Positions 1 through 64,000 of a stretch of 64,000 nucleotides of DNA are shown piece by piece. The position numbers and the translations under genes are program-made. Source of the DNA: a bacterium MS4 (GTDB taxonomy: Bacteria; Bacillota; Clostridia; Oscillospirales; Acutalibacteraceae); contig CCFG01000008.1 of assembly GCA_000752215.1 (NCBI GenBank), positions 327,091 through 391,090 on the forward strand. The letters run 5' to 3'. The stretch's first letter is position 1. Each line of letters opens with the position of its first letter. The notes beneath the pieces were generated by a model. The model was not told the origin of the DNA. It saw only the letters and a program-made list of their open reading frames with translations, and ran no database searches.

Positions 1-1106
1 CCGAATTCCTTTGAGACCTCTATGGTCAATACTCCGTTTTTGTTGATCGAACCGGACAGTACTTCGCTGCCGGGTTCCACGTCGCGGGGCAGGGACTCTC
101 CGGTGAGCGCGGAGGTGTCCAGAGCAGAGACGCCCTCTGTAATGCGGCCGTCCAGCGGAACTTTTTCGCCGGGCTTAACAACGATAACGTCGCCGATTCC
201 CACTTCCTCCGGGGAAACCTTACGGACTTCATTGCCCACCTTCAGGTTCGCAAAATCAGGCCGGATATCCATAAGTGCGGAAATGGATTTTCGGGAACGG
301 TTGACAGCCATCCTCTGAAAAGCTTCTCCCACCTGATAAAAGAGCATGACCGCCACGCCCTCCGGATACTCGCCGATCGCGAATGCGCCGATGGTAGCGA
401 TGCTCATCAAAAAGTTTTCATCGAATACCTGCCCTTTTGCGATGTTTTTCAAAGCCTGAAGAACAACTTCGCCGCCCACCAGAAGGTAGCTTACAAGAAA
501 TACAAGAAACCCGACCGGCTGCGGAAAGTCAAACGCGATGCCTACCACAAAAAGAACTGCTCCTATACCGAGACTGAAGCGATACGCCCATTTCCTCAGA
601 TTCGCGGAGCCGTCGCTTTCAGCCGGTTTTTGATCGGTAAAGGAAATCTGGATCGAGGGTTCGATGTCCAGTGCGATTTTGGACGCCTGGCGTACGATAG
701 CGGGCAGGTCTTTCCGGTCGACTGCCTCAATGCTCAGCTTCTGTGAAACAAAGTCCAGCGAAGCTGTCTTGACGCCTTCAATGCGCTTGACCTGAGATTC
801 TATTTTCTGTGCGCATTCTCCGCAGCACAGCCCAAGTAAATAGAGTGTTTTCTGACCCGGCTGGGAAATTGGTTTTTCGCTCATAATCACCTGGGAATCG
901 TGCTGCTTTACGATTGCCTCCGCCTGGGAAATCAAATTGTTTTCCGCAGAACTGTTCTCTATTTCCATGGTGAGGGTCTTAGCTACAAAATCGACGGCAG
1001 AGAAAGACACACCGTTGAGTTTTCCAATGTCCCGTTCGATCTTGGCGGCGCAGTTTCCACAGCAGAGCCCTTCTAATGTAAACTCTTTTCTAATAGCTGC
1101 GTTCAT
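1..1106 (-). CDS. cadA: Cadmium/zinc-translocating P1B-type ATPase, N-terminal part (truncated by window edge)
   Basis: This is a heavy-metal efflux ATPase of the inner membrane that pumps Cd2+, Zn2+ or Pb2+ out of the cell. The 368 visible codons hold two heavy-metal-associated domains, each with the core GLCCGxCAxKIE (starting near residues 13 and 95), then paired hydrophobic segments of the first membrane bundle, and the actuator-domain motif LTGES near the edge. The DKTGT phosphorylation motif and nucleotide-binding domain would lie beyond position 1. The start was read by hand on the minus strand: ATG at 1106 with GGAG upstream, 23 nt after the preceding small HMA gene. It follows a CadC-type repressor and an HMA protein, so metal-inducible expression is likely. 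The divalent soft-metal assignment rests on that context; copper is less likely. Confidence 0.9.
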   Translation of the reverse strand, partial: MNAAIRKEFTLEGLCCGNCAAKIERDIGKLNGVSFSAVDFVAKTLTMEIENSSAENNLISQAEAIVKQHDSQVIMSEKPISQPGQKTLYLLGLCCGECAQKIESQVKRIEGVKTASLDFVSQKLSIEAVDRKDLPAIVRQASKIALDIEPSIQISFTDQKPAESDGSANLRKWAYRFSLGIGAVLFVVGIAFDFPQPVGFLVFLVSYLLVGGEVVLQALKNIAKGQVFDENFLMSIATIGAFAIGEYPEGVAVMLFYQVGEAFQRMAVNRSRKSISALMDIRPDFANLKVGNEVRKVSPEEVGIGDVIVVKPGEKVPLDGRITEGVSALDTSALTGESLPRDVEPGSEVLSGSINKNGVLTIEVSKEF

Positions 1107-1129
1107 TTTCTGATCTCCGTCCCTTTCCT

Positions 1130-1357
1130 TTATATTTCTTTCACAACGATGTCCTCATCATGGGAAACGGCTATATTGGTAATATCGTTAACCAGTGTTT
1201 CAATATCTGTATCCAATTCAAGCGAAATGATTCCGGTGTCAGCATTTACTTCTGCGCTTTTAATACCATTCAAAAGCCGGATATCGTTTTGAATTTTTGC
1301 GGCACAGTTGCCGCAGCAAAGTCCTTCCAGAATATATTGCTTTTTGTTGATTGCCAT
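1130..1357 (-). CDS. Small heavy-metal-associated (HMA) domain protein, 75 aa
   Basis: This is a single-domain cytoplasmic metal-binding protein of the HMA fold (beta-alpha-beta-beta-alpha-beta). It carries the same metal-binding core as the CadA N-terminal repeats, GLCCGNCAAKIQ, near residue 13. Its likely role is to buffer metal or deliver it to the CadA ATPase encoded 23 nt downstream. The start ATG at 1357 has AAGGAG about nine bases upstream. An operator copy matching the one in front of cadC lies at 1399-1422, so this gene probably heads the hma-cadA transcript. The near identity of its core to CadA domain 1 suggests a detached or duplicated domain (inference). Confidence 0.85.
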   Translation of the reverse strand: MAINKKQYILEGLCCGNCAAKIQNDIRLLNGIKSAEVNADTGIISLELDTDIETLVNDITNIAVSHDEDIVVKEI

Positions 1358-1398
1358 AGTTAATTTCTCCTTTTCAAATTAAAATATTATTTGATTGA

Positions 1399-1422
1399 AT
1401 AGTTGTTTAAACATTCAACTAT
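1399..1422. promoter_or_regulatory. Putative CadC operator 2, upstream of hma-cadA
   Basis: Inverted repeat ATAGTTG-N10-CAACTAT. It has the same outer arms and the same 24 bp span as the operator in front of cadC (1899-1922). It lies 41 bp upstream of the HMA start, overlapping a possible minus-strand -10 element. Confidence 0.7.
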
Positions 1423-1496
1423 AAATGCAAAAAGTCCCAAAGCCTATGGCCACAGGCCGCGAAAGCTAATGAAAGATACTCGGGAGAACCAGGTAT

Positions 1497-1522
1497 GTTT
1501 GCAAAAGTTACTTTTCGCAAAC
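1497..1522 (-). terminator. Hairpin at the 3' end of cadC
   Basis: Arms ATGTTTGC-AAAAG and CTTTT-CGCAAACAT pair with one bulge around a tiny loop that includes the cadC stop codon. No strong T-run follows in the minus direction, so termination is uncertain; it may instead be a processing or stability hairpin. Confidence 0.4.
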
Positions 1523-1876
1523 ATGAATCAATCCCTGATCAAAAATGGACTTGACATGTTCATCGTCAAGCGAGTAATAGACCACGCGTCCGTCTTTGCG
1601 GTATTTTACCAGTTTCGCTTGTTTTAAAATCCGAAGCTGGTGAGAAATAGAGGATTTGGTCATGCCTAAAAGAACGGAAATATCACAGACACACATCTCT
1701 GCACGGAATAAGGCACAAAGAATTTTCACCCGCGTTGAATCGCTGAAGACTTTAAATATATCAGCCAAATCCAGGAGGGTATCGTCATCCGGCATATGTT
1801 TGCGGACATCGTTTACGACTTCTTCGTGGATCGTATTGCAATCGCAACGGTCAATATCAGCTGCATACGCGCACAT
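1508..1876 (-). CDS. cadC: ArsR/SmtB-family metal-sensing repressor, CadC type
   Basis: This is a winged-helix dimeric repressor that leaves DNA on binding Cd2+, Pb2+ or Zn2+. The N-terminus has cysteines in CAYAADIDRCDCN, and the recognition region has EMCVCDIS followed by a helix-turn-helix (SVLLGMTKSSISHQLRIL), the ligand pattern of CadC rather than of plain ArsR. An upstream in-frame ATG at 1918 exists but lies inside the operator. ATG at 1876 has GGAGG 8 nt away and gives 122 aa, the usual CadC length; ATG at 1882 is the alternative but sits only 2 nt from GGAGG. Transcription starts from a consensus promoter at 1924-1952 with the operator just downstream, so autorepression is expected. 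Confidence 0.88.
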   Translation of the reverse strand: MCAYAADIDRCDCNTIHEEVVNDVRKHMPDDDTLLDLADIFKVFSDSTRVKILCALFRAEMCVCDISVLLGMTKSSISHQLRILKQAKLVKYRKDGRVVYYSLDDEHVKSIFDQGLIHVCEK

Positions 1877-1898
1877 AGTCATAACCTCCAATTGTTGA

Positions 1899-1922
1899 AT
1901 AGTTGAATCATTTTTCAACTAT
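1899..1922. promoter_or_regulatory. Putative CadC operator 1 (autoregulatory)
   Basis: Perfect inverted repeat ATAGTTGAA-tcattt-TTCAACTAT, immediately downstream of the cadC -10 box and ending 22 bp before the chosen start. Bound repressor would cover the transcription start. Confidence 0.8.
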
Positions 1923-1923
1923 T

Positions 1924-1952
1924 ATTATAGGGTGTTGTTATGCCGATGTCAA
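1924..1952 (-). promoter_or_regulatory. Consensus sigma-A promoter of cadC
   Basis: On the minus strand TTGACA (1952-1947), a 17 bp spacer and TATAAT (1929-1924) give a perfect match to the housekeeping consensus. It abuts operator 1. Confidence 0.85.
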
Positions 1953-2173
1953 TGCTTCTATCAATAAAATTTTTTCGTTGCTGAAAATATAGTCTTGGCA
2001 TTTTGGTGCGGATGTGTCGACACAACTTAAAACAGATAAAATTTTCAAGGAGTTAACATTCTTTTAATACTGGTTTACAAAAAACCAAGGCGGTTCTAAC
2101 CAATGAAAGAGAGGATAGAGGTAGACTAGTAAACATTGGAAAAAATATGATTGATGAGAAAGAGAGGAAAAAT

Positions 2174-5100
2174 ATGAAGCGAATCAGCAAATCAGTATTG
2201 GCGTTTGTATTGACCGTTACTTTGGCGGTGTCGCCGCTTTCTGCTTTTGCGGAACAGACAGGCCAAACAGGAGAGGATTCCAATCAGGACAGCGGGTATA
2301 TGGAAACATATACCGACAGTGGGAATGCTTCGACCGATGCGCCTTTGATCGTAACGGAAGTTGTTTCTACGGGACCGACAAAGTCACGCTATACCTATAC
2401 TGAAATTTACAACAACACAGACATTACCCTCAATTTCAAAGATTACCATTTCTTTTACCGGTATCCCAGTGGAACGGGAAAAGATTGGACGACCGGAGGA
2501 AAAGATGTTTATATTGAATCCGGGAAGACGCTGGTGCTTTGGCAAAGCGACGGAAACGCGACCGCCGGAGGAAACTCGGTAGCTGAGTTTAATGAATACT
2601 ACGGTGTAAATCTTGTGGAGGATGAGGACATTTTCCGCATTGATTACAGCGGGATCCACGCGACTCAGAATCGTGGGTTCCTGTTCGGTAAGGACGCAGA
2701 TTCCATTGTAGCCGAGGCTTGGTGCAATGCGGATAACGTAGCAGATCTTCCTACTGGAAACCCCGACAAGCTGGGAATCCAATATACTTACACGGGAGGG
2801 CGCCTGTCCGAGAAAACCTCCATTTCCATAGCGACTCCCGGCAGCGTGGATCCTTCGCAGGTCCCAGCACAGAGAGTACATATTCCGAACGCGGGAATTA
2901 CTCCGGTGGTGCGGAGCGCGACGGCTCAGGACAGCCTGAAAAATGAAGGGCTGGCGGTTCGTGCGGACCTGTCGATTCCGGATGGGGGTACAACCGAAGG
3001 CCTGCAGGTCAACCTGTTTTACCGCCAGAAAAACGATGCGATCGACTATCCTGCCGGCTACACGAAGGTCCCAATGCAGGAAGCTGAGGACAACTCATTC
3101 AGTGCCGCGGTCGACCGCAGCCTGTTTTGGGGCAGCGAGGCCGAATGGTATGTGGAAGCAAGCTATGAGTACGGCGGTACTGCCGAGAGTGAGCACAAGA
3201 TTGCTGCAATCGAAGAGCCGGATAATATTTCGGAAGATAAGGCTGCGCCGTTGATTGTTACGGAGGTCAGTCCAAACCCTACCACAGGACAGTTTTCCTA
3301 TGTTGAAATTTATAACCGTACCAATAAAGATATCAATTTATCCTATTATAAATTCTTTTACTATTACGACTATCCGAACAAAACGGCGGCACAGTCGGGA
3401 AAAACCTTCACAGTTGACAATCCCCGAGTGTTTGTCAAGCCCGGTAAAACCATGGTGCTGTGGCTTAGCAGCAATGGCACGACAGTAGACCAATTCAATC
3501 AGAATTATGGAACCAGTCTGGTGGAAAATCAGGATATCGTCAACATCAATTACGCGGGACTGCACGCTACCCTGCCGCGCTGGATCCGGTTTGGTACTAC
3601 GGAGGAAGACGCGTTCACCGTCGCCGGATTTAATGAAGATTCCACTCAGCTGTGCACAAAGAACTCTCTGCAATATTCTTATCCCAGAACAGAAGAGAAT
3701 ATTGCAATTCCTGTTACAGTCAGCAACAGTACGCCCGGAGCCGTTGAGACATGGCAGGTTCCATCGGACCTGATTCCGTTTGCGGGATACCGGGATTATC
3801 CGGCCGACGACGGAAACCCGCCGACCCTTCAGCTTTCGGAAGGCTGGTCCGTGCCTAAATCCATAAATGAAGGCGATCAGCTTTATGTGATGTACGATGT
3901 GGATTACCTGGTGGGGGCAAGTTCCGCCGAACGGATCGCGGCTATTGAAAGAGACCAGGGGAAGCCCATGCGTCCGTATCTGATCGCCACAACGATTAAT
4001 TATCAGCTGGACGGAGAAGGGGCCTGGTACCAGATTAATCAAAAGACGCAGTGGCGGCTGGGAAAATTCGTCGCCCAGATTCCGTCCGATATTTTGTTCG
4101 GTCACGATTCCGTCAAGTTTTATGTGCAGGCTTATACCCTTTACGGAGTCAATCAGACGGACCCAAAGGAAGTAAAAATCAACCGCCTGAATCAGGTGGA
4201 AGGTGTGCGCCTCAACGTGAGCGACGGGTCCGTTCTTTCGGGCGAAACGACCGTTACCGCAAACGACGGGTCCAAGAACACGGACACAAAAATTTTTGTA
4301 GACGGGGAAGAGGTTCCCACTGCGCCAATGCTGGAAAACGGGGCCTATTTTTCCGTTCAGTGCGATGGATTAAATAATTACTTTAAAAATGCCCTGACTG
4401 CGGCTTATAAAGAGAACGAACGCGATATCATTACCATTTTTTCACCCTGGTGCGAATTACCGGCTTCCCGCGTGGTAAGAATCGACAATAAATATTTCAC
4501 CCATGAAGACGGCAAATACAAATTGAAGCTGACCATGTGGGCTGGTGACAGCGGCACACCCTTCGAGGAAATCTATCCGGAGGTCGCCGATGAAAATCAC
4601 GAAGATTACACAGCGTCCAATATACAGCTCCGGCTCGCAAACGGGAAGGATTATCTGCCTGTGAAAATTGAACCGGATAACGCCAAGACCAACACCAGTA
4701 CGGCTTTAGAGACAGTGCATACCATCGGGGACAGCTCCGGCATGGAGCCTCATATGGACGTATACTTTGAAATACCGGATACGGATATCAATGCTGTCGG
4801 CGCGACGGTGGATACCACCCAGCTATCCGACGGTGCTCATACCATTAAGGCCGCCGCAAATGGAAAAACCGTCGCCGCGGAAGTAAAGGTAGACAATACG
4901 GCTCCGGTTATTGAGGCTGGAATCGAGGAAAACTCCGTTCAATATCAGCCGTTTACCCTTTCGCCAGAAGTAAAGGACAACAGTAAAATCATCCAGCAAA
5001 TGGCAACACTCGACGGTCAGGAAATCAAAATGCCGACTGATATTGTTCCCGCGGACTTGACTTCCGGAGAGCATACGATTCAAATTGTTGCGATGGACGA

Positions 5101-7435
5101 GGCAAACAATATTGCGACAAAGAAAGTAAAGTTTATAGCGGGTTCCACAGATGAGGAAAGCGTGACGGCCGGTCAGAGCGCGATTACCGCGAATTCTGCA
5201 AATCTTTCCGTTCAGGTGGGAAACGAGCAGTCAGATGTCGAATTTCTGCAGGGGAAATCTCTGACACTGAAAAACGGCGGCATTACCGTCAAAAGCAGTG
5301 AAAGCGGGGGACCCTCCACCCTGAATTTGGGAGACGGACAGTCGGTAAATGTCAGCGCGCCCGAGGGGGACTTTCCCTATGAGCTGTTTACCGTCAGCAC
5401 TGGGGCGGTTGAGGACGGAGACGTTGTCGCGGTCAACTGGAAAGGAAGCGCAAGCAACGCCGATTCCAGCCATGCTACTTCTCTGTATGTAAGGAATATG
5501 TCAACCGATGAGTGGGAAAAGGTTGGAACGGAGAAGGAGGGCGGAATAAAAGCTTCTTTTCCGGCGGAAAACCACACAACAAACGGAAAAGCGGTACTGC
5601 TGGTACAGTGCCGTACAAACGGTACGGAGCTGTCGGTCGGTTCCAGCCACATCCCGGAAAAAGACGCTTCGTCGAACACCTCGGAATGGGATGGTACCGG
5701 TGTCCCGGAGAATTATGATTTCTCCTTTGCCTGGGAAACGGATACGCAGTATTATTCTGAAAGCTTCCCCTATCATTACGACCAGATGAACCAGTGGATT
5801 GTCGATAACCGCGAGAAACTGGATATCCGGTATGTGATTCATACAGGAGATATTGTGGATGATGTCGATATGACCGGAGAATGGGTCAACGCTGACCATT
5901 CCATGAAAATTTTCGACGACGCCGATATGCCGTACGGTGTGCTGGGCGGAAACCATGATGTTTTCGCGGGGGCGGAAGGATACGGGAATTATTGGAAGTA
6001 CTTTGGTGAGGAACGTTTCAAAGATAAACCGTATTACGGAGGCTCCTATAAAAATAATTTAGGGCATTACGACCTGCTGACGGAAAACGGTCAGGATTTT
6101 ATCGTCCTTTATATGAGCTGGGATATTTATACCAATGAAATCGAATGGATGAATCAGGTGCTTGCCCAGTATCCGGACCGTAAGGCGATCATCTCCCTGC
6201 ATCGCTACACCAATGTAAAGGCGGCCGATGACTTGCTGGATTATACCGGTAAACTGATCCAACAGGAAGTCGTTGCAAAAAATAAAAATGTGATTGCGGT
6301 ACTAAATGGCCATTACCATGGTGCTTCCATTCAAACGGATTCTTTTGACGATAATAAAGACGGGACACCGGACCGTACGGTCTACCAGATCTGTACCGAT
6401 TACCAATCGGATCCGGAGGGCGGTTCTGAATACATCAAATTTCTGTATTTTGATCTGAAGAACAATAAAATCTATATTAACTCGTACTCGCCTTATCGGC
6501 AGGACTACAATTATTTTGATACGCCGCGTCTGGATTCGTATGGACCCGGTACAAAAGCGGTGGATATTGACATTGCGGAGCTGGACGTTGCTTTCAATAA
6601 CGAGGCAAAGACGCTGCAGACAGAAAGCTGCGAGGTTAATGTAAGGACATCCAAGTCCATCGGAAGCCAACAGGGAGTATCCGGGACGATCCGGCAGAGC
6701 TGGACGGGGCTGAGCGCCGGTACATCCTATAGCTGGTATGCAAAGGTAGAGAAAGCGAGTGGTGAAACTCTATACACCCCGGTATTGACGTTTACCACGA
6801 GACAGAACGGCGGGGAAGAGAGCAAAAATCACAATAAGAATGAAACCGTCCCCACAACAGCAACTCCCGCGCCATCCCATCCCGCTGTGTCCTCCGGTTT
6901 GAGTCCGAAGGAGAAGACCCCGGTACAATCCGGGAACAGGCTGCTGTTCACCATCACCTGCGAAAAGAAACCGGATGCGGTTGTCAGCGGAAACGGCCTC
7001 CTTGTCAGTGTGAACGCGCCTGTGACGGAATGGGACCCGGTGACAAAAACGATTACCTACTCTCTGTCCTGTACGGCTTCTTCTCAGCTGGCGGGAAGTG
7101 AAGCGGGAATCTATGTTACCATTGACGGGGTTGTCACGAAGGTGGGAACTGTTCAGGTGAATCCGAGTCCTCCGTTTAAGAGCGATACAACGAAGGATGT
7201 GCCCCTAAAAATAGGCGGCAGCTATGTTTTTAAGATATCAAATCTACAAGGCGCGGATTATACGTTCCAAACCGCCGACGGTGAATCTCTTCAGACTTCC
7301 CAGGTACAGGGGAGTTATCCGGCGCAAGACGGCAGCTTGCTGTGTAAGGTTACGGCAAAGAAAAAAGGCTCTTACGGGGTTTACGCAAAGGTTAAAGGCA
7401 AAACTTATCGACTTTTCACAGTAGAAGTCGGTTAA
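2174..7435 (+). CDS. Large secreted lamin-tail-domain / metallophosphoesterase protein, 1753 aa
   Basis: This is a secreted multidomain protein. The start ATG at 2174 has GAGAGG six bases upstream; ATG at 2147 has no good site. Residues 1-26 form a signal peptide ending AFA. Two lamin-tail-like domains follow (about 57-200 and 357-505, each opening PLIVTEV), then Ig-like stretches. A calcineurin-type metallophosphoesterase spans about 1181-1440 with GDIVDD, GGNHD, SLHR and NGHYHGA. After it come a fibronectin-III-like segment, a Pro/Thr linker and two C-terminal modules of about 80 residues. The enzyme motifs appear complete, so phosphomono- or diesterase activity outside the cell is likely; the substrate is unknown. 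The C-terminal modules resemble those of the GH3 protein at 8774-12190. A strong terminator follows. Confidence 0.85.
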   Translation: MKRISKSVLAFVLTVTLAVSPLSAFAEQTGQTGEDSNQDSGYMETYTDSGNASTDAPLIVTEVVSTGPTKSRYTYTEIYNNTDITLNFKDYHFFYRYPSGTGKDWTTGGKDVYIESGKTLVLWQSDGNATAGGNSVAEFNEYYGVNLVEDEDIFRIDYSGIHATQNRGFLFGKDADSIVAEAWCNADNVADLPTGNPDKLGIQYTYTGGRLSEKTSISIATPGSVDPSQVPAQRVHIPNAGITPVVRSATAQDSLKNEGLAVRADLSIPDGGTTEGLQVNLFYRQKNDAIDYPAGYTKVPMQEAEDNSFSAAVDRSLFWGSEAEWYVEASYEYGGTAESEHKIAAIEEPDNISEDKAAPLIVTEVSPNPTTGQFSYVEIYNRTNKDINLSYYKFFYYYDYPNKTAAQSGKTFTVDNPRVFVKPGKTMVLWLSSNGTTVDQFNQNYGTSLVENQDIVNINYAGLHATLPRWIRFGTTEEDAFTVAGFNEDSTQLCTKNSLQYSYPRTEENIAIPVTVSNSTPGAVETWQVPSDLIPFAGYRDYPADDGNPPTLQLSEGWSVPKSINEGDQLYVMYDVDYLVGASSAERIAAIERDQGKPMRPYLIATTINYQLDGEGAWYQINQKTQWRLGKFVAQIPSDILFGHDSVKFYVQAYTLYGVNQTDPKEVKINRLNQVEGVRLNVSDGSVLSGETTVTANDGSKNTDTKIFVDGEEVPTAPMLENGAYFSVQCDGLNNYFKNALTAAYKENERDIITIFSPWCELPASRVVRIDNKYFTHEDGKYKLKLTMWAGDSGTPFEEIYPEVADENHEDYTASNIQLRLANGKDYLPVKIEPDNAKTNTSTALETVHTIGDSSGMEPHMDVYFEIPDTDINAVGATVDTTQLSDGAHTIKAAANGKTVAAEVKVDNTAPVIEAGIEENSVQYQPFTLSPEVKDNSKIIQQMATLDGQEIKMPTDIVPADLTSGEHTIQIVAMDEANNIATKKVKFIAGSTDEESVTAGQSAITANSANLSVQVGNEQSDVEFLQGKSLTLKNGGITVKSSESGGPSTLNLGDGQSVNVSAPEGDFPYELFTVSTGAVEDGDVVAVNWKGSASNADSSHATSLYVRNMSTDEWEKVGTEKEGGIKASFPAENHTTNGKAVLLVQCRTNGTELSVGSSHIPEKDASSNTSEWDGTGVPENYDFSFAWETDTQYYSESFPYHYDQMNQWIVDNREKLDIRYVIHTGDIVDDVDMTGEWVNADHSMKIFDDADMPYGVLGGNHDVFAGAEGYGNYWKYFGEERFKDKPYYGGSYKNNLGHYDLLTENGQDFIVLYMSWDIYTNEIEWMNQVLAQYPDRKAIISLHRYTNVKAADDLLDYTGKLIQQEVVAKNKNVIAVLNGHYHGASIQTDSFDDNKDGTPDRTVYQICTDYQSDPEGGSEYIKFLYFDLKNNKIYINSYSPYRQDYNYFDTPRLDSYGPGTKAVDIDIAELDVAFNNEAKTLQTESCEVNVRTSKSIGSQQGVSGTIRQSWTGLSAGTSYSWYAKVEKASGETLYTPVLTFTTRQNGGEESKNHNKNETVPTTATPAPSHPAVSSGLSPKEKTPVQSGNRLLFTITCEKKPDAVVSGNGLLVSVNAPVTEWDPVTKTITYSLSCTASSQLAGSEAGIYVTIDGVVTKVGTVQVNPSPPFKSDTTKDVPLKIGGSYVFKISNLQGADYTFQTADGESLQTSQVQGSYPAQDGSLLCKVTAKKKGSYGVYAKVKGKTYRLFTVEVG

Positions 7436-7458
7436 AGCACAAACAAACTTGGAGGAAG

Positions 7459-7500
7459 AGTGTCTGCTGTGAAGAAAGATTCTTCACAGCGGACACTTTT
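7459..7500 (+). terminator. Intrinsic terminator after the metallophosphoesterase gene
   Basis: 18 bp stem (AGTGTCTGCTGTGAAGAA with its partner at 7480-7497, one G-T pair), 3 nt loop, then TTTT. Confidence 0.85.
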
Positions 7501-7529
7501 GTATGAAACAAAAGAAAGAGGGTTGACCT

Positions 7530-8675
7530 TTGAGGACAAAATGGACTCCACATCAGCGTACGGCAATCGGACTGTCTTTATTTCTGGTCGTTTTTATCGG
7601 AGCACTGATTGTTTTCAATGCACAGATTGAACGTGTTTCCCTCAGACCCAACGGAAGCACGCAATTTGCCAAGGCGACGGTCGTGAAGGTAATCAGCAGC
7701 AATATCGGTGAGGATGAAAATGGGGAGATGCAGGGGAACCAGGTCGTTCAGCTGAAAATTACTTCGGGCCCGTATGAAGGGCATGTATGCGAGGCACAAA
7801 GCCCGCACGCCAATCATGCCGGAGCGTACTGTGTTCCCGGCCTGAAGGTGATCGCGCTGGTTAATTTGTCCGCCGACGGGGACCTGGTGGCGAGTGTTTA
7901 TAATTATGACAGGGGATTGGTGCTGTGGGTGCTGATCGGGCTGTTCTTCCTGATTCTATGTGCGATCGGCGGCAGAAAAGGAGTAACTTCCTCCGCCGCT
8001 CTGATCTTTACCTTCGTGTGTATTATGTTTTTATATATTCCAATGATGTACATTGGCGTCTCACCCTTTTTCGCAGCGTCGCTCACGGCAGTATTGGTAA
8101 CATTTGTGAGCATGCTGCTGATTGGAGGCTGGTCGATCAAGTCCCTTTGCTCTATTTTGGGGACTGCGGCCGGTATTTTGATGGCAGGGCTTACAGCACA
8201 GCTTTTCGGATACTTCGGCCACATTTCCGGACTGAACGTTGAAGAAATTGAAACCCTGGCCTATATCAGCCAGAACAGCAAACTGGATGTCAGCGGGATT
8301 CTGTATTCCGGCATCCTAATATCCTCGTTGGGAGCGGTTATTGACGTCAGCATGTCCATCGCTTCCACAATAGAGGAAATTCACGGAACCAATCCCTCGT
8401 TTACTGCAAAACAGCTTTTCCAATCCGGAATCCGTGTCGGTAAGGATATGATGGGTACCATGTCCACCACGCTGATTCTGGCGTATGCAGGCAGTTCCAT
8501 CAATACGCTGATTATTCTGTACTCCTACAGCATGTCTTACCTGCAATATATGAACGGGTATGAAATCGGAATAGAAATTCTAAGCGGTATTTCCGGTTCC
8601 ATCGGGGTCATTCTGGCCGTCCCTTTTGTATCAGCCATTTCGTCGCTATGGATGACAAGACAAGATCACAAATAA
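7530..8675 (+). CDS. YibE/F-like multi-pass membrane protein, 381 aa
   Basis: This is an integral membrane protein of the YibE/F family, whose function is not established. The start is TTG at 7530 (MRTKWTPHQ) with AGAGGG seven bases upstream. An N-terminal membrane segment (about 14-28) is followed by an extracytoplasmic domain of about 90 residues rich in beta-type sequence, then about seven further hydrophobic helices from residue 130 to the end. It is separated from the upstream gene by a terminator and is convergent with the GH3 gene, so it appears to be transcribed alone. The family call rests on the topology and the VLWVLIGLFFLILCAIGGRKG region; no catalytic motif is visible. Confidence 0.75.
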   Translation: MRTKWTPHQRTAIGLSLFLVVFIGALIVFNAQIERVSLRPNGSTQFAKATVVKVISSNIGEDENGEMQGNQVVQLKITSGPYEGHVCEAQSPHANHAGAYCVPGLKVIALVNLSADGDLVASVYNYDRGLVLWVLIGLFFLILCAIGGRKGVTSSAALIFTFVCIMFLYIPMMYIGVSPFFAASLTAVLVTFVSMLLIGGWSIKSLCSILGTAAGILMAGLTAQLFGYFGHISGLNVEEIETLAYISQNSKLDVSGILYSGILISSLGAVIDVSMSIASTIEEIHGTNPSFTAKQLFQSGIRVGKDMMGTMSTTLILAYAGSSINTLIILYSYSMSYLQYMNGYEIGIEILSGISGSIGVILAVPFVSAISSLWMTRQDHK

Positions 8676-8708
8676 AGCGGCCGGATCTTCAGCGTCGCAG
8701 ATGATGCA

Positions 8709-8747
8709 ACGCACCCCTCCGATGTTAATATCATCGGAGGGGTGCGT
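8709..8747. terminator. Bidirectional hairpin between convergent genes
   Basis: Perfect 16 bp stem ACGCACCCCTCCGATG / CATCGGAGGGGTGCGT with a 7 nt loop, placed between the convergent yibE/F-like and GH3 genes. The T-tract on either side is weak. Confidence 0.7.
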
Positions 8748-8773
8748 ATTAGTTTAAATAAGCTTTTAATATT

Positions 8774-11700
8774 TTACGCTATTGTTACGACTGTTACTGG
8801 TTTCTTCTCGGAATTAATATAAAATCCAGAAGATACCCCCACTCTGCCGGCCGGGATAATCCTGAAGAAATAATCGTTCCCGGAAGACTTAACAAATTCC
8901 ACCCTGAATACGCCCGCCGTTCCGGGAGTTAGGGTTGGACGGGAACCGGCCGTCAGTTTCATGACATAGGAAGCGCCGGATTTTATTTTAAACGGAAGAG
9001 TTGTGTCGCTTTTTACTGTGGAAACCGGAGTCTCAACAGTTGCGACGAAGAGTTTAATGCCGTCCAAATAAATACCGGCCTGCGTACCAGGCTGACCAAT
9101 CGGGATCAGCTTAACAAAATAATCCTTTCCATTGGTTGTCGTCAGCTGAGCCTCCAAAACGCCCGGAGTCCCCACGACGACCTTTGGCGGCTGACCATTC
9201 TCGCTGGTAAGCTTAACGGTGTAGCTGCCCTTCACACGAACATCGGTTGTCGTATCGGTGATGAAGGTACCCATACTGGTTGTTATTAAAGATCCGGTTA
9301 TTGCTGAACCGGTAGAGGGAGCTGAACCCGTTCCGGAAGTTTTGGTTCCGCTTGAATGATGTCCGGAACTATTATCACTTCCATTCGAGGATGAAATAGT
9401 GGATTTCTGTATTTGGACAAAGTTTTCGAGTTTAAACTGAGCGGAATAAGAAGTGATTTTTATATTTGGGAACATCTTTTTGAATTGAATAGATTGCATG
9501 ATAATTCTGAGGTCGTTGATCGCTCTATTCTGGACATCGCCCAGATAAATGGATGAAATTCTTGGATGACCTTCATATTCTATCTTCCCAGTTGCCATAT
9601 TTCTATGCCAAACATACTTGTCAGCTGAAAAAGGCTCATTTATGGTGTGGCCTTCTTGTAAGGTCGGGACAAAGTCATTCCAATTTTCTCTGGTAGCACT
9701 CCAGTTTGAGCCCTTCGTAATATTAATTGTACCATCAGCATTAAACTTTGGAGGAGTATAATCAAACGGGGCTGGATTTACGGACTTTTGTATTTCTAAT
9801 CTGTCTGCAGCGCTACCAGGCATTAAGACATCCACTCCGGCATGCATGGCTTTTCCCCGATCCATCGGAGAACCCCAGTCGGTCATAACAAGACCTTTGT
9901 ATTTCCATTCATCCCGTAAGATGTTGGTCAGTAGGTCTCTGCTTTGCGCAGCATATTCACCATTAATCTGGTTTAACGATGTCATAATTGCCATCGGCTG
10001 CGCAGATTTTACTGAAATTTCAAATGCTTTGAGGTAGATTTCACGGATTGCTCTTTCAGATGCAACACTGTCTTGGTTGAGGCGATTGACCTCTTGGTTA
10101 TTTAAAGCAAAGTGCTTTATAGTAACACCAATGCCCGGGTGCGACTGAACGCCAAGTGTCTCCCAAGCGCCACACAAACCCGATATTAGCGGATCTTCCG
10201 AATAATATTCGAAATTGCGTCCGCCCAAAGGGTTTCTGTGAATATTCAGTGCTGGAGCCAGCCACAGCGTGGAACCATATTCCAGCATCTCCGTACCGAT
10301 AGCTTTTCCTATATTTTTTAGTAGATCAACATCCCAAGTCATAGCCAAAAGAGTACCTACAGGCCAAGCGGTACAATACTGATAATAATTGACGCCGCTG
10401 TCGGTATATGACTGAGTGATTCTTATCCCCGCAGGTCCATCGGTAAGAACAATATTGGGGACTTTATATTTACCAAATAGAACGGAGGTAGTTTCACCTG
10501 CTCCGCCTTTCACGCTGTTTGCCTGGGCGCCGATATTGTCACCGGAAAGTGATTTGCTGTTACTTCCGGTCGTTATTGCTACAAGATTCTCCAGAGATAG
10601 CTGAGCAACAAATTCCTGCATGTTAACTTTTCCGTCGTATACATCTTTTAAAGTCAAACTATTGTTTTTGGGAACCGTTTTAGTTACTTCATAATCTTCG
10701 CAGGAATGTTCGCTGGAATCCTTAACCTGTCCGGTCGGCAGATAGGTTGTAACGGATTGTTCTGTTTCGGAATTGTCGATGGTTACAATATCTTCTGCTT
10801 TTAATAAAAGAACTTTCGCGGAAGCTATTTCTGCATTTTCTGTCAAATAGGAATAAGGTTCAATCCCATTGGAGGTGATTTCTTCTAATGCGGAGTCTTT
10901 AACCATTAACTGATTGCTTAGTTGCTCCGTTGTTGCATTATCGTCCAGACGAAGGATTGCTTTCGCATGCGTATTTCTTGACGAATTACCGATGCGGATG
11001 ATATAGTCACCTTTTTCCATGATATAAGACGCAGAATCTTCATCATAAGAGGACATATCTGTTGTTTCGTAAGTAATTGTCAAAGTCTGTTTTTGTCCAG
11101 GAGCTAATAAATCAGTTTTTGCGTAACCGGCAAGTTCTTGGTATGGCTTCTCAAGGGACCCATTCGGTGCTGAGAAATAAACCTGAACAACTTCTTTGCC
11201 TGAATATGTAGTGCCCGTATTTGTAACCGTAGCTTTAACTGTAACTTTCTTTTCATCTGCTGTAACAGAGTCTGTATTAATATTGAATGTGGTATAAGAC
11301 TTGCCATAGCCGAATTCATAAGCTGGGGCAACATTGAAAGTATCAAAATAGCGATAGCCGACATAGATGCCGTCGTCATAATATTCATAGTCGGTATCGG
11401 CATCATTTGTGCTGAAACTTTCCGCAGATGGGTAATCGCTGTAATTTTTTGCCCAGGTATCAGATAATTTACCCGATGGTGTTACACTCCCGGTCAGAAT
11501 ATCCGCGACAGCATTTCCACCTTCCATTCCGGGCTGAGAAATTAACACCAGAGCATCCAATCCGGAAATTTCAGTAAAGAACTTTGTATCAATGATTCCG
11601 CCAACATTTAACAAAATAATTACATTTTTAAAATTGCTACCTAATTTGGTTATATTTGCTGTTTCGTTTTCGCTTATCTGATAATCGCCATTAGTATTTG

Positions 11701-12190
11701 TTCGGTCTCCTCCCTCCCCGGAAATCCTTGATATCACATAAATAGCTGTATCTGTTGTTTTAGATAAATTAAGTTGTTCATCTGTAATAGCTATATCCGG
11801 TAAGGAGGTCGCTTTTCCAAGAGCGGCATCATAAGCATCTAGCCATGCGTTGGAAGTAATTTCATAACCAGCATTTTTTAATCCCTTATCAATTGAAATT
11901 ACATACCTTTGATTTACATCGCCGGAGCCGGTCCCCCCCTTGACGGTGTGGCGGGCACCACTCCCAAATAGAGCTATTTTCCTAGTTTTGGAGGCGATCG
12001 GTAAAACGTTGTCTTTGTTTTCCAGTAGAACCATTCCCTGTGCAGCTGCCTGCCTAGACAGCTCTGCGTTCGTCTTTTCCCGGTTTGATGGTTCACTAGA
12101 CGTGCTTGCTGCATAAGTACCGGTGCATATGCTCATAACAAGTGTCAGCACCAGCATAAGCGCACATGCAGATTTTGAAATCCCTTTCAT
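8774..12190 (-). CDS. Secreted circularly permuted GH3 beta-glycosidase with C-terminal modules
   Basis: This is a glycoside hydrolase family 3 enzyme, probably a beta-glucosidase or xylosidase acting outside the cell. ATG at 12190 has GAGGT upstream; an in-frame TTG 12 codons earlier is less likely. After a signal peptide (1-27, ending TYA), the GH3 alpha/beta C-terminal domain comes first (about 35-260), then a fibronectin-III-like domain (about 290-400), then the catalytic TIM-barrel (about 555-800) with KHFALNNQE and the nucleophile motif VMTDWG (Asp771). This swapped order is known in a subgroup typified by rumen beta-glucosidases. A Ser/Gly-rich linker leads to two C-terminal repeats (about 970-1138) also seen in the 2174-7435 protein. 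It is divergent from a ROK regulator that probably controls it. Confidence 0.9.
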   Translation of the reverse strand: MKGISKSACALMLVLTLVMSICTGTYAASTSSEPSNREKTNAELSRQAAAQGMVLLENKDNVLPIASKTRKIALFGSGARHTVKGGTGSGDVNQRYVISIDKGLKNAGYEITSNAWLDAYDAALGKATSLPDIAITDEQLNLSKTTDTAIYVISRISGEGGDRTNTNGDYQISENETANITKLGSNFKNVIILLNVGGIIDTKFFTEISGLDALVLISQPGMEGGNAVADILTGSVTPSGKLSDTWAKNYSDYPSAESFSTNDADTDYEYYDDGIYVGYRYFDTFNVAPAYEFGYGKSYTTFNINTDSVTADEKKVTVKATVTNTGTTYSGKEVVQVYFSAPNGSLEKPYQELAGYAKTDLLAPGQKQTLTITYETTDMSSYDEDSASYIMEKGDYIIRIGNSSRNTHAKAILRLDDNATTEQLSNQLMVKDSALEEITSNGIEPYSYLTENAEIASAKVLLLKAEDIVTIDNSETEQSVTTYLPTGQVKDSSEHSCEDYEVTKTVPKNNSLTLKDVYDGKVNMQEFVAQLSLENLVAITTGSNSKSLSGDNIGAQANSVKGGAGETTSVLFGKYKVPNIVLTDGPAGIRITQSYTDSGVNYYQYCTAWPVGTLLAMTWDVDLLKNIGKAIGTEMLEYGSTLWLAPALNIHRNPLGGRNFEYYSEDPLISGLCGAWETLGVQSHPGIGVTIKHFALNNQEVNRLNQDSVASERAIREIYLKAFEISVKSAQPMAIMTSLNQINGEYAAQSRDLLTNILRDEWKYKGLVMTDWGSPMDRGKAMHAGVDVLMPGSAADRLEIQKSVNPAPFDYTPPKFNADGTINITKGSNWSATRENWNDFVPTLQEGHTINEPFSADKYVWHRNMATGKIEYEGHPRISSIYLGDVQNRAINDLRIIMQSIQFKKMFPNIKITSYSAQFKLENFVQIQKSTISSSNGSDNSSGHHSSGTKTSGTGSAPSTGSAITGSLITTSMGTFITDTTTDVRVKGSYTVKLTSENGQPPKVVVGTPGVLEAQLTTTNGKDYFVKLIPIGQPGTQAGIYLDGIKLFVATVETPVSTVKSDTTLPFKIKSGASYVMKLTAGSRPTLTPGTAGVFRVEFVKSSGNDYFFRIIPAGRVGVSSGFYINSEKKPVTVVTIA

Positions 12191-12271
12191 ACACTCTACC
12201 TCTTTCCGAAATGTTTTTTCCTCCAAAGTGTAGTTGCTGTGTTTACACCTCCTTATTGGTTTTTATTCTTA

Positions 12272-12299
12272 AAGATGCTCTCATGATTGAAAGCATCTT
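12272..12299. promoter_or_regulatory. Inverted repeat in the GH3/ROK divergent promoter region
   Basis: AAGATGCT-N12-AGCATCTT lies in the AT-rich 332 bp region between the GH3 and ROK genes, 82 bp upstream of the GH3 start. Its size and place suit a ROK operator; the link is inferred. The rest of the region is AT-rich with no other gene visible. Confidence 0.45.
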
Positions 12300-12522
12300 A
12301 GAACAAACAAAAATTTAGATTTTCGATAATTCATCGAATTATATATTTCATTGAATTTATTATTAAATAAATTAAAGCAAAATAAAATAAATATGTCAAT
12401 AAAATATAGATATATTATACATAAAACTTTTCCCTTTGAATCGACAAATTTCTTTATTATACTTCTGTGATATAATAATAATAGTATTAGCCGCGTGTAT
12501 CATTCAAACTATAATAAGAGAA

Positions 12523-13746
12523 ATGGGCGATAATATGGAACGAAAAAAAAGTTTTAATCAGGAAAAAATACAAATTGTCAACCGTTGTCTGGTTATTGAC
12601 TTCATTCGGCAACAAAAAATATGTTCCAGATCCACTCTTGCCTGCCTGTCCGGATTAAAACAGACAACGATTACAAACATAATCAATGAACTGATGGATT
12701 GCGGACTGGTAGTAGAAACGGGTTTGATGAGCGGCAGTAGGGGAAGAAGATCCATCGGCCTGAAGCTGAACGATGACAAATATAAAGTTGTTGGCGTACG
12801 GATGACCAGATCCGTTTTTTATGTTGGTCTTTTCGGTTTGTCCGGTCAGATATATCGTAAGAAAAAATATGCTGTTTCCCATGGGGAAAATGTTGAAGTC
12901 ACCATTGCCCGGATTCGCTCTGCGATTCAAATGACACTGGATGAAAACAGGGATTGCACGATTCTTTCTGCCGCAATGGCGATTCCAGGACCTTACCGGG
13001 AAGACATAGATCGTCTGCTTTTCGTCACGGAATTGCCGGGATGGCAGAACTATCCTATCAAAGAAGCTCTGACAAAGGATTTGGAAATCCCCCTGTACCT
13101 TGTCAACGATGCGGACGCAAGCGCTTTTTCGCAATACTGGTACCGGAATAAGAGATACCTGTTATACGTTTTGGCCGGTCAGGGGATTGGAAGCGGACTG
13201 GTGGTTGACGGAAGGCTTGCACGCGGCAGCACTGGCCTTGGTGGCGAATTCGGCCATACTACGATTAATTTTAATGGACCAAAGTGCCCGTGTGGAAATC
13301 ATGGATGTATTGAAAAATACTGTTCCCTGTTGGTTTTGTATGAAAATATTAGAAACCGTCTGAGAACAAAAGAACCGTCCTGCCTCTCCATTGACGATAT
13401 CACTACGGAGACAATTTCTGAAGCCGTGAAGAATGGAGATCCTGTAGCCTGTGAGGAATACAGAAAAGTATGTTCCCTGCTGTCAATTGGAATTGTAAAT
13501 CTAGTCAATCAATTCAACCCCGAGATCATTGTGCTTGGAGATGAGTTAACACAAATAGAGCCTGATTTACTGTTGTCCATTGTCAATGATAAAATACAGC
13601 AGTGTACTCAGCTTTTGGTGCAGAGAGACTTAACTGTAGAAATCAATCCGCTTTCCGAAAGCCCCGCCCTGTTGGGGGCGGGGGCTATTGCCGCACAGCA
13701 TATTATTGATGATCCATCTTGCATAATTAATCAAGTGATGCGTTGA
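12523..13746 (+). CDS. ROK-family (NagC/XylR type) transcriptional regulator, 407 aa
   Basis: This is a sugar-responsive DNA-binding protein. An N-terminal helix-turn-helix (about residues 20-60, with LACLSGLKQTTITNIINEL) is fused to a ROK sugar-kinase-like domain. That domain has the glycine-rich GQGIGSGLVVDGRLARG and the zinc motif GHTTINFNGPKCPCGNHGC. ATG at 12523 is chosen; ATG at 12535 is the alternative, and the site upstream is weak (AAGAG). It is divergent from the secreted GH3 glycosidase, so a role in sensing the sugar released by that enzyme is likely. A repeat-type hairpin terminator lies about 110 bp downstream. Confidence 0.85.
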   Translation: MGDNMERKKSFNQEKIQIVNRCLVIDFIRQQKICSRSTLACLSGLKQTTITNIINELMDCGLVVETGLMSGSRGRRSIGLKLNDDKYKVVGVRMTRSVFYVGLFGLSGQIYRKKKYAVSHGENVEVTIARIRSAIQMTLDENRDCTILSAAMAIPGPYREDIDRLLFVTELPGWQNYPIKEALTKDLEIPLYLVNDADASAFSQYWYRNKRYLLYVLAGQGIGSGLVVDGRLARGSTGLGGEFGHTTINFNGPKCPCGNHGCIEKYCSLLVLYENIRNRLRTKEPSCLSIDDITTETISEAVKNGDPVACEEYRKVCSLLSIGIVNLVNQFNPEIIVLGDELTQIEPDLLLSIVNDKIQQCTQLLVQRDLTVEINPLSESPALLGAGAIAAQHIIDDPSCIINQVMR

Positions 13747-13853
13747 TTTGTGCCTGAAAGCTGGGACAGCTTGTAATAGTAGGCATTATTCAAATCAATG
13801 TTGAAAAGAAAAGAAATTTCTTAAATCAAATTATAATTGCAAAATTCATGATC

Positions 13854-13909
13854 AAAAGCCAGAAATTTTGGCTCTCATTTATCAGAGAGTGCAGAAATTC
13901 TGGCTTTTT
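13854..13909 (+). repeat. Dispersed nested-hairpin repeat, copy 1 (terminator-like)
   Basis: Outer arms AAAAGCCAGAAATT and AATTCTGGCTTTTT enclose an inner stem built on CTCTC/GAGAG with ATTTATCA as loop. The T-run suits an intrinsic terminator for the ROK gene. Related copies lie at 32745-32801 and 44146-44197. Confidence 0.8.
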
Positions 13910-14316
13910 CCTTGTCTGACCACAGCCGATAAAACGTGGATTTTATCCTCTGCCTTCGATCACTTCCTACGATCACGTCGGTTTATAGTCATCATCATTC
14001 GGGAGAGCTTTTTTGATTCTGCCGTACTGTAAAATGCATTTCGTGAGGAACTTTCTGGCTTATAATTCCACACTAGGACAGGCAAAGTTTCTCTTATTCA
14101 TGTTGTTTGGATTCTATCCTTTTTAAAGAAATAAATTGTGAGCCGCGTTTCAATTTTGTTATGCTAATAGAACAATTTCTTTCAAATGAATAGAAGAGTT
14201 CTCAACTTTTATTTCATTTTTTTAGGGTTTATACTAAAAACGTAATAAAGAAGTCGGTATGCAAGAGCCAATGGGGCGAATATCAGTGCTGAGAGCGCTT
14301 ACGGCAGGAAAGGCGG
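13910..14316. other. Intergenic region upstream of the PTS operon
   Basis: About 400 bp without a credible gene. It holds a small hairpin GATAAAA-cgtgga-TTTTATC near 13930, AT-rich sequence likely to contain the operon promoter (for example TTGTGA-N18-TATGCT near 14137-14166), and a cre-like site at 14290-14303. Nothing else is recognised. Confidence 0.5.
14290..14303 (+). promoter_or_regulatory. Candidate cre (CcpA) site
   Basis: TGAGAGCGCTTACG matches the catabolite-responsive element consensus at 12 of 14 positions. It lies 13 bp before the GTG start of the PRD regulator, where CcpA could act as a roadblock. Confidence 0.4.
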
Positions 14317-16416
14317 GTGATTTTCATTAATCGAAGAGCGATTGACATCCTGACAGATATTGCATTGAAAAAGAAACATTACAGTTTGTCTACTCTGTCG
14401 GAGAAGGAAAACAGGACGGAGCGTACCGTTCGTACGGACCTTGGCGTTATCAACGACTACCTTGTGCGCAGCAGTTTTCCAGAAATCACGGTTCAGAAGG
14501 ACGGTCTGTTCGATCTGAAGGCGGAGCTGTTTTCGGTTCAGGAACTGATTTCCCATATTGATTTTTACGATTATGCGATTTCCCGTAAAGAACGGCTCCG
14601 GATCTCTTCTCTTTTGCTGATCTGTCATGCCGATTTCATTACACTGCAGCAGGTGGCCGTTTTTATGAATGTTTCGCGTTCGACGGTCGCGAATGATCTG
14701 GAGGCGCTGCATGAGAGCCTCGCTGTTAGTGGGCTGGTGCTGTCTTCGCACCCGAACAGGGGCGTCCGGGTCATCGGGGATGAGAAGAAAGTCCGGCTTT
14801 TGTTTTTCCGGCTAATGCGGGAGGATCCGTTGCTTGTCAGAATTTTTTTCAATCAGGGCAGTGTGGAGCAGTTCCTGCCTGCCCTCGGAAAAAGTCTGGA
14901 CGACACGATGCTGGTCATCCGCAAGCTGATTACGGAATCCGAAAATCTGCACACCGTTTTTCTTTCAGAGGATTCCTTCACACAGATCCAGTATATCCTT
15001 CTTTTCTCCGTGCTCAGGACGAAAAACGGTAATTTTCTGAGCGGACCGGACTCTCTGCCGGAACAGAAAGACCGGAGGCGGGTCGCGATTCATTTATATA
15101 AAAACATCATCCAGTATTTTCAGTTGAACTACAGCCCTGGCGAGTTGCGGTTGCTCAATGAACAGATGGCGCACTTGCATTACATTGAAAGACAGGCGGA
15201 CAATTCCAATATCGTGGAAGTGCAGACCATCACCAGAAAATTCATCGAAGCTGTTTCGGGCTCACTGGCAGTTAATCTCAACACGGATTACAGTCTGTTC
15301 GAAGGTCTTTCCAACCATTTGGGCTCGGCCTTTGAACGGGACCAGAATTTACCGGATTTTCCCGAGGGACATGATATTTTGGTGGAATATCCGCAGGTTC
15401 GGGATGTGATCGACGAGCATGCACATATCATTCAAAAATATATCAATCGGAACCTGTCGAATACCGAAAAGGAATATATCGCGGTCTATTTGTGCGCAGC
15501 CATAGAAAAAATGCACAATATCACGGGCATCAACGTCGTGCTGATCTGTAATAGCGGGATCGGAACCTCCCAACTGCTGAAGGTGCGCATCAAAAAGCTG
15601 TTTACCTTTAACATCGTGGGAGTCATCACCTCCTACGAATTGGGCAAGGTCCGGCACGGCGAGGTGGACCTGATTATTTCCACCGTGCCCGTCCGGAACA
15701 GCCCCGTGGACAGCGTGACTGTAACGCCGCTCCTGAACGACGAGGATTATATGAAGATCGGCCGGAAAATAGAACAAATCAAGAACCGGGGCACGCCGGC
15801 GGACCGGGGCGGCCGCAGCATATCGTTCAGCAGTCCAAAGGAAATTATGGAGAAGATTTCCCCGTATCTGAGTAGCAACAAAGAACTGGAGCGGGCAGTC
15901 GCGGATACCGTACAGGAGTATTTCAGAAAGATCCCGTCGGGTTTTCACCGGGAATGCATGCTGTCCGACTTCCTGACGCAGGATTTTATTCGGCTTGACG
16001 TGGACTGCAAGGACTGGCGGGATGCCGTGCGGCAGGCGGGCGGTATTCTGCTGGAGCATGAATACATTACCGCCAACTACATTGAGAGCATGATCCAAAA
16101 TGTAGAGAGAAACGGCCCCTATATTGTCATTTCGCCGGGCTTTGCACTGCCACACAGCGGCAAGGACGACGGGGTCAGGAAGGTAGGCATGAGTCTGATC
16201 CGCTTAAAACAGCCCGTTTGCTTCGACGTGGGTATTCTGGACCCTGTCCAGCTTGTCTGCTGCCTTTGTGCAATCAACAATACGACTCACCTGAATGCAT
16301 TGTTCCATCTCGTCAATCTGCTCGCCATCAGCCGGTTCAAGCAGGACTTGCTGCATGCCGAGACGGCGGAAGAAGCTTCTGAAGTGATTGCAGGCTATGA
16401 ATACAACCTGACCTGA
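14317..16416 (+). CDS. PRD-domain PTS-controlled transcriptional activator with EIIB and EIIA domains, 699 aa
   Basis: This is a BglG/MtlR-type regulator that activates its operon in response to PTS phosphorylation. The start is GTG at 14317 behind GGAAAGG. Two N-terminal helix-turn-helix segments (about 5-60 and 90-140) precede two PRD domains (about 190-400), a galactitol-type EIIB domain with Cys411 in LICNSGIGTSQ, and a fructose/mannitol-type EIIA domain with His613 in FALPHSG. In the second PRD, the position that often carries a histidine reads AVYLCAAIEK, so one phosphorylation site may be lost. It heads the operon 14317-20854. Phosphorylation by HPr and by the cognate EII proteins would tie expression to sugar-acid uptake. 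Confidence 0.88.
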   Translation: MIFINRRAIDILTDIALKKKHYSLSTLSEKENRTERTVRTDLGVINDYLVRSSFPEITVQKDGLFDLKAELFSVQELISHIDFYDYAISRKERLRISSLLLICHADFITLQQVAVFMNVSRSTVANDLEALHESLAVSGLVLSSHPNRGVRVIGDEKKVRLLFFRLMREDPLLVRIFFNQGSVEQFLPALGKSLDDTMLVIRKLITESENLHTVFLSEDSFTQIQYILLFSVLRTKNGNFLSGPDSLPEQKDRRRVAIHLYKNIIQYFQLNYSPGELRLLNEQMAHLHYIERQADNSNIVEVQTITRKFIEAVSGSLAVNLNTDYSLFEGLSNHLGSAFERDQNLPDFPEGHDILVEYPQVRDVIDEHAHIIQKYINRNLSNTEKEYIAVYLCAAIEKMHNITGINVVLICNSGIGTSQLLKVRIKKLFTFNIVGVITSYELGKVRHGEVDLIISTVPVRNSPVDSVTVTPLLNDEDYMKIGRKIEQIKNRGTPADRGGRSISFSSPKEIMEKISPYLSSNKELERAVADTVQEYFRKIPSGFHRECMLSDFLTQDFIRLDVDCKDWRDAVRQAGGILLEHEYITANYIESMIQNVERNGPYIVISPGFALPHSGKDDGVRKVGMSLIRLKQPVCFDVGILDPVQLVCCLCAINNTTHLNALFHLVNLLAISRFKQDLLHAETAEEASEVIAGYEYNLT

Positions 16417-16430
16417 CGAAAGGAGAAGAT

Positions 16431-17057
16431 ATGTCTATTTTAAAAGATTTTCCGAAAATGACTATTATCATGCGGGGAAGCCCGTATGATCAGGTCCGCT
16501 GCGTGGCTGAGGCCATGAAAAAGACCGGCACGCGCTCCGTTGAGATTTCCATGACCTCTTCGGACGCGCTGGAGATCATCAAAAAGATTTCGGAGGAATT
16601 CGACGGAGACCTTTTGGTGGGTGCTGGTACTGTGCGCAACATGACAGATGCTGTCGGCGCCGTCCGCGCGAAGGCCAAATTCCTCCTGTCCCCCGTCATC
16701 ATGGAGCGGGAAATGATTGAATATGCCCATGAAAACAATGTGCTTGCGATTCCCGGCGCCTTCAGTCCCAGTGAAATTTACCAGATGTATTTGTCCGGCG
16801 CCGATATCATCAAGGTTTTCCCGGTCAGCACGCTGGAACTTGGCTACGGTAAAGCCGTCAAGGCCCCGCTTGGAAACATCCCACTGATGGGAGTCGGCGG
16901 CGTGGGGCTTTCCAACGCCGCCGTGCTGCTGAAAAGCGGGATCGACTATCTCGGAATCGGCAGCAAGATGTTTGAGAAAAAGGATATCATTGCGGGGAAT
17001 GTCGCCAATCTGGCGCAGAGCATTGAAAAATACAAACAAGCAATTGGAGTGATCTGA
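16431..17057 (+). CDS. KDPG/KDPGal-type aldolase (Eda/DgoA family), 208 aa
   Basis: This is a class I TIM-barrel lyase that splits 2-dehydro-3-deoxy-6-phosphosugar acids to pyruvate and glyceraldehyde 3-phosphate. Visible hallmarks are Glu38 in VEISMT, LVGAGTV near residue 63 and the Schiff-base Lys128 in DIIKVFP. AGGAGAAG precedes ATG at 16431, 14 nt after the regulator. The neighbouring galactonate-dehydratase-like gene predicts 2-dehydro-3-deoxy-6-phosphogalactonate as substrate, with aldolase activity completing the pathway. Family identity is firm; the stereospecificity is inferred from the operon. Confidence 0.88.
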   Translation: MSILKDFPKMTIIMRGSPYDQVRCVAEAMKKTGTRSVEISMTSSDALEIIKKISEEFDGDLLVGAGTVRNMTDAVGAVRAKAKFLLSPVIMEREMIEYAHENNVLAIPGAFSPSEIYQMYLSGADIIKVFPVSTLELGYGKAVKAPLGNIPLMGVGGVGLSNAAVLLKSGIDYLGIGSKMFEKKDIIAGNVANLAQSIEKYKQAIGVI

Positions 17058-17058
17058 C

Positions 17059-17517
17059 TTGGAGAAAATTGTGATAACCCCAGAGGATGTCTATATCCAT
17101 TTGAAATGCAAGACTAGGGAGGAGGTGCTGAGCTTTCTCACCGGTCGGCTCGTTGAAGGTAAACGGGTGCAAAAGGAATATGTGCAGGCGATTCTGGACC
17201 GCGAGCGCCAGTATCCGACGGGCCTTTACACCGGAGACATCAGCGTGGCTATGCCGCACGCCGACTACAGGCTGGTCAATGAGTCCGCTATTATTATCGG
17301 CGTTCTGGATGCGCCGGTGACGTTCCGCCAGATGAGTGACCCCGACGCAGAGGTAGCGGTTTCTGTGGTGATTCTGCTGGCCCTGAAGGATCCCCACGGG
17401 CACACCGATGTTCTGAAACGGGTTACGGACCTGATACAGGAACAGGGCGCCCTGAAGAAAATCACGGAAGCCGCCTCCCGCAAAGATATTTACGGTATTA
17501 TCAGCAAATATTTCTGA
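17059..17517 (+). CDS. PTS EIIA component, fructose/mannitol/galactitol type
   Basis: This is a cytoplasmic phosphocarrier that takes phosphate from HPr-P and passes it to EIIB. The phosphorylated residue should be His67 in VAMPHADY. The start is TTG at 17059, one base after the aldolase stop, with GGAGTGAT upstream inside the aldolase 3' end, so translation is probably coupled. At 152 residues it has the usual length of GatA-like proteins. Together with the following EIIB and EIIC genes it forms a complete galactitol-type permease. Confidence 0.88.
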   Translation: MEKIVITPEDVYIHLKCKTREEVLSFLTGRLVEGKRVQKEYVQAILDRERQYPTGLYTGDISVAMPHADYRLVNESAIIIGVLDAPVTFRQMSDPDAEVAVSVVILLALKDPHGHTDVLKRVTDLIQEQGALKKITEAASRKDIYGIISKYF

Positions 17518-17586
17518 CCGCATCTTTGCGTTGAAATAATTACGGCCGACGCCATAAACGCCGGCCAAACGAAAGGAATGTCGAGA

Positions 17587-17868
17587 ATGAAAAAAGTTTT
17601 GGTTGCCTGCGGCAACGGAATCGCGACCTCTACCATCGCCGCCGTCAAAATCAGAGAGGCGTGCGAGGAGAAGAAAATCCCTGTTGCGATTACGCAGTGC
17701 AAAATCCTGGAGGTCCCCTCCAAGGCGGAGGATTATGATCTGATCGTCACCACGGGGAAATTTCAGGACCCATCCATTAAAATTCCGATTTTCAGCGCGA
17801 TTTCCCTGCTGACCGGAATCGGTGCGAAAGAGAGCATTGAGAAGATCACGGATTTTCTGAGCAAATAA
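17587..17868 (+). CDS. PTS EIIB component, galactitol type
   Basis: This is a small cytoplasmic phosphotransfer protein that passes phosphate from EIIA to the incoming substrate. Cys8 in VLVACGNGIATS is the expected phosphocysteine, within the P-loop-like motif of GatB proteins. ATG at 17587 is preferred because AAGGA lies 9-10 nt upstream; the ATG three codons earlier sits directly on that site. The protein has 93 residues, typical for the family. A GC-rich hairpin and 140 nt separate it from the EIIC gene. Confidence 0.88.
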   Translation: MKKVLVACGNGIATSTIAAVKIREACEEKKIPVAITQCKILEVPSKAEDYDLIVTTGKFQDPSIKIPIFSAISLLTGIGAKESIEKITDFLSK

Positions 17869-17876
17869 AGCAAAGT

Positions 17877-17899
17877 CCGCCGGCATTAGGACCCGGCGG
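17877..17899 (+). other. Intercistronic GC-rich hairpin between EIIB and EIIC genes
   Basis: CCGCCGG-N9-CCGGCGG with no T-run after it. It could stabilise the upstream message or set different expression of the soluble and membrane PTS parts. Confidence 0.45.
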
Positions 17900-18009
17900 C
17901 GGATTCCGGGCGTGGATGGCCGACGCGGCCGCCCTTCCGCGGGATTCCATTACAGGAGCCATCGGGATTTACATACAGTATGGCTTCCAATTTGGCAGGA
18001 GGAAAAATT

Positions 18010-19377
18010 ATGAATCAAGTTCTTCAGGCAACCTACGTTGCTTTCCGCGCTTTGATGGGCGCGGGCGCAGTTGTCATTCTACCGATTATTATCACCATTG
18101 TCGGCCTGATTGTCCGACTGAAATTTTCAAAGGCTTTGAAAGCTGGCCTGACGGTCGGCATCGGCTTCGCCGGTATCAATCTGGTAATCAACCTGTTGTC
18201 TACCAACCTGGGCCCGGCAGCCAAAGCAATGGTCCAGAATTTCGGAATCAAGCTGGATATTCTGGATGTCGGCTGGGGTGCCATCGCGGCGGTGACGTGG
18301 TCGTCGCCAATCATTCCGATCCTGATCGGCGTGATCTTTCTGACGAATATCTTGCTGTTGGTGCTGAAGGCATCCGATACTCTGGACGTTGATATCTGGA
18401 ATTACCACCACATGGCGATCGTCGGTGTCATGGTCTATTTTGTGACAAACAACCTGATTTACGCCTCGTTAGCCGCCCTGTTTATGGCGATCATAACCTT
18501 CAAGCTGTCGGACTGGTCTGCGCCGCTGGTTGAAAAGTATTTCGGACTGCCCAGCATTTCGCTTCCGACAATGTCTGCGTTGTCCTCTCTGCTGATTGCG
18601 GTCCCGATGAATTGGCTGCTGGACAAAATCCCCGGCGTCAACAAGATTAACTTTTCCATCAAGGATGCGCAGAAAAAATTCGGCATTTTCGGTGAACCGA
18701 TCATGCTGGGCTTTATCCTCGGTGCCGTTATCGGTTTGCTGGCGCGCTATCCCGTCGACAAGGTGCTGTCGCTGGCCGTTTACATGGCCGCGGTTCTGGT
18801 GCTGATCCCGAAGATGACCGCGCTGTTCGTGGAAGGCTTGATGCCGATTTCCGAAGCGGCGACCAAATTCACCCAGGAACGCTTCAAGGGCAGAAAGTTC
18901 CTGATTGGGCTTGACGCCGCCGTTATTGTCGGCGACCAGTCCGTCATCACCACCGCGCTGATCGTCACGCCTATCACCATCCTGATGGCTGCGGTCCTGC
19001 CCGGGAACAGGGTGCTGCCGTTCGCGGATCTCGCCGTCATCACGTTCCGCGTAGCGATGATTGTCGCATTGTGCAACGGGAATCTGTTCAAGAGCATCAT
19101 CATGGGCATTTTTACCACGGGCGCCATCCTGCTTGCCGGTACTGCCACCTCTCCGGTTCTGACCGCGCTTGCAAAATCCACGGGCCTCAATCTTGCGAAC
19201 GGATCGCAAATTTCCTGTTTTGCCGCGACCAGCCTGTCGGTAAGCTATCTTGTCTATGAAGTGTTCGTCTCCAACGTAATGATTACTCTGCCGATCCTGA
19301 TCGTGGTGCTTGCAGCCTGTTGGTACTACTTCGGGCATGTCAGGAAGTTAAAAGGAATTATGGAGGAAGCTTCATGA
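18010..19377 (+). CDS. PTS EIIC component, galactitol type, 455 aa
   Basis: This is the membrane channel of the PTS permease. It has about ten to twelve hydrophobic helices across its length, including an N-terminal FRALMGAGAVVILPIIITIVG helix region and GLDAAVIVGDQSVITTALIVTP near residue 300, the pattern of GatC proteins. ATG at 18010 follows GGAGG; an in-frame ATG ten codons earlier lacks a site. Its stop overlaps the dehydratase start (ATGA). The transported compound is not galactitol by context: the next gene is a galactonate-type dehydratase, so an aldonate is the likely substrate (inference). Confidence 0.88.
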   Translation: MNQVLQATYVAFRALMGAGAVVILPIIITIVGLIVRLKFSKALKAGLTVGIGFAGINLVINLLSTNLGPAAKAMVQNFGIKLDILDVGWGAIAAVTWSSPIIPILIGVIFLTNILLLVLKASDTLDVDIWNYHHMAIVGVMVYFVTNNLIYASLAALFMAIITFKLSDWSAPLVEKYFGLPSISLPTMSALSSLLIAVPMNWLLDKIPGVNKINFSIKDAQKKFGIFGEPIMLGFILGAVIGLLARYPVDKVLSLAVYMAAVLVLIPKMTALFVEGLMPISEAATKFTQERFKGRKFLIGLDAAVIVGDQSVITTALIVTPITILMAAVLPGNRVLPFADLAVITFRVAMIVALCNGNLFKSIIMGIFTTGAILLAGTATSPVLTALAKSTGLNLANGSQISCFAATSLSVSYLVYEVFVSNVMITLPILIVVLAACWYYFGHVRKLKGIMEEAS

Positions 19378-20519
19378 AAATCAGTGCGGTCAAAGTTTAT
19401 ACTGTTAAACCAAGATGGATCTTTATCAAAATTTCGACGGACGAGGGCATTGAAGGCTGGGGCGAAATGATCTCCGGTACCAAGACGAAGACCGTTGTTG
19501 CCGGAGCCTATGAAATCGGCAATACGCTGATCGGCCGCAACCCGTTCGCTATCGAAGGTATCTGGGAGGAACTGTACAAGTCGTTCTTCCGGGGCGGTCC
19601 GATCAATTCCACCATTGTGTCCGGCATCGAAATGGCTTTGTGGGACATCAAGGGCAAGGCGCTGAATGTGCCCGTTTATGAGCTTCTGGGCGGCGCGGCA
19701 AGGGATAAGATCAAGGTCTACTCTTGGATAGGAGGAGATCATCCGCATGACGTGGTAGCAAACGCGCAGGAGCGTATTGACGCCGGATTCGACTCGGTCA
19801 AGATGAATGCGACTTCGGAACTGCATTATATCGATTCCTTCAAAAAAATTCAGGAGGTTCTCGACCGCGTCGGTTCGCTGCGTGACAAATTCGGATATGA
19901 TCTCGGGATCGGCATCGATTTTCACGGTAGAGTCCACAAGCCAATGGCCAAGGTGCTTGCAAAAGAGCTGGAGCCCTACCGGTTGATGTTCCTGGAAGAG
20001 GTCGTGCTGCCGGAAAACGAAGAAGCCTTCCGGGAAGTGGCGCTGCATACCTCCACACCATTGGCAACCGGCGAGCGCCTGAATTCCCGTTGGGCATTCA
20101 AAAACCTGTTTCGCGAAGGCGTCATCGACATTGTGCAGCCGGATGTCGCGCTGGTCGGTGGAATTCTGGAAACGAAAAAGATCGCGGCGATGGCCGAAGG
20201 CTTTGACATGGCCGCCGCACCGCATGCGCCTTACGGCCCGATCGCACTGGCCGCGACTCTGCAGGTAGATGCCTGCACCCCGAACGTGTTCATCCAGGAG
20301 CAATCCCTCGGTATCCACTACAACCAGGATTATGATCTGCTTGACTTTGTGAAGAACAAGAAAATCTTTCAATACAGGGATGGATATGTCGGGCTGCCAA
20401 CGAAGCCGGGCCTTGGCATCGAGTTGGACGAAGAAAAAATTAAGAAGGTTTCCATGGACGAACTGGTCTGGACGAACCCGAAATGGAAGAACTACGACGG
20501 TACTTTCGCAGAGTGGTAA
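19374..20519 (+). CDS. dgoD: Galactonate dehydratase family enzyme (enolase superfamily), 381 aa
   Basis: This enzyme of the mandelate-racemase branch of the enolase superfamily dehydrates D-galactonate to 2-dehydro-3-deoxygalactonate in the Dgo pathway. Magnesium ligands and catalytic residues match DgoD: Asp182 and His184 in DFHGRVHKP, Glu208 in FLEEV, Glu234 in GERLNSRW and His284 in APHAPYGP. The end TNPKWKNYDGTFAEW also matches the family. The start ATG at 19374 has GAGGAAG upstream and overlaps the EIIC stop. With a PTS in the same operon, the true substrate may be a 6-phosphorylated galactonate, which would be unusual for DgoD; no 2-keto-3-deoxygalactonate kinase is encoded nearby. Confidence 0.88.
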   Translation: MKISAVKVYTVKPRWIFIKISTDEGIEGWGEMISGTKTKTVVAGAYEIGNTLIGRNPFAIEGIWEELYKSFFRGGPINSTIVSGIEMALWDIKGKALNVPVYELLGGAARDKIKVYSWIGGDHPHDVVANAQERIDAGFDSVKMNATSELHYIDSFKKIQEVLDRVGSLRDKFGYDLGIGIDFHGRVHKPMAKVLAKELEPYRLMFLEEVVLPENEEAFREVALHTSTPLATGERLNSRWAFKNLFREGVIDIVQPDVALVGGILETKKIAAMAEGFDMAAAPHAPYGPIALAATLQVDACTPNVFIQEQSLGIHYNQDYDLLDFVKNKKIFQYRDGYVGLPTKPGLGIELDEEKIKKVSMDELVWTNPKWKNYDGTFAEW

Positions 20520-20554
20520 CCGTACTTCTCGTGTCAATATTTTGAAAGGAGCGC

Positions 20555-20590
20555 ATGATCGGCATGTGTCCCATCTTTTCGGTCATGTAA
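20555..20590 (+). CDS. Possible 11-residue leader peptide ahead of the HPr gene
   Basis: An ATG at 20555 with a strong AAAGGAG seven bases before it opens an 11-codon frame (MIGMCPIFSVM) ending TAA at 20588-20590. The HPr start at 20597 has no ribosome binding site of its own, so translation may be coupled through this short frame. No homology can be claimed. Confidence 0.4.
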   Translation: MIGMCPIFSVM

Positions 20591-20596
20591 CATACC

Positions 20597-20854
20597 ATGA
20601 AGGAATTCACCTATAAAGTCACGGATCCCGAAGGATTCCATGCCCGCCCGGCGGGCCAGCTTGTCAAATTTGCGCAGAGCCTCAATTCCGACGTAACCGT
20701 TTCGCTGGATGGCAGAAAGGCTGACGCGAGGAAAATTTTTGCAATCATGGGCCTGTGCGTCAAACAGGACAACGTTATCACCATATCGGTATCCGGTGGC
20801 AGCGAGGAGGCAAACGCCGCTTCCCTGAAGGTTTTTCTAGAGAAAAGCGTCTAG
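20597..20854 (+). CDS. HPr-family phosphocarrier paralog with Lys46, 85 aa
   Basis: This protein carries phosphate from enzyme I to the EIIA domains of the operon. His15 in GFHARPAGQLV is the PEP-dependent site. The regulatory serine that HPr kinase phosphorylates in Gram-positive HPr (position 46, KSIMG) is replaced by lysine in ARKIFAIMG. This suggests a pathway-dedicated carrier that is not inactivated by seryl phosphorylation and is unlikely to act as a normal CcpA co-repressor. The gene closes the operon. Its start lacks a Shine-Dalgarno sequence; a tiny upstream frame may supply ribosomes. The fold call is firm; the regulatory consequence is inference. Confidence 0.88.
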   Translation: MKEFTYKVTDPEGFHARPAGQLVKFAQSLNSDVTVSLDGRKADARKIFAIMGLCVKQDNVITISVSGGSEEANAASLKVFLEKSV

Positions 20855-21059
20855 GCTGTCAACACTGGAATTTGTGGAGCGGAAAATGCTGACGGGATAT
20901 TGTTTTCTATAGCCACACTAACGCCGGTGGCCCGGCCGAACACCGACTCTGAGGTAATCTTTATCATCGGCAGGTCTGCCCGCAGATCTTTAATTTATGG
21001 ATCAATTAGAAAATGAACATACAATAACACATTGCATAAGGCGACGGCCTTAAAAGAGC

Positions 21060-21107
21060 AAAAACGTCTTAAAGTGGCTTCCGACAGCCCATTTAAGACG
21101 TTTTTTG
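21060..21107 (+). terminator. Intrinsic terminator of the PTS operon
   Basis: Stem AAAACGTCTTAAA / TTTAAGACGTTTT (13 bp) around a loop that itself pairs GGCT/AGCC, ending in a T-run. Confidence 0.85.
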
Positions 21108-21234
21108 CTTAGGCTGTTTAACGTGTCTTCGACAAAGCGATCCTTTACCTTATTGGATGCAGAAATGCCGCTAAGATTTATTAAAAAAGCCGATACCCTT
21201 TTTCGTTATCTTTTATCTTTCTAAGGTAAAATTG

Positions 21235-21243
21235 TGATATACT
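21235..21243 (+). promoter_or_regulatory. Possible extended -10 promoter of pucR
   Basis: TG-a-TATACT fits an extended -10 element about 100 bp upstream of the PucR gene; the -35 region is weak. Confidence 0.4.
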
Positions 21244-21345
21244 AATTTATTATGTCCAAGCCTTAGCGGAATGAAAATCTGCCGATTGCCGGGAATGGTT
21301 AAGGTGAGAAGCTCCTCCGCTCTTCATGGTTAAAGGAGGCGCATT

Positions 21346-22506
21346 ATGGCGGTTTTACTGGGGAAATTATATTCCGAAATCGGCCCGAAGTATCAGCTGA
21401 AACTGATCGCGGGAAAAGAAGGAATCTTTAATTTAGTGGATTGGGTCCAGATTGTTGAAAACAGCAACCTGATTCCTTTCCAGAGACAAAATGAGCTGGT
21501 AATTTCAACCGGTGTTGCAAACCATGACGAAGAAGGTTTGATATCTTTTTGCAAACAGCTATATGACAGGAACATAAGCGGGCTGATTATTAATATTGGA
21601 CCTTATATAAAAAATATATCTCCCAGAATCATTCAATACTGCAATAAAGTAGGGTTCCCGCTTTTCGTCTTACCATGGGAAGTCCGTCTTGTTGATATCA
21701 TGCATGATATGGGCCGCTCCATTTTGAAGAGAGAGCAGATTGAAGACAACCTATCCGAAGCAGTTCAGAATGCTATTTTTTCACCGAAGGAACAGGATGT
21801 ATACAAAAAAATACTGGCCAGAAACGGCTTTGGCGAGGAAACCAGATATTGTCTGATCGCTTTGGCCCTGCAGGCCGGCATGAAAGAGAAAATAGAATAT
21901 TATATCAATCTGGTAACCGGTAAGCTCATCGAGAATTTAAATAGGGTCAATACTTCCTTTATCCTTTTTACAAGGGATAAACATATCTATATGGTCTCTG
22001 CAAATTATAGTGAGGGAGAAATTGACTTAATCAAACAGAGCCTTCAGAAGCTTCAAAAGACGTATTCGAAACAATTTCAGCTGAATGCGGTTTTTTCCCC
22101 GAGAAATTTACCCGTTGAATCTCTGAGCGATTACTATAAACGGCTGAACGCAATGCTGAAGCTGGCCGTCGGCAAGAATCGGGAAATGACGGAATATGAC
22201 GAGGAAATTATTTACAAACTGATTCTGGCAGTCGGTTCACAGAATGAAATCAAAGACTTTCACAAAAATACCTATGGCCGGCTTGCCGAATATGACAAAG
22301 CGAACCATACAAATTGCTGCGAACTGTTAAAGCAGTATTTTAAAATGAACGGAAGTATTCAGAAACTGGCCGACTTAAACTTTGTCCATAGAAACACAAT
22401 TAATTACCAATTGAGAAAAATTGAAAAAATATGTAATATAAATTTGGAAAACTGGGAGGATAGGCTAAAAATTCATCTGAGTATTTTTATGGATGATCTT
22501 TTATAA
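21346..22506 (+). CDS. PucR-family transcriptional regulator, 386 aa
   Basis: This regulator has an N-terminal PucR ligand/regulatory domain (about 1-125, with VQIVENSNLIPFQRQNELVI), a middle GGDEF-like linker domain and a C-terminal PucR helix-turn-helix (about 325-380, with HRNTINYQLRKIE). AAAGGAGG lies eight bases before ATG at 21346. PucR proteins typically activate genes for degradation of nitrogen compounds such as purines or GABA. It precedes the ABC importer and GABA-type catabolic genes at 23006-32739 in the same direction and very probably controls them. The palindrome at 22508-22523, just after its stop codon, is a candidate binding site. Confidence 0.85.
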   Translation: MAVLLGKLYSEIGPKYQLKLIAGKEGIFNLVDWVQIVENSNLIPFQRQNELVISTGVANHDEEGLISFCKQLYDRNISGLIINIGPYIKNISPRIIQYCNKVGFPLFVLPWEVRLVDIMHDMGRSILKREQIEDNLSEAVQNAIFSPKEQDVYKKILARNGFGEETRYCLIALALQAGMKEKIEYYINLVTGKLIENLNRVNTSFILFTRDKHIYMVSANYSEGEIDLIKQSLQKLQKTYSKQFQLNAVFSPRNLPVESLSDYYKRLNAMLKLAVGKNREMTEYDEEIIYKLILAVGSQNEIKDFHKNTYGRLAEYDKANHTNCCELLKQYFKMNGSIQKLADLNFVHRNTINYQLRKIEKICNINLENWEDRLKIHLSIFMDDLL

Positions 22507-22507
22507 A

Positions 22508-22523
22508 TTGTGCATGTGCACAA
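22508..22523. promoter_or_regulatory. Palindrome TTGTGCATGTGCACAA, candidate PucR operator
   Basis: Two 7 bp arms around a 2 bp centre, 21 bp upstream of a consensus -35 box. This position suits an activator or regulator of the promoter at 22545-22573. Confidence 0.5.
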
Positions 22524-22544
22524 AATAATTCGCAATCGTGTTCG

Positions 22545-22573
22545 TTGACAATCCGCATATGATCTGCTATAAT
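22545..22573 (+). promoter_or_regulatory. Consensus sigma-A promoter between pucR and livK
   Basis: TTGACA, 17 bp spacer, TATAAT: a perfect consensus. The first gene is 430 bp downstream and two terminators intervene. Confidence 0.85.
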
Positions 22574-22613
22574 CGTCCTAACATAAGACACATACACTAA
22601 ATTTTACAAATTG

Positions 22614-22660
22614 AGGGCAAAGAAGCTATTCCTTAACGGGAGTTTCCTTGCCCTTTTTTT
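22614..22660 (+). terminator. Terminator or attenuator about 35 nt after the promoter start site
   Basis: AGGGCAA-a-GAA pairs with TTC-c-TTGCCCT and is followed by seven T. It would end a transcript of about 80 nt from the 22545-22573 promoter, either as attenuator of the liv operon or as the end of a small RNA. Confidence 0.6.
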
Positions 22661-22701
22661 ATTCATTAAAGTCTGCATATTTATTCAATTCAGAAAGAAT
22701 C

Positions 22702-22803
22702 TACAGCAATTCCATTTCAGTTTGCAAGACAAAACGCCTTCCTCCCCCGCCGAAGGCGGGGGAGGAACACAAACTTGTTGCAGAATCAACTGGAAATTCT
22801 GTA
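22702..22803. repeat. 102 bp near-palindromic dispersed repeat, copy A
   Basis: Ends TACAGCAATTCCA and TGGAAATTCTGTA form 13 bp imperfect terminal inverted repeats. The centre is a perfect 13 bp stem TTCCTCCCCCGCC / GGCGGGGGAGGAA with a GAA loop. Copy B, equal in length with no gaps in my alignment, lies at 41371-41472. Confidence 0.8.
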
Positions 22804-22854
22804 AGCAACAGAAAACAGAAATTATAATATTGGGAACTGTCGAGCACGGTTAAA

Positions 22855-22898
22855 AGCAAAGGGGCTTTATTCATCGGATAAAGCCCCTTTGCTTTTTT
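22855..22898 (+). terminator. Strong intrinsic terminator upstream of livK
   Basis: Perfect 16 bp stem AGCAAAGGGGCTTTAT / ATAAAGCCCCTTTGCT, 7 nt loop, then a T-run. livK therefore needs its own promoter in 22899-23000 or an antitermination event. Confidence 0.85.
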
Positions 22899-23005
22899 GA
22901 TTTTTCTGTCAGCACATTTTTAGCTTGAAATAGAAGCAGAGAATTCTTTGCTTTTATCATACACAGAACTTCAAAAACTCAACCATCTCTAAGGGGGAAA
23001 GAACA

Positions 23006-24256
23006 GTGAAAAGAAAACTCATATCTATTTTGTTGGCAGTAACACTGTCCGTAAGCTTAGGTGCGTGCGGTCAAACAAATGGTACGACTTCCTCGTCGGC
23101 GAACAATGCGGCCGGCAGCGGTTCAAGCGGTGATACGATTAAAATTGGCGTATCCGGCCCTACGTCGGGAACAAGTGCCGAATCAGGCGTTGCAATTAAT
23201 ACCGGCATTCAGATGGCGATTGATGACGTGAATAAAGCGGGCGGCATTCAGGTTGACGGTGCCAAGAAGCAGGTGAAAGCGATTTTCTACGACAGCCAGA
23301 CGAATACAGCGACGGGACTTTCCAACTGTCAGAAACTGGTTTCCGTGGATAATGTCGATTTTCTGTGGGCCGATACGATCAACAGCTCCGTAGGCATTGC
23401 GGCGATGGAAGTCGCCAAAACCACCGATATCTGTGTTGCGACTCTGGAATGCGTAAGTACCGAAATCTCAAAAAAATATGTTTCCGATCCGAACAGCTAC
23501 AAAAATTTCTTCAAATTTGAGTTTAACAGCGAAGCGTATGGCAACGCGATCGCAAATTCGATCATAGACATGGCCAAATCCGGAAAACTGAATGCCGGCG
23601 ATAAAAAGGTGGCCTTGCTTGGAGAAGATTCCGATTACGGACGGTCCAATCTGGGCGCCTGCAAAGAATTGCTGACACAGGCGGGCTATACGATCGACTC
23701 TGAAGATTATGTGCCCATGGATACAACTGATTTTTACTCGGTGTTGAGCAATATTAAAAATAAGAAAAGCGATCTTTTGGTCTCCTGCTTTACTTCCACC
23801 GCCGCAGGGGCCGCGCTTGTAAAGCAATATCAGGAAAACGGCATCGAGTCTACTCACTTCGCGATTTATTATCCGTCTCAGAAGGAATTTGTCAGTCAGG
23901 TCGGTGACCTGGCGAACGGTTTGTATTGGACTCCGTTTTTGATCAATGAAGAAGATAAAGGCATTCAGGAATTTGCGGAAAAACTTAAGGCGCACAACGG
24001 AGACAAGGTGAATCTCGACAATATTCAGGGCTACGATATGATGATGAAAGTGCTGAAGGCAATGGAAAAGGCCGGAACCACAAAAGGGGAGCAATTATCG
24101 CAGGCATTGCTGAGCCTTGATTATAAAGGATACTCGGGAACCTACTCGTTCGATCCTGAGACCCACACGGGCAAAGACGGCGCGGACTTCATTCCGATCA
24201 AAATCTGCAAGATCGAAAGCGGAAGCAATAAAGTCGTGTGGCCCTCACAGGGATAA
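23006..24256 (+). CDS. livK: ABC transporter substrate-binding lipoprotein, branched-chain amino acid (LivK) type
   Basis: This is a membrane-anchored extracellular receptor for a small amino compound. A signal sequence ends in the lipobox LGAC with Cys21, followed by a Ser/Asn/Gly linker and a type I periplasmic-binding fold opening IKIGVSGPTSGTSAESG. The start is GTG at 23006 with AAGGGGGAAAG upstream. It is the first gene of livKGFHM and is followed by a hairpin that may keep this message more abundant. The ligand is not shown by the sequence; downstream GABA-type enzymes suggest GABA or a related omega-amino acid rather than leucine. Confidence 0.88.
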   Translation: MKRKLISILLAVTLSVSLGACGQTNGTTSSSANNAAGSGSSGDTIKIGVSGPTSGTSAESGVAINTGIQMAIDDVNKAGGIQVDGAKKQVKAIFYDSQTNTATGLSNCQKLVSVDNVDFLWADTINSSVGIAAMEVAKTTDICVATLECVSTEISKKYVSDPNSYKNFFKFEFNSEAYGNAIANSIIDMAKSGKLNAGDKKVALLGEDSDYGRSNLGACKELLTQAGYTIDSEDYVPMDTTDFYSVLSNIKNKKSDLLVSCFTSTAAGAALVKQYQENGIESTHFAIYYPSQKEFVSQVGDLANGLYWTPFLINEEDKGIQEFAEKLKAHNGDKVNLDNIQGYDMMMKVLKAMEKAGTTKGEQLSQALLSLDYKGYSGTYSFDPETHTGKDGADFIPIKICKIESGSNKVVWPSQG

Positions 24257-24292
24257 TTTATTAATAGAATATTTTGACCCGGCGCTGCTTGA

Positions 24293-24326
24293 AAAGAGCA
24301 TGTTTTCCAAGGAAGATATGCTCTTT
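24293..24326 (+). other. Intercistronic hairpin livK-livG
   Basis: AAAGAGCAT / ATGCTCTTT with an inner TTCC/GGAA stem and no T-run. A hairpin after the binding-protein gene often protects that part of the message. Confidence 0.5.
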
Positions 24327-24447
24327 CGGCGGCGGAAGGGCTTGACAGCAAACTTGTTCAGCCTGTATGGGAACTTGTGTGATGCGGCTTTAAAGTGTTG
24401 TGGGACGGCGCCCAATGCTGACACATGATATGGGAAGAGAGGACAAA

Positions 24448-25203
24448 ATGGCAGAAAATATGATATTAAGCGTTCGCAATATAACAATGAAATTTGACAG
24501 TTTTATGGCCCTCAATGACATTTCATTTGATTTGGAGAAAGGCAGTATCTTAGGAATTATCGGGCCGAACGGCGCGGGAAAAACGACGCTGTTCAACACC
24601 ATCACGGGATATTACCAGACTTATTCCGGAAAGATTCTTTTCGATGGAACATCGGTGCGGGGCATGCGCCCGGACAAACGGTGTTGCATGGGGATTGCCA
24701 GAACTTTCCAGATTACAAAGCCGTTCGAAAATATTTCCATTCTTGGAAACGTCATGGTGGGCGCTTATTATGGCAAAAGCCTGAAAAAGAAAAACTCTAT
24801 CAAGGACTGTGAAAAAGAAGCTTATGATCTGATAGAAAAGGTCGGGCTTTCGGATAAAATCAATGATCCGGCCGGCAGCCTCAACGTATCCCAGAGAAAA
24901 AAGCTGGAGCTGGCCAGGGCGTTAAGCACGGAGCCCGAGCTGCTGCTGCTGGATGAAGTCGTCGGCGGATTGAATCCGACGGAGGTCGTCGATATGATGG
25001 AGATCATCAAAAGCATCAATCGATCCGGAGTCAGCATTTTGATGATCGAGCATGTTATGAAAGCGGTCATGGGCGTTTCCCACAGGATTCTGGTCCTGAA
25101 CCACGGAGAAAAGCTCGCGGAAGGCGAACCGGCGGAGATCATAAAAAATCCCGATGTGATCAGCGCTTATCTGGGGAATAAGAGGGAGGTCAAGCATGCT
25201 TAA
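24448..25203 (+). CDS. livG: Branched-chain-type ABC importer ATPase LivG
   Basis: This is the first of two nucleotide-binding subunits that power the importer. Walker A GPNGAGKT, an atypical signature LNVSQRKK and Walker B ELLLLDEVVGGLNP are visible, as is the C-terminal YLG ending of the family. ATG at 24448 follows AGAGAGGACAAA; an in-frame ATG 16 codons earlier lacks a site. The 3' end overlaps livF by 8 nt, so translation is coupled. A decayed copy of a related gene lies at 62252-62600. Confidence 0.9.
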   Translation: MAENMILSVRNITMKFDSFMALNDISFDLEKGSILGIIGPNGAGKTTLFNTITGYYQTYSGKILFDGTSVRGMRPDKRCCMGIARTFQITKPFENISILGNVMVGAYYGKSLKKKNSIKDCEKEAYDLIEKVGLSDKINDPAGSLNVSQRKKLELARALSTEPELLLLDEVVGGLNPTEVVDMMEIIKSINRSGVSILMIEHVMKAVMGVSHRILVLNHGEKLAEGEPAEIIKNPDVISAYLGNKREVKHA

Positions 25204-25903
25204 GATCGACCGTTTAAACGCTTTTTACGACGATGTACAGGTGTTGTACGATATCAGTCTGGAAGTGCGGGATGGCGAAATCGTCACCATTTTGGGCTCT
25301 AACGGGGCAGGCAAAACGACATTGATGAAAACAATCTGCGGCGTCATCAAAAATCGCTCCGGAAGCATCGAGCTGAACGGCGAGAATATCATGGCGGTTC
25401 CGGCCTACCGGCTTGTTTCCAAAGGAATCGCGCTGATACCGGAAGGCAGGCATCTTTTCCCGGAGCTGACCGTAAAGGAAAACATACTGCTCGGGGCGTA
25501 CACAAAGAAGGGAAAAGTTGCCGAAAGCGAATCCTTCACGCAGATTATGGATATGTTTCCGCGGCTGAAAGAGCGTTTGAATCAGCTCGCGGGCACCATG
25601 TCGGGCGGGGAACAGCAAATGTGCGCCATTGCGAGAGCGCTGATTTCCGACCCGAAATTTCTTATGCTGGATGAGCCGTCCTTAGGTTTGGCCCCCAATA
25701 TTGTCGACCTTGTTTTCGACATCATCGGTAAAATCAATAAGGAAAAAAACATCACAGTTCTTATCGTGGAACAAAATGCCAATATGGCTCTGCAGTCGGC
25801 CGATCGGGCATATGTTATGGAAACCGGCGAAATCAAAATGTCGGGGAACGCCCATGAGATGCTGGAGTCCCCCGAAATACAGAAACTGTATCTCGGGCTG
25901 TAA
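25196..25903 (+). CDS. livF: Branched-chain-type ABC importer ATPase LivF
   Basis: This is the second ATPase of the importer, 235 aa. It shows Walker A GSNGAGKT, signature MSGGEQQM and Walker B FLMLDEPSLGLAP, with the short C-terminus typical of LivF (LYLGL). It overlaps livG and precedes livH by 11 nt. It works as a heterodimer with LivG under the LivHM permease. Confidence 0.92.
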   Translation: MLKIDRLNAFYDDVQVLYDISLEVRDGEIVTILGSNGAGKTTLMKTICGVIKNRSGSIELNGENIMAVPAYRLVSKGIALIPEGRHLFPELTVKENILLGAYTKKGKVAESESFTQIMDMFPRLKERLNQLAGTMSGGEQQMCAIARALISDPKFLMLDEPSLGLAPNIVDLVFDIIGKINKEKNITVLIVEQNANMALQSADRAYVMETGEIKMSGNAHEMLESPEIQKLYLGL

Positions 25904-25914
25904 GGGGTGACATT

Positions 25915-26784
25915 ATGACAAATTTTTTACAGAATTTAATCAACGGACTGGTTGCAGGTTCCTATTACGCGGTTCTGGGGATGGGGCTGACCATCATTTG
26001 GGGCGTTTTAAAGATTATCAATGTGGCCCACGGCGATTTCTATATGCTGGGCGCTTATATGTTATATACCTTTTTAACCATGGTTGGAGTTCCCGTAATC
26101 CCCGCCGTCATGATTGCCGTTCTCGTCGCCGCCGTTCTGGCAATGATTCTGGAGCGCGCAATCCTTACGCCGGCTTTGACACGGGACAGCATGGGAAATT
26201 CCCCTTTTGTCATTACGCTCGGGATGTCCATTCTGCTGCAGAATTTCGTACAGCTGATTTACGGCGAAAGATATAAAAGCGTTCCCTACTTTAACGATGC
26301 CATTATCAAATTTCTGGGCGTTACCCTGGCGGCTCAGCGGATCATCGTTGTGATCGTCGCGTTTCTTGCTATGTTCGCCGCCATGCTTTTCATCCGGAAA
26401 ACAAGATTTGGCTGGGCGATTTCGGCGACCTCCCAGAACACCTTCGCCGCGACCCTGATGGGAATCGACACAAAAAAGATTTATATGTATACGTTTGGAT
26501 TAGCTGCCGGGATGACGGCGCTGTCCGGCGGCCTGCTCGCTCCGATTTACGGGATCAACCCCTGGATGGGCGCCAGCATTCAGCTGAAATCCTTTGTGGT
26601 CTGCGTCATTGGGGGGTTCGGAAATATCGGCGGTTCCATCGTAGCCGGACTCCTGCTGGGATTGATTGAAAGCTTTGCGGTACAGTATATCGGAACGGAC
26701 TGGCAGAATGTTCTGGCCTACAGCCTGCTGATTCTCATGTTCTGGTTTAAGCCGAATGGACTTTTTGAAAAGAAGGGACATTAA
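25915..26784 (+). CDS. livH: Branched-chain-type ABC permease LivH
   Basis: This is an inner-membrane permease subunit with about eight hydrophobic helices. The family motif NGLVAGSYYAVLGMGLTIIWG stands near the N-terminus, with VAHGDFYMLGAY about 20 residues on, and the ATPase-contact region lies near GMTALSGGLLAP. ATG at 25915 follows AAGGGGTGAC. It pairs with LivM encoded 2 nt after its stop. Confidence 0.9.
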   Translation: MTNFLQNLINGLVAGSYYAVLGMGLTIIWGVLKIINVAHGDFYMLGAYMLYTFLTMVGVPVIPAVMIAVLVAAVLAMILERAILTPALTRDSMGNSPFVITLGMSILLQNFVQLIYGERYKSVPYFNDAIIKFLGVTLAAQRIIVVIVAFLAMFAAMLFIRKTRFGWAISATSQNTFAATLMGIDTKKIYMYTFGLAAGMTALSGGLLAPIYGINPWMGASIQLKSFVVCVIGGFGNIGGSIVAGLLLGLIESFAVQYIGTDWQNVLAYSLLILMFWFKPNGLFEKKGH

Positions 26785-26786
26785 AT

Positions 26787-27839
26787 ATGAGAGAAACAAT
26801 CATGAAACTATTTGATCATAAAAAGTCCAAAAGGAATGTTTCCGTCGTGTTTTTTCTGGTGCTGCTCATTTTGCCGGTCTTGATCCGTCTGGTTTGTGAC
26901 AACAGTCAGCAGAACTATTTCCTGAACATTTTTATCATGTGCTTTTATTGGGCGGCGCTTACTTCCTCCTGGAACCTGGTGGCGGGCTATCTTGGAATTT
27001 TCAGCATGGCCCATCAGGTTTTTTTCGGGATCGGCGCGTATGCCACGGCAATGTTCGGCCTGTACGCAGGGACATCCCCCTGGCTGGGTTTTCTGATCGG
27101 CGGCGTTTGCGCGGCGTTAGTCAGTGTCATTATTGCCGTTCCTTGCCTTCGGCTGAAAAAAGCGCCTTATATTATCATAGCGACCATGGTTTTGGCGGAA
27201 ATCGTCAGGCTTGTCTTTACGAACCTTAAGACCTGGACCAGGGGCTCCAGCGGCTTTTGGCAGATCCGTTCGTATGAAAACATCTCCGGAATCGACTTCA
27301 GCGGCATGGATAAAATCCCTTATTATTATTTGATCCTCCTTATTTTCGCGGTGATTGTAGGCGCCTGCGCTTACATCGTAAAATCTCCGACGGGTCTGGC
27401 CATGGAAGCCATTCGCGAATCGCAGGAAGCGGCGGAGGCAATCGGAGTAAATATCGCCAGGACCAAAATCAAGGTCTTTGTTGTCAGCGCGTTCATGGCC
27501 GGCGTAGTTGGCGCTTTTTATGCGCACTATATGAAAATCCTGACCCCGGACGCCATGTTCGGTCAGAATCTGATGACGGAATTTATCGCGATGAGCCTAT
27601 TCGGCGGCACAGGGATTATCAGCGGCCCCATTTTCGGCGCTTTCTTTATTACCATTTTAATGGAATCCTTAAAATCCCTTGCCAATTATAAGCTGTTTAT
27701 TTACGCCGGTATTTTAATTCTGGTAATGATCTTTCTTCCCGGAGGAGTTTTAAACAGCAAATCGGAATTTACCAGCGGCACCAATAAGCTGAAAAAACGA
27801 TTCAATAGAAAATCCGGCAAAGCGGTCGGGACAAAGTGA
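26787..27839 (+). CDS. livM: Branched-chain-type ABC permease LivM
   Basis: This is the second permease subunit, 350 aa, with about ten hydrophobic segments and the motif WNLVAGYLGIFSMAHQVFFGIGAY of the LivM family (split here around residues 60-85). AAGGGACATTAA precedes ATG at 26787; an internal ATG five codons later is an alternative. It ends the transporter part of the operon. The aminotransferase gene follows after 85 nt. Confidence 0.9.
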   Translation: MRETIMKLFDHKKSKRNVSVVFFLVLLILPVLIRLVCDNSQQNYFLNIFIMCFYWAALTSSWNLVAGYLGIFSMAHQVFFGIGAYATAMFGLYAGTSPWLGFLIGGVCAALVSVIIAVPCLRLKKAPYIIIATMVLAEIVRLVFTNLKTWTRGSSGFWQIRSYENISGIDFSGMDKIPYYYLILLIFAVIVGACAYIVKSPTGLAMEAIRESQEAAEAIGVNIARTKIKVFVVSAFMAGVVGAFYAHYMKILTPDAMFGQNLMTEFIAMSLFGGTGIISGPIFGAFFITILMESLKSLANYKLFIYAGILILVMIFLPGGVLNSKSEFTSGTNKLKKRFNRKSGKAVGTK

Positions 27840-27924
27840 CGACCGCTGCCAAAAGATTACCGCAGGTTTCGACGTTTTACAAAACGCCTGGAATAAATGA
27901 TATCTATTTTATGGAGGAATCGAA

Positions 27925-29277
27925 ATGCTGAAAGATGAGCTGCCAAAGATTATTACAAAAACCGTGCCGGGTGAAAAATCCGAAGCTTTGATCGCAAGGC
28001 GGGAAAAAGCGACGCCCGGAGCGATCCGATGTGTTTACCCCTGCGCAATGAAACGGGCACAGGGTGCCATCATAGAGGACATGGACGGAAACTTTTTTCT
28101 TGACTGGATCGGCGGCGTGGGCGTGCTGAATATCGGCCACTGCCATCCGGAAGTGGTCGAGGCCGTCAGGGAACAGGCCGGAAAATATTTTCATGGAATG
28201 TTTAATATTGTAACGCATGAAGGCTATGTCGCTTTGGCGGAGAAGATGAATGAAATCGTTCCCGTAAGGGGCGCGGTCAAAAGAACCTTCTTTGCCAACA
28301 GCGGTGCCGAAGCGGATGAAAATGCGGTAAAAATTGCAAAAGCCTATACGAAGAGGCCCAATATCATCGTTTTTTCGGGTGCATTCCACGGCAGGACGAT
28401 GCTGACGATGGCCATGACGTCAAAGAAATCATACGCATTGGGAATGGGCCCTTTCCCAGACGGTGTTTATCGCGCCGACTTCCCCTATCTGTACAGATGC
28501 CCGGGCAATATGACGGAAGCCGAAGCAATTGATTACTATATCGGAAAAATCTACAGAGTGTTTGAAGAGGCTTCGCCCGCCGATCAGGTCGCCGCTATTG
28601 TGGTCGAACCCCTGCAGGGAGAAGGCGGTTTTATCCCCGCGCCGATCGAATGGGTAAAAGCGCTCCGCAAAATCTGCGATGAAAAAGGCATCCTTCTGGT
28701 CGCGGACGAGGTTCAGTCGGGCTTTGGGCGCACGGGTAAAATGTTTGCAAGCTGCTACTGGAAAGAAGCGGGCTGTGAGCCGGACATCATTACCTCCGCG
28801 AAATCAATTGCCGGCGGCGTGCCGCTGAGCGCGATCATCGCCCGTACGGAAATTCTGGATGCGGTTCCGGCCGGCGTGATCGGCGGAACCTTCGGCGGGA
28901 ACGCGCTTGCCTGTGCCGCGGCCCTGAAGGTGATCGAAGTCATGGAAAGGGATCATCTGTGCGAACGTTCTGTGGAAATCGGCGATAAAATCCGGACGGC
29001 GTTCAACAACTGGAAGGAAAAATACGCGGTGGTCGGAGATATCAGAGGGCTTGGCGGCATGGTCGGAATTGAGTTTGTCAAGGACAGGAAAACAAAGGAG
29101 CCCAACGCTCCGCTTGTTTCAGCCCTGATCAAGGAATGTGCGGCTCACGGCCTGCTGATTGAAAACGCGGGTACCTATGGAAATGTCGTCCGCTTTTTGG
29201 CTCCGCTCGTAATAACGGATGCACAGCTGGATGCGGGACTTACGATTCTGGAAGACGCGATACAAAAGTGTATGTGA
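27925..29277 (+). CDS. gabT: Class III PLP aminotransferase, 4-aminobutyrate (GabT) type, 450 aa
   Basis: This is a fold-type I PLP enzyme moving the terminal amino group of GABA or another omega-amino acid to 2-oxoglutarate. Recognisable motifs are NSGAEADENAVKIA, FHGRTMLTM, VVEPLQGEGG, DEVQSGFGRTG and the PLP lysine Lys293 in SAKSIAGGVP. TGGAGG precedes ATG at 27925. The product of GABA transamination is succinic semialdehyde, which is exactly the substrate of the 4-hydroxybutyrate dehydrogenase two genes on. That pairing makes GABA the favoured substrate, though ornithine- or beta-alanine-type use cannot be excluded from sequence alone. Confidence 0.85.
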   Translation: MLKDELPKIITKTVPGEKSEALIARREKATPGAIRCVYPCAMKRAQGAIIEDMDGNFFLDWIGGVGVLNIGHCHPEVVEAVREQAGKYFHGMFNIVTHEGYVALAEKMNEIVPVRGAVKRTFFANSGAEADENAVKIAKAYTKRPNIIVFSGAFHGRTMLTMAMTSKKSYALGMGPFPDGVYRADFPYLYRCPGNMTEAEAIDYYIGKIYRVFEEASPADQVAAIVVEPLQGEGGFIPAPIEWVKALRKICDEKGILLVADEVQSGFGRTGKMFASCYWKEAGCEPDIITSAKSIAGGVPLSAIIARTEILDAVPAGVIGGTFGGNALACAAALKVIEVMERDHLCERSVEIGDKIRTAFNNWKEKYAVVGDIRGLGGMVGIEFVKDRKTKEPNAPLVSALIKECAAHGLLIENAGTYGNVVRFLAPLVITDAQLDAGLTILEDAIQKCM

Positions 29278-29305
29278 CGAAACCGTATGAAAAGGGGTTA
29301 ACACT

Positions 29306-29956
29306 ATGAGAAATTATGTGATTACAATAGCGAGAGGCTTCGGCAGCGGCGGAAAAGATATTGCAACCATGCTTTCTCAGGATCTGGGCATTCCGGTTTA
29401 TGAGAAGCAGATCCTTCAGATGGCCTCTGAGGTGAGCGGGATTGCGGAAGGCTTGTTTTACGATGTCGACGAAAAATTAAAGGGCAGCTATCTCACCAAT
29501 ATGCTGAAAAAGGTCCCCTTTTCCACTGTGGCCGAACCAAGCGAGAAGGATTTTATTTCGGACGTCAATCTGTTCAACATTCAGGCGGAAATTATCCGCA
29601 ATCTTGCAAATACGGAATCCTGCGTGATCATCGGCAAATGCGCCGATTACCTTTTGAGGAATTACGAAAATGTCATCAGCGTGTATGTGGAAGCTCCAAG
29701 AGAGGACTGCGTCAAGTCCATTGTGAGTAAGCTCCGGGTCGATGAGGACGAGGCAAACCAGATGATACACAGGACCGACAAATATCGCGCGGAGTATTAT
29801 AAATATTACACCGGCGGCGGTAATTGGACCAATCCGATCAATTACGACATGACCTTAAACAGCGCCAGAATAGGGCGGAAAAAATGTGTGGAGCTGATTA
29901 AGAACTATATTAAAATTAAGCTCGATACCAAGGAAGAGCAGGGTGTACAGTCATGA
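29306..29956 (+). CDS. Cytidylate-kinase-like P-loop protein, 216 aa
   Basis: This protein belongs to the cytidylate kinase-like family, with an N-terminal P-loop variant ARGFGSGGKDIA, a central GKCADYLL motif and a lid region rich in Arg/Lys. Such proteins are widespread in Clostridia and their substrates are not established. AAAGGGG precedes ATG at 29306. Its stop overlaps the start of the 4-hydroxybutyrate dehydrogenase gene (ATGA), and the aminotransferase lies 28 nt upstream, so it is a true operon member. It may phosphorylate a metabolite of the pathway or be regulatory; nothing in the sequence decides this. Confidence 0.78.
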   Translation: MRNYVITIARGFGSGGKDIATMLSQDLGIPVYEKQILQMASEVSGIAEGLFYDVDEKLKGSYLTNMLKKVPFSTVAEPSEKDFISDVNLFNIQAEIIRNLANTESCVIIGKCADYLLRNYENVISVYVEAPREDCVKSIVSKLRVDEDEANQMIHRTDKYRAEYYKYYTGGGNWTNPINYDMTLNSARIGRKKCVELIKNYIKIKLDTKEEQGVQS

Positions 29957-31065
29957 AGCAACTTTTTATCAGGCCAACCATCTACAAATATTCTACCTGC
30001 GCAGAGTTTATAGAGGAGTTCAAAATCGGGCGGGGCGATCTGCTCATTACGAACGGATATATCTACAAGCCCTTTCTGGCGGCGCTGAACTTGCAGTGCG
30101 ACGTGCTCCTGAAAGAGAAATATGGCGCGGGCGAGCCGTCCGATGAGATGGCCGAAGCCATATACAGGGATATCGGGAGCGGCTATAAGCGTATTATTGC
30201 GGTTGGGGGCGGCTCCGTTATTGATCTTTCCAAACTGTTTGCGCTCAAGGACGTATCGCCCGTTCTGGACCTTTTCGACGGGAAGCTGCCCCTTGTAAAA
30301 GACAAGGAGCTGGTGATCGTACCGGCGACCTGTGGTACCGGAAGCGAAGTTACCAATATCTCTATTCTTGCACTCAACAGCCGGGGCACCAAAAAGGGCC
30401 TGGCCGCGGACGAATTGTACGCGGACAGTGCCGTATTGATTCCGGAATTGCTGAACAGTCTTCCCTTTCGGTATTTTTCAACCAGTTCGATCGACGCGCT
30501 GGTTCATGCGGTTGAATCCGCCCTTTCACCGAAAGCGACGGACGCGACAAAAATGTTCAGCTATAAAGCCATTGATATGATTTTAAGAGGTTACAGGGAA
30601 ATCCGGGATAAGGGACCCGATGCAAGGACCCCGCTGCTCGATGATTTTCTGACGGCAAGCAATTACGCCGGTATCGCGTTTGGTAATGCGGGCTGTGCGG
30701 CGGTGCACGCGTTAAGCTACCCGTTGGGCGCAATCTATCACGTTCCTCACGGCGAGGCCAATTACGCCATGTTCACCGGTGTGCTGAAAAATTACATGGA
30801 ACTGAAAAGCGACGGGGAAATCGCGGTGCTCAATCAGTTCCTTGCGGATATTTTAGGCTGCGGTGCCGGTCATGTCTTTGAGGAGCTGGAAAAGCTGCTG
30901 GATATCCTGATTCCGAAAAAGGCCCTTCATGAATATGGGGTGACGGAACAAAACCTGGAAGAGTTTACCGACTCGGTCATGCGAAACCAAGGCCGTTTGA
31001 TGGCAAATAACTTTGTGGCGCTCAATCAGGAAAGGGTTTACAAAATTTATAAGGAACTGTATTAA
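29953..31065 (+). CDS. 4hbD: 4-Hydroxybutyrate dehydrogenase (iron-type alcohol dehydrogenase), 370 aa
   Basis: This is a group III iron-dependent alcohol dehydrogenase that reduces succinic semialdehyde to 4-hydroxybutyrate with NADH. From memory it resembles the 371-residue Clostridium kluyveri enzyme along its full length, including YKPFL, KYGxGEPSDEM, IIAVGGGSVID, VPATCGTGSEVTN, ALSYPLG and HVPHGEANY. Metal-binding histidines lie in DALVHAVE, AVHALSYP and HVPHGEA. It overlaps the upstream kinase-like gene by 4 nt. With the aminotransferase it would dispose of GABA-derived reducing equivalents; the CoA-transferase and dehydratase that finish 4-hydroxybutyrate fermentation are not in this window. 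Confidence 0.88.
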   Translation: MKQLFIRPTIYKYSTCAEFIEEFKIGRGDLLITNGYIYKPFLAALNLQCDVLLKEKYGAGEPSDEMAEAIYRDIGSGYKRIIAVGGGSVIDLSKLFALKDVSPVLDLFDGKLPLVKDKELVIVPATCGTGSEVTNISILALNSRGTKKGLAADELYADSAVLIPELLNSLPFRYFSTSSIDALVHAVESALSPKATDATKMFSYKAIDMILRGYREIRDKGPDARTPLLDDFLTASNYAGIAFGNAGCAAVHALSYPLGAIYHVPHGEANYAMFTGVLKNYMELKSDGEIAVLNQFLADILGCGAGHVFEELEKLLDILIPKKALHEYGVTEQNLEEFTDSVMRNQGRLMANNFVALNQERVYKIYKELY

Positions 31066-31110
31066 GGGCTTTAGGAGGTTCCCGATAACGGAGATGAAGG
31101 AGGCAGTATC

Positions 31111-32739
31111 ATGAGTAAAATTTTATTGTATAACGGTGAAGTCATTACCGTAAATGCGAAAGATGAAATCGCCCAAGCGGTCCTGATCGAAGGAAACAAA
31201 ATTCAATTCGTTGGGTCCGATGAAGAAGCGTTCAAGCGATGCGATGAATCGACACAAAAAATCGATGTGAAAGGAAATACCGTTCTGCCGGGATTTATCG
31301 AAACACATATCCATACGGCTTCCAGAGTCGTTCTGACCAAGGGAATTGATTTGTCCCGAAAGTCCGGTATCCTGAATATTGAGGATCTTCTGAGCCGTAT
31401 CAAAGAAAACGTGGCCGCCCTGAAAAAGGGGGAATGGCTGCTGTGCCACGGCCTGACTTTTGAAAATCTGGAGGAACAGCGTTGGCCGACCAGATGGGAA
31501 ATCGACCGCGTTTCTCCGGACAATCCGGTAGCGATCACTCATTCCAGCGGGCACACCGGCCTGTATAATACGAAGGCTTTTGAGCTTTGCCATGTCCTGG
31601 ACGGCCAAATCGGCTATCCGGACGAACATGTAATAAAGGATGAAAACAACATCCCGAACGGAGTCATGAAAGAAGTAGGTCATTTCAAGATCCTGGATGT
31701 TATCGATCAATTTATTCCCGTCACGGAAGAAAAGCTCGTTCAAACTCTGGCGGAATCGTCAAAGCTTATGAACAGCGTCGGTATCACAACGGCTCACGAT
31801 GCGGGCGCAACGGGGACTACGACAATCCGGGCCATGCAGAAAGCGGTGAAATCGGGAAAGCTTACCGTCAGGATGTACCCCATGCTGTTTACCCTGATGG
31901 GAAAGGATTTAAACATCGATTTTGTAAACGCCCAGATTCAGTCCGGGTTTCTTACCGGCTTTGGCGACGAGTATATGAAAATCGGGCCGGTCAAGATCAT
32001 GGTCGACGGATCGGGGGCGTCCGGGACCTGTGCGACACGGCAGCCACTGAGCCATAACGGCAAGACGATGCCGCCTTCCATGACGCAGGAGGAAGTGGAC
32101 GACATCGTCGTAAGGGCGCATCGGGCGGGCTTTCAGATCGCTGCGCACTGTATCGGCGATAAAGGCGTCGAGATGATTCTGGATGCTTATGAAAAAGCGC
32201 AGAAAGAATTTCCGCGTGAAAACTGCAGACACAGAATCGAACATTGCATGATTGCAGAACCGGATCTGTTGGAACGCATCAGGCAATTGGAGGTCATCCC
32301 AACGTTCAATCCCGCATTCATCAATCTCTGGGGCGTTTCCTTCAATAAGTATTATCAGGGAAGCCGTCAGGAATACCTGATTCCCATACGCAGTGCGATC
32401 GACAGAGGGATTGTCTGCACGGCGGCGTCCGACTGGGAGTGCATCCCGGATATCCGGCCCATTCAGGGAATTGCATCCGCGATGGACAGGACGGTCTATG
32501 CAAACGGAGAAAAGGTAGCGGAAAACCAGGCGATTTCCCTGATGGAAGCGATTTGCTGCTATACCTATTCCGCGGCGTACGCTGGGTTTGACGAAGATAT
32601 CAAAGGAAGCCTTGAAGCGGGGAAACTGGCCGATATGGTTGTCCTGGATGGCAGGATCACAGAGAAAACACCGCGTGAAATCAGTAAAATGTCGGTGGTG
32701 AAAACGATTTTTGACGGCAGGGTCGTTTATGAAGGTTAA
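31111..32739 (+). CDS. YtcJ-type amidohydrolase (amidohydrolase family 3), 542 aa
   Basis: This is a metal-dependent hydrolase of the amidohydrolase superfamily. The N-terminal beta-sandwich is followed by the metal motif FIETHIHT, a central barrel with AHCIGDKG and HRIEHCM, and a C-terminal AASDWE region, the order seen in YtcJ-like proteins. GGAGGCAG precedes ATG at 31111, 45 nt after the dehydrogenase. As last gene of the operon it could release the amino acid that is transported and transaminated, for example from an N-acyl or amide derivative. No leader peptide is present, so it acts in the cytoplasm. The substrate is unknown. Confidence 0.82.
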   Translation: MSKILLYNGEVITVNAKDEIAQAVLIEGNKIQFVGSDEEAFKRCDESTQKIDVKGNTVLPGFIETHIHTASRVVLTKGIDLSRKSGILNIEDLLSRIKENVAALKKGEWLLCHGLTFENLEEQRWPTRWEIDRVSPDNPVAITHSSGHTGLYNTKAFELCHVLDGQIGYPDEHVIKDENNIPNGVMKEVGHFKILDVIDQFIPVTEEKLVQTLAESSKLMNSVGITTAHDAGATGTTTIRAMQKAVKSGKLTVRMYPMLFTLMGKDLNIDFVNAQIQSGFLTGFGDEYMKIGPVKIMVDGSGASGTCATRQPLSHNGKTMPPSMTQEEVDDIVVRAHRAGFQIAAHCIGDKGVEMILDAYEKAQKEFPRENCRHRIEHCMIAEPDLLERIRQLEVIPTFNPAFINLWGVSFNKYYQGSRQEYLIPIRSAIDRGIVCTAASDWECIPDIRPIQGIASAMDRTVYANGEKVAENQAISLMEAICCYTYSAAYAGFDEDIKGSLEAGKLADMVVLDGRITEKTPREISKMSVVKTIFDGRVVYEG

Positions 32740-32744
32740 TCATT

Positions 32745-32801
32745 AAAAGCCAGGGATTCCAGCTCTCGTCTATCGGAGAGCATAGGAATCCCTGGCTTTT
32801 T
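32745..32801 (+). repeat. Dispersed nested-hairpin repeat, copy 2 (terminator-like)
   Basis: Begins 5 bp after the amidohydrolase stop. Outer stem AAAAGCCAGGGATTCC / GGAATCCCTGGCTTTT, inner stem GCTCTC / GAGAGC, then a T-run. It fits a terminator for the liv-gab operon. Confidence 0.85.
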
Positions 32802-33179
32802 CTTTGTGTGCTGTTCAGACGTTTGTGACGGGACTTTAACCACGATCGAAAACCATTCATTTAAGTTACAAGCAAAGTCGCGACTTTTGGCTCGCGCGCA
32901 TATTTATCCGTCTTGCAGTAGCCTGATTTTTGCATATTTAGAAGACTGAACTTTTATAATCAAACCCGATTTATATTAAGAAATATATTGATGAAGCTCA
33001 TCTTTTGTGCAATTTAATATAAAAATTATTCAAAATTCCACAGAAAAGAAAGAAGAACCGAAAAAGAAGGAATGAAATTTGACTTCTATCTGTGATTTTA
33101 AATTTTGATTCATTTTTTGTAAATTGTATAGTGGATTTGTAATAAATTAGAGAAATATTTTAATTTTGTAAAGCTTTTA

Positions 33180-33208
33180 TTGACTTTACTGCTTCGAAGT
33201 GGTAACAT
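33180..33208 (+). promoter_or_regulatory. Candidate opp promoter
   Basis: TTGACT, 17 bp spacer, TAACAT. It is plausible but not consensus, about 240 bp upstream of oppA. Confidence 0.4.
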
Positions 33209-33236
33209 CTAAATTATAATAATTCATTTGAGTTTG

Positions 33237-33280
33237 GCAAAGATGTCAAATCGGCATAAAGCCATTTTGACGTTTTTGCT
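33237..33280 (+). promoter_or_regulatory. Imperfect hairpin in the opp leader
   Basis: Nested pairs GCAAA/TTTGC, GTCAAA/TTTGAC and GGC/GCC around ATAAA. There is no long T-run after it; an operator or mRNA-leader structure is possible. Confidence 0.4.
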
Positions 33281-33448
33281 AATTTATTATTCAAATATTA
33301 TAAAATGAAAGTTTTTAAAATATTTGATTGCATCAAAGATTTTTACAACTTTTCATCTTCACTAAGTCAGTTTGCCCGATTGTGCAGTTACGGGGCGGCT
33401 GGTTTATGAAAATATTTGTCCAGCATCAATTTTTATGAGGTGATTAGT

Positions 33449-35101
33449 ATGAAAAAGTTAATTGCAGCACTCCTATCCGCTGCGCTCATCCTGTCTGCGG
33501 CAGCGGGCTGCGGCTCGTTTACCGGCAAGTCAGGCGGTACAACAGCCAGTCAAACAAATTCCGGAGAGACAAAGTCAACATCAGTCAATATTTATCTGGA
33601 AAATGAGATCCCGACCCTGAACCAGTTTGCCGCTTCCGATAATATTGCGTTTAATGTCTTGAATAATATTTCGGAAGGCCTTTACCGGCTTGATATGAAC
33701 AATGAGCCGCAGCCGGCTATGGCAAAGGACTGCAAAATCTCGGACGATAAGCTTACCTATACCTTTACGCTTCGCGATGGCTTAAAGTTCAGCAACGGTG
33801 ACGCTATTACCTCTAAAACTTTTAAGGACACATGGATTAAGCAAATGGCTGCCGATACTCCGAACAACTATGCATTTATTATGACTGACTATATTGTAAA
33901 TGCTCAGGAGTATTCCGAAAAGAAGGCTACAGCTGACCAGATCGGAATCCAGACCCCGGACGACAAGACTCTGGTTGTAAAGCTGAAGGCGCCGACGCCT
34001 TACTTCCTCTCTCTTACAACCTTCGTTCCTTACTATGCAGTCGACATGAGTTTCTTCGACGAACAGGGCAAAGATTATGCGGTTGGAAAAGATAATTTGG
34101 TTTATTCCGGCCCTTACATGATTTCTCAGTATGACGCCGCTGCAGGTGTGGAACTGGTAAAAAATCCAAACTACTGGGATGCTGCAAATGTTAAAGTTGA
34201 TACGGTCAGTATTAAAATCATCAAAGAACAAAGCACGGCGCTCAATCTTTACAAAGCCGGTCAGCTGAGCCGTGTACAGCTTGCCTCAACCGATGTTCCG
34301 GCTTACAAGGACAACCAGGAATTTAAGACGCACTCAATCTTCCGTACCAACTTCATACAGTTTAATACTACGGCTGAGGGAACTAAAAATCTCAACATCC
34401 GCAAAGCACTCAGCCTTGCGATCGATAATGACACGCTTATGTCCACCATCCTGAACAACGGTTCCGAAGCGGCAAACGGTGTTGTGCCGAAGGCAATGAG
34501 CAGCGGCGTGGCCGGAAAGACCTTCGGCTCCATGCAGGGAACTCTGAAGTCTTATGACGCAGCCAAGGCGAAAGAGTACTGGGCAAAGGGCGTTGCCGAA
34601 TTGGGTGGAAAGGCTCCGCAGCTTACTCTTGTTCTGGATGATAACACCGAAAACAAAGATGTCGGCACCTATCTGCAGAGCCAGTTTAGATCCGTACTCG
34701 GCATCGATGTAAAACTGGATTCCAAAACGAAGGAAGCCAGAAGAGATCTGATGAAGGCCGGCACCTATCAAATGGGCCTCAACGCCTGGGGCGCCGACTA
34801 CAATGACCCGATGACCTACCTGCAGATTTGGACAGAAAACAAGAACGCGTTCCGCGGAAACTTTAAAGATACCGATGCGGCCAACGATTACGCGAAATTG
34901 ATTCAGAGTGCGCATGGCGAAAAGGATAACGCAAAACGTGCCGATCTGTTGGTACAGGCGGAAAAGAGCCTGATTACAGACAATGCGGTCGTTGCTCCTC
35001 TGTATTACATGGGTTCCGCCTATCTTATTAAATCCAACGTTTCCAATCTGATTGAACCCAACAGTGGTATTCTGGAATTGAAATACGTTACTGTACAATA
35101 A
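33449..35101 (+). CDS. oppA: Oligopeptide ABC transporter binding lipoprotein OppA, 550 aa
   Basis: This is an extracellular lipoprotein receptor for oligopeptides, substrate-binding family 5. The signal sequence ends in the lipobox AAGC with Cys21, then a Ser/Thr/Gly linker. The body has ISEGLYRLD near the N-terminus and a C-terminal YYMGSAYLIK region typical of the DppA/OppA group. ATG at 33449 has GAGGTGATT upstream. The gene leads oppABCDF and is followed by a 90 nt spacer with a small hairpin (AGGCTGTTGCCATGCAACAGCC). The adjacent peptidase genes support peptide rather than nickel or sugar transport. Confidence 0.9.
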   Translation: MKKLIAALLSAALILSAAAGCGSFTGKSGGTTASQTNSGETKSTSVNIYLENEIPTLNQFAASDNIAFNVLNNISEGLYRLDMNNEPQPAMAKDCKISDDKLTYTFTLRDGLKFSNGDAITSKTFKDTWIKQMAADTPNNYAFIMTDYIVNAQEYSEKKATADQIGIQTPDDKTLVVKLKAPTPYFLSLTTFVPYYAVDMSFFDEQGKDYAVGKDNLVYSGPYMISQYDAAAGVELVKNPNYWDAANVKVDTVSIKIIKEQSTALNLYKAGQLSRVQLASTDVPAYKDNQEFKTHSIFRTNFIQFNTTAEGTKNLNIRKALSLAIDNDTLMSTILNNGSEAANGVVPKAMSSGVAGKTFGSMQGTLKSYDAAKAKEYWAKGVAELGGKAPQLTLVLDDNTENKDVGTYLQSQFRSVLGIDVKLDSKTKEARRDLMKAGTYQMGLNAWGADYNDPMTYLQIWTENKNAFRGNFKDTDAANDYAKLIQSAHGEKDNAKRADLLVQAEKSLITDNAVVAPLYYMGSAYLIKSNVSNLIEPNSGILELKYVTVQ

Positions 35102-35191
35102 AATCGGCTTAGGCATTCCGATAAGGCTGTTGCCATGCAACAGCCTTACCTGTTATAAAATCACAATCCGAACTCCAAGGGAGGAAGTAAA

Positions 35192-36127
35192 TTGCAAAAA
35201 TATATTATCAAACGGCTTGTTTACCTTTTGATCACTCTTTTGGTAATTACCACCGCAACATTTTTTCTGATGCACAGTCTTCCCGGTACGCCGTTTGACG
35301 AAGATAAAATAAGCAAGCTGAGCGCGGAGCAGCAGCGGCAGGTTTATGCCAGCTATGGTTTGGATCAGCCGGTTTATGTTCAGTATTTTAAATACCTTGG
35401 AAACGTCTTTCAGGGGGATCTGGGTACATCCACCCTGTATTCCGGACAGTCGGTGCAAGGGATCCTTGCAGCCCGCATTGTGCCGTCTGCTCTGGTTGGA
35501 ATTCAGGCTGTCCTTGTCGGCCTTGTAATCGGACTGATTCTTGGCATTGTGGCTGCTTACCGGCATAATACTTCTATGGACTATTTGACGATGGTCATCT
35601 CTGTGCTGGGGATTTCCGTCCCGAACTTTGTTGTAGCGGCTTTGCTTCAATATTTTTTCGGACTGAAATGGGGACTGCTTCCGGTTGCCTACTGGGAGAG
35701 CTATGCCTGCTCCATCCTGCCTTCCCTTGCGCTGTCCTTCGGCGTCATTGCGCAGATCGCCCGTTTTATACGTACGGAAATGCTCACGGTTTTACAGCAG
35801 GATTATATTTTAATGGCGAAAGCAAAGGGGCTCAGCCCGGTAAAGATTCTTCTGCGCCACGCACTTCGGAATTCCCTGCTGCCTGTCATTACAATTCTTG
35901 GTTCCATAACCGTCAATATCCTGACCGGCTCTCTTGCTGTGGAAAGTATTTACAGTGTTCCGGGTATTGGCAGTCTGTTTGTGGATACCATTAAAGCAAA
36001 CGATTATTCCACAATACTGGGGCTCACACTTTTCTACAGTGCATTTTACGTGGTTGTTATCCTTCTGGTTGATATCCTATACTGCGTCATTGACCCAAGA
36101 ATCCGGCTCGCGCCGTCAAAGGAGTGA
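35192..36127 (+). CDS. oppB: Oligopeptide ABC permease OppB
   Basis: This is a membrane permease with about six helices, 311 aa. The start is TTG at 35192 behind GGGAGGAAG. Family features are the N-terminal IIKRLVYLLITLLVITTATFF segment (first helix, residues 4-24), the LSPVKILLRHALRNSLLP ATPase-contact loop and the SVPGIGSLFVDTI motif near the C-terminus. It forms the channel with OppC, encoded immediately downstream. Confidence 0.92.
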   Translation: MQKYIIKRLVYLLITLLVITTATFFLMHSLPGTPFDEDKISKLSAEQQRQVYASYGLDQPVYVQYFKYLGNVFQGDLGTSTLYSGQSVQGILAARIVPSALVGIQAVLVGLVIGLILGIVAAYRHNTSMDYLTMVISVLGISVPNFVVAALLQYFFGLKWGLLPVAYWESYACSILPSLALSFGVIAQIARFIRTEMLTVLQQDYILMAKAKGLSPVKILLRHALRNSLLPVITILGSITVNILTGSLAVESIYSVPGIGSLFVDTIKANDYSTILGLTLFYSAFYVVVILLVDILYCVIDPRIRLAPSKE

Positions 36128-36132
36128 TACAA

Positions 36133-37056
36133 TTGCAGAACATAGAACTTACGGAAGACTTGATGGCTCCTGCTGAAATGGACGAGGGTGACCGGGAAAA
36201 AATATCACGGCCAACGAGGTCGGCCTTTCAGGACGGCTGGATTCGTCTGAAGCAGAACAGGGGGTCGGTGATCGCCCTGGTGATCCTTCTTGTTTTGGTC
36301 GCTCTTGCCTTTTTAGGGCAGGTACTTACGAAAAATAATTACTATGATACGAATTATAGTGCAATCCTTCAGGCGCCGAATGCGGAGCACTGGTTTGGTA
36401 CGGATAAATTCGGCCGCGATCAATGGGCGCGCGTGTGGTACGGTACCCGCGTTTCCCTTTTGATTGCGTTTGTTGCCGCAACGCTCGATTTGGTGGTTGG
36501 CGTAACTTACGGTTCGATTTCCGCTTTGCTCGGCGGAAAAGTGGACTCTGTTATGCAGCGTATCATTGAAGTGCTGATCGGAATTCCGAATTTAATCATT
36601 GTTATCTTATTGATGATGGTTATGCCTGCGGGTATTGGAACTCTGATTATTGCCATGTCTATTTCCGGCTGGGTGAACATGGCCCGATTAGTCCGTGCGG
36701 AAATTCTGAAACTGAAAGATCAGGAATTTATTCTTGCCGCCCGAATCCTCGGTACCTCCAATAAACGGATTATTCTGAAGCATCTGATCCCCAACACGAT
36801 TGGGGTTATCGTAATCAATACGATGTTTACGATTCCCTCCGCTATTTTTACGGAAGCTTTCCTCAGCTTTATCGGAATTGGTCTTCAGGAACCGAAAGCG
36901 TCTCTGGGTGTTTTGATTAACAGCGGTTTTCAGGTCATCAACAGCCAGTTATACCTGCTGCTGATTCCCGCCGTCATCATTGTTTTGATTATGGTGTGTT
37001 TCAGCATCCTGGGGGATGGTCTCCGTGATGCATTCGATCCGAGAATGCGTGTTTAG
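36133..37056 (+). CDS. oppC: Oligopeptide ABC permease OppC
   Basis: This is the second permease subunit, 307 aa from the chosen TTG at 36133, which has GGAG eight bases upstream. A GTG at 36124 would overlap that site. A polar N-terminal tail of about 35 residues precedes the first helix, then HWFGTDKFGRDQWARVWYG, the ILGTSNKRIILKHLIPN contact loop and the end GDGLRDAFDPRMR, all typical of OppC/DppC. Confidence 0.9.
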   Translation: MQNIELTEDLMAPAEMDEGDREKISRPTRSAFQDGWIRLKQNRGSVIALVILLVLVALAFLGQVLTKNNYYDTNYSAILQAPNAEHWFGTDKFGRDQWARVWYGTRVSLLIAFVAATLDLVVGVTYGSISALLGGKVDSVMQRIIEVLIGIPNLIIVILLMMVMPAGIGTLIIAMSISGWVNMARLVRAEILKLKDQEFILAARILGTSNKRIILKHLIPNTIGVIVINTMFTIPSAIFTEAFLSFIGIGLQEPKASLGVLINSGFQVINSQLYLLLIPAVIIVLIMVCFSILGDGLRDAFDPRMRV

Positions 37057-37076
37057 TGCAGAAAAGAGGCTGAAAA

Positions 37077-38090
37077 ATGAGTAGTTTATTAGAAGTTGAG
37101 AATTTAGAAATAAACTTATTAACGCAAAACGGAACCGTGAAAGCTGTTCGTGGTGTCAGTCTTTCTCTGGAGCCAAAGGATACGTTGGCTATCGTTGGGG
37201 AATCCGGCTCCGGAAAAAGCATGATGGTGAAGGGGATCATGAAGCTGCTGCCCAAAACCGGCAGAGTTGCAGGCCAGGTAACATTTGACGGGAAAGATAT
37301 TACCAATTTAAACGATCGCCAGATGAGAAAGCTGAACGGTTCAGAAATTTCGATGATTTTTCAGGATCCGATGACTTCCCTGAACCCAACCATGACAATC
37401 GGAAAACAGATTATTGAAATATTAAGTGAACATAAGAAAATGAGTTCCCAGCAGATGAGGGAAAGAGCGCTGGAGCTTCTGGGATTGGTCGGCATTTCTT
37501 TCCCGGAAAAGCGATTCAGCCAGTATCCGCATCAGCTTTCTGGCGGAATGCGTCAGCGTGTGGTGATTGCGATCGCACTTGCCTGCAACCCGAAAGTTTT
37601 GGTCGCAGACGAACCCACAACTGCGCTGGATGTTACGATTCAGGCTCAAATTCTTGATTTGATGAAGTCGCTGCAAAGCAGGGTAAACACCTCGATTATC
37701 CTGATTACGCACAATCTTGGCGTGGTTGCCAGTATTGCGAATAAAGTCGCGGTTATGTACGGCGGCAAAATTGTGGAAAGCGGCTTGGTAGATGAAATAT
37801 TCTACCATGCACAGCATCCTTATACACTTGGCTTGATTGCTTCCATCCCCAAAGTTCATGAAACAGCCAGTGAACTGAAAACAATCCCCGGCACCCCACC
37901 GGACTTGATTGACCCGCCGAAAGGCTGCCCGTTTGCGCCGCGCTGTGAAAAAGCGCGGAAGGTCTGTCAGCAGTATCAGCCGGAATACACGCAGATTTCC
38001 TCCACGCACCGTTCTGCCTGCTGGCTGCAGCATCCTCTTGTGAAAAAACAGGCAGAGAATACGAGCGAAAAGGAGAGCCGTGATGAGTGA
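37077..38090 (+). CDS. oppD: Oligopeptide ABC ATPase OppD
   Basis: This is an ATPase subunit with Walker A GESGSGKS, signature LSGGMRQRV and Walker B VLVADEPTTALD. The C-terminal oligopeptide-transporter extension has four cysteines in CPFAPRCEKARKVC and ACW, as in OppD proteins that carry a metal cluster. Start ATG at 37077 follows AAAGAGGCTG. It overlaps oppF by 8 nt. Confidence 0.92.
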   Translation: MSSLLEVENLEINLLTQNGTVKAVRGVSLSLEPKDTLAIVGESGSGKSMMVKGIMKLLPKTGRVAGQVTFDGKDITNLNDRQMRKLNGSEISMIFQDPMTSLNPTMTIGKQIIEILSEHKKMSSQQMRERALELLGLVGISFPEKRFSQYPHQLSGGMRQRVVIAIALACNPKVLVADEPTTALDVTIQAQILDLMKSLQSRVNTSIILITHNLGVVASIANKVAVMYGGKIVESGLVDEIFYHAQHPYTLGLIASIPKVHETASELKTIPGTPPDLIDPPKGCPFAPRCEKARKVCQQYQPEYTQISSTHRSACWLQHPLVKKQAENTSEKESRDE

Positions 38091-39057
38091 AGTATTGCTG
38101 AAAGTGAAGAATCTTAAAAAATACTTTCAGGTCGGAAATAAACAGACTTTAAAAGCGGTGGATAATGTTTCCTTTCAGATTTATAAAGGAGAAACACTCG
38201 GTTTGGTTGGGGAATCCGGCTGCGGGAAATCCACACTGGGCAGAACCATTATGCGGTTATATCACCCAACGGACGGTGAGATATTGTATGACGGAAAGAA
38301 AATCAGCGGACCGCTTTCCAATGAGGAATCGAAAGAATGCTGCGGTAAAATGCAGATGATTTTTCAGGATCCGTATGCTTCTCTGGACCAGCGCATGAAA
38401 GTTGTTGACATTGTTGCGGAAGGACTGGATTCACAGGAAACCCCGCTGAGCAGGGAAGAGCGTGAAAAAACGGTCATACAGCTGATGGAGATGGTAGGAC
38501 TTCAGAAAGAACATATCGGTCGTTTTCCGCACGAGTTTTCAGGCGGCCAGCGGCAGCGTATCGGCATTGCCAGGGCTCTCGCCATCCATCCTGAATTCGT
38601 TGTGGCCGACGAACCGATTTCCGCGCTGGATGTTTCCATTCAGGCACAGGTTGTCAATCTGCTGAAGAAATTGCAGAATGAACTGGGGCTGACCTACCTG
38701 TTTATTGCGCATGATATTTCAATGGTAAAATATATCAGCAACCGAATCGGTGTCATGTACCTTGGCAGTCTGGTGGAATTGACCGCAAGCGAAACGATGT
38801 TTGATAAACCGATGCATCCCTATACGCAGGCGCTTCTTTCAGCAATTCCCCTGCCTGACCCAAAAGCAGAAAGAAATCGCAGCGGTGTTGTACTGGAAGG
38901 GACTGTGCCGAACCCGGTCAATATTCCGAATGGATGCAAATTTTGTTCGCGCTGTAAATATGCGATGGATATTTGCAAACAGTCAAGCCCTGTATTCCGG
39001 GAAGTGGAAAAAGACCATTGGGTTGCATGTTATAGATATGATGGTGAGACCGAATAA
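38083..39057 (+). CDS. oppF: Oligopeptide ABC ATPase OppF
   Basis: This is the partner ATPase of OppD with Walker A GESGCGKS, signature FSGGQRQRI, Walker B FVVADEPISALD and a C-terminal cysteine cluster CKFCSRCKYAMDIC. AGGAGA lies six bases before ATG at 38083; the GTG three bases earlier is less well placed. It is the last opp gene, before a GC-rich hairpin and the convergent RpiR regulator gene. Confidence 0.92.
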   Translation: MSEVLLKVKNLKKYFQVGNKQTLKAVDNVSFQIYKGETLGLVGESGCGKSTLGRTIMRLYHPTDGEILYDGKKISGPLSNEESKECCGKMQMIFQDPYASLDQRMKVVDIVAEGLDSQETPLSREEREKTVIQLMEMVGLQKEHIGRFPHEFSGGQRQRIGIARALAIHPEFVVADEPISALDVSIQAQVVNLLKKLQNELGLTYLFIAHDISMVKYISNRIGVMYLGSLVELTASETMFDKPMHPYTQALLSAIPLPDPKAERNRSGVVLEGTVPNPVNIPNGCKFCSRCKYAMDICKQSSPVFREVEKDHWVACYRYDGETE

Positions 39058-39080
39058 CTCGGATTCGTATCAAACAAAAA

Positions 39081-39130
39081 GCGGGTAGGTTCCTTGGGCT
39101 TCGGAAATTCCGAAGCGAAGAACCACCCGC
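39081..39130. terminator. Composite hairpin at the end of the opp operon
   Basis: Outer arms GCGGGT-a-GGTTC / GAACC-ACCCGC and an inner stem GCTTCGG / CCGAAGC with an AAATT loop, then AGTTTT. It lies between convergent oppF and rpiR-type genes. Confidence 0.65.
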
Positions 39131-39174
39131 AGTTTTACGAGCTTTTTGGTCAGATACCCAGGCCTTGTATGCCC

Positions 39175-40059
39175 TTAAGATTTTTTCTCAGAACTGGATT
39201 CGTTGATAAAGTGAATGACTTCATGCGCATCGGAAACCAGCTTGTCGTAAGCTTCGCCCATTTCCAGCACAATTCCGGAAGCAATTAAATTAACCAGTTC
39301 AATCGGCAGTGAATAGGAGTTATAAAAAACCCTGGTAGCGGTATCGCACAAATAATTAATGCTGTTCTGGGTTACCACAGGGGATTCCAGATTGTCTGTA
39401 ATCGAAGTAACGCCTGCACCCCGATATTCCGCATACTGCACAATGTTCCGCATCGCGTCGTAATAGCGGGGAAACGAGATGGCGATCACATGGTCGCCGG
39501 GATGAAGCTTGACCAGGTTTGCCTGAACATTGTCCAGGTCCTCCGGATGAACCAGAATCGCGTTGGGAATCAGCGGAGAAATTCGGCGGTAAAAATACTC
39601 GGAGACGACGCTCGAGACGCCCTGCCCGCAAATCAGTACCGTTTTGGCCTGAAGAATCAGCCGTGCGGTTTTTAAAATATGCTCTGTCGGCACTGTATCG
39701 TAAAATTCGGCGCTTTGCGTGCGGGCGTTATTGATAATCTGCTGTATGACCATTTCTTGATTTCCGCGTTCCACCACGGGAAGATCCAATGAAAAATAAC
39801 TGGTTTCCATAAAATTTTTCACCAGACGTTCCGTATGCGAACGAAACGCTTTTTTCAGTTCAATAAAGTTTTCAAATCCGAGCCTCTTACACATGCGGAG
39901 GATGGTCACTTCGGAAACGCTGCTGCGCTGGCTGAGGTCTTTCAGGGAGATATAGCAGACATCCTCCGGATTGGACAGAAGTATGTCCAGAATTTCCCTT
40001 TGTTTTCTGGTCAGGTTATGATAATTTTTATTAATTTTCTGGAAAGAATCGTCCGGCAT
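39175..40059 (-). CDS. RpiR/MurR-family transcriptional regulator, 294 aa
   Basis: This is a DNA-binding regulator with an N-terminal HTH_6 domain (about 1-75, with LSQRSSVSEVTILRMCKRLGF) and a C-terminal SIS sugar-isomerase fold (about 120-255, with VLICGQGVSSVVSEYFYRR). GGGGGG precedes ATG at 40059. SIS domains usually sense phosphosugars, yet this gene sits between a peptide importer (convergent) and three peptidase genes (divergent), which suggests a peptide-, amino-sugar- or murein-related signal. Two palindromes between it and iadA are candidate operators. Confidence 0.87.
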   Translation of the reverse strand: MPDDSFQKINKNYHNLTRKQREILDILLSNPEDVCYISLKDLSQRSSVSEVTILRMCKRLGFENFIELKKAFRSHTERLVKNFMETSYFSLDLPVVERGNQEMVIQQIINNARTQSAEFYDTVPTEHILKTARLILQAKTVLICGQGVSSVVSEYFYRRISPLIPNAILVHPEDLDNVQANLVKLHPGDHVIAISFPRYYDAMRNIVQYAEYRGAGVTSITDNLESPVVTQNSINYLCDTATRVFYNSYSLPIELVNLIASGIVLEMGEAYDKLVSDAHEVIHFINESSSEKKS

Positions 40060-40170
40060 TGTCTGCCCCCCATTTCATACTTGTTCATATGAATGATTAT
40101 ACCTTAAACTTGTTTTAATGAAAAGAATAATCTGGAATAAGCTGCCGAAAACCGGCATTCTCATAATCAT

Positions 40171-40203
40171 TGTGGGCCACACACGTAAAATGTGGCAGCC
40201 ACA
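40171..40203. promoter_or_regulatory. Twin palindromes upstream of iadA, candidate RpiR operators
   Basis: TGTGG-g-CCACA (40171-40181) and TGTGG-cag-CCACA (40191-40203) have centres 21 bp apart, two helical turns, so both face the same side of the DNA. They lie 30-60 bp before the iadA start, in the divergent region next to the RpiR gene. Confidence 0.6.
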
Positions 40204-40233
40204 CCCCATCCGGCGTGGAAGACTGGAGTATCA

Positions 40234-41364
40234 ATGCTGCTTTTAAAAAATGTAAGAATTAATTTGAATCATCCGAACGAAGTTGCAGACGTGTTCATCG
40301 CGGGCGGCAAAATACAGGCGATAGGCCGCAAACTGGAACCTGCGCTGGCGAATCTTGAAGTTCTTGACGGGGACGGCAAGACAGCGATACCGGGGTATAT
40401 TGATCAGCATGTCCATATCACGGGGGGCGGGGGAGAAGACGGTTTTTCCAGCCGCGTACCGGAAATTCAGCTTTCTGACTGTATTCGCGGCGGCGTTACC
40501 ACGCTGGTCGGCTTGCTGGGAACCGATTCGATCACCCGCAGCGTCGAAAATGTGGTGGCGAAAACAAAGGCACTTCGCAGCGAGGGGTTAACCGCCTACT
40601 GTCTGACCGGAGCGTATGAATATCCTTCCCCGACTTTGACCGGTTCCGTGAAAAAGGATATTGCGTATATTGAGGAAGTAATCGGCGTTAAAATTGCGAT
40701 TTCTGATCACCGTTCGTCAAATCTGTGTAAGCAGGATTTGATTCGGCTTGCGTCGGAAGCAAGGCTTGGCGGGCTTCTTTCCAGAAAACCGGGTCTGGTT
40801 CACATTCACGTGGGCACCGGGAAGCGTAAACTGGGTTTATTATTTGATATTTTAGAAACCGAAGACATCCCGATTCAAATATTTCGCCCGACTCACGTAG
40901 GAAGAGTATTTGATGACGCGGTGCGGTTTGCCAATTTAGGCGGATACATCGATTTTACCGCCGAGGAAGAAAGCAGAAAATCAGCTCAAATGATCGTAAA
41001 AGCTTTTGAGCAGGCCCCTGCCGAACGCATTACACTCAGTACGGATTCCAACGGCAGTATGCCGAAGTGGAATGAGAATAAAGAAATCGTCGGGATGGGT
41101 GTGGGGCAGATTACAACTCTCCACCGTACCGTGAAGTCGCTTGTACAGGATTGCGGGGTTCCGCTTTCTCAGGCGATACTGCCCGGCACGGCTACCGTTG
41201 CGAAGGCGCTTGGGCTTGCCGATCGAAAGGGCCTCCTTGCGGAAGGGTACGATGCCGACCTGATTTTGCTCGACGACCGGCTGAATATTGATACCGTTAT
41301 GGCCGGCGGTGCTATCATGATGAAAAGCGGCAGTCTTATTAAAAAAGGAATTTTTGAAAAATAG
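40234..41364 (+). CDS. iadA: Isoaspartyl (beta-aspartyl) dipeptidase
   Basis: This is an amidohydrolase-superfamily binuclear zinc enzyme that cleaves beta-aspartyl dipeptides formed by isomerised Asp/Asn. Metal ligands match IadA: HxH in YIDQHVH, the carbamylated Lys in GVKIAISDHRSS, His in LVHIHVG and RPTHVGR, and Asp in STDSNGS. VGLLGTDSITR and the LTGAYEYPSPTLTGSV substrate region are also conserved. ATG at 40234 with GGAG five bases away gives 376 aa; an ATG 14 codons upstream lies within the palindromes. It starts the peptidase operon. Confidence 0.92.
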   Translation: MLLLKNVRINLNHPNEVADVFIAGGKIQAIGRKLEPALANLEVLDGDGKTAIPGYIDQHVHITGGGGEDGFSSRVPEIQLSDCIRGGVTTLVGLLGTDSITRSVENVVAKTKALRSEGLTAYCLTGAYEYPSPTLTGSVKKDIAYIEEVIGVKIAISDHRSSNLCKQDLIRLASEARLGGLLSRKPGLVHIHVGTGKRKLGLLFDILETEDIPIQIFRPTHVGRVFDDAVRFANLGGYIDFTAEEESRKSAQMIVKAFEQAPAERITLSTDSNGSMPKWNENKEIVGMGVGQITTLHRTVKSLVQDCGVPLSQAILPGTATVAKALGLADRKGLLAEGYDADLILLDDRLNIDTVMAGGAIMMKSGSLIKKGIFEK

Positions 41365-41370
41365 TAACAC

Positions 41371-41472
41371 TGCAGCAATTCCATTTCAGTTTGTGAGATA
41401 AAACACGTTTCTTCCCCGTCAAAGGCGGGGGAGGAACGCAATCTTGTTGCAGAATCAACTGGAAATGCTGTA
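41371..41472. repeat. 102 bp near-palindromic dispersed repeat, copy B
   Basis: Same length as copy A (22702-22803). Ends TGCAGCAATTCCA and TGGAAATGCTGTA. The left arm of the central stem has three C-to-T changes against copy A, all of which keep G-U pairs in a plus-strand RNA. It starts 6 bp after the iadA stop, between iadA and the M42 peptidase gene. Confidence 0.8.
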
Positions 41473-41506
41473 TTATCATTTTTATAGGAAGAAAAGAGGA
41501 TTTATT

Positions 41507-42583
41507 TTGAATGAGGAAAGATTACTCCAATTGATCCGGGAGGTTTCCAATGCGAACGGTGCCTCCGGATTTGAAGACGATGTATTAAAGGTTCTGCGTA
41601 AACAAGGGGAAGGCCTGGGGGATTTTTCGGAAGATTCCCTGCGGAACCTGTACCTGAAACGCGCGGGTAACCGGGGCGGTCGTCCGGTCGTTCAACTGGA
41701 TGCCCATACGGATGAAGTATCGTTTATGGTGCAGGCGGTTAAGCCGAACGGAACGCTGGTGTTTATTACTCTCGGCGGTTGGGTCGCGAATAACATTCCC
41801 GCGCATAAGGTGCGTGTGCGCAACGCGGAGGGAAACTATATTCCCGGTATTATTGCAAGCAAGCCTCCGCATTTTATGAGTGAAGCGGAGCGCAATGCAC
41901 CGGCTAACGTGTCCAATATGGTGATTGACATTGGTGCGACTTCCCGGGAAGAAGCTGTCAATGACTTTAAGATCCGCATTGGGGAACCGGTAGTTCCGGA
42001 TGTTGATTTTGAATATAGGAAACAGAAAGACCTGCTGATTGGTAAGGCCTTTGACTGCCGTCTGGGCTGTGCGGCCATTTTGGAGACCATGCGTACGCTG
42101 CAGGGGAAAAACCTGAATGTGGACGTAACCGCGGGCTTTGCCGTTCAGGAAGAAGTCGGTACGCGCGGTGCTTATGTAACCAGCAACACCATCCGCCCCG
42201 ACATTGCCATCGTTTTTGAGGGATGCCCGGCGGACGATACGTTTACCGAGGAGTACATGACTCAGACGGCGATCAAAAAAGGGCCTATGCTGCGTCATAT
42301 TGATGCTCGTATGATCACCAACCCCCGCTATCAGCGTTATGTTCTGGATTTGGGCAGAAAACTTGGGATTCCGGTGCAGGAATCGGTCCGCACAGGCGGT
42401 TCTACCAACGGAGCCCCGATTCATTTGTCCAACGCAGGCGTTCCGGTAATCGTGATGGGGCTTCCGGTACGTTATATCCACACGCATTACGGCATTGCGG
42501 CTTTGTCCGATTTGCAGAACGCCGTAAAGCTGGCAAGCGCGGTGATTGAATCGCTGGAGGAAAATATTATAAAATCCTTCTGA
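41507..42583 (+). CDS. M42-family metallo-aminopeptidase (FrvX-like), 358 aa
   Basis: This is a cytoplasmic zinc aminopeptidase of the tetrahedral M42 family. Ligands and catalytic residues are visible in QLDAHTDEV, KAFDCRLGC, VQEEVGTRGA, EGCPADD and YIHTHYG, in the family order. The start is TTG at 41507 with GAGGA six bases upstream; an ATG-initiated longer frame from 41444 would begin inside repeat B and is rejected. It lies between isoaspartyl dipeptidase and a PepV-like dipeptidase, consistent with hydrolysis of peptides brought in by Opp. Confidence 0.88.
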   Translation: MNEERLLQLIREVSNANGASGFEDDVLKVLRKQGEGLGDFSEDSLRNLYLKRAGNRGGRPVVQLDAHTDEVSFMVQAVKPNGTLVFITLGGWVANNIPAHKVRVRNAEGNYIPGIIASKPPHFMSEAERNAPANVSNMVIDIGATSREEAVNDFKIRIGEPVVPDVDFEYRKQKDLLIGKAFDCRLGCAAILETMRTLQGKNLNVDVTAGFAVQEEVGTRGAYVTSNTIRPDIAIVFEGCPADDTFTEEYMTQTAIKKGPMLRHIDARMITNPRYQRYVLDLGRKLGIPVQESVRTGGSTNGAPIHLSNAGVPVIVMGLPVRYIHTHYGIAALSDLQNAVKLASAVIESLEENIIKSF

Positions 42584-42642
42584 CACTGTTTCTTTTAAAA
42601 ATTTGTATCACACAGAGCTGAAATTACATAGGGGGCCGTATC

Positions 42643-44049
42643 ATGACGGATCAGAAAACAATAGAACAGTATTTTGAGGCGCATCGGGAAGAGATGCTTC
42701 GCGATATGAGTACGCTGATTCGAATTCCGAGCGAAAAAGGGGAGCCCAAAGAGGGAATGCCTTTTGGGGAGTATCCGGCAAAGGCGCTTGCCGCAGCCGT
42801 GAAAATTGCGAAAGACATGGGATTTTCAGTAAAAAATGTTGATAACTATGCGGCGGCTGTCGATTTAAATGACCTTCCAAGACAGCTTGATATTCTGGCG
42901 CACCTGGATGTTGTTCCCGCAGGAAACGGCTGGACGGTGACGCAGCCGTTTGAGCCGCTTGTAAAAGACGGCAGATTATACGGCAGAGGTTCCGCGGACG
43001 ACAAAGGCCCGGCAATCGCTGCGCTGTATGCATTAAAAGCGGTTCGTGACCTGAATGTTCCGCTGAAGAAGAACGCCCGTCTGGTTCTCGGCACCGATGA
43101 GGAATGCGGCAGCGCGGACATTACCTATTATTATGAACAGGAACCGGAAGCACCCATGATTTTTTCGCCGGATGCCGCATTCCCTGTGGTTAATATTGAA
43201 AAAGGACGTTACAGCATCTGGATGAAGGCCGGTTGGAAAGAAGACCTTGCGTTGCCGCGCATCCTTTCCGTTCACGGCGGCGTGAAGAGCAATGTGGTTC
43301 CTGACACTGCCGAGGCTGTGGTGGAAGGGCTTTCTGCGCAGGAGCTTTCCGCCTGCACCGCCGCGGCTGCCGTCAGAACCGGCATTTCGTTTGAATGGAA
43401 GGAGAATAACGGAAAGATTGTCGTGGAAGCACATGGAGCCTGTGCGCATGCTTCTTCGCCGGGAGACGGAAATAACGCCATTACCGGGCTCATCGATTTA
43501 TTAGTCGGAATTCCATTTGCAAAATCGGAAGGATTTGAAAAGCTTTGCGCCGTAAATCAGCTTTTTCCGCATGGTGACTGGCTTGGAAAAGCTCCCGGAG
43601 TAGCCATGGAAGATGAGATTTCCGGCCCTCTGACGATGAGTCTGAACTTGTTTGAGTATGAACTTACGGGACTGAAAGGCTATTTCGACGGCCGTACTCC
43701 GGTCTGCGCCACTAATGAAAATTTGAAAGATATCTTTTGTGCGAAAGCAAGGGCTCAAGGCTTGACTCCGGACGATAAGGGCGTTTCGCCGGCTCACCAT
43801 GTCCCAAAGGATACGCCTTTTATTCAGACGCTGCTGAAGTGCTACGAGCAGTATTCGGGCAGAAAGGGAGAATGCATGGCGATTGGCGGGGGAACTTACG
43901 CACATCGCCTGAAAAACGGCGTCGGATTTGGGTGCTCCATGCCGGAAACGGATAACCGTATGCATGGCGCGGACGAATATGCAGTCATTGAGGAACTGCT
44001 TATGGGAGCAAAAATTTTCACACAGGCAATCATTGACCTTTGTTCCTGA
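42643..44049 (+). CDS. pepV: M20-family dipeptidase PepV
   Basis: This is a zinc-dependent cytoplasmic dipeptidase. The M20 signature residues are in LDILAHLDVVPAG, GRGSADDKGP and GTDEECGSADITYY, with metal-binding Asp in FSPDAAFPV and the C-terminal MPETDNRMHGADEY. Its 468 residues fit PepV rather than shorter M20 enzymes. ATG at 42643 follows GGGGGCC. It ends the iadA operon, and a terminator-like repeat follows about 100 bp downstream. Confidence 0.9.
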   Translation: MTDQKTIEQYFEAHREEMLRDMSTLIRIPSEKGEPKEGMPFGEYPAKALAAAVKIAKDMGFSVKNVDNYAAAVDLNDLPRQLDILAHLDVVPAGNGWTVTQPFEPLVKDGRLYGRGSADDKGPAIAALYALKAVRDLNVPLKKNARLVLGTDEECGSADITYYYEQEPEAPMIFSPDAAFPVVNIEKGRYSIWMKAGWKEDLALPRILSVHGGVKSNVVPDTAEAVVEGLSAQELSACTAAAAVRTGISFEWKENNGKIVVEAHGACAHASSPGDGNNAITGLIDLLVGIPFAKSEGFEKLCAVNQLFPHGDWLGKAPGVAMEDEISGPLTMSLNLFEYELTGLKGYFDGRTPVCATNENLKDIFCAKARAQGLTPDDKGVSPAHHVPKDTPFIQTLLKCYEQYSGRKGECMAIGGGTYAHRLKNGVGFGCSMPETDNRMHGADEYAVIEELLMGAKIFTQAIIDLCS

Positions 44050-44145
44050 AGAATATTCTCCCCGATGGGAACATGTTTTGTCTCGCAAACGTAACTGGAA
44101 TTACTATAGCTTTGACGGGTGGCATACTGTAAAATAATATGAAAA

Positions 44146-44197
44146 AAAAAGCCAGGGATTCCGTCTCTCTTTATCAGAGAGCATGAATCCTGGCTTT
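44146..44197 (+). repeat. Dispersed nested-hairpin repeat, copy 3 (terminator-like)
   Basis: Outer stem AAAAAGCCAGGGATTC / GAATCCTGGCTTTTT with the inner CTCTC/GAGAG stem, then a long T-run. It lies downstream of pepV. Confidence 0.85.
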
Positions 44198-44329
44198 TTT
44201 TATTTACCCACAACTGCTCGATTGATCGATCTTACTTCCATTCCATCACCGTAATCCGCTACAATGATTTCCTGATTTGAGAGCGTCATCGGAGACAAAT
44301 GCGGTTTTCGTTACTTTGCGGAGCTGCCG

Positions 44330-45211
44330 TTAACACATTTTTTGGGCCTGAAATTCAAATTCCGATTGAGGAGTATATTTATTCTTTTGGATATTAATCC
44401 CTATATCAATACTGGTCCTTCCAAAATAAACACTTGGCGACACGCCGAGCTCTCTTTTAAAAAGACGGCTGAAATAATGAATGCTGGTAAAGCCCAGTTC
44501 TTCGGAAACCTGCGTGATCGTTTTATCACCGGACATAATCAGGGAGATTGCTTTTTCCATTTTCTTTTTATTGATATACTTTTGAGGAGTATATCCAACA
44601 CATTCCTTAAAATATGTGGAAAAATAGTTTTTGTTGTAATTACATATTTGTGCAAGATCGGATATGGCAATATCCTTATCCAGATTCTTATCAATGTAAT
44701 CAAGGACTTCCCGCAAATATTTCTTGGGGTAAAAATTGACGTTTGAGTTGCCGGAAACTTCATCCGGCTGGATCATGAACAAACCATGCTGTTTTCTTCT
44801 CAAAATATGGAAGATGATTTCAAGCATCTGTGCATTGATGATATGTTCATAAAAGTCCCTCTTCTGAAGAGCCTCATAAAAAAAGGACTTCAGCAGGGTG
44901 TCTTCGTAATCAGTGACCCCGTTAATACAATAGCCGATATTTTCCAAAAGGGAGGTTAAATGGTCGTCACAGAGGAATTTTATATCAATCCCGATAAAAC
45001 CGTCGATGCTGTAAACGGCGTGGATAACCCTGGGAGGAACCATAATCAGCGCTCTCTCCTTCACGTCAAACTGATTGTAATCCACTTCAATCATGGCGTG
45101 TCCGCTTAAAGCGTAGATGTAATGGAAATATTCGTGTTCATGACGTTCAATATATGTTTTGGCAAGCTTTTTCTCTTTAACTATACGGAACACGGAAATA
45201 TTATAATCCAA
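44330..45211 (-). CDS. AraC-family transcriptional regulator with cupin sensor domain, 293 aa
   Basis: This regulator has an N-terminal cupin-like sensing domain (about 10-100, with RHEHEYFHYIYALSGHAMIEV) and two C-terminal AraC helix-turn-helix units (about 165-265, with ISDLAQICNYNKNYFSTYFK and ITQVSEELGFTSIHYFSRLF). The start is TTG at 45211, with AGGTGA about seven bases upstream. It is divergent from the ten-gene operon beginning at 45591 and is its likely activator. The ligand is unknown. Confidence 0.87.
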   Translation of the reverse strand: MDYNISVFRIVKEKKLAKTYIERHEHEYFHYIYALSGHAMIEVDYNQFDVKERALIMVPPRVIHAVYSIDGFIGIDIKFLCDDHLTSLLENIGYCINGVTDYEDTLLKSFFYEALQKRDFYEHIINAQMLEIIFHILRRKQHGLFMIQPDEVSGNSNVNFYPKKYLREVLDYIDKNLDKDIAISDLAQICNYNKNYFSTYFKECVGYTPQKYINKKKMEKAISLIMSGDKTITQVSEELGFTSIHYFSRLFKRELGVSPSVYFGRTSIDIGINIQKNKYTPQSEFEFQAQKMC

Positions 45212-45590
45212 AAAATCACCTTCCTATTCTTTTTTACACTCTTGGATACGGAAACTTTTCTAAGATATTTATAGCATGAATATGAGAAAAGTGCAACTTG
45301 CGGTGATATTACAGCAAATACAAATCATGGTCGTGTGCTATAATCATATTGTCACAAAAAACAGTGAAATAAAGAATAAATTATAGGCAATATATTTCAA
45401 TAATGATGTAATTTTATAAATATCCCTTAAATTATACGAAATGATATCAACTAATTAGCAAAATTATATTATTGAAATTTTTTAAAATTCGCTTGTGTTT
45501 TAATGAGAAAGGCCGATATTTGTGGTTTCCAATTATTCCAAATATTAAAAAAGTATAAATGAATAATCAACGCAGATGGGAGATGCTTTT
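45212..45590. other. AT-rich divergent control region between araC-type gene and the 45591 operon
   Basis: About 380 bp without a gene. A TATAAT at 45339-45344 is the clearest promoter-like element, but no good -35 was found. The region is where AraC-type sites for both directions would lie. Confidence 0.5.
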
Positions 45591-46748
45591 ATGGATTATT
45601 TTCTTGCCAACGGGATACTGCTGGAGCCCTTCGGGAACTCCGGCGAACATGGGAATCTGCTGATACGCAACGGGCATATCGAAATTGTCAGTGACGGGAC
45701 CCCGCCTCCTTCTGCAGAATGGATCGACTGCTCGGATTGCATGATAACTTCCGGCCTGATTGATACACATTTTCACGCCAACCAGTTTGCGGATTCTCTG
45801 GGAGCAAACGCCGATGTGGTTTGTATACCAAATGGCGTTACGACAGCGATTGACGCGGGTTCCTGCGGAGTATCCAATATCGGTGGGCTGTTACGTTTCA
45901 ATATCCCACGTTATACTACCGATGTCAGGGCGCTTGTCAATGTTGTGTCCAGCGGGCAGCTGTACGGTACGCCGTACGAAGAGACGGATGATCCGGAATA
46001 TTTTGAAGTTTCGGAGATATGCCGGCTGTTTCAGGAATATCCGGATGAATTAAAGGGAATCAAAATCCGTTACCATGCCAACTGTACAAAGGGATTTGGT
46101 TTAAGGCCCCTGCAGAAAACAGTTGAAATTGCCAGCCGCGTGGAGGATATGGGACTCAAATGCCCGGTTGTAGTACATCTGGGCCAACTGGAAGAGCCTC
46201 TTACGCTTCAGGATGTTCTGGAAACCCTTCGCCCCGGCGATGTGGCTGCCCATGTGTTCCAGAATAGCGGAGAGACATTGCTGAGCAGGGAACATCGTGT
46301 TCAGCGATGCTTCTTTGAGGCAAAGGAACGTGGAATCCAGTTCGATTTGGCGCATGGGCGATTCAATTTTACCTTTGAAAACATCGCACAGGCGTTAAAG
46401 GAGGATTTCTGCCCGGACATGCTGGGCTCGGATGTCGGTGCCGGGAATTGCTATATACGTCCGGCGTTTTCCCTTATGTCGACTATGACAATGATGTATG
46501 CGCTCGGTATGCCGCTGGAGAAAATAATCCCCGCGGTTACCGCTACGCCGAAAGAGGTTTATGACCTGGGAACGGCGGGAAAAGGACTGAAAGAAGAACT
46601 CTCGGCAGATTTATCCGTGTTCCGGCTGGTCAAAGGGAAGATAACCTTTGTTGACCGCATGAAAGAGAAGCTGACGGCCAAAGAATGCTTTATGCCGATG
46701 ATGACAATCAAAAACGGGAAGGTAATATACCGTCAGAGCATTTTTTAA
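45591..46748 (+). CDS. Amidohydrolase/deacetylase family metalloenzyme, 385 aa
   Basis: This is an amidohydrolase-superfamily enzyme related to the dihydroorotase-like deacetylases. It has HxH in LIDTHFHANQ, a possible bridging Lys in KGIKIRYHANC, His in VVHLGQLEEP and AAHVFQN, and Asp in MLGSDVGAGN, the metal set of a binuclear site. ATG at 45591 has GGGAG eight bases upstream; an in-frame ATG five codons earlier overlaps that site. It is the first gene of the AraC-linked operon and probably opens or deacylates the imported compound. The exact substrate is not shown. Confidence 0.82.
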   Translation: MDYFLANGILLEPFGNSGEHGNLLIRNGHIEIVSDGTPPPSAEWIDCSDCMITSGLIDTHFHANQFADSLGANADVVCIPNGVTTAIDAGSCGVSNIGGLLRFNIPRYTTDVRALVNVVSSGQLYGTPYEETDDPEYFEVSEICRLFQEYPDELKGIKIRYHANCTKGFGLRPLQKTVEIASRVEDMGLKCPVVVHLGQLEEPLTLQDVLETLRPGDVAAHVFQNSGETLLSREHRVQRCFFEAKERGIQFDLAHGRFNFTFENIAQALKEDFCPDMLGSDVGAGNCYIRPAFSLMSTMTMMYALGMPLEKIIPAVTATPKEVYDLGTAGKGLKEELSADLSVFRLVKGKITFVDRMKEKLTAKECFMPMMTIKNGKVIYRQSIF

Positions 46749-46882
46749 AAGATTACTGCCCATGATACGGCAATCAAATATTAAAACACATGGGAAGGTG
46801 AAAATGTAAATGAGGTGATACGGGGATTGTTTGATCGGCAATATTGTGCATTCAGAAAGAGAAAGATTTAGGAGGAGAATTT

Positions 46883-48220
46883 ATGGAAACAGTCATCGCG
46901 ATTGTCCTGTTGGCAACGTATATCGCTTTTGCCGTTTACGCTGCACGCGGCGGTAACCTTATGCTGGGCTTTTTTGTTATGGCGGTAATCTGGGCCGGAC
47001 TGGGCGCTGCCGACGGCCTTACGACGTGGATAGCCACGTCGGAGCAGACCGGCGCCGGCATGGTTGACATCAACACCGGAATATTCAGTAACGGTCCTAC
47101 CGGATGGGGTGGAACAGCGGTTATTGTTATGTTCGGTTCCTGGTTTGGCCGTATTCTTGTGGAAACCAATATCGCAAGGTCGATCATCAGCTTTGCCGTT
47201 GAAATGGGTGGAGAGCGCAAAGCCTTAACGACCATTCTGATTTCCTTTGTTACCAGCATTATTTTTGCTTCCTGCTACGGCCCCGGCACCGTTGTTGCCA
47301 TCGGCGTTATCGTATTCCCGATTTTGCTTTCCATCGGCGTTCCCAAAACCACCGCCACCCTCTCTTATCTGTTCAGTATAGGGGCGGGGCTGTACATCAA
47401 TACCGGCAGAGGGAAACAGATCGATATCTATATCCCGTTCGACTATGCCAACTCGGTGGACTGGAAGATGTTCAGTTTTATCGCCTATGGTTTGCAGATG
47501 CTTCTTGTGGTTTTGCTGGTTATCTGGGGGACCCGCGGATTAAAACAGCAGAAAAAGCACGCGTGGGCGGTGTCCGAAAATAGCGGCGGGGATAGCGGAA
47601 AGCGTGTCGGCATATTGGCAATGCTCACGCCGATCATTCCGGTTGTACTTACGATATTCTTTCAATTCTCAGCGATTACATCCATTCTCGTCGCGGTCAT
47701 CTGGGCCTTGCTATTCACCGGGAACATGAAAAAATGGAATGAAATGGGAACGATGCTGCAAAAAACCTTCCGGGATGGCGTCACCGATATCGCTTTGGTC
47801 CTGTCCTTCCTGTTCTTCCTGCAAATGTTCATGAAGAGCGCGAAAATCTGCGCGAAAATTTTTGCCAATTTCCTGTCGCCGGTTATTCCCCAGAATCTGC
47901 TGATTATCTTCCTCATTTTCGGTATCTTCGGATTCCTTGCTCTCTTCAGAGGACCGCTCACCCTGTGGGGCTGCGGTACGGCCATTCTGGCACTGCTCCA
48001 GTCGATCGGTGGAATCTTCACTCCAAAGGTGCTTTTCCCGATGTTCACGATTCCCGCGACAACAGTCAACGAATCCTTCTGCCCGACACAGTCCTGGAAC
48101 GTCTGGGCCATCGGCTATACGAAAACCGATATGAAGGAATACTTCAGGGCGGGGCTGGTACCGATCTTAATACTGAATCTTGTTTTGGAAATCATAGCTT
48201 TCTTTATCTTCGCAGCTTAG
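46883..48220 (+). CDS. Ion-transporter-superfamily permease (GntP/dicarboxylate-like), 445 aa
   Basis: This is a multi-pass membrane protein with about eleven or twelve hydrophobic helices. The two-halves layout, the polar re-entrant stretches SCYGPGTVVAIG and FCPTQSWNVWAIG, and FRGPLTLWGCGTAIL are what one expects of gluconate- or dicarboxylate-type symporters. GGAGGAG precedes ATG at 46883. As the only transporter in the operon it should import the substrate of the amidohydrolase and HyuA-like proteins, probably an organic anion. The family placement is tentative. Confidence 0.6.
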   Translation: METVIAIVLLATYIAFAVYAARGGNLMLGFFVMAVIWAGLGAADGLTTWIATSEQTGAGMVDINTGIFSNGPTGWGGTAVIVMFGSWFGRILVETNIARSIISFAVEMGGERKALTTILISFVTSIIFASCYGPGTVVAIGVIVFPILLSIGVPKTTATLSYLFSIGAGLYINTGRGKQIDIYIPFDYANSVDWKMFSFIAYGLQMLLVVLLVIWGTRGLKQQKKHAWAVSENSGGDSGKRVGILAMLTPIIPVVLTIFFQFSAITSILVAVIWALLFTGNMKKWNEMGTMLQKTFRDGVTDIALVLSFLFFLQMFMKSAKICAKIFANFLSPVIPQNLLIIFLIFGIFGFLALFRGPLTLWGCGTAILALLQSIGGIFTPKVLFPMFTIPATTVNESFCPTQSWNVWAIGYTKTDMKEYFRAGLVPILILNLVLEIIAFFIFAA

Positions 48221-48398
48221 AAACAAGCAGGAAAAATGCCGGACGTATTTTTGTACGGATATTTGGCTGACTGCTGTTCTAAACGCCAAAAATATTCAGG
48301 AATTTCAGTTGGAAACAGGTTTGCCGCATTTTATTCTGCAGTCAATGGGCGTTTCCTATGGAATGCGGCAGTCCGGTTTCCCTTCAGGAGGTAGTTTC

Positions 48399-50534
48399 AT
48401 GGGCAGAAAGGTCAGAGTTGGCATCGATGTTGGGGGCACTCATACGAAAGCCGTTGCACTGGATAACGAAAAGTATGAAATCGTTGGCACCAGCATTGTT
48501 AAAACAACGCACAGCCATAAGATGGGCGTTGCCGCCGGTGTTATTGAGTGTTTTCAGAAGTGCATTGAGGAAAACGACTTCAGTGCCGATGATGTCGTAT
48601 TCATTGCTCATTCGACAACACAGGCAACCAACGCGCTACTGGAAGGCGATGTGGCCAAGGTGGGCGTGATTGGGATCGGTAAGGGAGGCCTGGAAGGATG
48701 GCTTTCTAAAAAACAGACTACGCTCGAAGATATCCCGTTGGGAACGGGTAGAGTGATTAAAGTAGTAAACAGCTACGTGAAAGAAAAACAGCTTACGGAG
48801 GACTACGTCCAGAACCATATCGACCGCTTAAAAGGACAGGGGGCCGATGTGCTGGTGGCCTCTGAGGCTTTTGGCGTTGATTCGATGAAAAAAGAAGAAC
48901 TGGTGAGGGAGGTCGCCGAAAAAAATGATGTGATGGTATCGGCCGCTTCTGCGATTTCCAAGCTGTACGGACTGAAACGCCGTACCCGCACGGCGGCAAT
49001 CAACGCTTCTATTCTTCCCACCATGATGAATACGGCTTATTCCACGGAAATGGCGGTGCGCGAAGCCGGCATTAAGGTCCCTCTCATGGTCATGCGCGGA
49101 GACGGCGGGGTTATGGATATCAGCGAAATGAAAAAGCGTCCGGTTCTGACGATGCTGTCCGGGCCGGCTGCCAGTATTGTGGGAGCGCTGATGTATCTGC
49201 GCGCTTCCAATGGGATTTACTTTGAGGTGGGGGGCACCTCAACCAATATCGGCGTTATCAAAAATGGGCGCCCGGCGGTAGAATATTCCACAGTCGGTGG
49301 TCATTCGACTTATGTAAGTTCCCTGGATGTCATCGTTTTGGGAGTTGCGGGCGGTTCCATGGTACGCGCATCAGGGAATAAGCTGATTGATGTTGGACCC
49401 CGCAGTGCCCATATCGGCGGTTTGGATTATGCGGTGTACACGCCGACGGCAGAAATCAAAGAACCCCAGTTGGAATTTTTCTCCCCGAAGGAGGGCGATC
49501 CGGAGGATTATGTCCGAATCAAACTGGCCTCCGGAAAACGTGTGGCAATTACTAATTCCTGTGCGGCGAACGTCCTCGGATATGTATCGGAAAGTGATTA
49601 CAGCTATGGAATAATCGAGTCGGCGAGATTGTGCATCAAGCCCCTTGCCGATTATCTGGGAATCAGTATTGAGCAGTGTGCCGAACAGATTTTACAGAAG
49701 GCCTTTGAAAAAATAGAGCCCGTTGTAAACGGGTTTGTGGAAAAATATCATTTGGAACGCGATCAGGTGTCTTTGGTCGGCTGCGGCGGCGGCGCCAGCG
49801 CCCTTCTGCCGTTTACGGCTAAGAAAATGGAACTGAATTATTCTATTCCAAAAAATGCGGAAGTGATTTCCTCCATCGGCGTGGCACTGGCTATGATCCG
49901 CGATGTTGTGGAACGCGTCATTCCGAGCCCCACGCAGGAGGATATCGCTGCAATCAAAAAGGAAGCCAAAAATCTTGCGGTCCGGAATGGCGCAGTCCCG
50001 GATTCCGTCGAGGTACAGATAGAAATCGATTCCCAGACCAACAGAGTCACCGCGATTGCTCTTGGTTCCTCAGAAGTGAAAACCACCGATTTGCTGAAGG
50101 TGTGCGATGAAAAGGAAGCGGGACAGATTGCAGCCAAATCAATGAATGTTTCCGAAGAGTCCGTGAAATGCGCTTTAAAAAATGACCTGTTCTTTATCTT
50201 TACATCAGAAGTGAAGGGAAAGGACTCGGTCAGAATACTGGATAAAAAGGGATTTGTCAAAGTGCAGCGAAAAGATGCGAAAGTGATTTCATTCGCTGTT
50301 AAGGATTGGGAAAAATCGGTCGAGCAGCTTTGGAAGGAAATGGTTTCCTTTAAAGCGGAAATGGAACACGGTCCCGACATGTACTTATGCATCGGAGGAA
50401 AGGTGCTCGATTTCGAAAGCGCCTTGGACTTGAATCAACTGATGATCCTGATGCAGAGTGAATTCCTGGAAGCGGAACCCGATGATATCGTGTTCCTTGT
50501 TGCCGCAAGATATGATATGGGCTATGAATCTTAA
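48399..50534 (+). CDS. Solitary HyuA-like hydantoinase/oxoprolinase family protein, 711 aa
   Basis: This is an actin-fold ATPase of the hydantoinase/oxoprolinase A family, members of which open lactam or hydantoin rings using ATP. Seen are the N-terminal phosphate motif GIDVGGTHTKAVALD, STTQATNALLEGD, a second phosphate motif FEVGGTSTNIGV, and VGCGGGASALLPF. About 170 residues after the usual domain form an unassigned C-terminal extension. ATG at 48399 follows AGGAGG. No HyuB partner is encoded anywhere near. Its 3' end overlaps the next gene by about 20 nt. Confidence 0.85.
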   Translation: MGRKVRVGIDVGGTHTKAVALDNEKYEIVGTSIVKTTHSHKMGVAAGVIECFQKCIEENDFSADDVVFIAHSTTQATNALLEGDVAKVGVIGIGKGGLEGWLSKKQTTLEDIPLGTGRVIKVVNSYVKEKQLTEDYVQNHIDRLKGQGADVLVASEAFGVDSMKKEELVREVAEKNDVMVSAASAISKLYGLKRRTRTAAINASILPTMMNTAYSTEMAVREAGIKVPLMVMRGDGGVMDISEMKKRPVLTMLSGPAASIVGALMYLRASNGIYFEVGGTSTNIGVIKNGRPAVEYSTVGGHSTYVSSLDVIVLGVAGGSMVRASGNKLIDVGPRSAHIGGLDYAVYTPTAEIKEPQLEFFSPKEGDPEDYVRIKLASGKRVAITNSCAANVLGYVSESDYSYGIIESARLCIKPLADYLGISIEQCAEQILQKAFEKIEPVVNGFVEKYHLERDQVSLVGCGGGASALLPFTAKKMELNYSIPKNAEVISSIGVALAMIRDVVERVIPSPTQEDIAAIKKEAKNLAVRNGAVPDSVEVQIEIDSQTNRVTAIALGSSEVKTTDLLKVCDEKEAGQIAAKSMNVSEESVKCALKNDLFFIFTSEVKGKDSVRILDKKGFVKVQRKDAKVISFAVKDWEKSVEQLWKEMVSFKAEMEHGPDMYLCIGGKVLDFESALDLNQLMILMQSEFLEAEPDDIVFLVAARYDMGYES

Positions 50535-51174
50535 CGATTATGTGACGCGGCTTGAAACAGTCGACGACAGAAGCTGGTTTTTGCATTGCTGTCATCAATA
50601 CTGCCCGGAAAATCGGAGAGAAAACCGCGATTTTTTGCCGGAGATCGAAACGGCTGCACAAAACGGACGTTCTCTTGCCCGCGCGAAGCGTCCTTCTTTG
50701 AACGGATCGCTGAAGCAGGCGATGGAACGGGAGGGCCTGACCGTCCAATTTGAAAGTCCTGATCTGGTTTTCAGTCCGGAGTATTTTGAGCTTGCCTTTT
50801 ATCTGGAGCCGGCAACGGTTTGCGTCAATACAGCACTGATAGAATCGATCCTTCGTTCTGCGGAACAGGAAGGGTTTTCATTGCCCGGAATTGATTGGGC
50901 GGATGTTTTCCTTGCGCATGAATATGCCCACTTTCTGGCGGTGACCGGACAAACGCTCCAGTGCTATCAGCAGATGGTACGTATTTCAAAAGGACTGAGC
51001 GGCAAGGAAAAAAGCAGGCTGCTGCCCTGCCTCGACGAAATATTTGCCATGTCGTTTGCGAAAGAGCTTCTGAAAATGGATATCTCGCCGTGGCTTTTTA
51101 ATTTTCTTGCCCTTTGGAAAATCGACAGAGAAAAGGCTCTTGCCTTGTTTCAAAATATCATTTGCGCAGAATAA
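50512..51174 (+). CDS. Putative HExxH zinc metalloprotein, about 220 aa, unrecognised
   Basis: No named family was recognised with confidence. The sequence has a clear HExxH zinc motif, HEYAH at residues 136-140, in VFLAHEYAHFLAVTG. About 35 residues later comes DEIFAMSFA, whose Glu could be the third ligand, as in gluzincins; the layout resembles predicted proteases of the DUF2268 kind. There is no signal peptide or membrane segment. ATG at 50512 is chosen, with ATG at 50524 as alternative; neither has a ribosome site, and both overlap the hyuA-like stop, so coupled translation is likely. Confidence 0.7.
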   Translation: MIWAMNLNDYVTRLETVDDRSWFLHCCHQYCPENRRENRDFLPEIETAAQNGRSLARAKRPSLNGSLKQAMEREGLTVQFESPDLVFSPEYFELAFYLEPATVCVNTALIESILRSAEQEGFSLPGIDWADVFLAHEYAHFLAVTGQTLQCYQQMVRISKGLSGKEKSRLLPCLDEIFAMSFAKELLKMDISPWLFNFLALWKIDREKALALFQNIICAE

Positions 51175-51211
51175 ATGAACATGGATCGATACGGTTTTGG
51201 GAGGATCATTT

Positions 51212-51757
51212 ATGGAATGGATTTTCTTTACAGGCGTTGGGATAACGGCAGCCGCGACGGTTTGCTTTATCATCAGCGGCAGACAAAAGGGACCCAAAGC
51301 GGCAGTCTGCTTTCTGAAAGAAAGCAGAAGCATCCTTTTGCTGATCGCCCTTCTTTGGGGCAGCGCTGCGCTTATGTTCGGTACGTATCGGACAGCAGAG
51401 GCAAGTATGGAGACAAAGGCGCAGCTTTATTACCTGCTTTTCATTTTGGCCGACATTCTGCTTGGCGCTTTTTCCCTTCTGTATATGGTCAACAGGCTTG
51501 CGGCAGTAACGGAAGAAGGCGTTACCGAGATCAACGCTTTCGGAGATAAAAAGTTCCTCTCATGGAATGAAATCCAGGAAATCCGCCCTCCGGACCTGAT
51601 ACATTCCTCCTATGTTTTTGTAGGACGCGACGGCACGGTGATCCCCATTTCGGGAGCGAAAGGAGAGAAGGAGAGATTTGTCCATGAATCCGCAAAAAGG
51701 CTGCCGGAAAATCTGAAAAGGACTCTGATGGACAGTTTGGGAAAAAAGAAAAATTAA
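51212..51757 (+). CDS. Membrane protein with PH-like C-terminal domain, 181 aa, function unknown
   Basis: Three hydrophobic helices lie at about residues 3-22, 42-60 and 72-95. They are followed by a cytoplasmic beta-rich domain with VTEEGVTEINAFGDKKFLSW and YVFVGRDGTVIPI, resembling the small bacterial PH-like modules. ATG at 51212 has GGGAGGATC upstream. It lies between the HExxH gene and the cupin gene in the same operon. It might be a membrane partner or substrate of the HExxH protein (speculative). Confidence 0.65.
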   Translation: MEWIFFTGVGITAAATVCFIISGRQKGPKAAVCFLKESRSILLLIALLWGSAALMFGTYRTAEASMETKAQLYYLLFILADILLGAFSLLYMVNRLAAVTEEGVTEINAFGDKKFLSWNEIQEIRPPDLIHSSYVFVGRDGTVIPISGAKGEKERFVHESAKRLPENLKRTLMDSLGKKKN

Positions 51758-51779
51758 GACAGTAAGGAGATCTTTAGGT

Positions 51780-52175
51780 ATGGATTATTTAAAAAGAGAA
51801 CAAATCAAACAGGATCATTTGCCCGGGCGCGTCATACAAAACGCAGTCGGTTCCGACCAAAAGGGTTATCCCGTTCCCAGCACAAAAATGACGATCTGTT
51901 TTGCCCACTATTCCGCGGAAAGCGGGCCGATGGAACCGCATAATCACGCGGAGGAAACGGTCGTTGTCCTTTCCGCCAGGGATAGTTTTGTACAATGGGG
52001 GGATTCCAAAGGAAACCTTCCTCATAAACAGATGCTGAATTCCGGGGACGTCATGCATTTTGCGGAGCTGGAGTGGCATGTGTTCGGGTATAACGAAGGC
52101 GGAAGCCTGGATGCTCTCTGCATTTACGGCCAGGTTGACAATATTCGGCCGGAAGAGATTGATAATAAGAAATAA
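51780..52175 (+). CDS. Cupin-domain protein, 131 aa
   Basis: This is a small single-domain cupin with the metal-type motif PHNHAEETVVVL and the second motif GDVMHFAELEWHVFG. Such proteins include small isomerases, lyases and dioxygenases as well as sensors. AAGGAGATC precedes ATG at 51780. It comes 22 nt after the membrane-protein gene and 24 nt before the DapA-family gene, so it is part of the operon; an isomerase or epimerase step is plausible but unproven. Confidence 0.8.
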   Translation: MDYLKREQIKQDHLPGRVIQNAVGSDQKGYPVPSTKMTICFAHYSAESGPMEPHNHAEETVVVLSARDSFVQWGDSKGNLPHKQMLNSGDVMHFAELEWHVFGYNEGGSLDALCIYGQVDNIRPEEIDNKK

Positions 52176-52199
52176 GAAATACATACTGGAGGAATTAAA

Positions 52200-53099
52200 A
52201 TGGCAAAAAAACTGAAGGGAGTCATCCCGCCGATCATCACTCCTGTGGATGAAAAGGAAAAAGTGGACGAGGCGGCATTGCGGAAGCTGGTGAATCATTG
52301 TATCGACAATCGGATTCACGGGATCTTTGTGGCCGGCTCGAACGGCGAGTGTCTTGCCCTTACCCAGAGGGAACGCGACCATGCGATCAAAATCGTACTG
52401 GACGAGGCCGCCGACCGCGTCCCGGTCATGGCCGGCGTTATGGATTCCAGTACGCAGCGCGTGATCGACAATATCAAGGCGTTCGAGGACATGGGCGGGG
52501 AATACGCCGTAATCACGCCGGTGTTTTATGCGCGTCATGCCACCCAGCAGGAAACCGTCCGTCTGTTTGAGGATGTGGCAAGGAATACGCAGTGTAAGCT
52601 GCTGATTTATAATATTCCCCCCTTTACCGGGCAGCTTTTGAAAGCGGAGACTATTTTTGAGATAGCGAAAATCGATAAAGTGGTTGGGTATAAGGATACT
52701 TCCGGAAACTATCCCGATTTCATTAAATGCCTTCGCCATTTTCAGGGTACCGATTTTCATCTGTTCCAGGGAGCAACGAATCTGGCGATTCCAAGCCTGT
52801 TAATGGGTGCGGACGGCTATATTCCCTCTCTGGCGCCTCTGTTCCCAAAACCGTATGTCGAAATGTTTGAGGCGGCTCAGCGGAAGGATTATGACGCGGT
52901 CATGATGTGGGGGAAAATTGTGGACGAAACCTGCAAAATCTATCCGATGGCAAGGAGCCAGACTGCGTCCACAAAGTATGCCCTGAGCAAGCTGGGATTC
53001 CTTGATAAACGGGTGATCCGGCCGACCGAACCGATTACGCCGGAAGAAGAACGGAGCATCGATCAAAAGATTGAGGAATTAAAAGAATACCTTGTTTAA
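52200..53099 (+). CDS. DapA/NanA-family (beta/alpha)8 lyase, 299 aa
   Basis: This is a class I aldolase/dehydratase of the dihydrodipicolinate synthase family. Schiff-base Lys165 in VVGYKDTSG and Tyr137 in LLIYNIPP are present, with the GSNGE phosphate/carboxylate loop near residue 48. GGAGG precedes ATG at 52200. In a catabolic operon it more likely cleaves or dehydrates a 2-keto-3-deoxy sugar acid or 4-hydroxy-2-oxo acid than makes dihydrodipicolinate. Substrate identity cannot be read from the sequence. Confidence 0.88.
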   Translation: MAKKLKGVIPPIITPVDEKEKVDEAALRKLVNHCIDNRIHGIFVAGSNGECLALTQRERDHAIKIVLDEAADRVPVMAGVMDSSTQRVIDNIKAFEDMGGEYAVITPVFYARHATQQETVRLFEDVARNTQCKLLIYNIPPFTGQLLKAETIFEIAKIDKVVGYKDTSGNYPDFIKCLRHFQGTDFHLFQGATNLAIPSLLMGADGYIPSLAPLFPKPYVEMFEAAQRKDYDAVMMWGKIVDETCKIYPMARSQTASTKYALSKLGFLDKRVIRPTEPITPEEERSIDQKIEELKEYLV

Positions 53100-53181
53100 A
53101 ACAAACGATAAGAGGGTATGCCGTCTGAAACGGGATGTGCCGTAACAGCATACCGATAGATGTGGTAACCCCTTCTTTGGA

Positions 53182-53207
53182 CAGGGCCGCCTTATGCGGC
53201 GGCTCTG
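53182..53207 (+). other. Intercistronic hairpin between the lyase and dehydrogenase genes
   Basis: CAGGGCCGCC / GGCGGCTCTG with a TTATGC loop, in a 169 bp spacer. No T-run follows, so it is not an obvious terminator; mRNA processing or stability is possible. Confidence 0.5.
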
Positions 53208-53268
53208 CTCCTTCATAAACGATTCCGGACAGAGAGTATTTTATTTTGGCGACAGGAGGAAAGAAAGA

Positions 53269-54240
53269 ATGCCGACTATTATGCTTTCCCATGCTTTATA
53301 TGACGACGGGATGCAGATTCTGCGGGAGCACGCCGATGTGATTGTCGCGGATACTTCCGATTTTTGGAAGGTATTGACCGATTTGCAGAAATGTGACGGC
53401 CTGATCATCCGCGTAGGGAAAATAGACAGGGAGTTAATGGAACGATGCCCAAAGCTCAGGGTGATTTCCCGCCCGGGTGTTGGTGTTGACAATGTAGACA
53501 TGAAAGCCGCAACAGAGCTTGGAATACCGGTCGTGATTGCGCCGGGCACCAATGCGCGTTCCGTTGCGGAACATGCGATCGCATTGACCTATACCATAAC
53601 GAAAAACGTTGTGGAAAGCTGTGCCCAAACGGCGAAAGGGAATTTTGGAATACGCAATCAGTATAGGGCCATTGAGCTGGAGCATCACAAGGTCGGTGTA
53701 ATCGGCTTTGGAAATATCGGACGCATTACGGCGGGGCTGTTTTCCCGCAACGATATGGAGGTCCATGTTTTTGACCCCTATATAAATCAAGAGACTGTGG
53801 AAAAGTGCGGGTATGTCTATCACGGTCAATTAGAGGAATGCCTGTCGGCATGCAGCGTAGTTTCCCTGCACATGCCCTCTACTCCTGAAACGCGCGGTAT
53901 GTTCGGGAAGAAGCAGTTTGATGCCATGCAGGACGGGTGCTTTTTTGTCAATTGTGCCAGAGGGGATATCGTAAACGAGAACGCGCTGTACGAGGCTTTA
54001 AACAACGGCAAGGTGGCAGGCGCTGCCGTGGATGTTCTGGAAAGTGAGCCGATGGACCCCGCCAGCAAACTGTTTACCTCTAGGAATTTTATCGCAACGC
54101 CCCATATGGCGGCACTTACGCGGGAAAGTTCCGCCCGCACTTCCAGTCTGACGGCACAGGGAACTCTTGCGGTACTGAGAGGAGAAAAATGGGATAAGGT
54201 GGCGAATCCGGAGGTTTATCATCATACCCGCTGGAAATAA
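53269..54240 (+). CDS. D-isomer 2-hydroxyacid dehydrogenase family (SerA-like), 323 aa
   Basis: This is an NAD-dependent dehydrogenase interconverting 2-hydroxy and 2-oxo acids. It has the catalytic Arg in VISRPGVGVDNVD, the dinucleotide loop GVIGFGNIGR, ARGDIVNENAL and the catalytic His in TPHMAAL. The protein has no ACT domain, so it is not a regulated biosynthetic SerA. AGGAGG precedes ATG at 53269. It lies upstream of a DUF1537 kinase, as in four-carbon acid-sugar pathways where a dehydrogenase acts before that kinase. Confidence 0.88.
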   Translation: MPTIMLSHALYDDGMQILREHADVIVADTSDFWKVLTDLQKCDGLIIRVGKIDRELMERCPKLRVISRPGVGVDNVDMKAATELGIPVVIAPGTNARSVAEHAIALTYTITKNVVESCAQTAKGNFGIRNQYRAIELEHHKVGVIGFGNIGRITAGLFSRNDMEVHVFDPYINQETVEKCGYVYHGQLEECLSACSVVSLHMPSTPETRGMFGKKQFDAMQDGCFFVNCARGDIVNENALYEALNNGKVAGAAVDVLESEPMDPASKLFTSRNFIATPHMAALTRESSARTSSLTAQGTLAVLRGEKWDKVANPEVYHHTRWK

Positions 54241-54280
54241 TGCGGAGCGATACCCTTTAAAGTCAAAAGGCGGTGAAATT

Positions 54281-55720
54281 GTGCAGGAAAATATCTTAAG
54301 TATTGATACGCTGCTTTCTTATGTACCGTTATCGGAAAGCCTTCAGGAGACGGTCCATGAGAATCTGGAACAGAAGAGAAAGAAAATGAACCGGAAAATC
54401 GTCGTTTTAGATGACGACCCGACTGGGACACAGACGGTTCACGATATCAATGTGTATACGGACTGGGAAGAAGAAAGCATCCGCGCGGGATTTCAGGAAG
54501 ATTCCAATATGTTTTTTATCCTTACAAATTCCCGCAGCTTTTCTTCACAGCATACGGAGGAAGTACACAGGGCGATCGGTGAACGGATAGCCAAAATCTC
54601 CAAAGAATATAAACGTGATTACATTCTGGTCAGCCGGGGGGATTCCACCCTCCGTGGTCATTATCCTTTGGAAACCGCGACGCTGAAAAAAGCGATTGAA
54701 CGGGTATCGGCGAAACGGTTCGATGGGGAAATACTCTTTCCTTTTTTTGTGGAAGGCGGAAGATACACCATTGGCAATATCCATTATGCGCAAGATGAAA
54801 ATAAGCTTGTGCCTGTCGGGAAAACCGAGTTTTCAAAGGATAAAACCTTTGGGTACCGTTCCTCGGATCTGACAGAATGGTGCGAGGAAAAAACGAAAGG
54901 ACAATATCGTGCCGATACGGTCACGGCTATCACGCTGGAGGAACTGCGGAGCTGTAATATCAAAAAAATTACGGAAAAGCTAATGGGAATTCGCAATTAT
55001 AATAAAGTCATTGTCAATGCGATCGATTACGAGGATATTGCGGTATTTTTAAACGCCTATTTCAACGCGCTGGAAGCCGGAAAGGAGTTCCTTTTCCGGA
55101 GCGCCGCATCTCTTGTAAAAGCGCTGGGCGGAATCCGGAGCCGTCCGCTGCTGGACTGCAGAAAGGAGCTTGCCAATACCAGCCAAAACGGCGGGATTAT
55201 TATCGTAGGTTCACACGTGCAAAAAACGACAGATCAGCTGGAATACCTTAAAAACGGAAATCTGCCGGTGGAATTTATTCAGTATGACCAGCACCGGGTT
55301 TTAGAAAAGAACGGACTGCAGGAAGAGACGCGGAAGGTTGCCGCCGAGGCGGAAAGACTTGTCAGAGCGGGCAGGATCGTCGCTGTTTATACAAGGCGCG
55401 ACCGGCTGGATCTGGATACGGACGACTCTGAAAAGCAGCTTGAAGTATCCACGAAGATTTCGGATGCCATCGTCCGGGTGATTGCCGGTCTGGATGTTCA
55501 GCCTCGCTTCCTGATTGCGAAGGGCGGAATCACATCCAGCGACATTGCCACAAAGGCCCTGCATATCTGGAGGGCGAAAATAATGGGTCAAATCGAACCG
55601 GGAATCCCTGCTTGGCTCGCCGGGCCGGAAAGTAAGTTCCCGGGTATGGCTTATATTATTTTTCCCGGTAATGTCGGAAATGAGAAAAGCCTGTTTCGGA
55701 TTGTATCGAAATTAATGTAA
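54281..55720 (+). CDS. Four-carbon acid sugar kinase family protein (DUF1537/OtnK), 479 aa
   Basis: This is an ATP-dependent kinase of the DUF1537 family, whose studied members phosphorylate 3-oxotetronates, erythronate/threonate and related acid sugars. The N-terminal substrate domain has VVLDDDPTGTQTVHDI and the SRGDSTLRGHYP motif. The C-terminal nucleotide domain has IIVGSHVQKTT, FLIAKGGITSSDIATKAL and FPGNVG. The start is GTG at 54281 behind AGGCGGTGA. A polar 40-residue N-terminal stretch precedes the usual family start. Its product would go to the class II aldolase encoded 25 nt downstream. Confidence 0.88.
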   Translation: MQENILSIDTLLSYVPLSESLQETVHENLEQKRKKMNRKIVVLDDDPTGTQTVHDINVYTDWEEESIRAGFQEDSNMFFILTNSRSFSSQHTEEVHRAIGERIAKISKEYKRDYILVSRGDSTLRGHYPLETATLKKAIERVSAKRFDGEILFPFFVEGGRYTIGNIHYAQDENKLVPVGKTEFSKDKTFGYRSSDLTEWCEEKTKGQYRADTVTAITLEELRSCNIKKITEKLMGIRNYNKVIVNAIDYEDIAVFLNAYFNALEAGKEFLFRSAASLVKALGGIRSRPLLDCRKELANTSQNGGIIIVGSHVQKTTDQLEYLKNGNLPVEFIQYDQHRVLEKNGLQEETRKVAAEAERLVRAGRIVAVYTRRDRLDLDTDDSEKQLEVSTKISDAIVRVIAGLDVQPRFLIAKGGITSSDIATKALHIWRAKIMGQIEPGIPAWLAGPESKFPGMAYIIFPGNVGNEKSLFRIVSKLM

Positions 55721-55745
55721 TTGAATTTTGGATCGGGTGTAAAAA

Positions 55746-56564
55746 ATGCTTATAAATTTAGAGTCGGCCTTCCAAAGCAGCCCTTGCCTTGTTTCTTTTA
55801 ACTTTTATAATATAGAAAGTCTGACAGCCATCCTGAATGCGGCAAAAAAGAGCGAAAAACCGGTGATTGCGGCATTCGGAGAGGGATATTTGTCACATAT
55901 GCCTCTCAAACTGACAGCCGGACTCGCCGGTATCTTTGACAGGATATATGATATGCCGTTTGTCCTCCATCTTGACCATGCCCGCAGCAAAGAGGTAGTC
56001 TTTCAGGCGATTACGCTGGGATTTTCCTCTGTGATGTATGACGGTTCCCATTTACCGTTTGAACAAAATATACAGAACACAAAAGAAATCGTGAATTATG
56101 CAAAAAAATACGGCGTGACGGTTGAAGGCGAGCTTGGGTGTATGAATCCGGAAGACGGAACCGGTCCCCGAATTCAAAGCGATTATTATACAAATCCCGG
56201 TCAGGCGGCCCTGTTCGCTGCCAAAACCGGGGTTGATGCTCTGGCTGTTTCCGTCGGGAACGCGCACGGTGTTTATTCGGGCCAGCCGCACATTGATTTT
56301 GACCGGATTCTTGAAATCAGGGGTGCGGCGCATCTGCCGTTGGTATTGCACGGATGTTCTGGAATCCCATTCGACGATATTCGAAAAGCGGTTCGATGTG
56401 GAATACGGAAAATAAACGTCAATACGGATATGGCGGTGGAAGCGGCAAAATCGGTAAAAACGTTTCTGGACACGCAGGGCGAAACCGCCAGAATGGATAA
56501 GGCAATGGAATATGCCCAAGCCGCAATGGAACGGGTTGCGGAAAAATATCTGAATTGTTTTTAA
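55746..56564 (+). CDS. Class II ketose-bisphosphate aldolase family protein (FbaA/GatY-like), 272 aa
   Basis: This is a zinc-dependent TIM-barrel aldolase. Zinc-binding histidines lie in FVLHLDHARS, VSVGNAHGVYSG and VLHGCSGIP, and the phosphate site in INVNTDMA. It is a short GatY/KbaY-like form. The start ATG at 55746 has only a weak site (GGGTGTAAAA). It is the last gene of the operon and would split the phosphorylated product of the DUF1537 kinase to dihydroxyacetone phosphate plus a small aldehyde or acid (inference). A perfect terminator follows within 10 bp. Confidence 0.88.
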   Translation: MLINLESAFQSSPCLVSFNFYNIESLTAILNAAKKSEKPVIAAFGEGYLSHMPLKLTAGLAGIFDRIYDMPFVLHLDHARSKEVVFQAITLGFSSVMYDGSHLPFEQNIQNTKEIVNYAKKYGVTVEGELGCMNPEDGTGPRIQSDYYTNPGQAALFAAKTGVDALAVSVGNAHGVYSGQPHIDFDRILEIRGAAHLPLVLHGCSGIPFDDIRKAVRCGIRKINVNTDMAVEAAKSVKTFLDTQGETARMDKAMEYAQAAMERVAEKYLNCF

Positions 56565-56572
56565 AGATTGGA

Positions 56573-56612
56573 AATAAAACCGTATCTGCGTTTGAACAGA
56601 TACGGTTTTATT
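56573..56612. terminator. Bidirectional intrinsic terminator
   Basis: Perfect 16 bp stem AATAAAACCGTATCTG / CAGATACGGTTTTATT with an 8 nt loop and T-rich flanks on both strands. It separates the convergent aldolase and ribF-like genes and touches the ribF-like stop codon. Confidence 0.9.
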
Positions 56613-57481
56613 TATTGCTTTACATTGTTCTTAACATATTCCAGATCCTTTTCCACCTGGTTTTTGACTTGTTCCAGATTGTCGAATTTCTGAACGTCCC
56701 GGATAAATCCCCGAACTTCCAACTGAATTTTCTTTCCGTAAATATCTTTTGCAAAGTTGAGCAGATAGGTTTCAATGGTCACGTACCGGTAACTGTCGAC
56801 GGACGGCCTGAGGCCGATATTTGTCAGGCCCTTGTAGCTTTCCCCTTCAATGATGGACAGGGTAGCGTATACGCCGTGCTTTGGAATCAGTTTGTTTTCA
56901 CCGACGCCAAGGTTAGCCGTAGGCATTCCTACCGTTCGTCCAAGCGCCTTACCATGCATTACTTCCCCCATCATCAAGTAAGGGTGCCCCAGCATTTCGG
57001 TCGCTTTTTCCAGCGAACCCTGCGTAATTTCAGTTGCAATACGCTGGGAGGTCACCGCTTCTCCGCCGACATTCACCGTTTCGATTTCCTCAATGGAAAA
57101 GCCGTATTTTTTGGAGTGTTCACGCAGTGCGGGGAGATGAGGATCATTTTTACCGGTTACAATGACTTTGGCCCCCAGCTTGTCCGCTAAAACTTCCTTT
57201 ATAAATTGATCCAAAGAAAAGCTCTGCTTGTCAATTTCATAGGAAATCAAAACCTCCGGCCCGTTTTCACTGAGCAGTTCCCGCTTTTCTTCGCTTGTGG
57301 TAAGAATTTGTCCTTCGTCGCTATGACCGTCAAAGCAGAGAACCACGGAAGTCAGCCCGCTTTTTGATATTTCCAGCAGTCTGTTGATGACTGCGCGGTG
57401 ACCGGTATGTACCCCTTCAAAGCTGCCGAAAGCGACGCAGGCGCTGTCGATTTGGAAATCAGCCTTGTCAATATATATCAC
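56612..57481 (-). CDS. RibF-like riboflavin kinase with divergent FAD-synthetase domain, 289 aa
   Basis: This resembles bifunctional riboflavin kinase/FMN adenylyltransferase. The C-terminal kinase domain is well preserved (GKALGRTVGMPTANL, HGVYA, NIGLRPS, catalytic Glu in IETYLLNF). The N-terminal nucleotidyltransferase keeps GSFEGVHTGH but lacks the usual GxNFRFG-type motif (reads VTGKNDPHLP), so FAD synthesis may be lost or altered. The start is GTG at 57481 with GAGAGGA six bases upstream; ATG at 57511 has no site. It follows an amino acid permease gene rather than the usual truB/rpsO context, so it is probably a specialised paralog. Both points need biochemical proof. Confidence 0.8.
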   Translation of the reverse strand: MIYIDKADFQIDSACVAFGSFEGVHTGHRAVINRLLEISKSGLTSVVLCFDGHSDEGQILTTSEEKRELLSENGPEVLISYEIDKQSFSLDQFIKEVLADKLGAKVIVTGKNDPHLPALREHSKKYGFSIEEIETVNVGGEAVTSQRIATEITQGSLEKATEMLGHPYLMMGEVMHGKALGRTVGMPTANLGVGENKLIPKHGVYATLSIIEGESYKGLTNIGLRPSVDSYRYVTIETYLLNFAKDIYGKKIQLEVRGFIRDVQKFDNLEQVKNQVEKDLEYVKNNVKQ

Positions 57482-57508
57482 AATAAATCCTCTCCGTTTC
57501 ATGTTCGT

Positions 57509-57545
57509 CATTCTGTTCTGCGACCGATTGCCGCAGAACAGAATG
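57509..57545. other. Perfect 14 bp hairpin between permease and ribF-like genes
   Basis: CATTCTGTTCTGCG / CGCAGAACAGAATG with a 9 nt loop. No T-run follows on the minus strand, so it may be an attenuator, processing site or protein-binding site rather than a terminator. Confidence 0.6.
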
Positions 57546-57553
57546 AATTTCAG

Positions 57554-58909
57554 TCAATGATCTCCTGCTTCATCCGCCTTTTTTGTTGCAAAGTAGTAAA
57601 TGATCATTCCAAATAAATAGTAAATCCCGGTCCATGCCCACAACTGCCAGCCGCCTTCAATGATGCTCGGTATGTAGCAGGCTACCAATACAATCAGGAC
57701 AAGAACGGAAACCGCGTTCCCGCCCGGCGCCGCGAATTTATCCGTCATATCCGGATTTTTCTTCCGGGCCGCAATAGCGGACAGGCAGACAATGGCGATT
57801 ACGATTACCGTACAAAGAGCGCCCATATTTACCATGACGTTGATCAGGGACGGGAAAGCCGCAAGAATGCAGCAGATCAGAATCGTGAGAATCTGGGCGT
57901 TTACCGGTACGCCTGATTTTTCGCTGATTTTTGCGAGGCCCTTAGGGAACAGTCCGCTGCCGGCACATGCCTGAAAGGTACGGGCCGTCAAGGTCATGCA
58001 AACCATTGTCGTTGTAAACAGACCGAGCACGGCCGTAATAGCGATCAGCTTCACCAGCCACGGAATGTAAGCAAGCTTCGCGAACGCTGCAGCGAATACG
58101 GGAATGTAGGTCATATCCGGGTTCTTTACCAGATACTGTGCGGTGATTAGACCCATGGTGGAAATCATCATCAGAAGGTAAGTCGCGACGACGATCACCA
58201 TGGCGATGGTCATTGCCAGCGGAACCGTTTTCTTTGGGTTTTTAATTTCGCCCACCATGAAAGCAATCGCCACAATTCCGCCGTATGCCAGCATCGCAAC
58301 AGGAACTGCGCTCAAAAAGCCCCATGAGCCGCCGGTTCCCTGCGAGAAGAAAGGCACGAAGTTGCTTGCTTCCCATTTTCCGCTGAAAAAGGCGACAACT
58401 ACAAAAATTCCCATGGTAACCACGTGGATGATGGTAATGGTGTTGTTGACCTTGCTCATGGAGGACACCTTGATCATGTTCAGAACGCCCGTAAGGATAA
58501 CGGCGGCAACGCCGATGATTAGCTGGTAGTTGTTCAAAGCCGGGAATCCCACTCCCAAATAAATACCGATGTACATTGCGGAGAATGTAACAGCCGAAAT
58601 GTTTCCAAACAGATAGGCCCAAGCAGAAATCCAACCCCAAAGGCGCCCCTGCTTTGCGTTTTTTCCCAGCGTTTTTTCAGGGAATACAAAGACGCCGCCT
58701 GAATGCGGATAAATTGTGGACAGCTCGGCTGTTTGAAGAGCATAAAAAAACAAAACAACTGCGGCGATAATCCACGAAATGATGGACGCCGGACCTGCGT
58801 TCAGAATGGTCACGCCCGAAAGAGAAAAAATTGCGCTGCCAATCATACCGCCAATAAGAATCATTGCACTATCAAATAAGCCGATTTTTCTGTTATCGTT
58901 ATTGGACAT
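57554..58909 (-). CDS. APC-superfamily amino acid permease, 451 aa
   Basis: This is an inner-membrane transporter with about twelve hydrophobic helices. The first helix has the APC signature SAMILIGGMIGSAIFSLSG (residues 15-33), followed by YPHSGGVFVFPEKTLG and a VGEIKNPKKTVPLAM loop. ATG at 58909 has GGGGAAAC upstream; a TTG six codons earlier is less likely. It is encoded in the SorC-linked minus-strand cluster, 168 bp after the zinc dehydrogenase gene. The amino acid carried is not shown by the sequence. Confidence 0.88.
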   Translation of the reverse strand: MSNNDNRKIGLFDSAMILIGGMIGSAIFSLSGVTILNAGPASIISWIIAAVVLFFYALQTAELSTIYPHSGGVFVFPEKTLGKNAKQGRLWGWISAWAYLFGNISAVTFSAMYIGIYLGVGFPALNNYQLIIGVAAVILTGVLNMIKVSSMSKVNNTITIIHVVTMGIFVVVAFFSGKWEASNFVPFFSQGTGGSWGFLSAVPVAMLAYGGIVAIAFMVGEIKNPKKTVPLAMTIAMVIVVATYLLMMISTMGLITAQYLVKNPDMTYIPVFAAAFAKLAYIPWLVKLIAITAVLGLFTTTMVCMTLTARTFQACAGSGLFPKGLAKISEKSGVPVNAQILTILICCILAAFPSLINVMVNMGALCTVIVIAIVCLSAIAARKKNPDMTDKFAAPGGNAVSVLVLIVLVACYIPSIIEGGWQLWAWTGIYYLFGMIIYYFATKKADEAGDH

Positions 58910-59077
58910 AACGTTTCCCCTTTTCAATATAATGATAGCTTACCGCTACGGAGCTCGAAGCTCCACCAACTCCTATTTAAGCTAAAAAAGAATTCCGTTT
59001 CTTCATCGCGCGTGTAAAAATACAATAGAGAACGACTTTGTTCCAAAAGCCATTTCCGTCCTTCGGCTGTATTCCGA

Positions 59078-60112
59078 TCAATGACATTTCAGTAAAATCC
59101 GGTAGGTGGAAGGATCAATTGCTTTCTCAAAGGCATCTCCGATTTTTTCGAGGGGGATTACATCTGAGATCAACTTCGAAACGTCGATCAAATGGAAAGA
59201 CAGCAAACGGGTAGCCGCAAGAAAGTCGCTTGTCTTCGGGTTAACCGAGCCGGTAATGACCATTTCCGTGGAATGAACCCTGTTTGCGCTCAGGTCGATC
59301 GGGTTGTCCGGATGGAAAGAGGAGTACATGACGACCCTGCCGTTCTTCCCGGTCATTGCAATACTGTCGGCGGCAAGCTTGGAAATTGCGGCGGTACAAA
59401 ATACAACGTCCGCTCCGCGGCCGTCCGTCAGGTCTTTTACTCTTTGGATTGCATCGGTTTCCCTTGAATTAATGGTGATATCCGCACCCAGCTCACGTGC
59501 GATCTGAAGCCTTTTTTCGTCAACCTCGCACACAATCACGCGAGCGCCACGCAGCTTGGCAAGCTGAATATGCATGGCTCCCATAATGCCCGCACCGATT
59601 ACCACTACGTCGTTTCCCAATTCGATCTGCGCGTTGTTCACACTATGTACACAGCAGGCCAGCGGTTCGGAAAGAGCCGCGTATTGGAGATTGGTATCTT
59701 CCGGGAACGGATAAACGCTTTTCGAGTCGACCATCATGTATTCGGAGAATCCGCCCGGGCCCATCAGTCCTTCGTGCGCGGATGCTTTAAAGGAGATGAC
59801 GCACTGATTTTCGTGGCCGTTACGGCAGTAATAGCATTCGCCGCAGCTTGTGAGCATCCGAACGGCGACCTTGTCGCCCGCCTTTACGCTTTTTACGCCC
59901 TCTCCGACTGCTTCCACGATTCCGGACACCTCGTGTCCGCCCGCAAAGGGGTACATTTTCATTATGCCTTGATACACTCTTTGCTCCAGTGTGCAGATTG
60001 CGCAATATTCTACTTTTACAAGAACCTGTTTGCCCTGCGGCTTCCGAATTTCTTTTTCAGCGAATTCAAAAGCCTTTTCCTTTGTTAAAACACATACTTT
60101 GTAATTACTCAT
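59078..60112 (-). CDS. Zinc-binding medium-chain dehydrogenase, 344 aa
   Basis: This is an NAD(P)-dependent polyol or threonine dehydrogenase-like enzyme. It shows the catalytic Cys in CAICTLEQ, GHEVSGIVEAVG, four structural-zinc cysteines in CGECYYCRNGHENQC, and the dinucleotide loop VVIGAGIMG. AAGGTG precedes ATG at 60112, 17 nt after the aldolase stop, so the two are co-transcribed. Neighbouring class I aldolase and SorC regulator suggest a polyol or sugar pathway. Confidence 0.88.
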   Translation of the reverse strand: MSNYKVCVLTKEKAFEFAEKEIRKPQGKQVLVKVEYCAICTLEQRVYQGIMKMYPFAGGHEVSGIVEAVGEGVKSVKAGDKVAVRMLTSCGECYYCRNGHENQCVISFKASAHEGLMGPGGFSEYMMVDSKSVYPFPEDTNLQYAALSEPLACCVHSVNNAQIELGNDVVVIGAGIMGAMHIQLAKLRGARVIVCEVDEKRLQIARELGADITINSRETDAIQRVKDLTDGRGADVVFCTAAISKLAADSIAMTGKNGRVVMYSSFHPDNPIDLSANRVHSTEMVITGSVNPKTSDFLAATRLLSFHLIDVSKLISDVIPLEKIGDAFEKAIDPSTYRILLKCH

Positions 60113-60129
60113 AATAACACCTTATTTCA

Positions 60130-60930
60130 TCAGTAAATTGGGTTAAGCTCTTTGAGGGCGCTTTCAACGCTGCAATTTTCATGGATGAGTTTGGCGATGA
60201 CCGCGGCATATCTTGCCGGATTCTCGTGTCCCCAGATATTGCGCCCCATCGCAACACCGGCGCCGCCGGCCTCCGTGGCGTCCTTGATTTCCTGCAGAAG
60301 CTGTTTTTCCGGCACTTTCTTGGAACCGCCCAGAATAACGACAGGAGCATAAACGCTCTCTACCAGTTTGTGAAAGCTTTCCTGGTCGCCCGTATACTCG
60401 GTCTTGATGATGTCCGCTCCGAGCTCCACGCCCTGACGGCAGGCAAAAGTGATATTGTCGGGGGTTCTGGCATCCTCTCCGCCTTCAAATCCTCTGGGGA
60501 GCATTTCTGCCGTAACCGGCAGTCCCCATTTGTGAGCGGCCATAACATTGCGGGTTAAAGAGCTGAGAATCTCATTCTCAAATTTTGATCCGGGGAAGCC
60601 CATGGTGATTACAGAGTCGGCGCCCAGCCGGAGGGCGTCCTCAGCAGTAATAACCGTTTGCATAGGCTTGGAATGGTCTCCTAAAAAGGACACGCCGCCG
60701 TCAATTCGAAGAATAAGGCCTTTTCCATGGAAATTGTCGGCGAGCTTATCCGCCATTCCCGCCGTGGATAAAAAGGCATCCGCTCCGGCAAGGGCCGTTT
60801 CACTGATTATTTTTCCAGCGTCTTTCAGTGCCGGCAGAACGTTAAAATTGCTGCCGTGGTCCATTGCCAGAATAAAAGTTTTGTGATCAGGCTGAAAGAT
60901 GTGATTCATACGTTGTACAGTGTTGTTCAA
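60130..60930 (-). CDS. DeoC/FbaB-family class I aldolase (LsrF/LacD-like), 266 aa
   Basis: This is a Schiff-base aldolase with a TIM-barrel fold. FILAMDHGSN opens the barrel, Lys176 in DIIKTEYTG is the expected Schiff-base residue, and VVILGGSKK plus GVAMGRNIWGHENP form the phosphate site, as in archaeal-type fructose-bisphosphate aldolases. The start is TTG at 60930 with GGAGG eight bases upstream. It is the first gene after the SorC regulator, from which it is separated by a terminator and a palindromic operator candidate. Confidence 0.87.
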   Translation of the reverse strand: MNNTVQRMNHIFQPDHKTFILAMDHGSNFNVLPALKDAGKIISETALAGADAFLSTAGMADKLADNFHGKGLILRIDGGVSFLGDHSKPMQTVITAEDALRLGADSVITMGFPGSKFENEILSSLTRNVMAAHKWGLPVTAEMLPRGFEGGEDARTPDNITFACRQGVELGADIIKTEYTGDQESFHKLVESVYAPVVILGGSKKVPEKQLLQEIKDATEAGGAGVAMGRNIWGHENPARYAAVIAKLIHENCSVESALKELNPIY

Positions 60931-61018
60931 TTATGATTCCTCCTTATTTGTCCATCCAGTAGAATGGCTCCGCTGCTGCCACTGGTTTGCGCGCACAACG
61001 CAGTGACAATTGCTAAAC

Positions 61019-61052
61019 GTTACATATGCTCAATATATATTACATATGTAAC
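61019..61052. promoter_or_regulatory. Candidate SorC operator in front of the aldolase operon
   Basis: GTTACATATG-N14-CATATGTAAC is a perfect 10 bp inverted repeat, about 90 bp upstream of the aldolase start. The word AAACGTTA overlapping its left end recurs at 62190-62197, upstream of the SorC gene. Confidence 0.6.
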
Positions 61053-61128
61053 TGCATACGTTATAACATCTCTGTCTTCTTTTGTCAAGACTTTTTTTAG
61101 TATGTTCAGTTTTTTGTGCAACATAGAA

Positions 61129-61172
61129 AAGCCGCCCCATCATCCTCAGCATTGAGAACGACAGGGCGGCTT
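61129..61172 (-). terminator. Terminator downstream of the SorC gene
   Basis: AAGCCGCCC / GGGCGGCTT around a 26 nt loop, running into TTTTC on the minus strand. Confidence 0.65.
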
Positions 61173-61185
61173 CAGTGAAGCTTTT

Positions 61186-62136
61186 TTATTTCGAAGTAAG
61201 GGCTGTCTTTAGTTGCTGCGCGGTTTCTTTATCCGTTATTAGCACATTGATAAAGCGCCCCCGGACCGCGCCGATTATGGCTTGTACTTTTTCAACACCG
61301 CAGGCTACGCCAATGCGGAAAGGGACCTTTAAGAGGCTTTCGTGGTCAATCGCCAAAACCCGGTCCTCGATTCCGCTTTGAATCAGTTTGCCGTCGATAT
61401 CAAAGTAATGCGTACAAACTTCTCCAACCGCGTGATTTCGGTTTAAGTAATCCAGTTCGGCGCCGGATATAAAATTGGGGTGGCTGGAATTGAAAACCTG
61501 TGAACGGTCGCCTATACCGACCAAAGCAATGGTGCACGCCTTCATCGATTGATAAGCCTGCTGATAAATATCTTCTTTTATCAAGGCATCCCGGAGCTCT
61601 TTATTTTCCAAAACAATGGGGGCGTACATAAAGCGGGGCTTGGCATTCAAGGTCTCGGCCGCGCGGTGGACAATCGAATCGGAATTAATTACGGTTTCTT
61701 CGGCGTTCAGGCCGCCCACTAATTGTGTTACTGTAAGATCGGTTTTATCCGTAGCCATAAGATGATCCACCACTGCAGAAAGGGCCCGTCCGCGGGAAAA
61801 CCCAATAATAAAGTCATTTTGGATGACCCTGTTCAAAAAGCTCGCGGCAACGCTGCCTACCGGAGCGTAAGGATCGTCGTTGGGCGCAATTTCCACAACA
61901 AGCATTTCGTTTATGCCGAGCATCATTTCGAGCTGGGTTTCCAGTTCTACGTCGCGCTGCTCACATTCTTGTATGGATATTTTAACAATTCCTAATTCCA
62001 GACATTTTTTAAGGATACGATTTACCCGTTGGCGAGACATGAACATTTTCTTTGCAATTTCATCCTGCGTCAAACCGGTTTTATAATAATAATAGGCTAC
62101 TTTAACATATTCGCTATTTTGCTCCAGATCCGCCAT
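61186..62136 (-). CDS. SorC/DeoR-type sugar-binding transcriptional regulator, 316 aa
   Basis: This regulator has an N-terminal helix-turn-helix (about 10-55, with LTQDEIAKKMFMSRQRVNRIL) and a C-terminal sugar-phosphate-binding domain of the SorC family (GFSRGRALSAVVDHL, VTQLVGG, LVGIGDRS, FRIGVACG). ATG at 62136 has AGGAAG about seven bases upstream; an ATG seven codons earlier lacks a site. It precedes the aldolase, dehydrogenase, permease and RibF-like genes in the same direction and probably represses them until a phosphosugar appears. Shared sequence words suggest autoregulation. Confidence 0.9.
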   Translation of the reverse strand: MADLEQNSEYVKVAYYYYKTGLTQDEIAKKMFMSRQRVNRILKKCLELGIVKISIQECEQRDVELETQLEMMLGINEMLVVEIAPNDDPYAPVGSVAASFLNRVIQNDFIIGFSRGRALSAVVDHLMATDKTDLTVTQLVGGLNAEETVINSDSIVHRAAETLNAKPRFMYAPIVLENKELRDALIKEDIYQQAYQSMKACTIALVGIGDRSQVFNSSHPNFISGAELDYLNRNHAVGEVCTHYFDIDGKLIQSGIEDRVLAIDHESLLKVPFRIGVACGVEKVQAIIGAVRGRFINVLITDKETAQQLKTALTSK

Positions 62137-62251
62137 TCTGCCACTTCCTAATAACATTTTCTAAAGTTTTAGTATATCACAAACTGAGCAAACGTTAAAC
62201 ATTATTCATAAATAAAATTAAGAAATACAGCGTATTCAATGCGTGCATGAC

Positions 62252-62600
62252 TTAGGGCCGAACGGCTCGGGGAAAAGCACAATGGTTGGATGTATTACGG
62301 GCTCTATTCCGATCAGTACGGCAAAATAGTTTTTCAGGGCCAGCAGATTTCGGGTAATAAGCCCCACCAGATTGCAAAAGCGGGTATTGCCCGGAGCTAC
62401 CAGATCGTGCGGCGGCAATATGACGACGCTTCAGAATGCTATGGTCGGCACGTTTTGCAAACATTCCGACTATAAAGATGCCGAACAAATTGCGATGTCA
62501 GCTTTAAAAACGGTTGGATTGGAAAATAAAAAGGACAGTGTTGCAAAAATACTGAATTTAGAAGAAAGAAAAAAGCTGGAAATCGTGAAAGCGCAATCCC
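62252..62600 (+). pseudogene. Decayed LivG-type ABC ATPase fragment
   Basis: In three successive frames the sequence encodes pieces of a branched-chain-type ABC ATPase. The first is LGPNGSGKSTMVGCITG (Walker A) ending at a TAG, the second FQGQQISGNKP with AGIARSYQI, and the third MTTLQNAMVGTFC followed by NLEERKKLEIVKAQS. At least two frameshifts, no start codon and loss of the Walker B half show it is dead. It is not a recent copy of livG at 24448-25203, since the matching segments differ clearly. The rest of the 62137-62690 gap shows no gene. Confidence 0.75.
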
Positions 62601-62690
62601 TTTTTGTGTGCCCGGGGGGTCAAATGCGAAAGGGAGAAAGGCTCAGGCGCGCTCGTTGCGGGAAACGTCTGACGAATAGGAAACAGGGGG

Positions 62691-64000
62691 TCAATCCGGC
62701 CTGCTTTTGTATAGAACGTACCGGATAGCCCCATAGCTTATCTTTTCAGGCAGAGCTTCCTTGATGGGCTTTAGCCTGTCGCGTCCGAAGCGTTTTACGG
62801 CTTCCGTAATCAACAGTTCCTCTTCTTTGGTTACAAACAGACGCGCGTCAATCTGCAGCCCGTTCTGAAGACAGCTCAGCAGATGCTTTTCCACAGTATC
62901 TGGGGTAAGCCCGCGTTGCTTTGCGATTTCGTCAATATCAAGGCCGTCTTTATAAAGCCGGTAGCTTTCTTCCTTTGTATCACTGACGGCTTCCGACACT
63001 TTCCGCTCTTGCTTTTTTGGGGTGTCCGCGGAAATATTCCGGGGAACTTGAATATGGTTTTCTTCGACATACGTCTGAATGGCTTCTGTAAAGCAGCTTC
63101 CGAATTTTTTCAGTTTCACGCTGCCCACACCGGAAATTCTAAGCAGGCTTTCCTGGTCGACAGGATAGGCCCCGCACATTTCACTTAAAGTGGCGTCCGA
63201 AAAAATGACAAAAGGCGGGATGCTCTCCTTCTGCGCAAGGCGTGCGCGTATCCCGCGAAGAATTTCGAAAAGCTTCTCGTCCGGATGAACTGCGCTTCTT
63301 TGGGCGGAATCCTGCTTCCGGATGGCACGTTTTATGGAAACGGCAGTTCTTCCGCACAGGACATCCCGGGCTGAGGGCGTTAACTTCAGTATCGGATATT
63401 GATCCCCGCAAAGCCCGATATATCTTTCCGAAACCAGAAACGACAGGAGTTCCTTTATCGTCTCCGGGGAATATTCCTTCATGATACCAAAGGTACTGAG
63501 CCGGTCAAAGCCCATTTCCTTTATTTTTCGCGTGTTGCTGCCACGCAGCACGCCGGTGACCATCCCGCTCCCGAACCGCTCGCCCATGCGGACAATGCAC
63601 GACATGATTTTCTGTGATTCGACCGTGATGTCCGTGCTCTCAACCTGGCTGTTGCAGTTTCCGCAATTTTCACATTTGTTTTCTGCGTCCAGCTCTCCAA
63701 AATACTTCAGTATGTAAGAACGCAGGCATTTATCAGTATTGCAGTAATCAACCATATCATTCAGCTTTTGAAAACGGATCGCCTTATCGCTGTCATTTGC
63801 GCCGTTTTCAATCAGAAATTTAACCGTGACAATGTCGGATACGGAATAATAGAGAATACATTCGGCTCTTTCGCCGTCGCGTCCCGCTCTTCCTGCTTCC
63901 TGATAATAGTTTTCCACGCTTTGCGGCATGTTGTAGTGGATAACAAAGGAAATATTCGATTTGTCAATTCCCATGCCGAACGCATTGGTTGCAACCATCA
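62691..64000 (-). CDS. recQ: RecQ ATP-dependent DNA helicase, C-terminal part (truncated by window edge)
   Basis: This is a 3'-5' DNA helicase for recombination and repair. The visible 435 residues start in helicase domain 2 with ATNAFGMGIDKSN and motif VI YYQEAGRAGRDG. They continue with the zinc-binding cysteines (CLRSY, then CENCGNC), the winged-helix RQC domain and an HRDC domain (about 235-310, with LLRISGVGSVKLKKFG). After these comes a further C-terminal helix-turn-helix region (about 345-430, with DGLDIDEIAKQRGL), present in a subset of Firmicutes RecQ proteins. The N-terminal helicase domain lies past the right edge. Confidence 0.92.
   Translation of the reverse strand, partial: MVATNAFGMGIDKSNISFVIHYNMPQSVENYYQEAGRAGRDGERAECILYYSVSDIVTVKFLIENGANDSDKAIRFQKLNDMVDYCNTDKCLRSYILKYFGELDAENKCENCGNCNSQVESTDITVESQKIMSCIVRMGERFGSGMVTGVLRGSNTRKIKEMGFDRLSTFGIMKEYSPETIKELLSFLVSERYIGLCGDQYPILKLTPSARDVLCGRTAVSIKRAIRKQDSAQRSAVHPDEKLFEILRGIRARLAQKESIPPFVIFSDATLSEMCGAYPVDQESLLRISGVGSVKLKKFGSCFTEAIQTYVEENHIQVPRNISADTPKKQERKVSEAVSDTKEESYRLYKDGLDIDEIAKQRGLTPDTVEKHLLSCLQNGLQIDARLFVTKEEELLITEAVKRFGRDRLKPIKEALPEKISYGAIRYVLYKSRPD

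What the first reader, a model, noticed from the sequence alone, without database searches (positions are those of the whole stretch)
45591..56564. Ten-gene AraC-linked operon encoding an apparently undescribed catabolic route
In order: amidohydrolase, ion-transporter-type permease, HyuA-like ATPase, HExxH protein, PH-like membrane protein, cupin, DapA-family lyase, hydroxyacid dehydrogenase, DUF1537 kinase, class II aldolase. The last three resemble four-carbon acid-sugar degradation, while the first part suggests opening an amide, lactam or hydantoin. I know of no pathway joining these. A plausible reading is hydrolysis of an amide-linked or cyclic acyl sugar acid, then oxidation, phosphorylation and cleavage to dihydroxyacetone phosphate.
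Basis: partly seen in the sequence, partly recalled or inferred. Interest (0 to 1): 0.7.

Follow-up and report, generated by a model that had tools for sequence, protein, structure and literature searches.

The report
Sugar-acid operon with conserved uptake cassette
The ten genes look like one bacterial operon for using an unidentified sugar acid, in which a kinase, aldolases and a dehydrogenase are added to an uncharacterised importer, ATPase and metalloprotein gene set that recurs near sugar-acid genes in other microbes; the substrate is still unknown.

Summary
In detail: ten same-strand genes, a divergent AraC gene and a terminator-like hairpin after the last gene.

(1) The 'amide/lactam-opening' half is mainly a recurring cassette: DcuC-like permease, stand-alone HyuA-like ATPase, HExxH protein. 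In the 80 best of 504 loci encoding HyuA relatives, the permease is adjacent in 78 and the HExxH gene in 72. In 40 of 73 loci a hexuronate, ketogluconate or KDG-type gene lies within 7 kb. Two haloarchaeal plasmids carry the triad. The window's genome has no HyuB match, and HyuA motif acids are replaced, so classical hydantoinase chemistry is unlikely.

(2) The kinase scores far below the D-threonate and 3-oxo-tetronate kinase cut-offs. Two relatives tested sit beside dehydrogenases passing a tartronate-semialdehyde reductase model; one also has the same kind of aldolase. I favour phosphorylation, cleavage to DHAP plus a C2/C3 oxo-acid, then reduction. A tetronate route is not excluded: some relatives, and a second DapA–dehydrogenase pair in this genome, sit with D-threonate-type genes.

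None of 132 fetched loci joins cassette and kinase; the window does. Substrate and HyuA/HExxH function remain unknown.

The parts
44330..45211 (-). AraC-family regulator with cupin-type N-terminal domain, divergent from the operon
   Evidence: HTH_AraC 2e-20, Cupin_2 4e-6; a 28% relative lies directly after the cassette in L081
45212..45590 (.). 379 bp divergent control region
   Evidence: no Rfam match in the window
45591..46748 (+). g1 amidohydrolase-superfamily enzyme of the PRK12394/PRK09237/EF_0837 group; HxH, Lys, His, His, Asp positions present
   Evidence: NCBIfam 268-276 bits, below cut-offs 442 and 371; PDB alignments; motifs
46883..48220 (+). g2 DcuC-like (ion-transporter type) permease, first gene of the cassette
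   Evidence: relatives in 79 of 80 HyuA loci by tblastn with this protein, adjacent in 78 of 80 by profile
48399..50534 (+). g3 stand-alone HyuA-like ASKHA ATPase
   Evidence: Hydantoinase_A 3e-60; model pLDDT 78.7, Foldseek hits N-methylhydantoinase, acetone and acetophenone carboxylase, caprolactamase
50524..51174 (+). g4 HExxH protein, overlapping g3 by 11 bp; weakly IrrE/PprI-like zincin
   Evidence: HExxH in 65 of 65 cluster members; model pLDDT 87.5; PprI 8slm prob 0.99, E 0.047
   Evidence: weak STM3941_fam; profile hit in 11 of 80 HyuA loci
51780..52175 (+). g6 small cupin-like protein
   Evidence: no family hit; 34% relative in G493 in a sugar-acid-like cluster
52200..53099 (+). g7 DapA/NAL-family lyase (Schiff-base Lys and Tyr positions present)
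   Evidence: DHDPS 1e-46; TIGR00674 dapA 150.5 bits, cut-off 206.15; residues
53269..54240 (+). g8 SerA-like D-2-hydroxyacid dehydrogenase
   Evidence: paired again with a g7 paralogue in L010
54281..55720 (+). g9 DUF1537-family acid-sugar kinase of an unassigned group
   Evidence: PF07005 and PF17042; DtnK model 42.3 bits (cut-off 450), OtnK 25.4 (cut-off 350)
55746..56564 (+). g10 class II FBA/GatY-type aldolase, Zn-ligand histidines aligned with GatY
   Evidence: 42-44% to aldolases beside kinase relatives in L025, L027, L028
56572..56613 (+). terminator-like hairpin
   Evidence: 17-pair stem

Best explanation
An AraC-controlled operon for a sugar acid, probably a five- or six-carbon keto-aldonate or an acylated form of it. 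The permease, HyuA-like ATPase, HExxH protein and membrane protein (g2-g5) form a pre-existing cassette that imports a sugar acid and handles it in an ATP-dependent way (shown: the cassette recurs; inferred: import; unknown: the HyuA and HExxH reactions). The amidohydrolase removes an acyl group or opens a ring (inferred). The DUF1537-type kinase phosphorylates the far end of the acid (family inference), the class II aldolase cleaves it to DHAP and a C2 or C3 oxo-acid, and the D-2-hydroxyacid dehydrogenase reduces that oxo-acid (inferred from neighbours of the closest kinase and aldolase relatives). The DapA-like lyase with the dehydrogenase handles a second branch giving pyruvate or a related oxo-acid (weak inference). 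The cupin is an isomerase or binding protein (guess).
For: Ten compact same-strand genes and an end hairpin. Cassette recurs: permease adjacent in 78 and HExxH in 72 of 80 HyuA loci; profiles hit 0 of 49 control loci. Distance matrices of HyuA and permease correlate at r 0.92 (n 70) against 0.52 for HyuA and the pfkB kinase (n 24). In 40 of 73 loci at least one of pfkB kinase, KDPG aldolase, HPS-like, SIS, YiaK, UxuA, UxuB or YhcH genes lies within 7 kb. In R. gnavus a hydantoinase and a 'peptidase' gene rise with uxuA, yiaK and a YhcH gene, log2FC 4.1-4.4 (PMC11581127, passages). Kinase and FBA-type aldolase share a locus in 5 of the other 43 kinase loci. GarR-like genes lie in 13 of 44 kinase loci; the two tested pass NF008592 (405.4 and 423.6, cut-off 397). 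L033 has a dehydrogenase passing the glyoxylate reductase model (460.1, cut-off 455) and a glycerate kinase.
Against: 33 of 73 cassette loci have none of the listed sugar-acid genes within 7 kb. 38 of 44 kinase loci have no aldolase of g10's cluster; PdxA and DtnK-type genes occur in 7 and 6 of 44, which favours tetronates. g8 is below every reductase cut-off it was scored against (PGDH 275.3/454, glyoxylate reductase 184.9/455). One of the two GarR-like proteins just misses the second model (339.5/340.75). Model names are annotations, not assays. No biochemical or expression data for this operon.
Confidence: 0.45

Rival explanations
1. Four-carbon acid route close to the first reader's: g8 oxidises a D-2-hydroxy tetronate, the cupin isomerises 2-oxo to 3-oxo tetronate, g9 phosphorylates it and g10, an FBA-fold enzyme, decarboxylates it to DHAP.
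For: DUF1537 family. PdxA in 7 and DtnK-type kinase in 6 of 44 kinase loci. In this genome g7/g8 paralogues sit with a DtnK-like kinase (214.8 bits) and a PdxA (357.1, cut-off 290.35), and a same-genus genome has that locus too. DHAP enediol chemistry could serve a decarboxylase (inference).
Against: g9 scores 42.3/450 and 25.4/350 with the C4 kinase models. No PdxA, OtnI-type or AraD-type OtnC gene in the operon. FBA-type decarboxylation is not something I know to be described (recalled).
Confidence: 0.27
2. One reading: HyuA with the HExxH protein and the amidohydrolase opens an amide, lactam or hydantoin-like sugar-acid derivative, the zinc protein replacing HyuB.
For: HyuA fold matches N-methylhydantoinase and caprolactamase. 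The HExxH gene follows HyuA directly and may be zinc-binding. g1 is an amidohydrolase.
Against: No HyuB match in this genome; none in 15 of 18 cassette-bearing genomes searched. HyuA motif residues K17, E276 and N283 replace aspartates seen in the two aligned PDB hydrolases, in 24 of 24 members. Recurring neighbours are sugar-acid genes, not nitrogen genes, as far as looked.
Confidence: 0.15
3. Several independent transcripts that happen to be neighbours: cassette plus amidohydrolase, and a kinase-aldolase unit.
For: Gaps of 134, 178 and 169 bp. Cassette and kinase unit occur separately in all 132 other loci compared.
Against: Same strand over 11 kb, no + strand terminator-like site in the gaps, hairpin only after g10; one divergent regulator.
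Confidence: 0.13

Closest known systems
HyuA/HyuB ATP-dependent hydantoinases, 5-oxoprolinases, caprolactamase, acetone and acetophenone carboxylases
   Same: g3 has the HyuA ASKHA fold and Pfam domains
   Different: no HyuB partner in the genome; motif aspartates replaced; always looked at here beside a permease (78 of 80)
Ruminococcus gnavus FXV78_RS16940-RS16965 operon (PMC11581127, passages only)
   Same: hydantoinase and 'peptidase' genes co-induced with uxuA, yiaK and a YhcH gene
   Different: no kinase, aldolase or DapA; the permease is not named there, and I did not compare its sequences
Four-carbon acid sugar catabolism with DUF1537 kinases (OtnK, DtnK; recalled, original paper not held)
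   Same: DUF1537 kinase; DHAP as the likely end product
   Different: kinase far below both models; FBA-type aldolase; no OtnC, OtnI or PdxA in the operon
myo-Inositol IolC/IolJ kinase-aldolase pair and E. coli YdjI (recalled; YdjI structure 6ofu is the second best PDB hit)
   Same: logic of phosphorylating a keto-acid and cleaving it with a class II aldolase to DHAP and an acid aldehyde
   Different: DUF1537 kinase instead of a pfkB kinase; substrate unknown
GntR-GarR-DUF1537 kinase-class II aldolase-GntP loci (L027, L028)
   Same: kinase about 51-54% and aldolase 42-43% identical to g9 and g10
   Different: GarR-type dehydrogenase and GntP permease instead of g8 and the cassette
IrrE/PprI (M78-like) metalloproteases
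   Same: HExxH and weak fold match
   Different: no Pfam M78 hit in A4 members above chance; E-value 0.047, TM 0.39

Membership tests
HyuAB-type ATP-dependent hydantoinase/oxoprolinase | HyuA ATPase domains | tested here: met
   PF05378 5.6e-20, PF01968 3.1e-60; fold hits
HyuAB-type ATP-dependent hydantoinase/oxoprolinase | HyuB partner | tested here: not met
   PF02538: no match in the window's genome, while the same search rings in 6 of 14 control genomes
HyuAB-type ATP-dependent hydantoinase/oxoprolinase | motif aspartates as in DxGGTFTD and D(I/M)GGTSxD | tested here: not met
   K17, E276, N283 in 24 of 24 members against Asp in the two PDB sequences printed
Permease-HyuA-HExxH cassette (defined here) | the three genes adjacent on one strand | tested here: met
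   window g2-g4; 72 of 80 related loci
C4 acid-sugar kinase (DtnK/OtnK) | score above the NCBIfam equivalog cut-offs | tested here: not met
   42.3/450 and 25.4/350
C4 acid-sugar kinase (DtnK/OtnK) | DUF1537 two-domain architecture | tested here: met
   PF07005 6e-48, PF17042 3e-34
C4 acid-sugar kinase (DtnK/OtnK) | phosphorylates a tetronate | not testable with these tools
   needs an assay
Class II FBA/GatY-type aldolase | family score and Zn-binding histidines | tested here: met
   PF01116 8e-78; TIGR00167 232.5, cut-off 215.6; His positions aligned with GatY
DapA (4-hydroxy-tetrahydrodipicolinate synthase) | score above the dapA equivalog cut-off | tested here: not met
   150.5, cut-off 206.15; Lys165 and Tyr138 positions kept; the Arg that I recall as substrate-binding in DapA is Phe here
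PRK12394/PRK09237/EF_0837 amidohydrolases | score above the NCBIfam cut-offs | tested here: not met
   268/442, 275.8/371, 203.5/432.15; closest group all the same
IrrE/PprI (M78-like) metalloprotease | HExxH motif | tested here: met
   65 of 65 cluster members
IrrE/PprI (M78-like) metalloprotease | M78 fold | tested here: inconclusive
   top Foldseek hit 8slm, prob 0.99 but E 0.047 and TM 0.39
IrrE/PprI (M78-like) metalloprotease | proteolysis of a partner protein | not testable with these tools
   needs an assay

The most novel reading that the evidence does not exclude
The permease, the HyuA-like ATPase and the IrrE-like HExxH protein are one machine: an ASKHA ATPase of the hydantoinase fold that energises or gates a DcuC-type carboxylate permease (as ArsA does for ArsB), with the zinc protein as its regulator or maturation protease; a transport system shared by bacteria and haloarchaea into which different sugar-acid pathways are plugged. 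In favour: the partner enzymes vary while permease and HyuA co-vary (r 0.92) and HyuB is absent. It is not excluded by any result here, but nothing shows direct contact.
Probability: 0.15. Interest if true: 0.85.

Novelty: new variant of a known kind. Interest (0 to 1): 0.5.

Why it matters
The window operon points to a catabolic route without a known substrate. The more general point is that a permease-HyuA-HExxH set, annotated gene by gene as transporter, 'hydantoinase' and 'hypothetical', recurs in at least 72 of the 80 closest loci (of 504 found) and in two haloarchaeal plasmids. If it works as a unit, many 'hydantoinase/oxoprolinase' annotations in such genomes are misleading and a sugar-acid uptake or activation step has been missed. 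The kinase group beside tartronate-semialdehyde-type reductases is likewise a group of DUF1537 kinases whose substrates can be tested directly.

Tried and rejected
Plasmid searches for g7 and g6 found nothing at the thresholds used. A g7 search at E 1e-65 in 398 phylum genomes matched only the window's genome, and at 1e-50 in 148 relatives only the window's genome and G002, so g7's group could not be placed by context beyond that. g1 in 16 cassette genomes gave one genome at E 1e-50 (33% identity). In plasmids g1's best relatives were about 30-33% identical; the one neighbourhood opened held an MFS transporter and no sugar-acid kinase. A phage-collection search for g1 gave only 28-33% hits in the rows listed and was dropped. 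g9 had no PDB sequence match. The cupin had no useful PDB match. Rfam and tRNA searches of the window were empty. Of five HyuA plasmid neighbourhoods examined, Deinococcus (L127) had neither permease nor HExxH, Selenomonas (L122) had a permease but no HExxH, and the Streptomyces record (L123) had a permease after HyuA and only a weak HExxH profile hit overlapping it. In L128 the third gene shows a HELGH motif by eye but the profile missed it. These go against a universal triad. The HExxH and permease profiles were built from the same loci they were counted in; with the window's own proteins alone tblastn finds the permease in 79 and the HExxH protein in 31 of 80. The 80 loci are the best of 504 and include close relatives (for example many Paenibacillus), and L083 is the same contig as L008 by name length and gene order, so they are not independent. 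ORF picking lost HyuA in 7 of 80 loci for the neighbour counts, hence 73.

I considered and rejected reading the HExxH protein as the catabolic hydrolase of the route (only match is a regulatory protease, and it is the least conserved member, median identity 0.32 against 0.66 for HyuA), but this is not proof.
Full report
Anatomy. The ten ORFs lie on the + strand from 45591 to 56564, with gaps of -11 to 178 bp and an 11 bp overlap of g3 and g4. A divergent AraC-family gene ends the upstream side. No + strand terminator-like site falls in the internal gaps and a 17-pair hairpin follows g10 at 56572-56613. This supports, without proving, one operon.

What the proteins are. g2 has no Pfam hit and a weak DcuC match; g4, g5 and g6 have no Pfam hit. 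Subfamily scores matter: g9 reaches 42.3 bits with the D-threonate kinase model (cut-off 450) and 25.4 with the 3-oxo-tetronate kinase model (cut-off 350); g7 is below the DapA cut-off (150.5, 206.15); g8 is below every equivalog cut-off listed; g10 passes TIGR00167, ketose-bisphosphate aldolase (232.5, 215.6), and aligns with GatY and YdjI; g1 is closest to PRK09237 and PRK12394 but below both cut-offs.

The cassette. A scan of one genome per species (84,980 in the collection) with a three-sequence HyuA alignment gave 569 pattern matches, 504 encoding relatives, of which the best 80 were kept. With profiles, a permease lies within 2.5 kb on the HyuA strand in 78 of 80 and the HExxH gene in 72 of 80; of the eight without HExxH, three end within 100 bp of HyuA, and L110 has 1.2 kb of room. 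The g5-type membrane protein is found in 11 of 80. With the window's own proteins alone, tblastn gives 79 of 80 for the permease and 31 of 80 for the HExxH protein. As a control, the three profiles hit none of 49 other fetched loci, 0.76 Mb. Median gap HyuA-HExxH is 6 bp by ORF start (57 loci). Pairwise identities of HyuA and permease correlate at r 0.92 (70 loci), HyuA and HExxH 0.79 (60), HyuA and pfkB-type kinase 0.52 (24), HyuA and GntR 0.79 (28), HyuA and LacI 0.88 (28); relatedness contributes to all of these, and the LacI value shows that a high r is not special to the permease.

Its surroundings. In the 73 loci where HyuA was recovered as an ORF, 40 have at least one of pfkB kinase (21), KDPG aldolase (15), HPS-like (14), SIS/PHI-like (13), YhcH (10), YiaK/Ldh_2 (9), UxuA (6) or UxuB (4) within 7 kb on either strand; GntR (28) and LacI (30) regulators are common (families of representatives). 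Thirty-three of 73 have none of these enzymes. In G112 the cassette is followed by UxuA, UxuB, a KDPG aldolase-sugar kinase fusion by its sequence, and further genes I read as KduI and KduD from sequence without a family search. In Ruminococcus gnavus a paper reports a hydantoinase, a 'peptidase', uxuA, yiaK, a YhcH gene and a hypothetical gene all up by log2FC 4.1-4.4 with agarooligosaccharides, mostly as one operon (PMC11581127; passages only); I did not compare those sequences. HyuA relatives at about 40% occur on eight plasmids; in two of them, both haloarchaeal, the order is 'citrate transporter', HyuA, small HExxH protein. Selenomonas has the transporter but no HExxH gene, and Deinococcus has neither.

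HyuA without HyuB. Hydantoinase_B has no match in the window's genome (genome 98.6% complete) and none in 15 of 18 cassette-bearing genomes. Within the HyuA group K17, E276 and N283 are invariant in the 24 aligned members, where N-methylhydantoinase and caprolactamase have aspartates. The predicted fold (pLDDT 78.7) matches N-methylhydantoinase, the acetone and acetophenone carboxylases and caprolactamase. So the fold is that of HyuA, the classical two-subunit reaction is unlikely, and what the protein does is open.

The HExxH protein. HExxH is present in 65 of 65 cluster members and His132, Glu133, His136 and Glu172 are invariant in 55 aligned. Its model (pLDDT 87.5) has one notable PDB match, the PprI protease of Deinococcus geothermalis (prob 0.99, E 0.047, TM 0.39); no match reached E 0.001. 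It may be a regulatory or maturation protease rather than a catabolic enzyme; this is inference.

The kinase, aldolase and dehydrogenase. g9 relatives were found in 12 of 398 phylum genomes, the window's included, and in 31 of 250 genomes of the family of G591 (the genome of L036, Muricomes intestini in the record title). Among 44 kinase loci, the window's included, clustering gives GarR-like genes in 13, an Asp/Glu-racemase-like gene in 14, GntP-type permeases in 11, a BKACE-like gene in 11, PdxA in 7, DtnK-type second kinase in 6, g10-type aldolase in 6 and g8-type dehydrogenase in 5 (labels of the unscanned clusters are from reading sequence). Two GarR-like proteins were scanned: both pass NF008592 (2-hydroxy-3-oxopropionate reductase; 405.4 and 423.6, cut-off 397), one passes TIGR01505 (343.5) and one just misses it (339.5; cut-off 340.75); both are below the L-threonate dehydrogenase cut-off. 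In L033 the dehydrogenase passes the glyoxylate reductase model (460.1, 455) and a glycerate kinase gene lies between it and the kinase. L034's dehydrogenase just misses (452.5). This is why I favour phosphorylation, cleavage to DHAP and a C2/C3 oxo-acid, and reduction. Against it, PdxA and DtnK neighbours point to four-carbon acids, and only L027 and L028 have GarR-like gene, kinase and g10-type aldolase together.

The second locus. From about 392.3 to 403 kb of the same contig lie a PrpR-type regulator, a DtnK-like kinase (214.8 bits, cut-off 450), an iron alcohol dehydrogenase, a PdxA (357.1, cut-off 290.35), a g7 paralogue (56%), a g8 paralogue (53%) and Tct-like transport genes. A same-genus genome, G002, has the same locus. 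So g7 and g8 are a pair that goes with DUF1537 kinases, in two different settings.

Uniqueness. Among 132 fetched loci compared by tblastn (E 1e-10, half coverage), none other than the window combines the cassette with the kinase. These loci were chosen by one component each, so this is a statement about them, not about all genomes. Ten literature searches gave no paper describing the operon or the cassette as a unit; only listings were seen, plus passages of two papers.

Verdict. An ordinary-looking sugar-acid operon in its general character, new in its combination, and carrying a cassette that is more interesting than the operon. I put 0.45 on the best explanation, 0.27 on the four-carbon rival, 0.15 on amide opening and 0.13 on separate transcripts; the last can hold together with the others. 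Recalled, not from any call: the C4 pathway details, IolC/IolJ, YdjI chemistry, ArsA/ArsB, and the DapA arginine.

Noticed in passing
L010 (G000:C8:390000-409900), about 13 kb after g10: Second acid-sugar locus in the same genome: PrpR-type regulator, DtnK-like kinase, Fe-ADH, PdxA, g7 and g8 paralogues, Tct-like transporter; conserved in same-genus genome G002.
   Followed up: partly
41444-42583 and 42643-44049: Two peptidase-like ORFs just upstream of the AraC gene; relatives of both also lie near the cassette in two Enterococcus loci, L095 and L109. Could be chance.
   Followed up: no
L081:12868-13746: An AraC regulator 28% identical to the window's one lies directly after the HExxH gene of the cassette.
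   Followed up: no
L130 (G493:C1:2028500-2048400): The only g6 relative found in 398 phylum genomes sits beside an Asp/Glu-racemase-like gene, a TRAP-like transporter and transketolase halves; the racemase-like gene also accompanies g9 relatives in 14 of 44 kinase loci.
   Followed up: partly
L121:9684-11672 and L122:4202-5551: FAD-dependent oxidoreductases next to HyuA and permease in a haloarchaeal and a Selenomonas plasmid (FAD_oxidored 6e-103 in L122).
   Followed up: no
L042:7475-8578: A D-2-hydroxyacid dehydrogenase (30% to g8) directly upstream of the cassette permease in a Planctomycetaceae MAG contig.
   Followed up: no
G000:C5:231247-231921: A third DUF1537 kinase gene in the same genome, fetched (L001, L011) but not analysed.
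   Followed up: no
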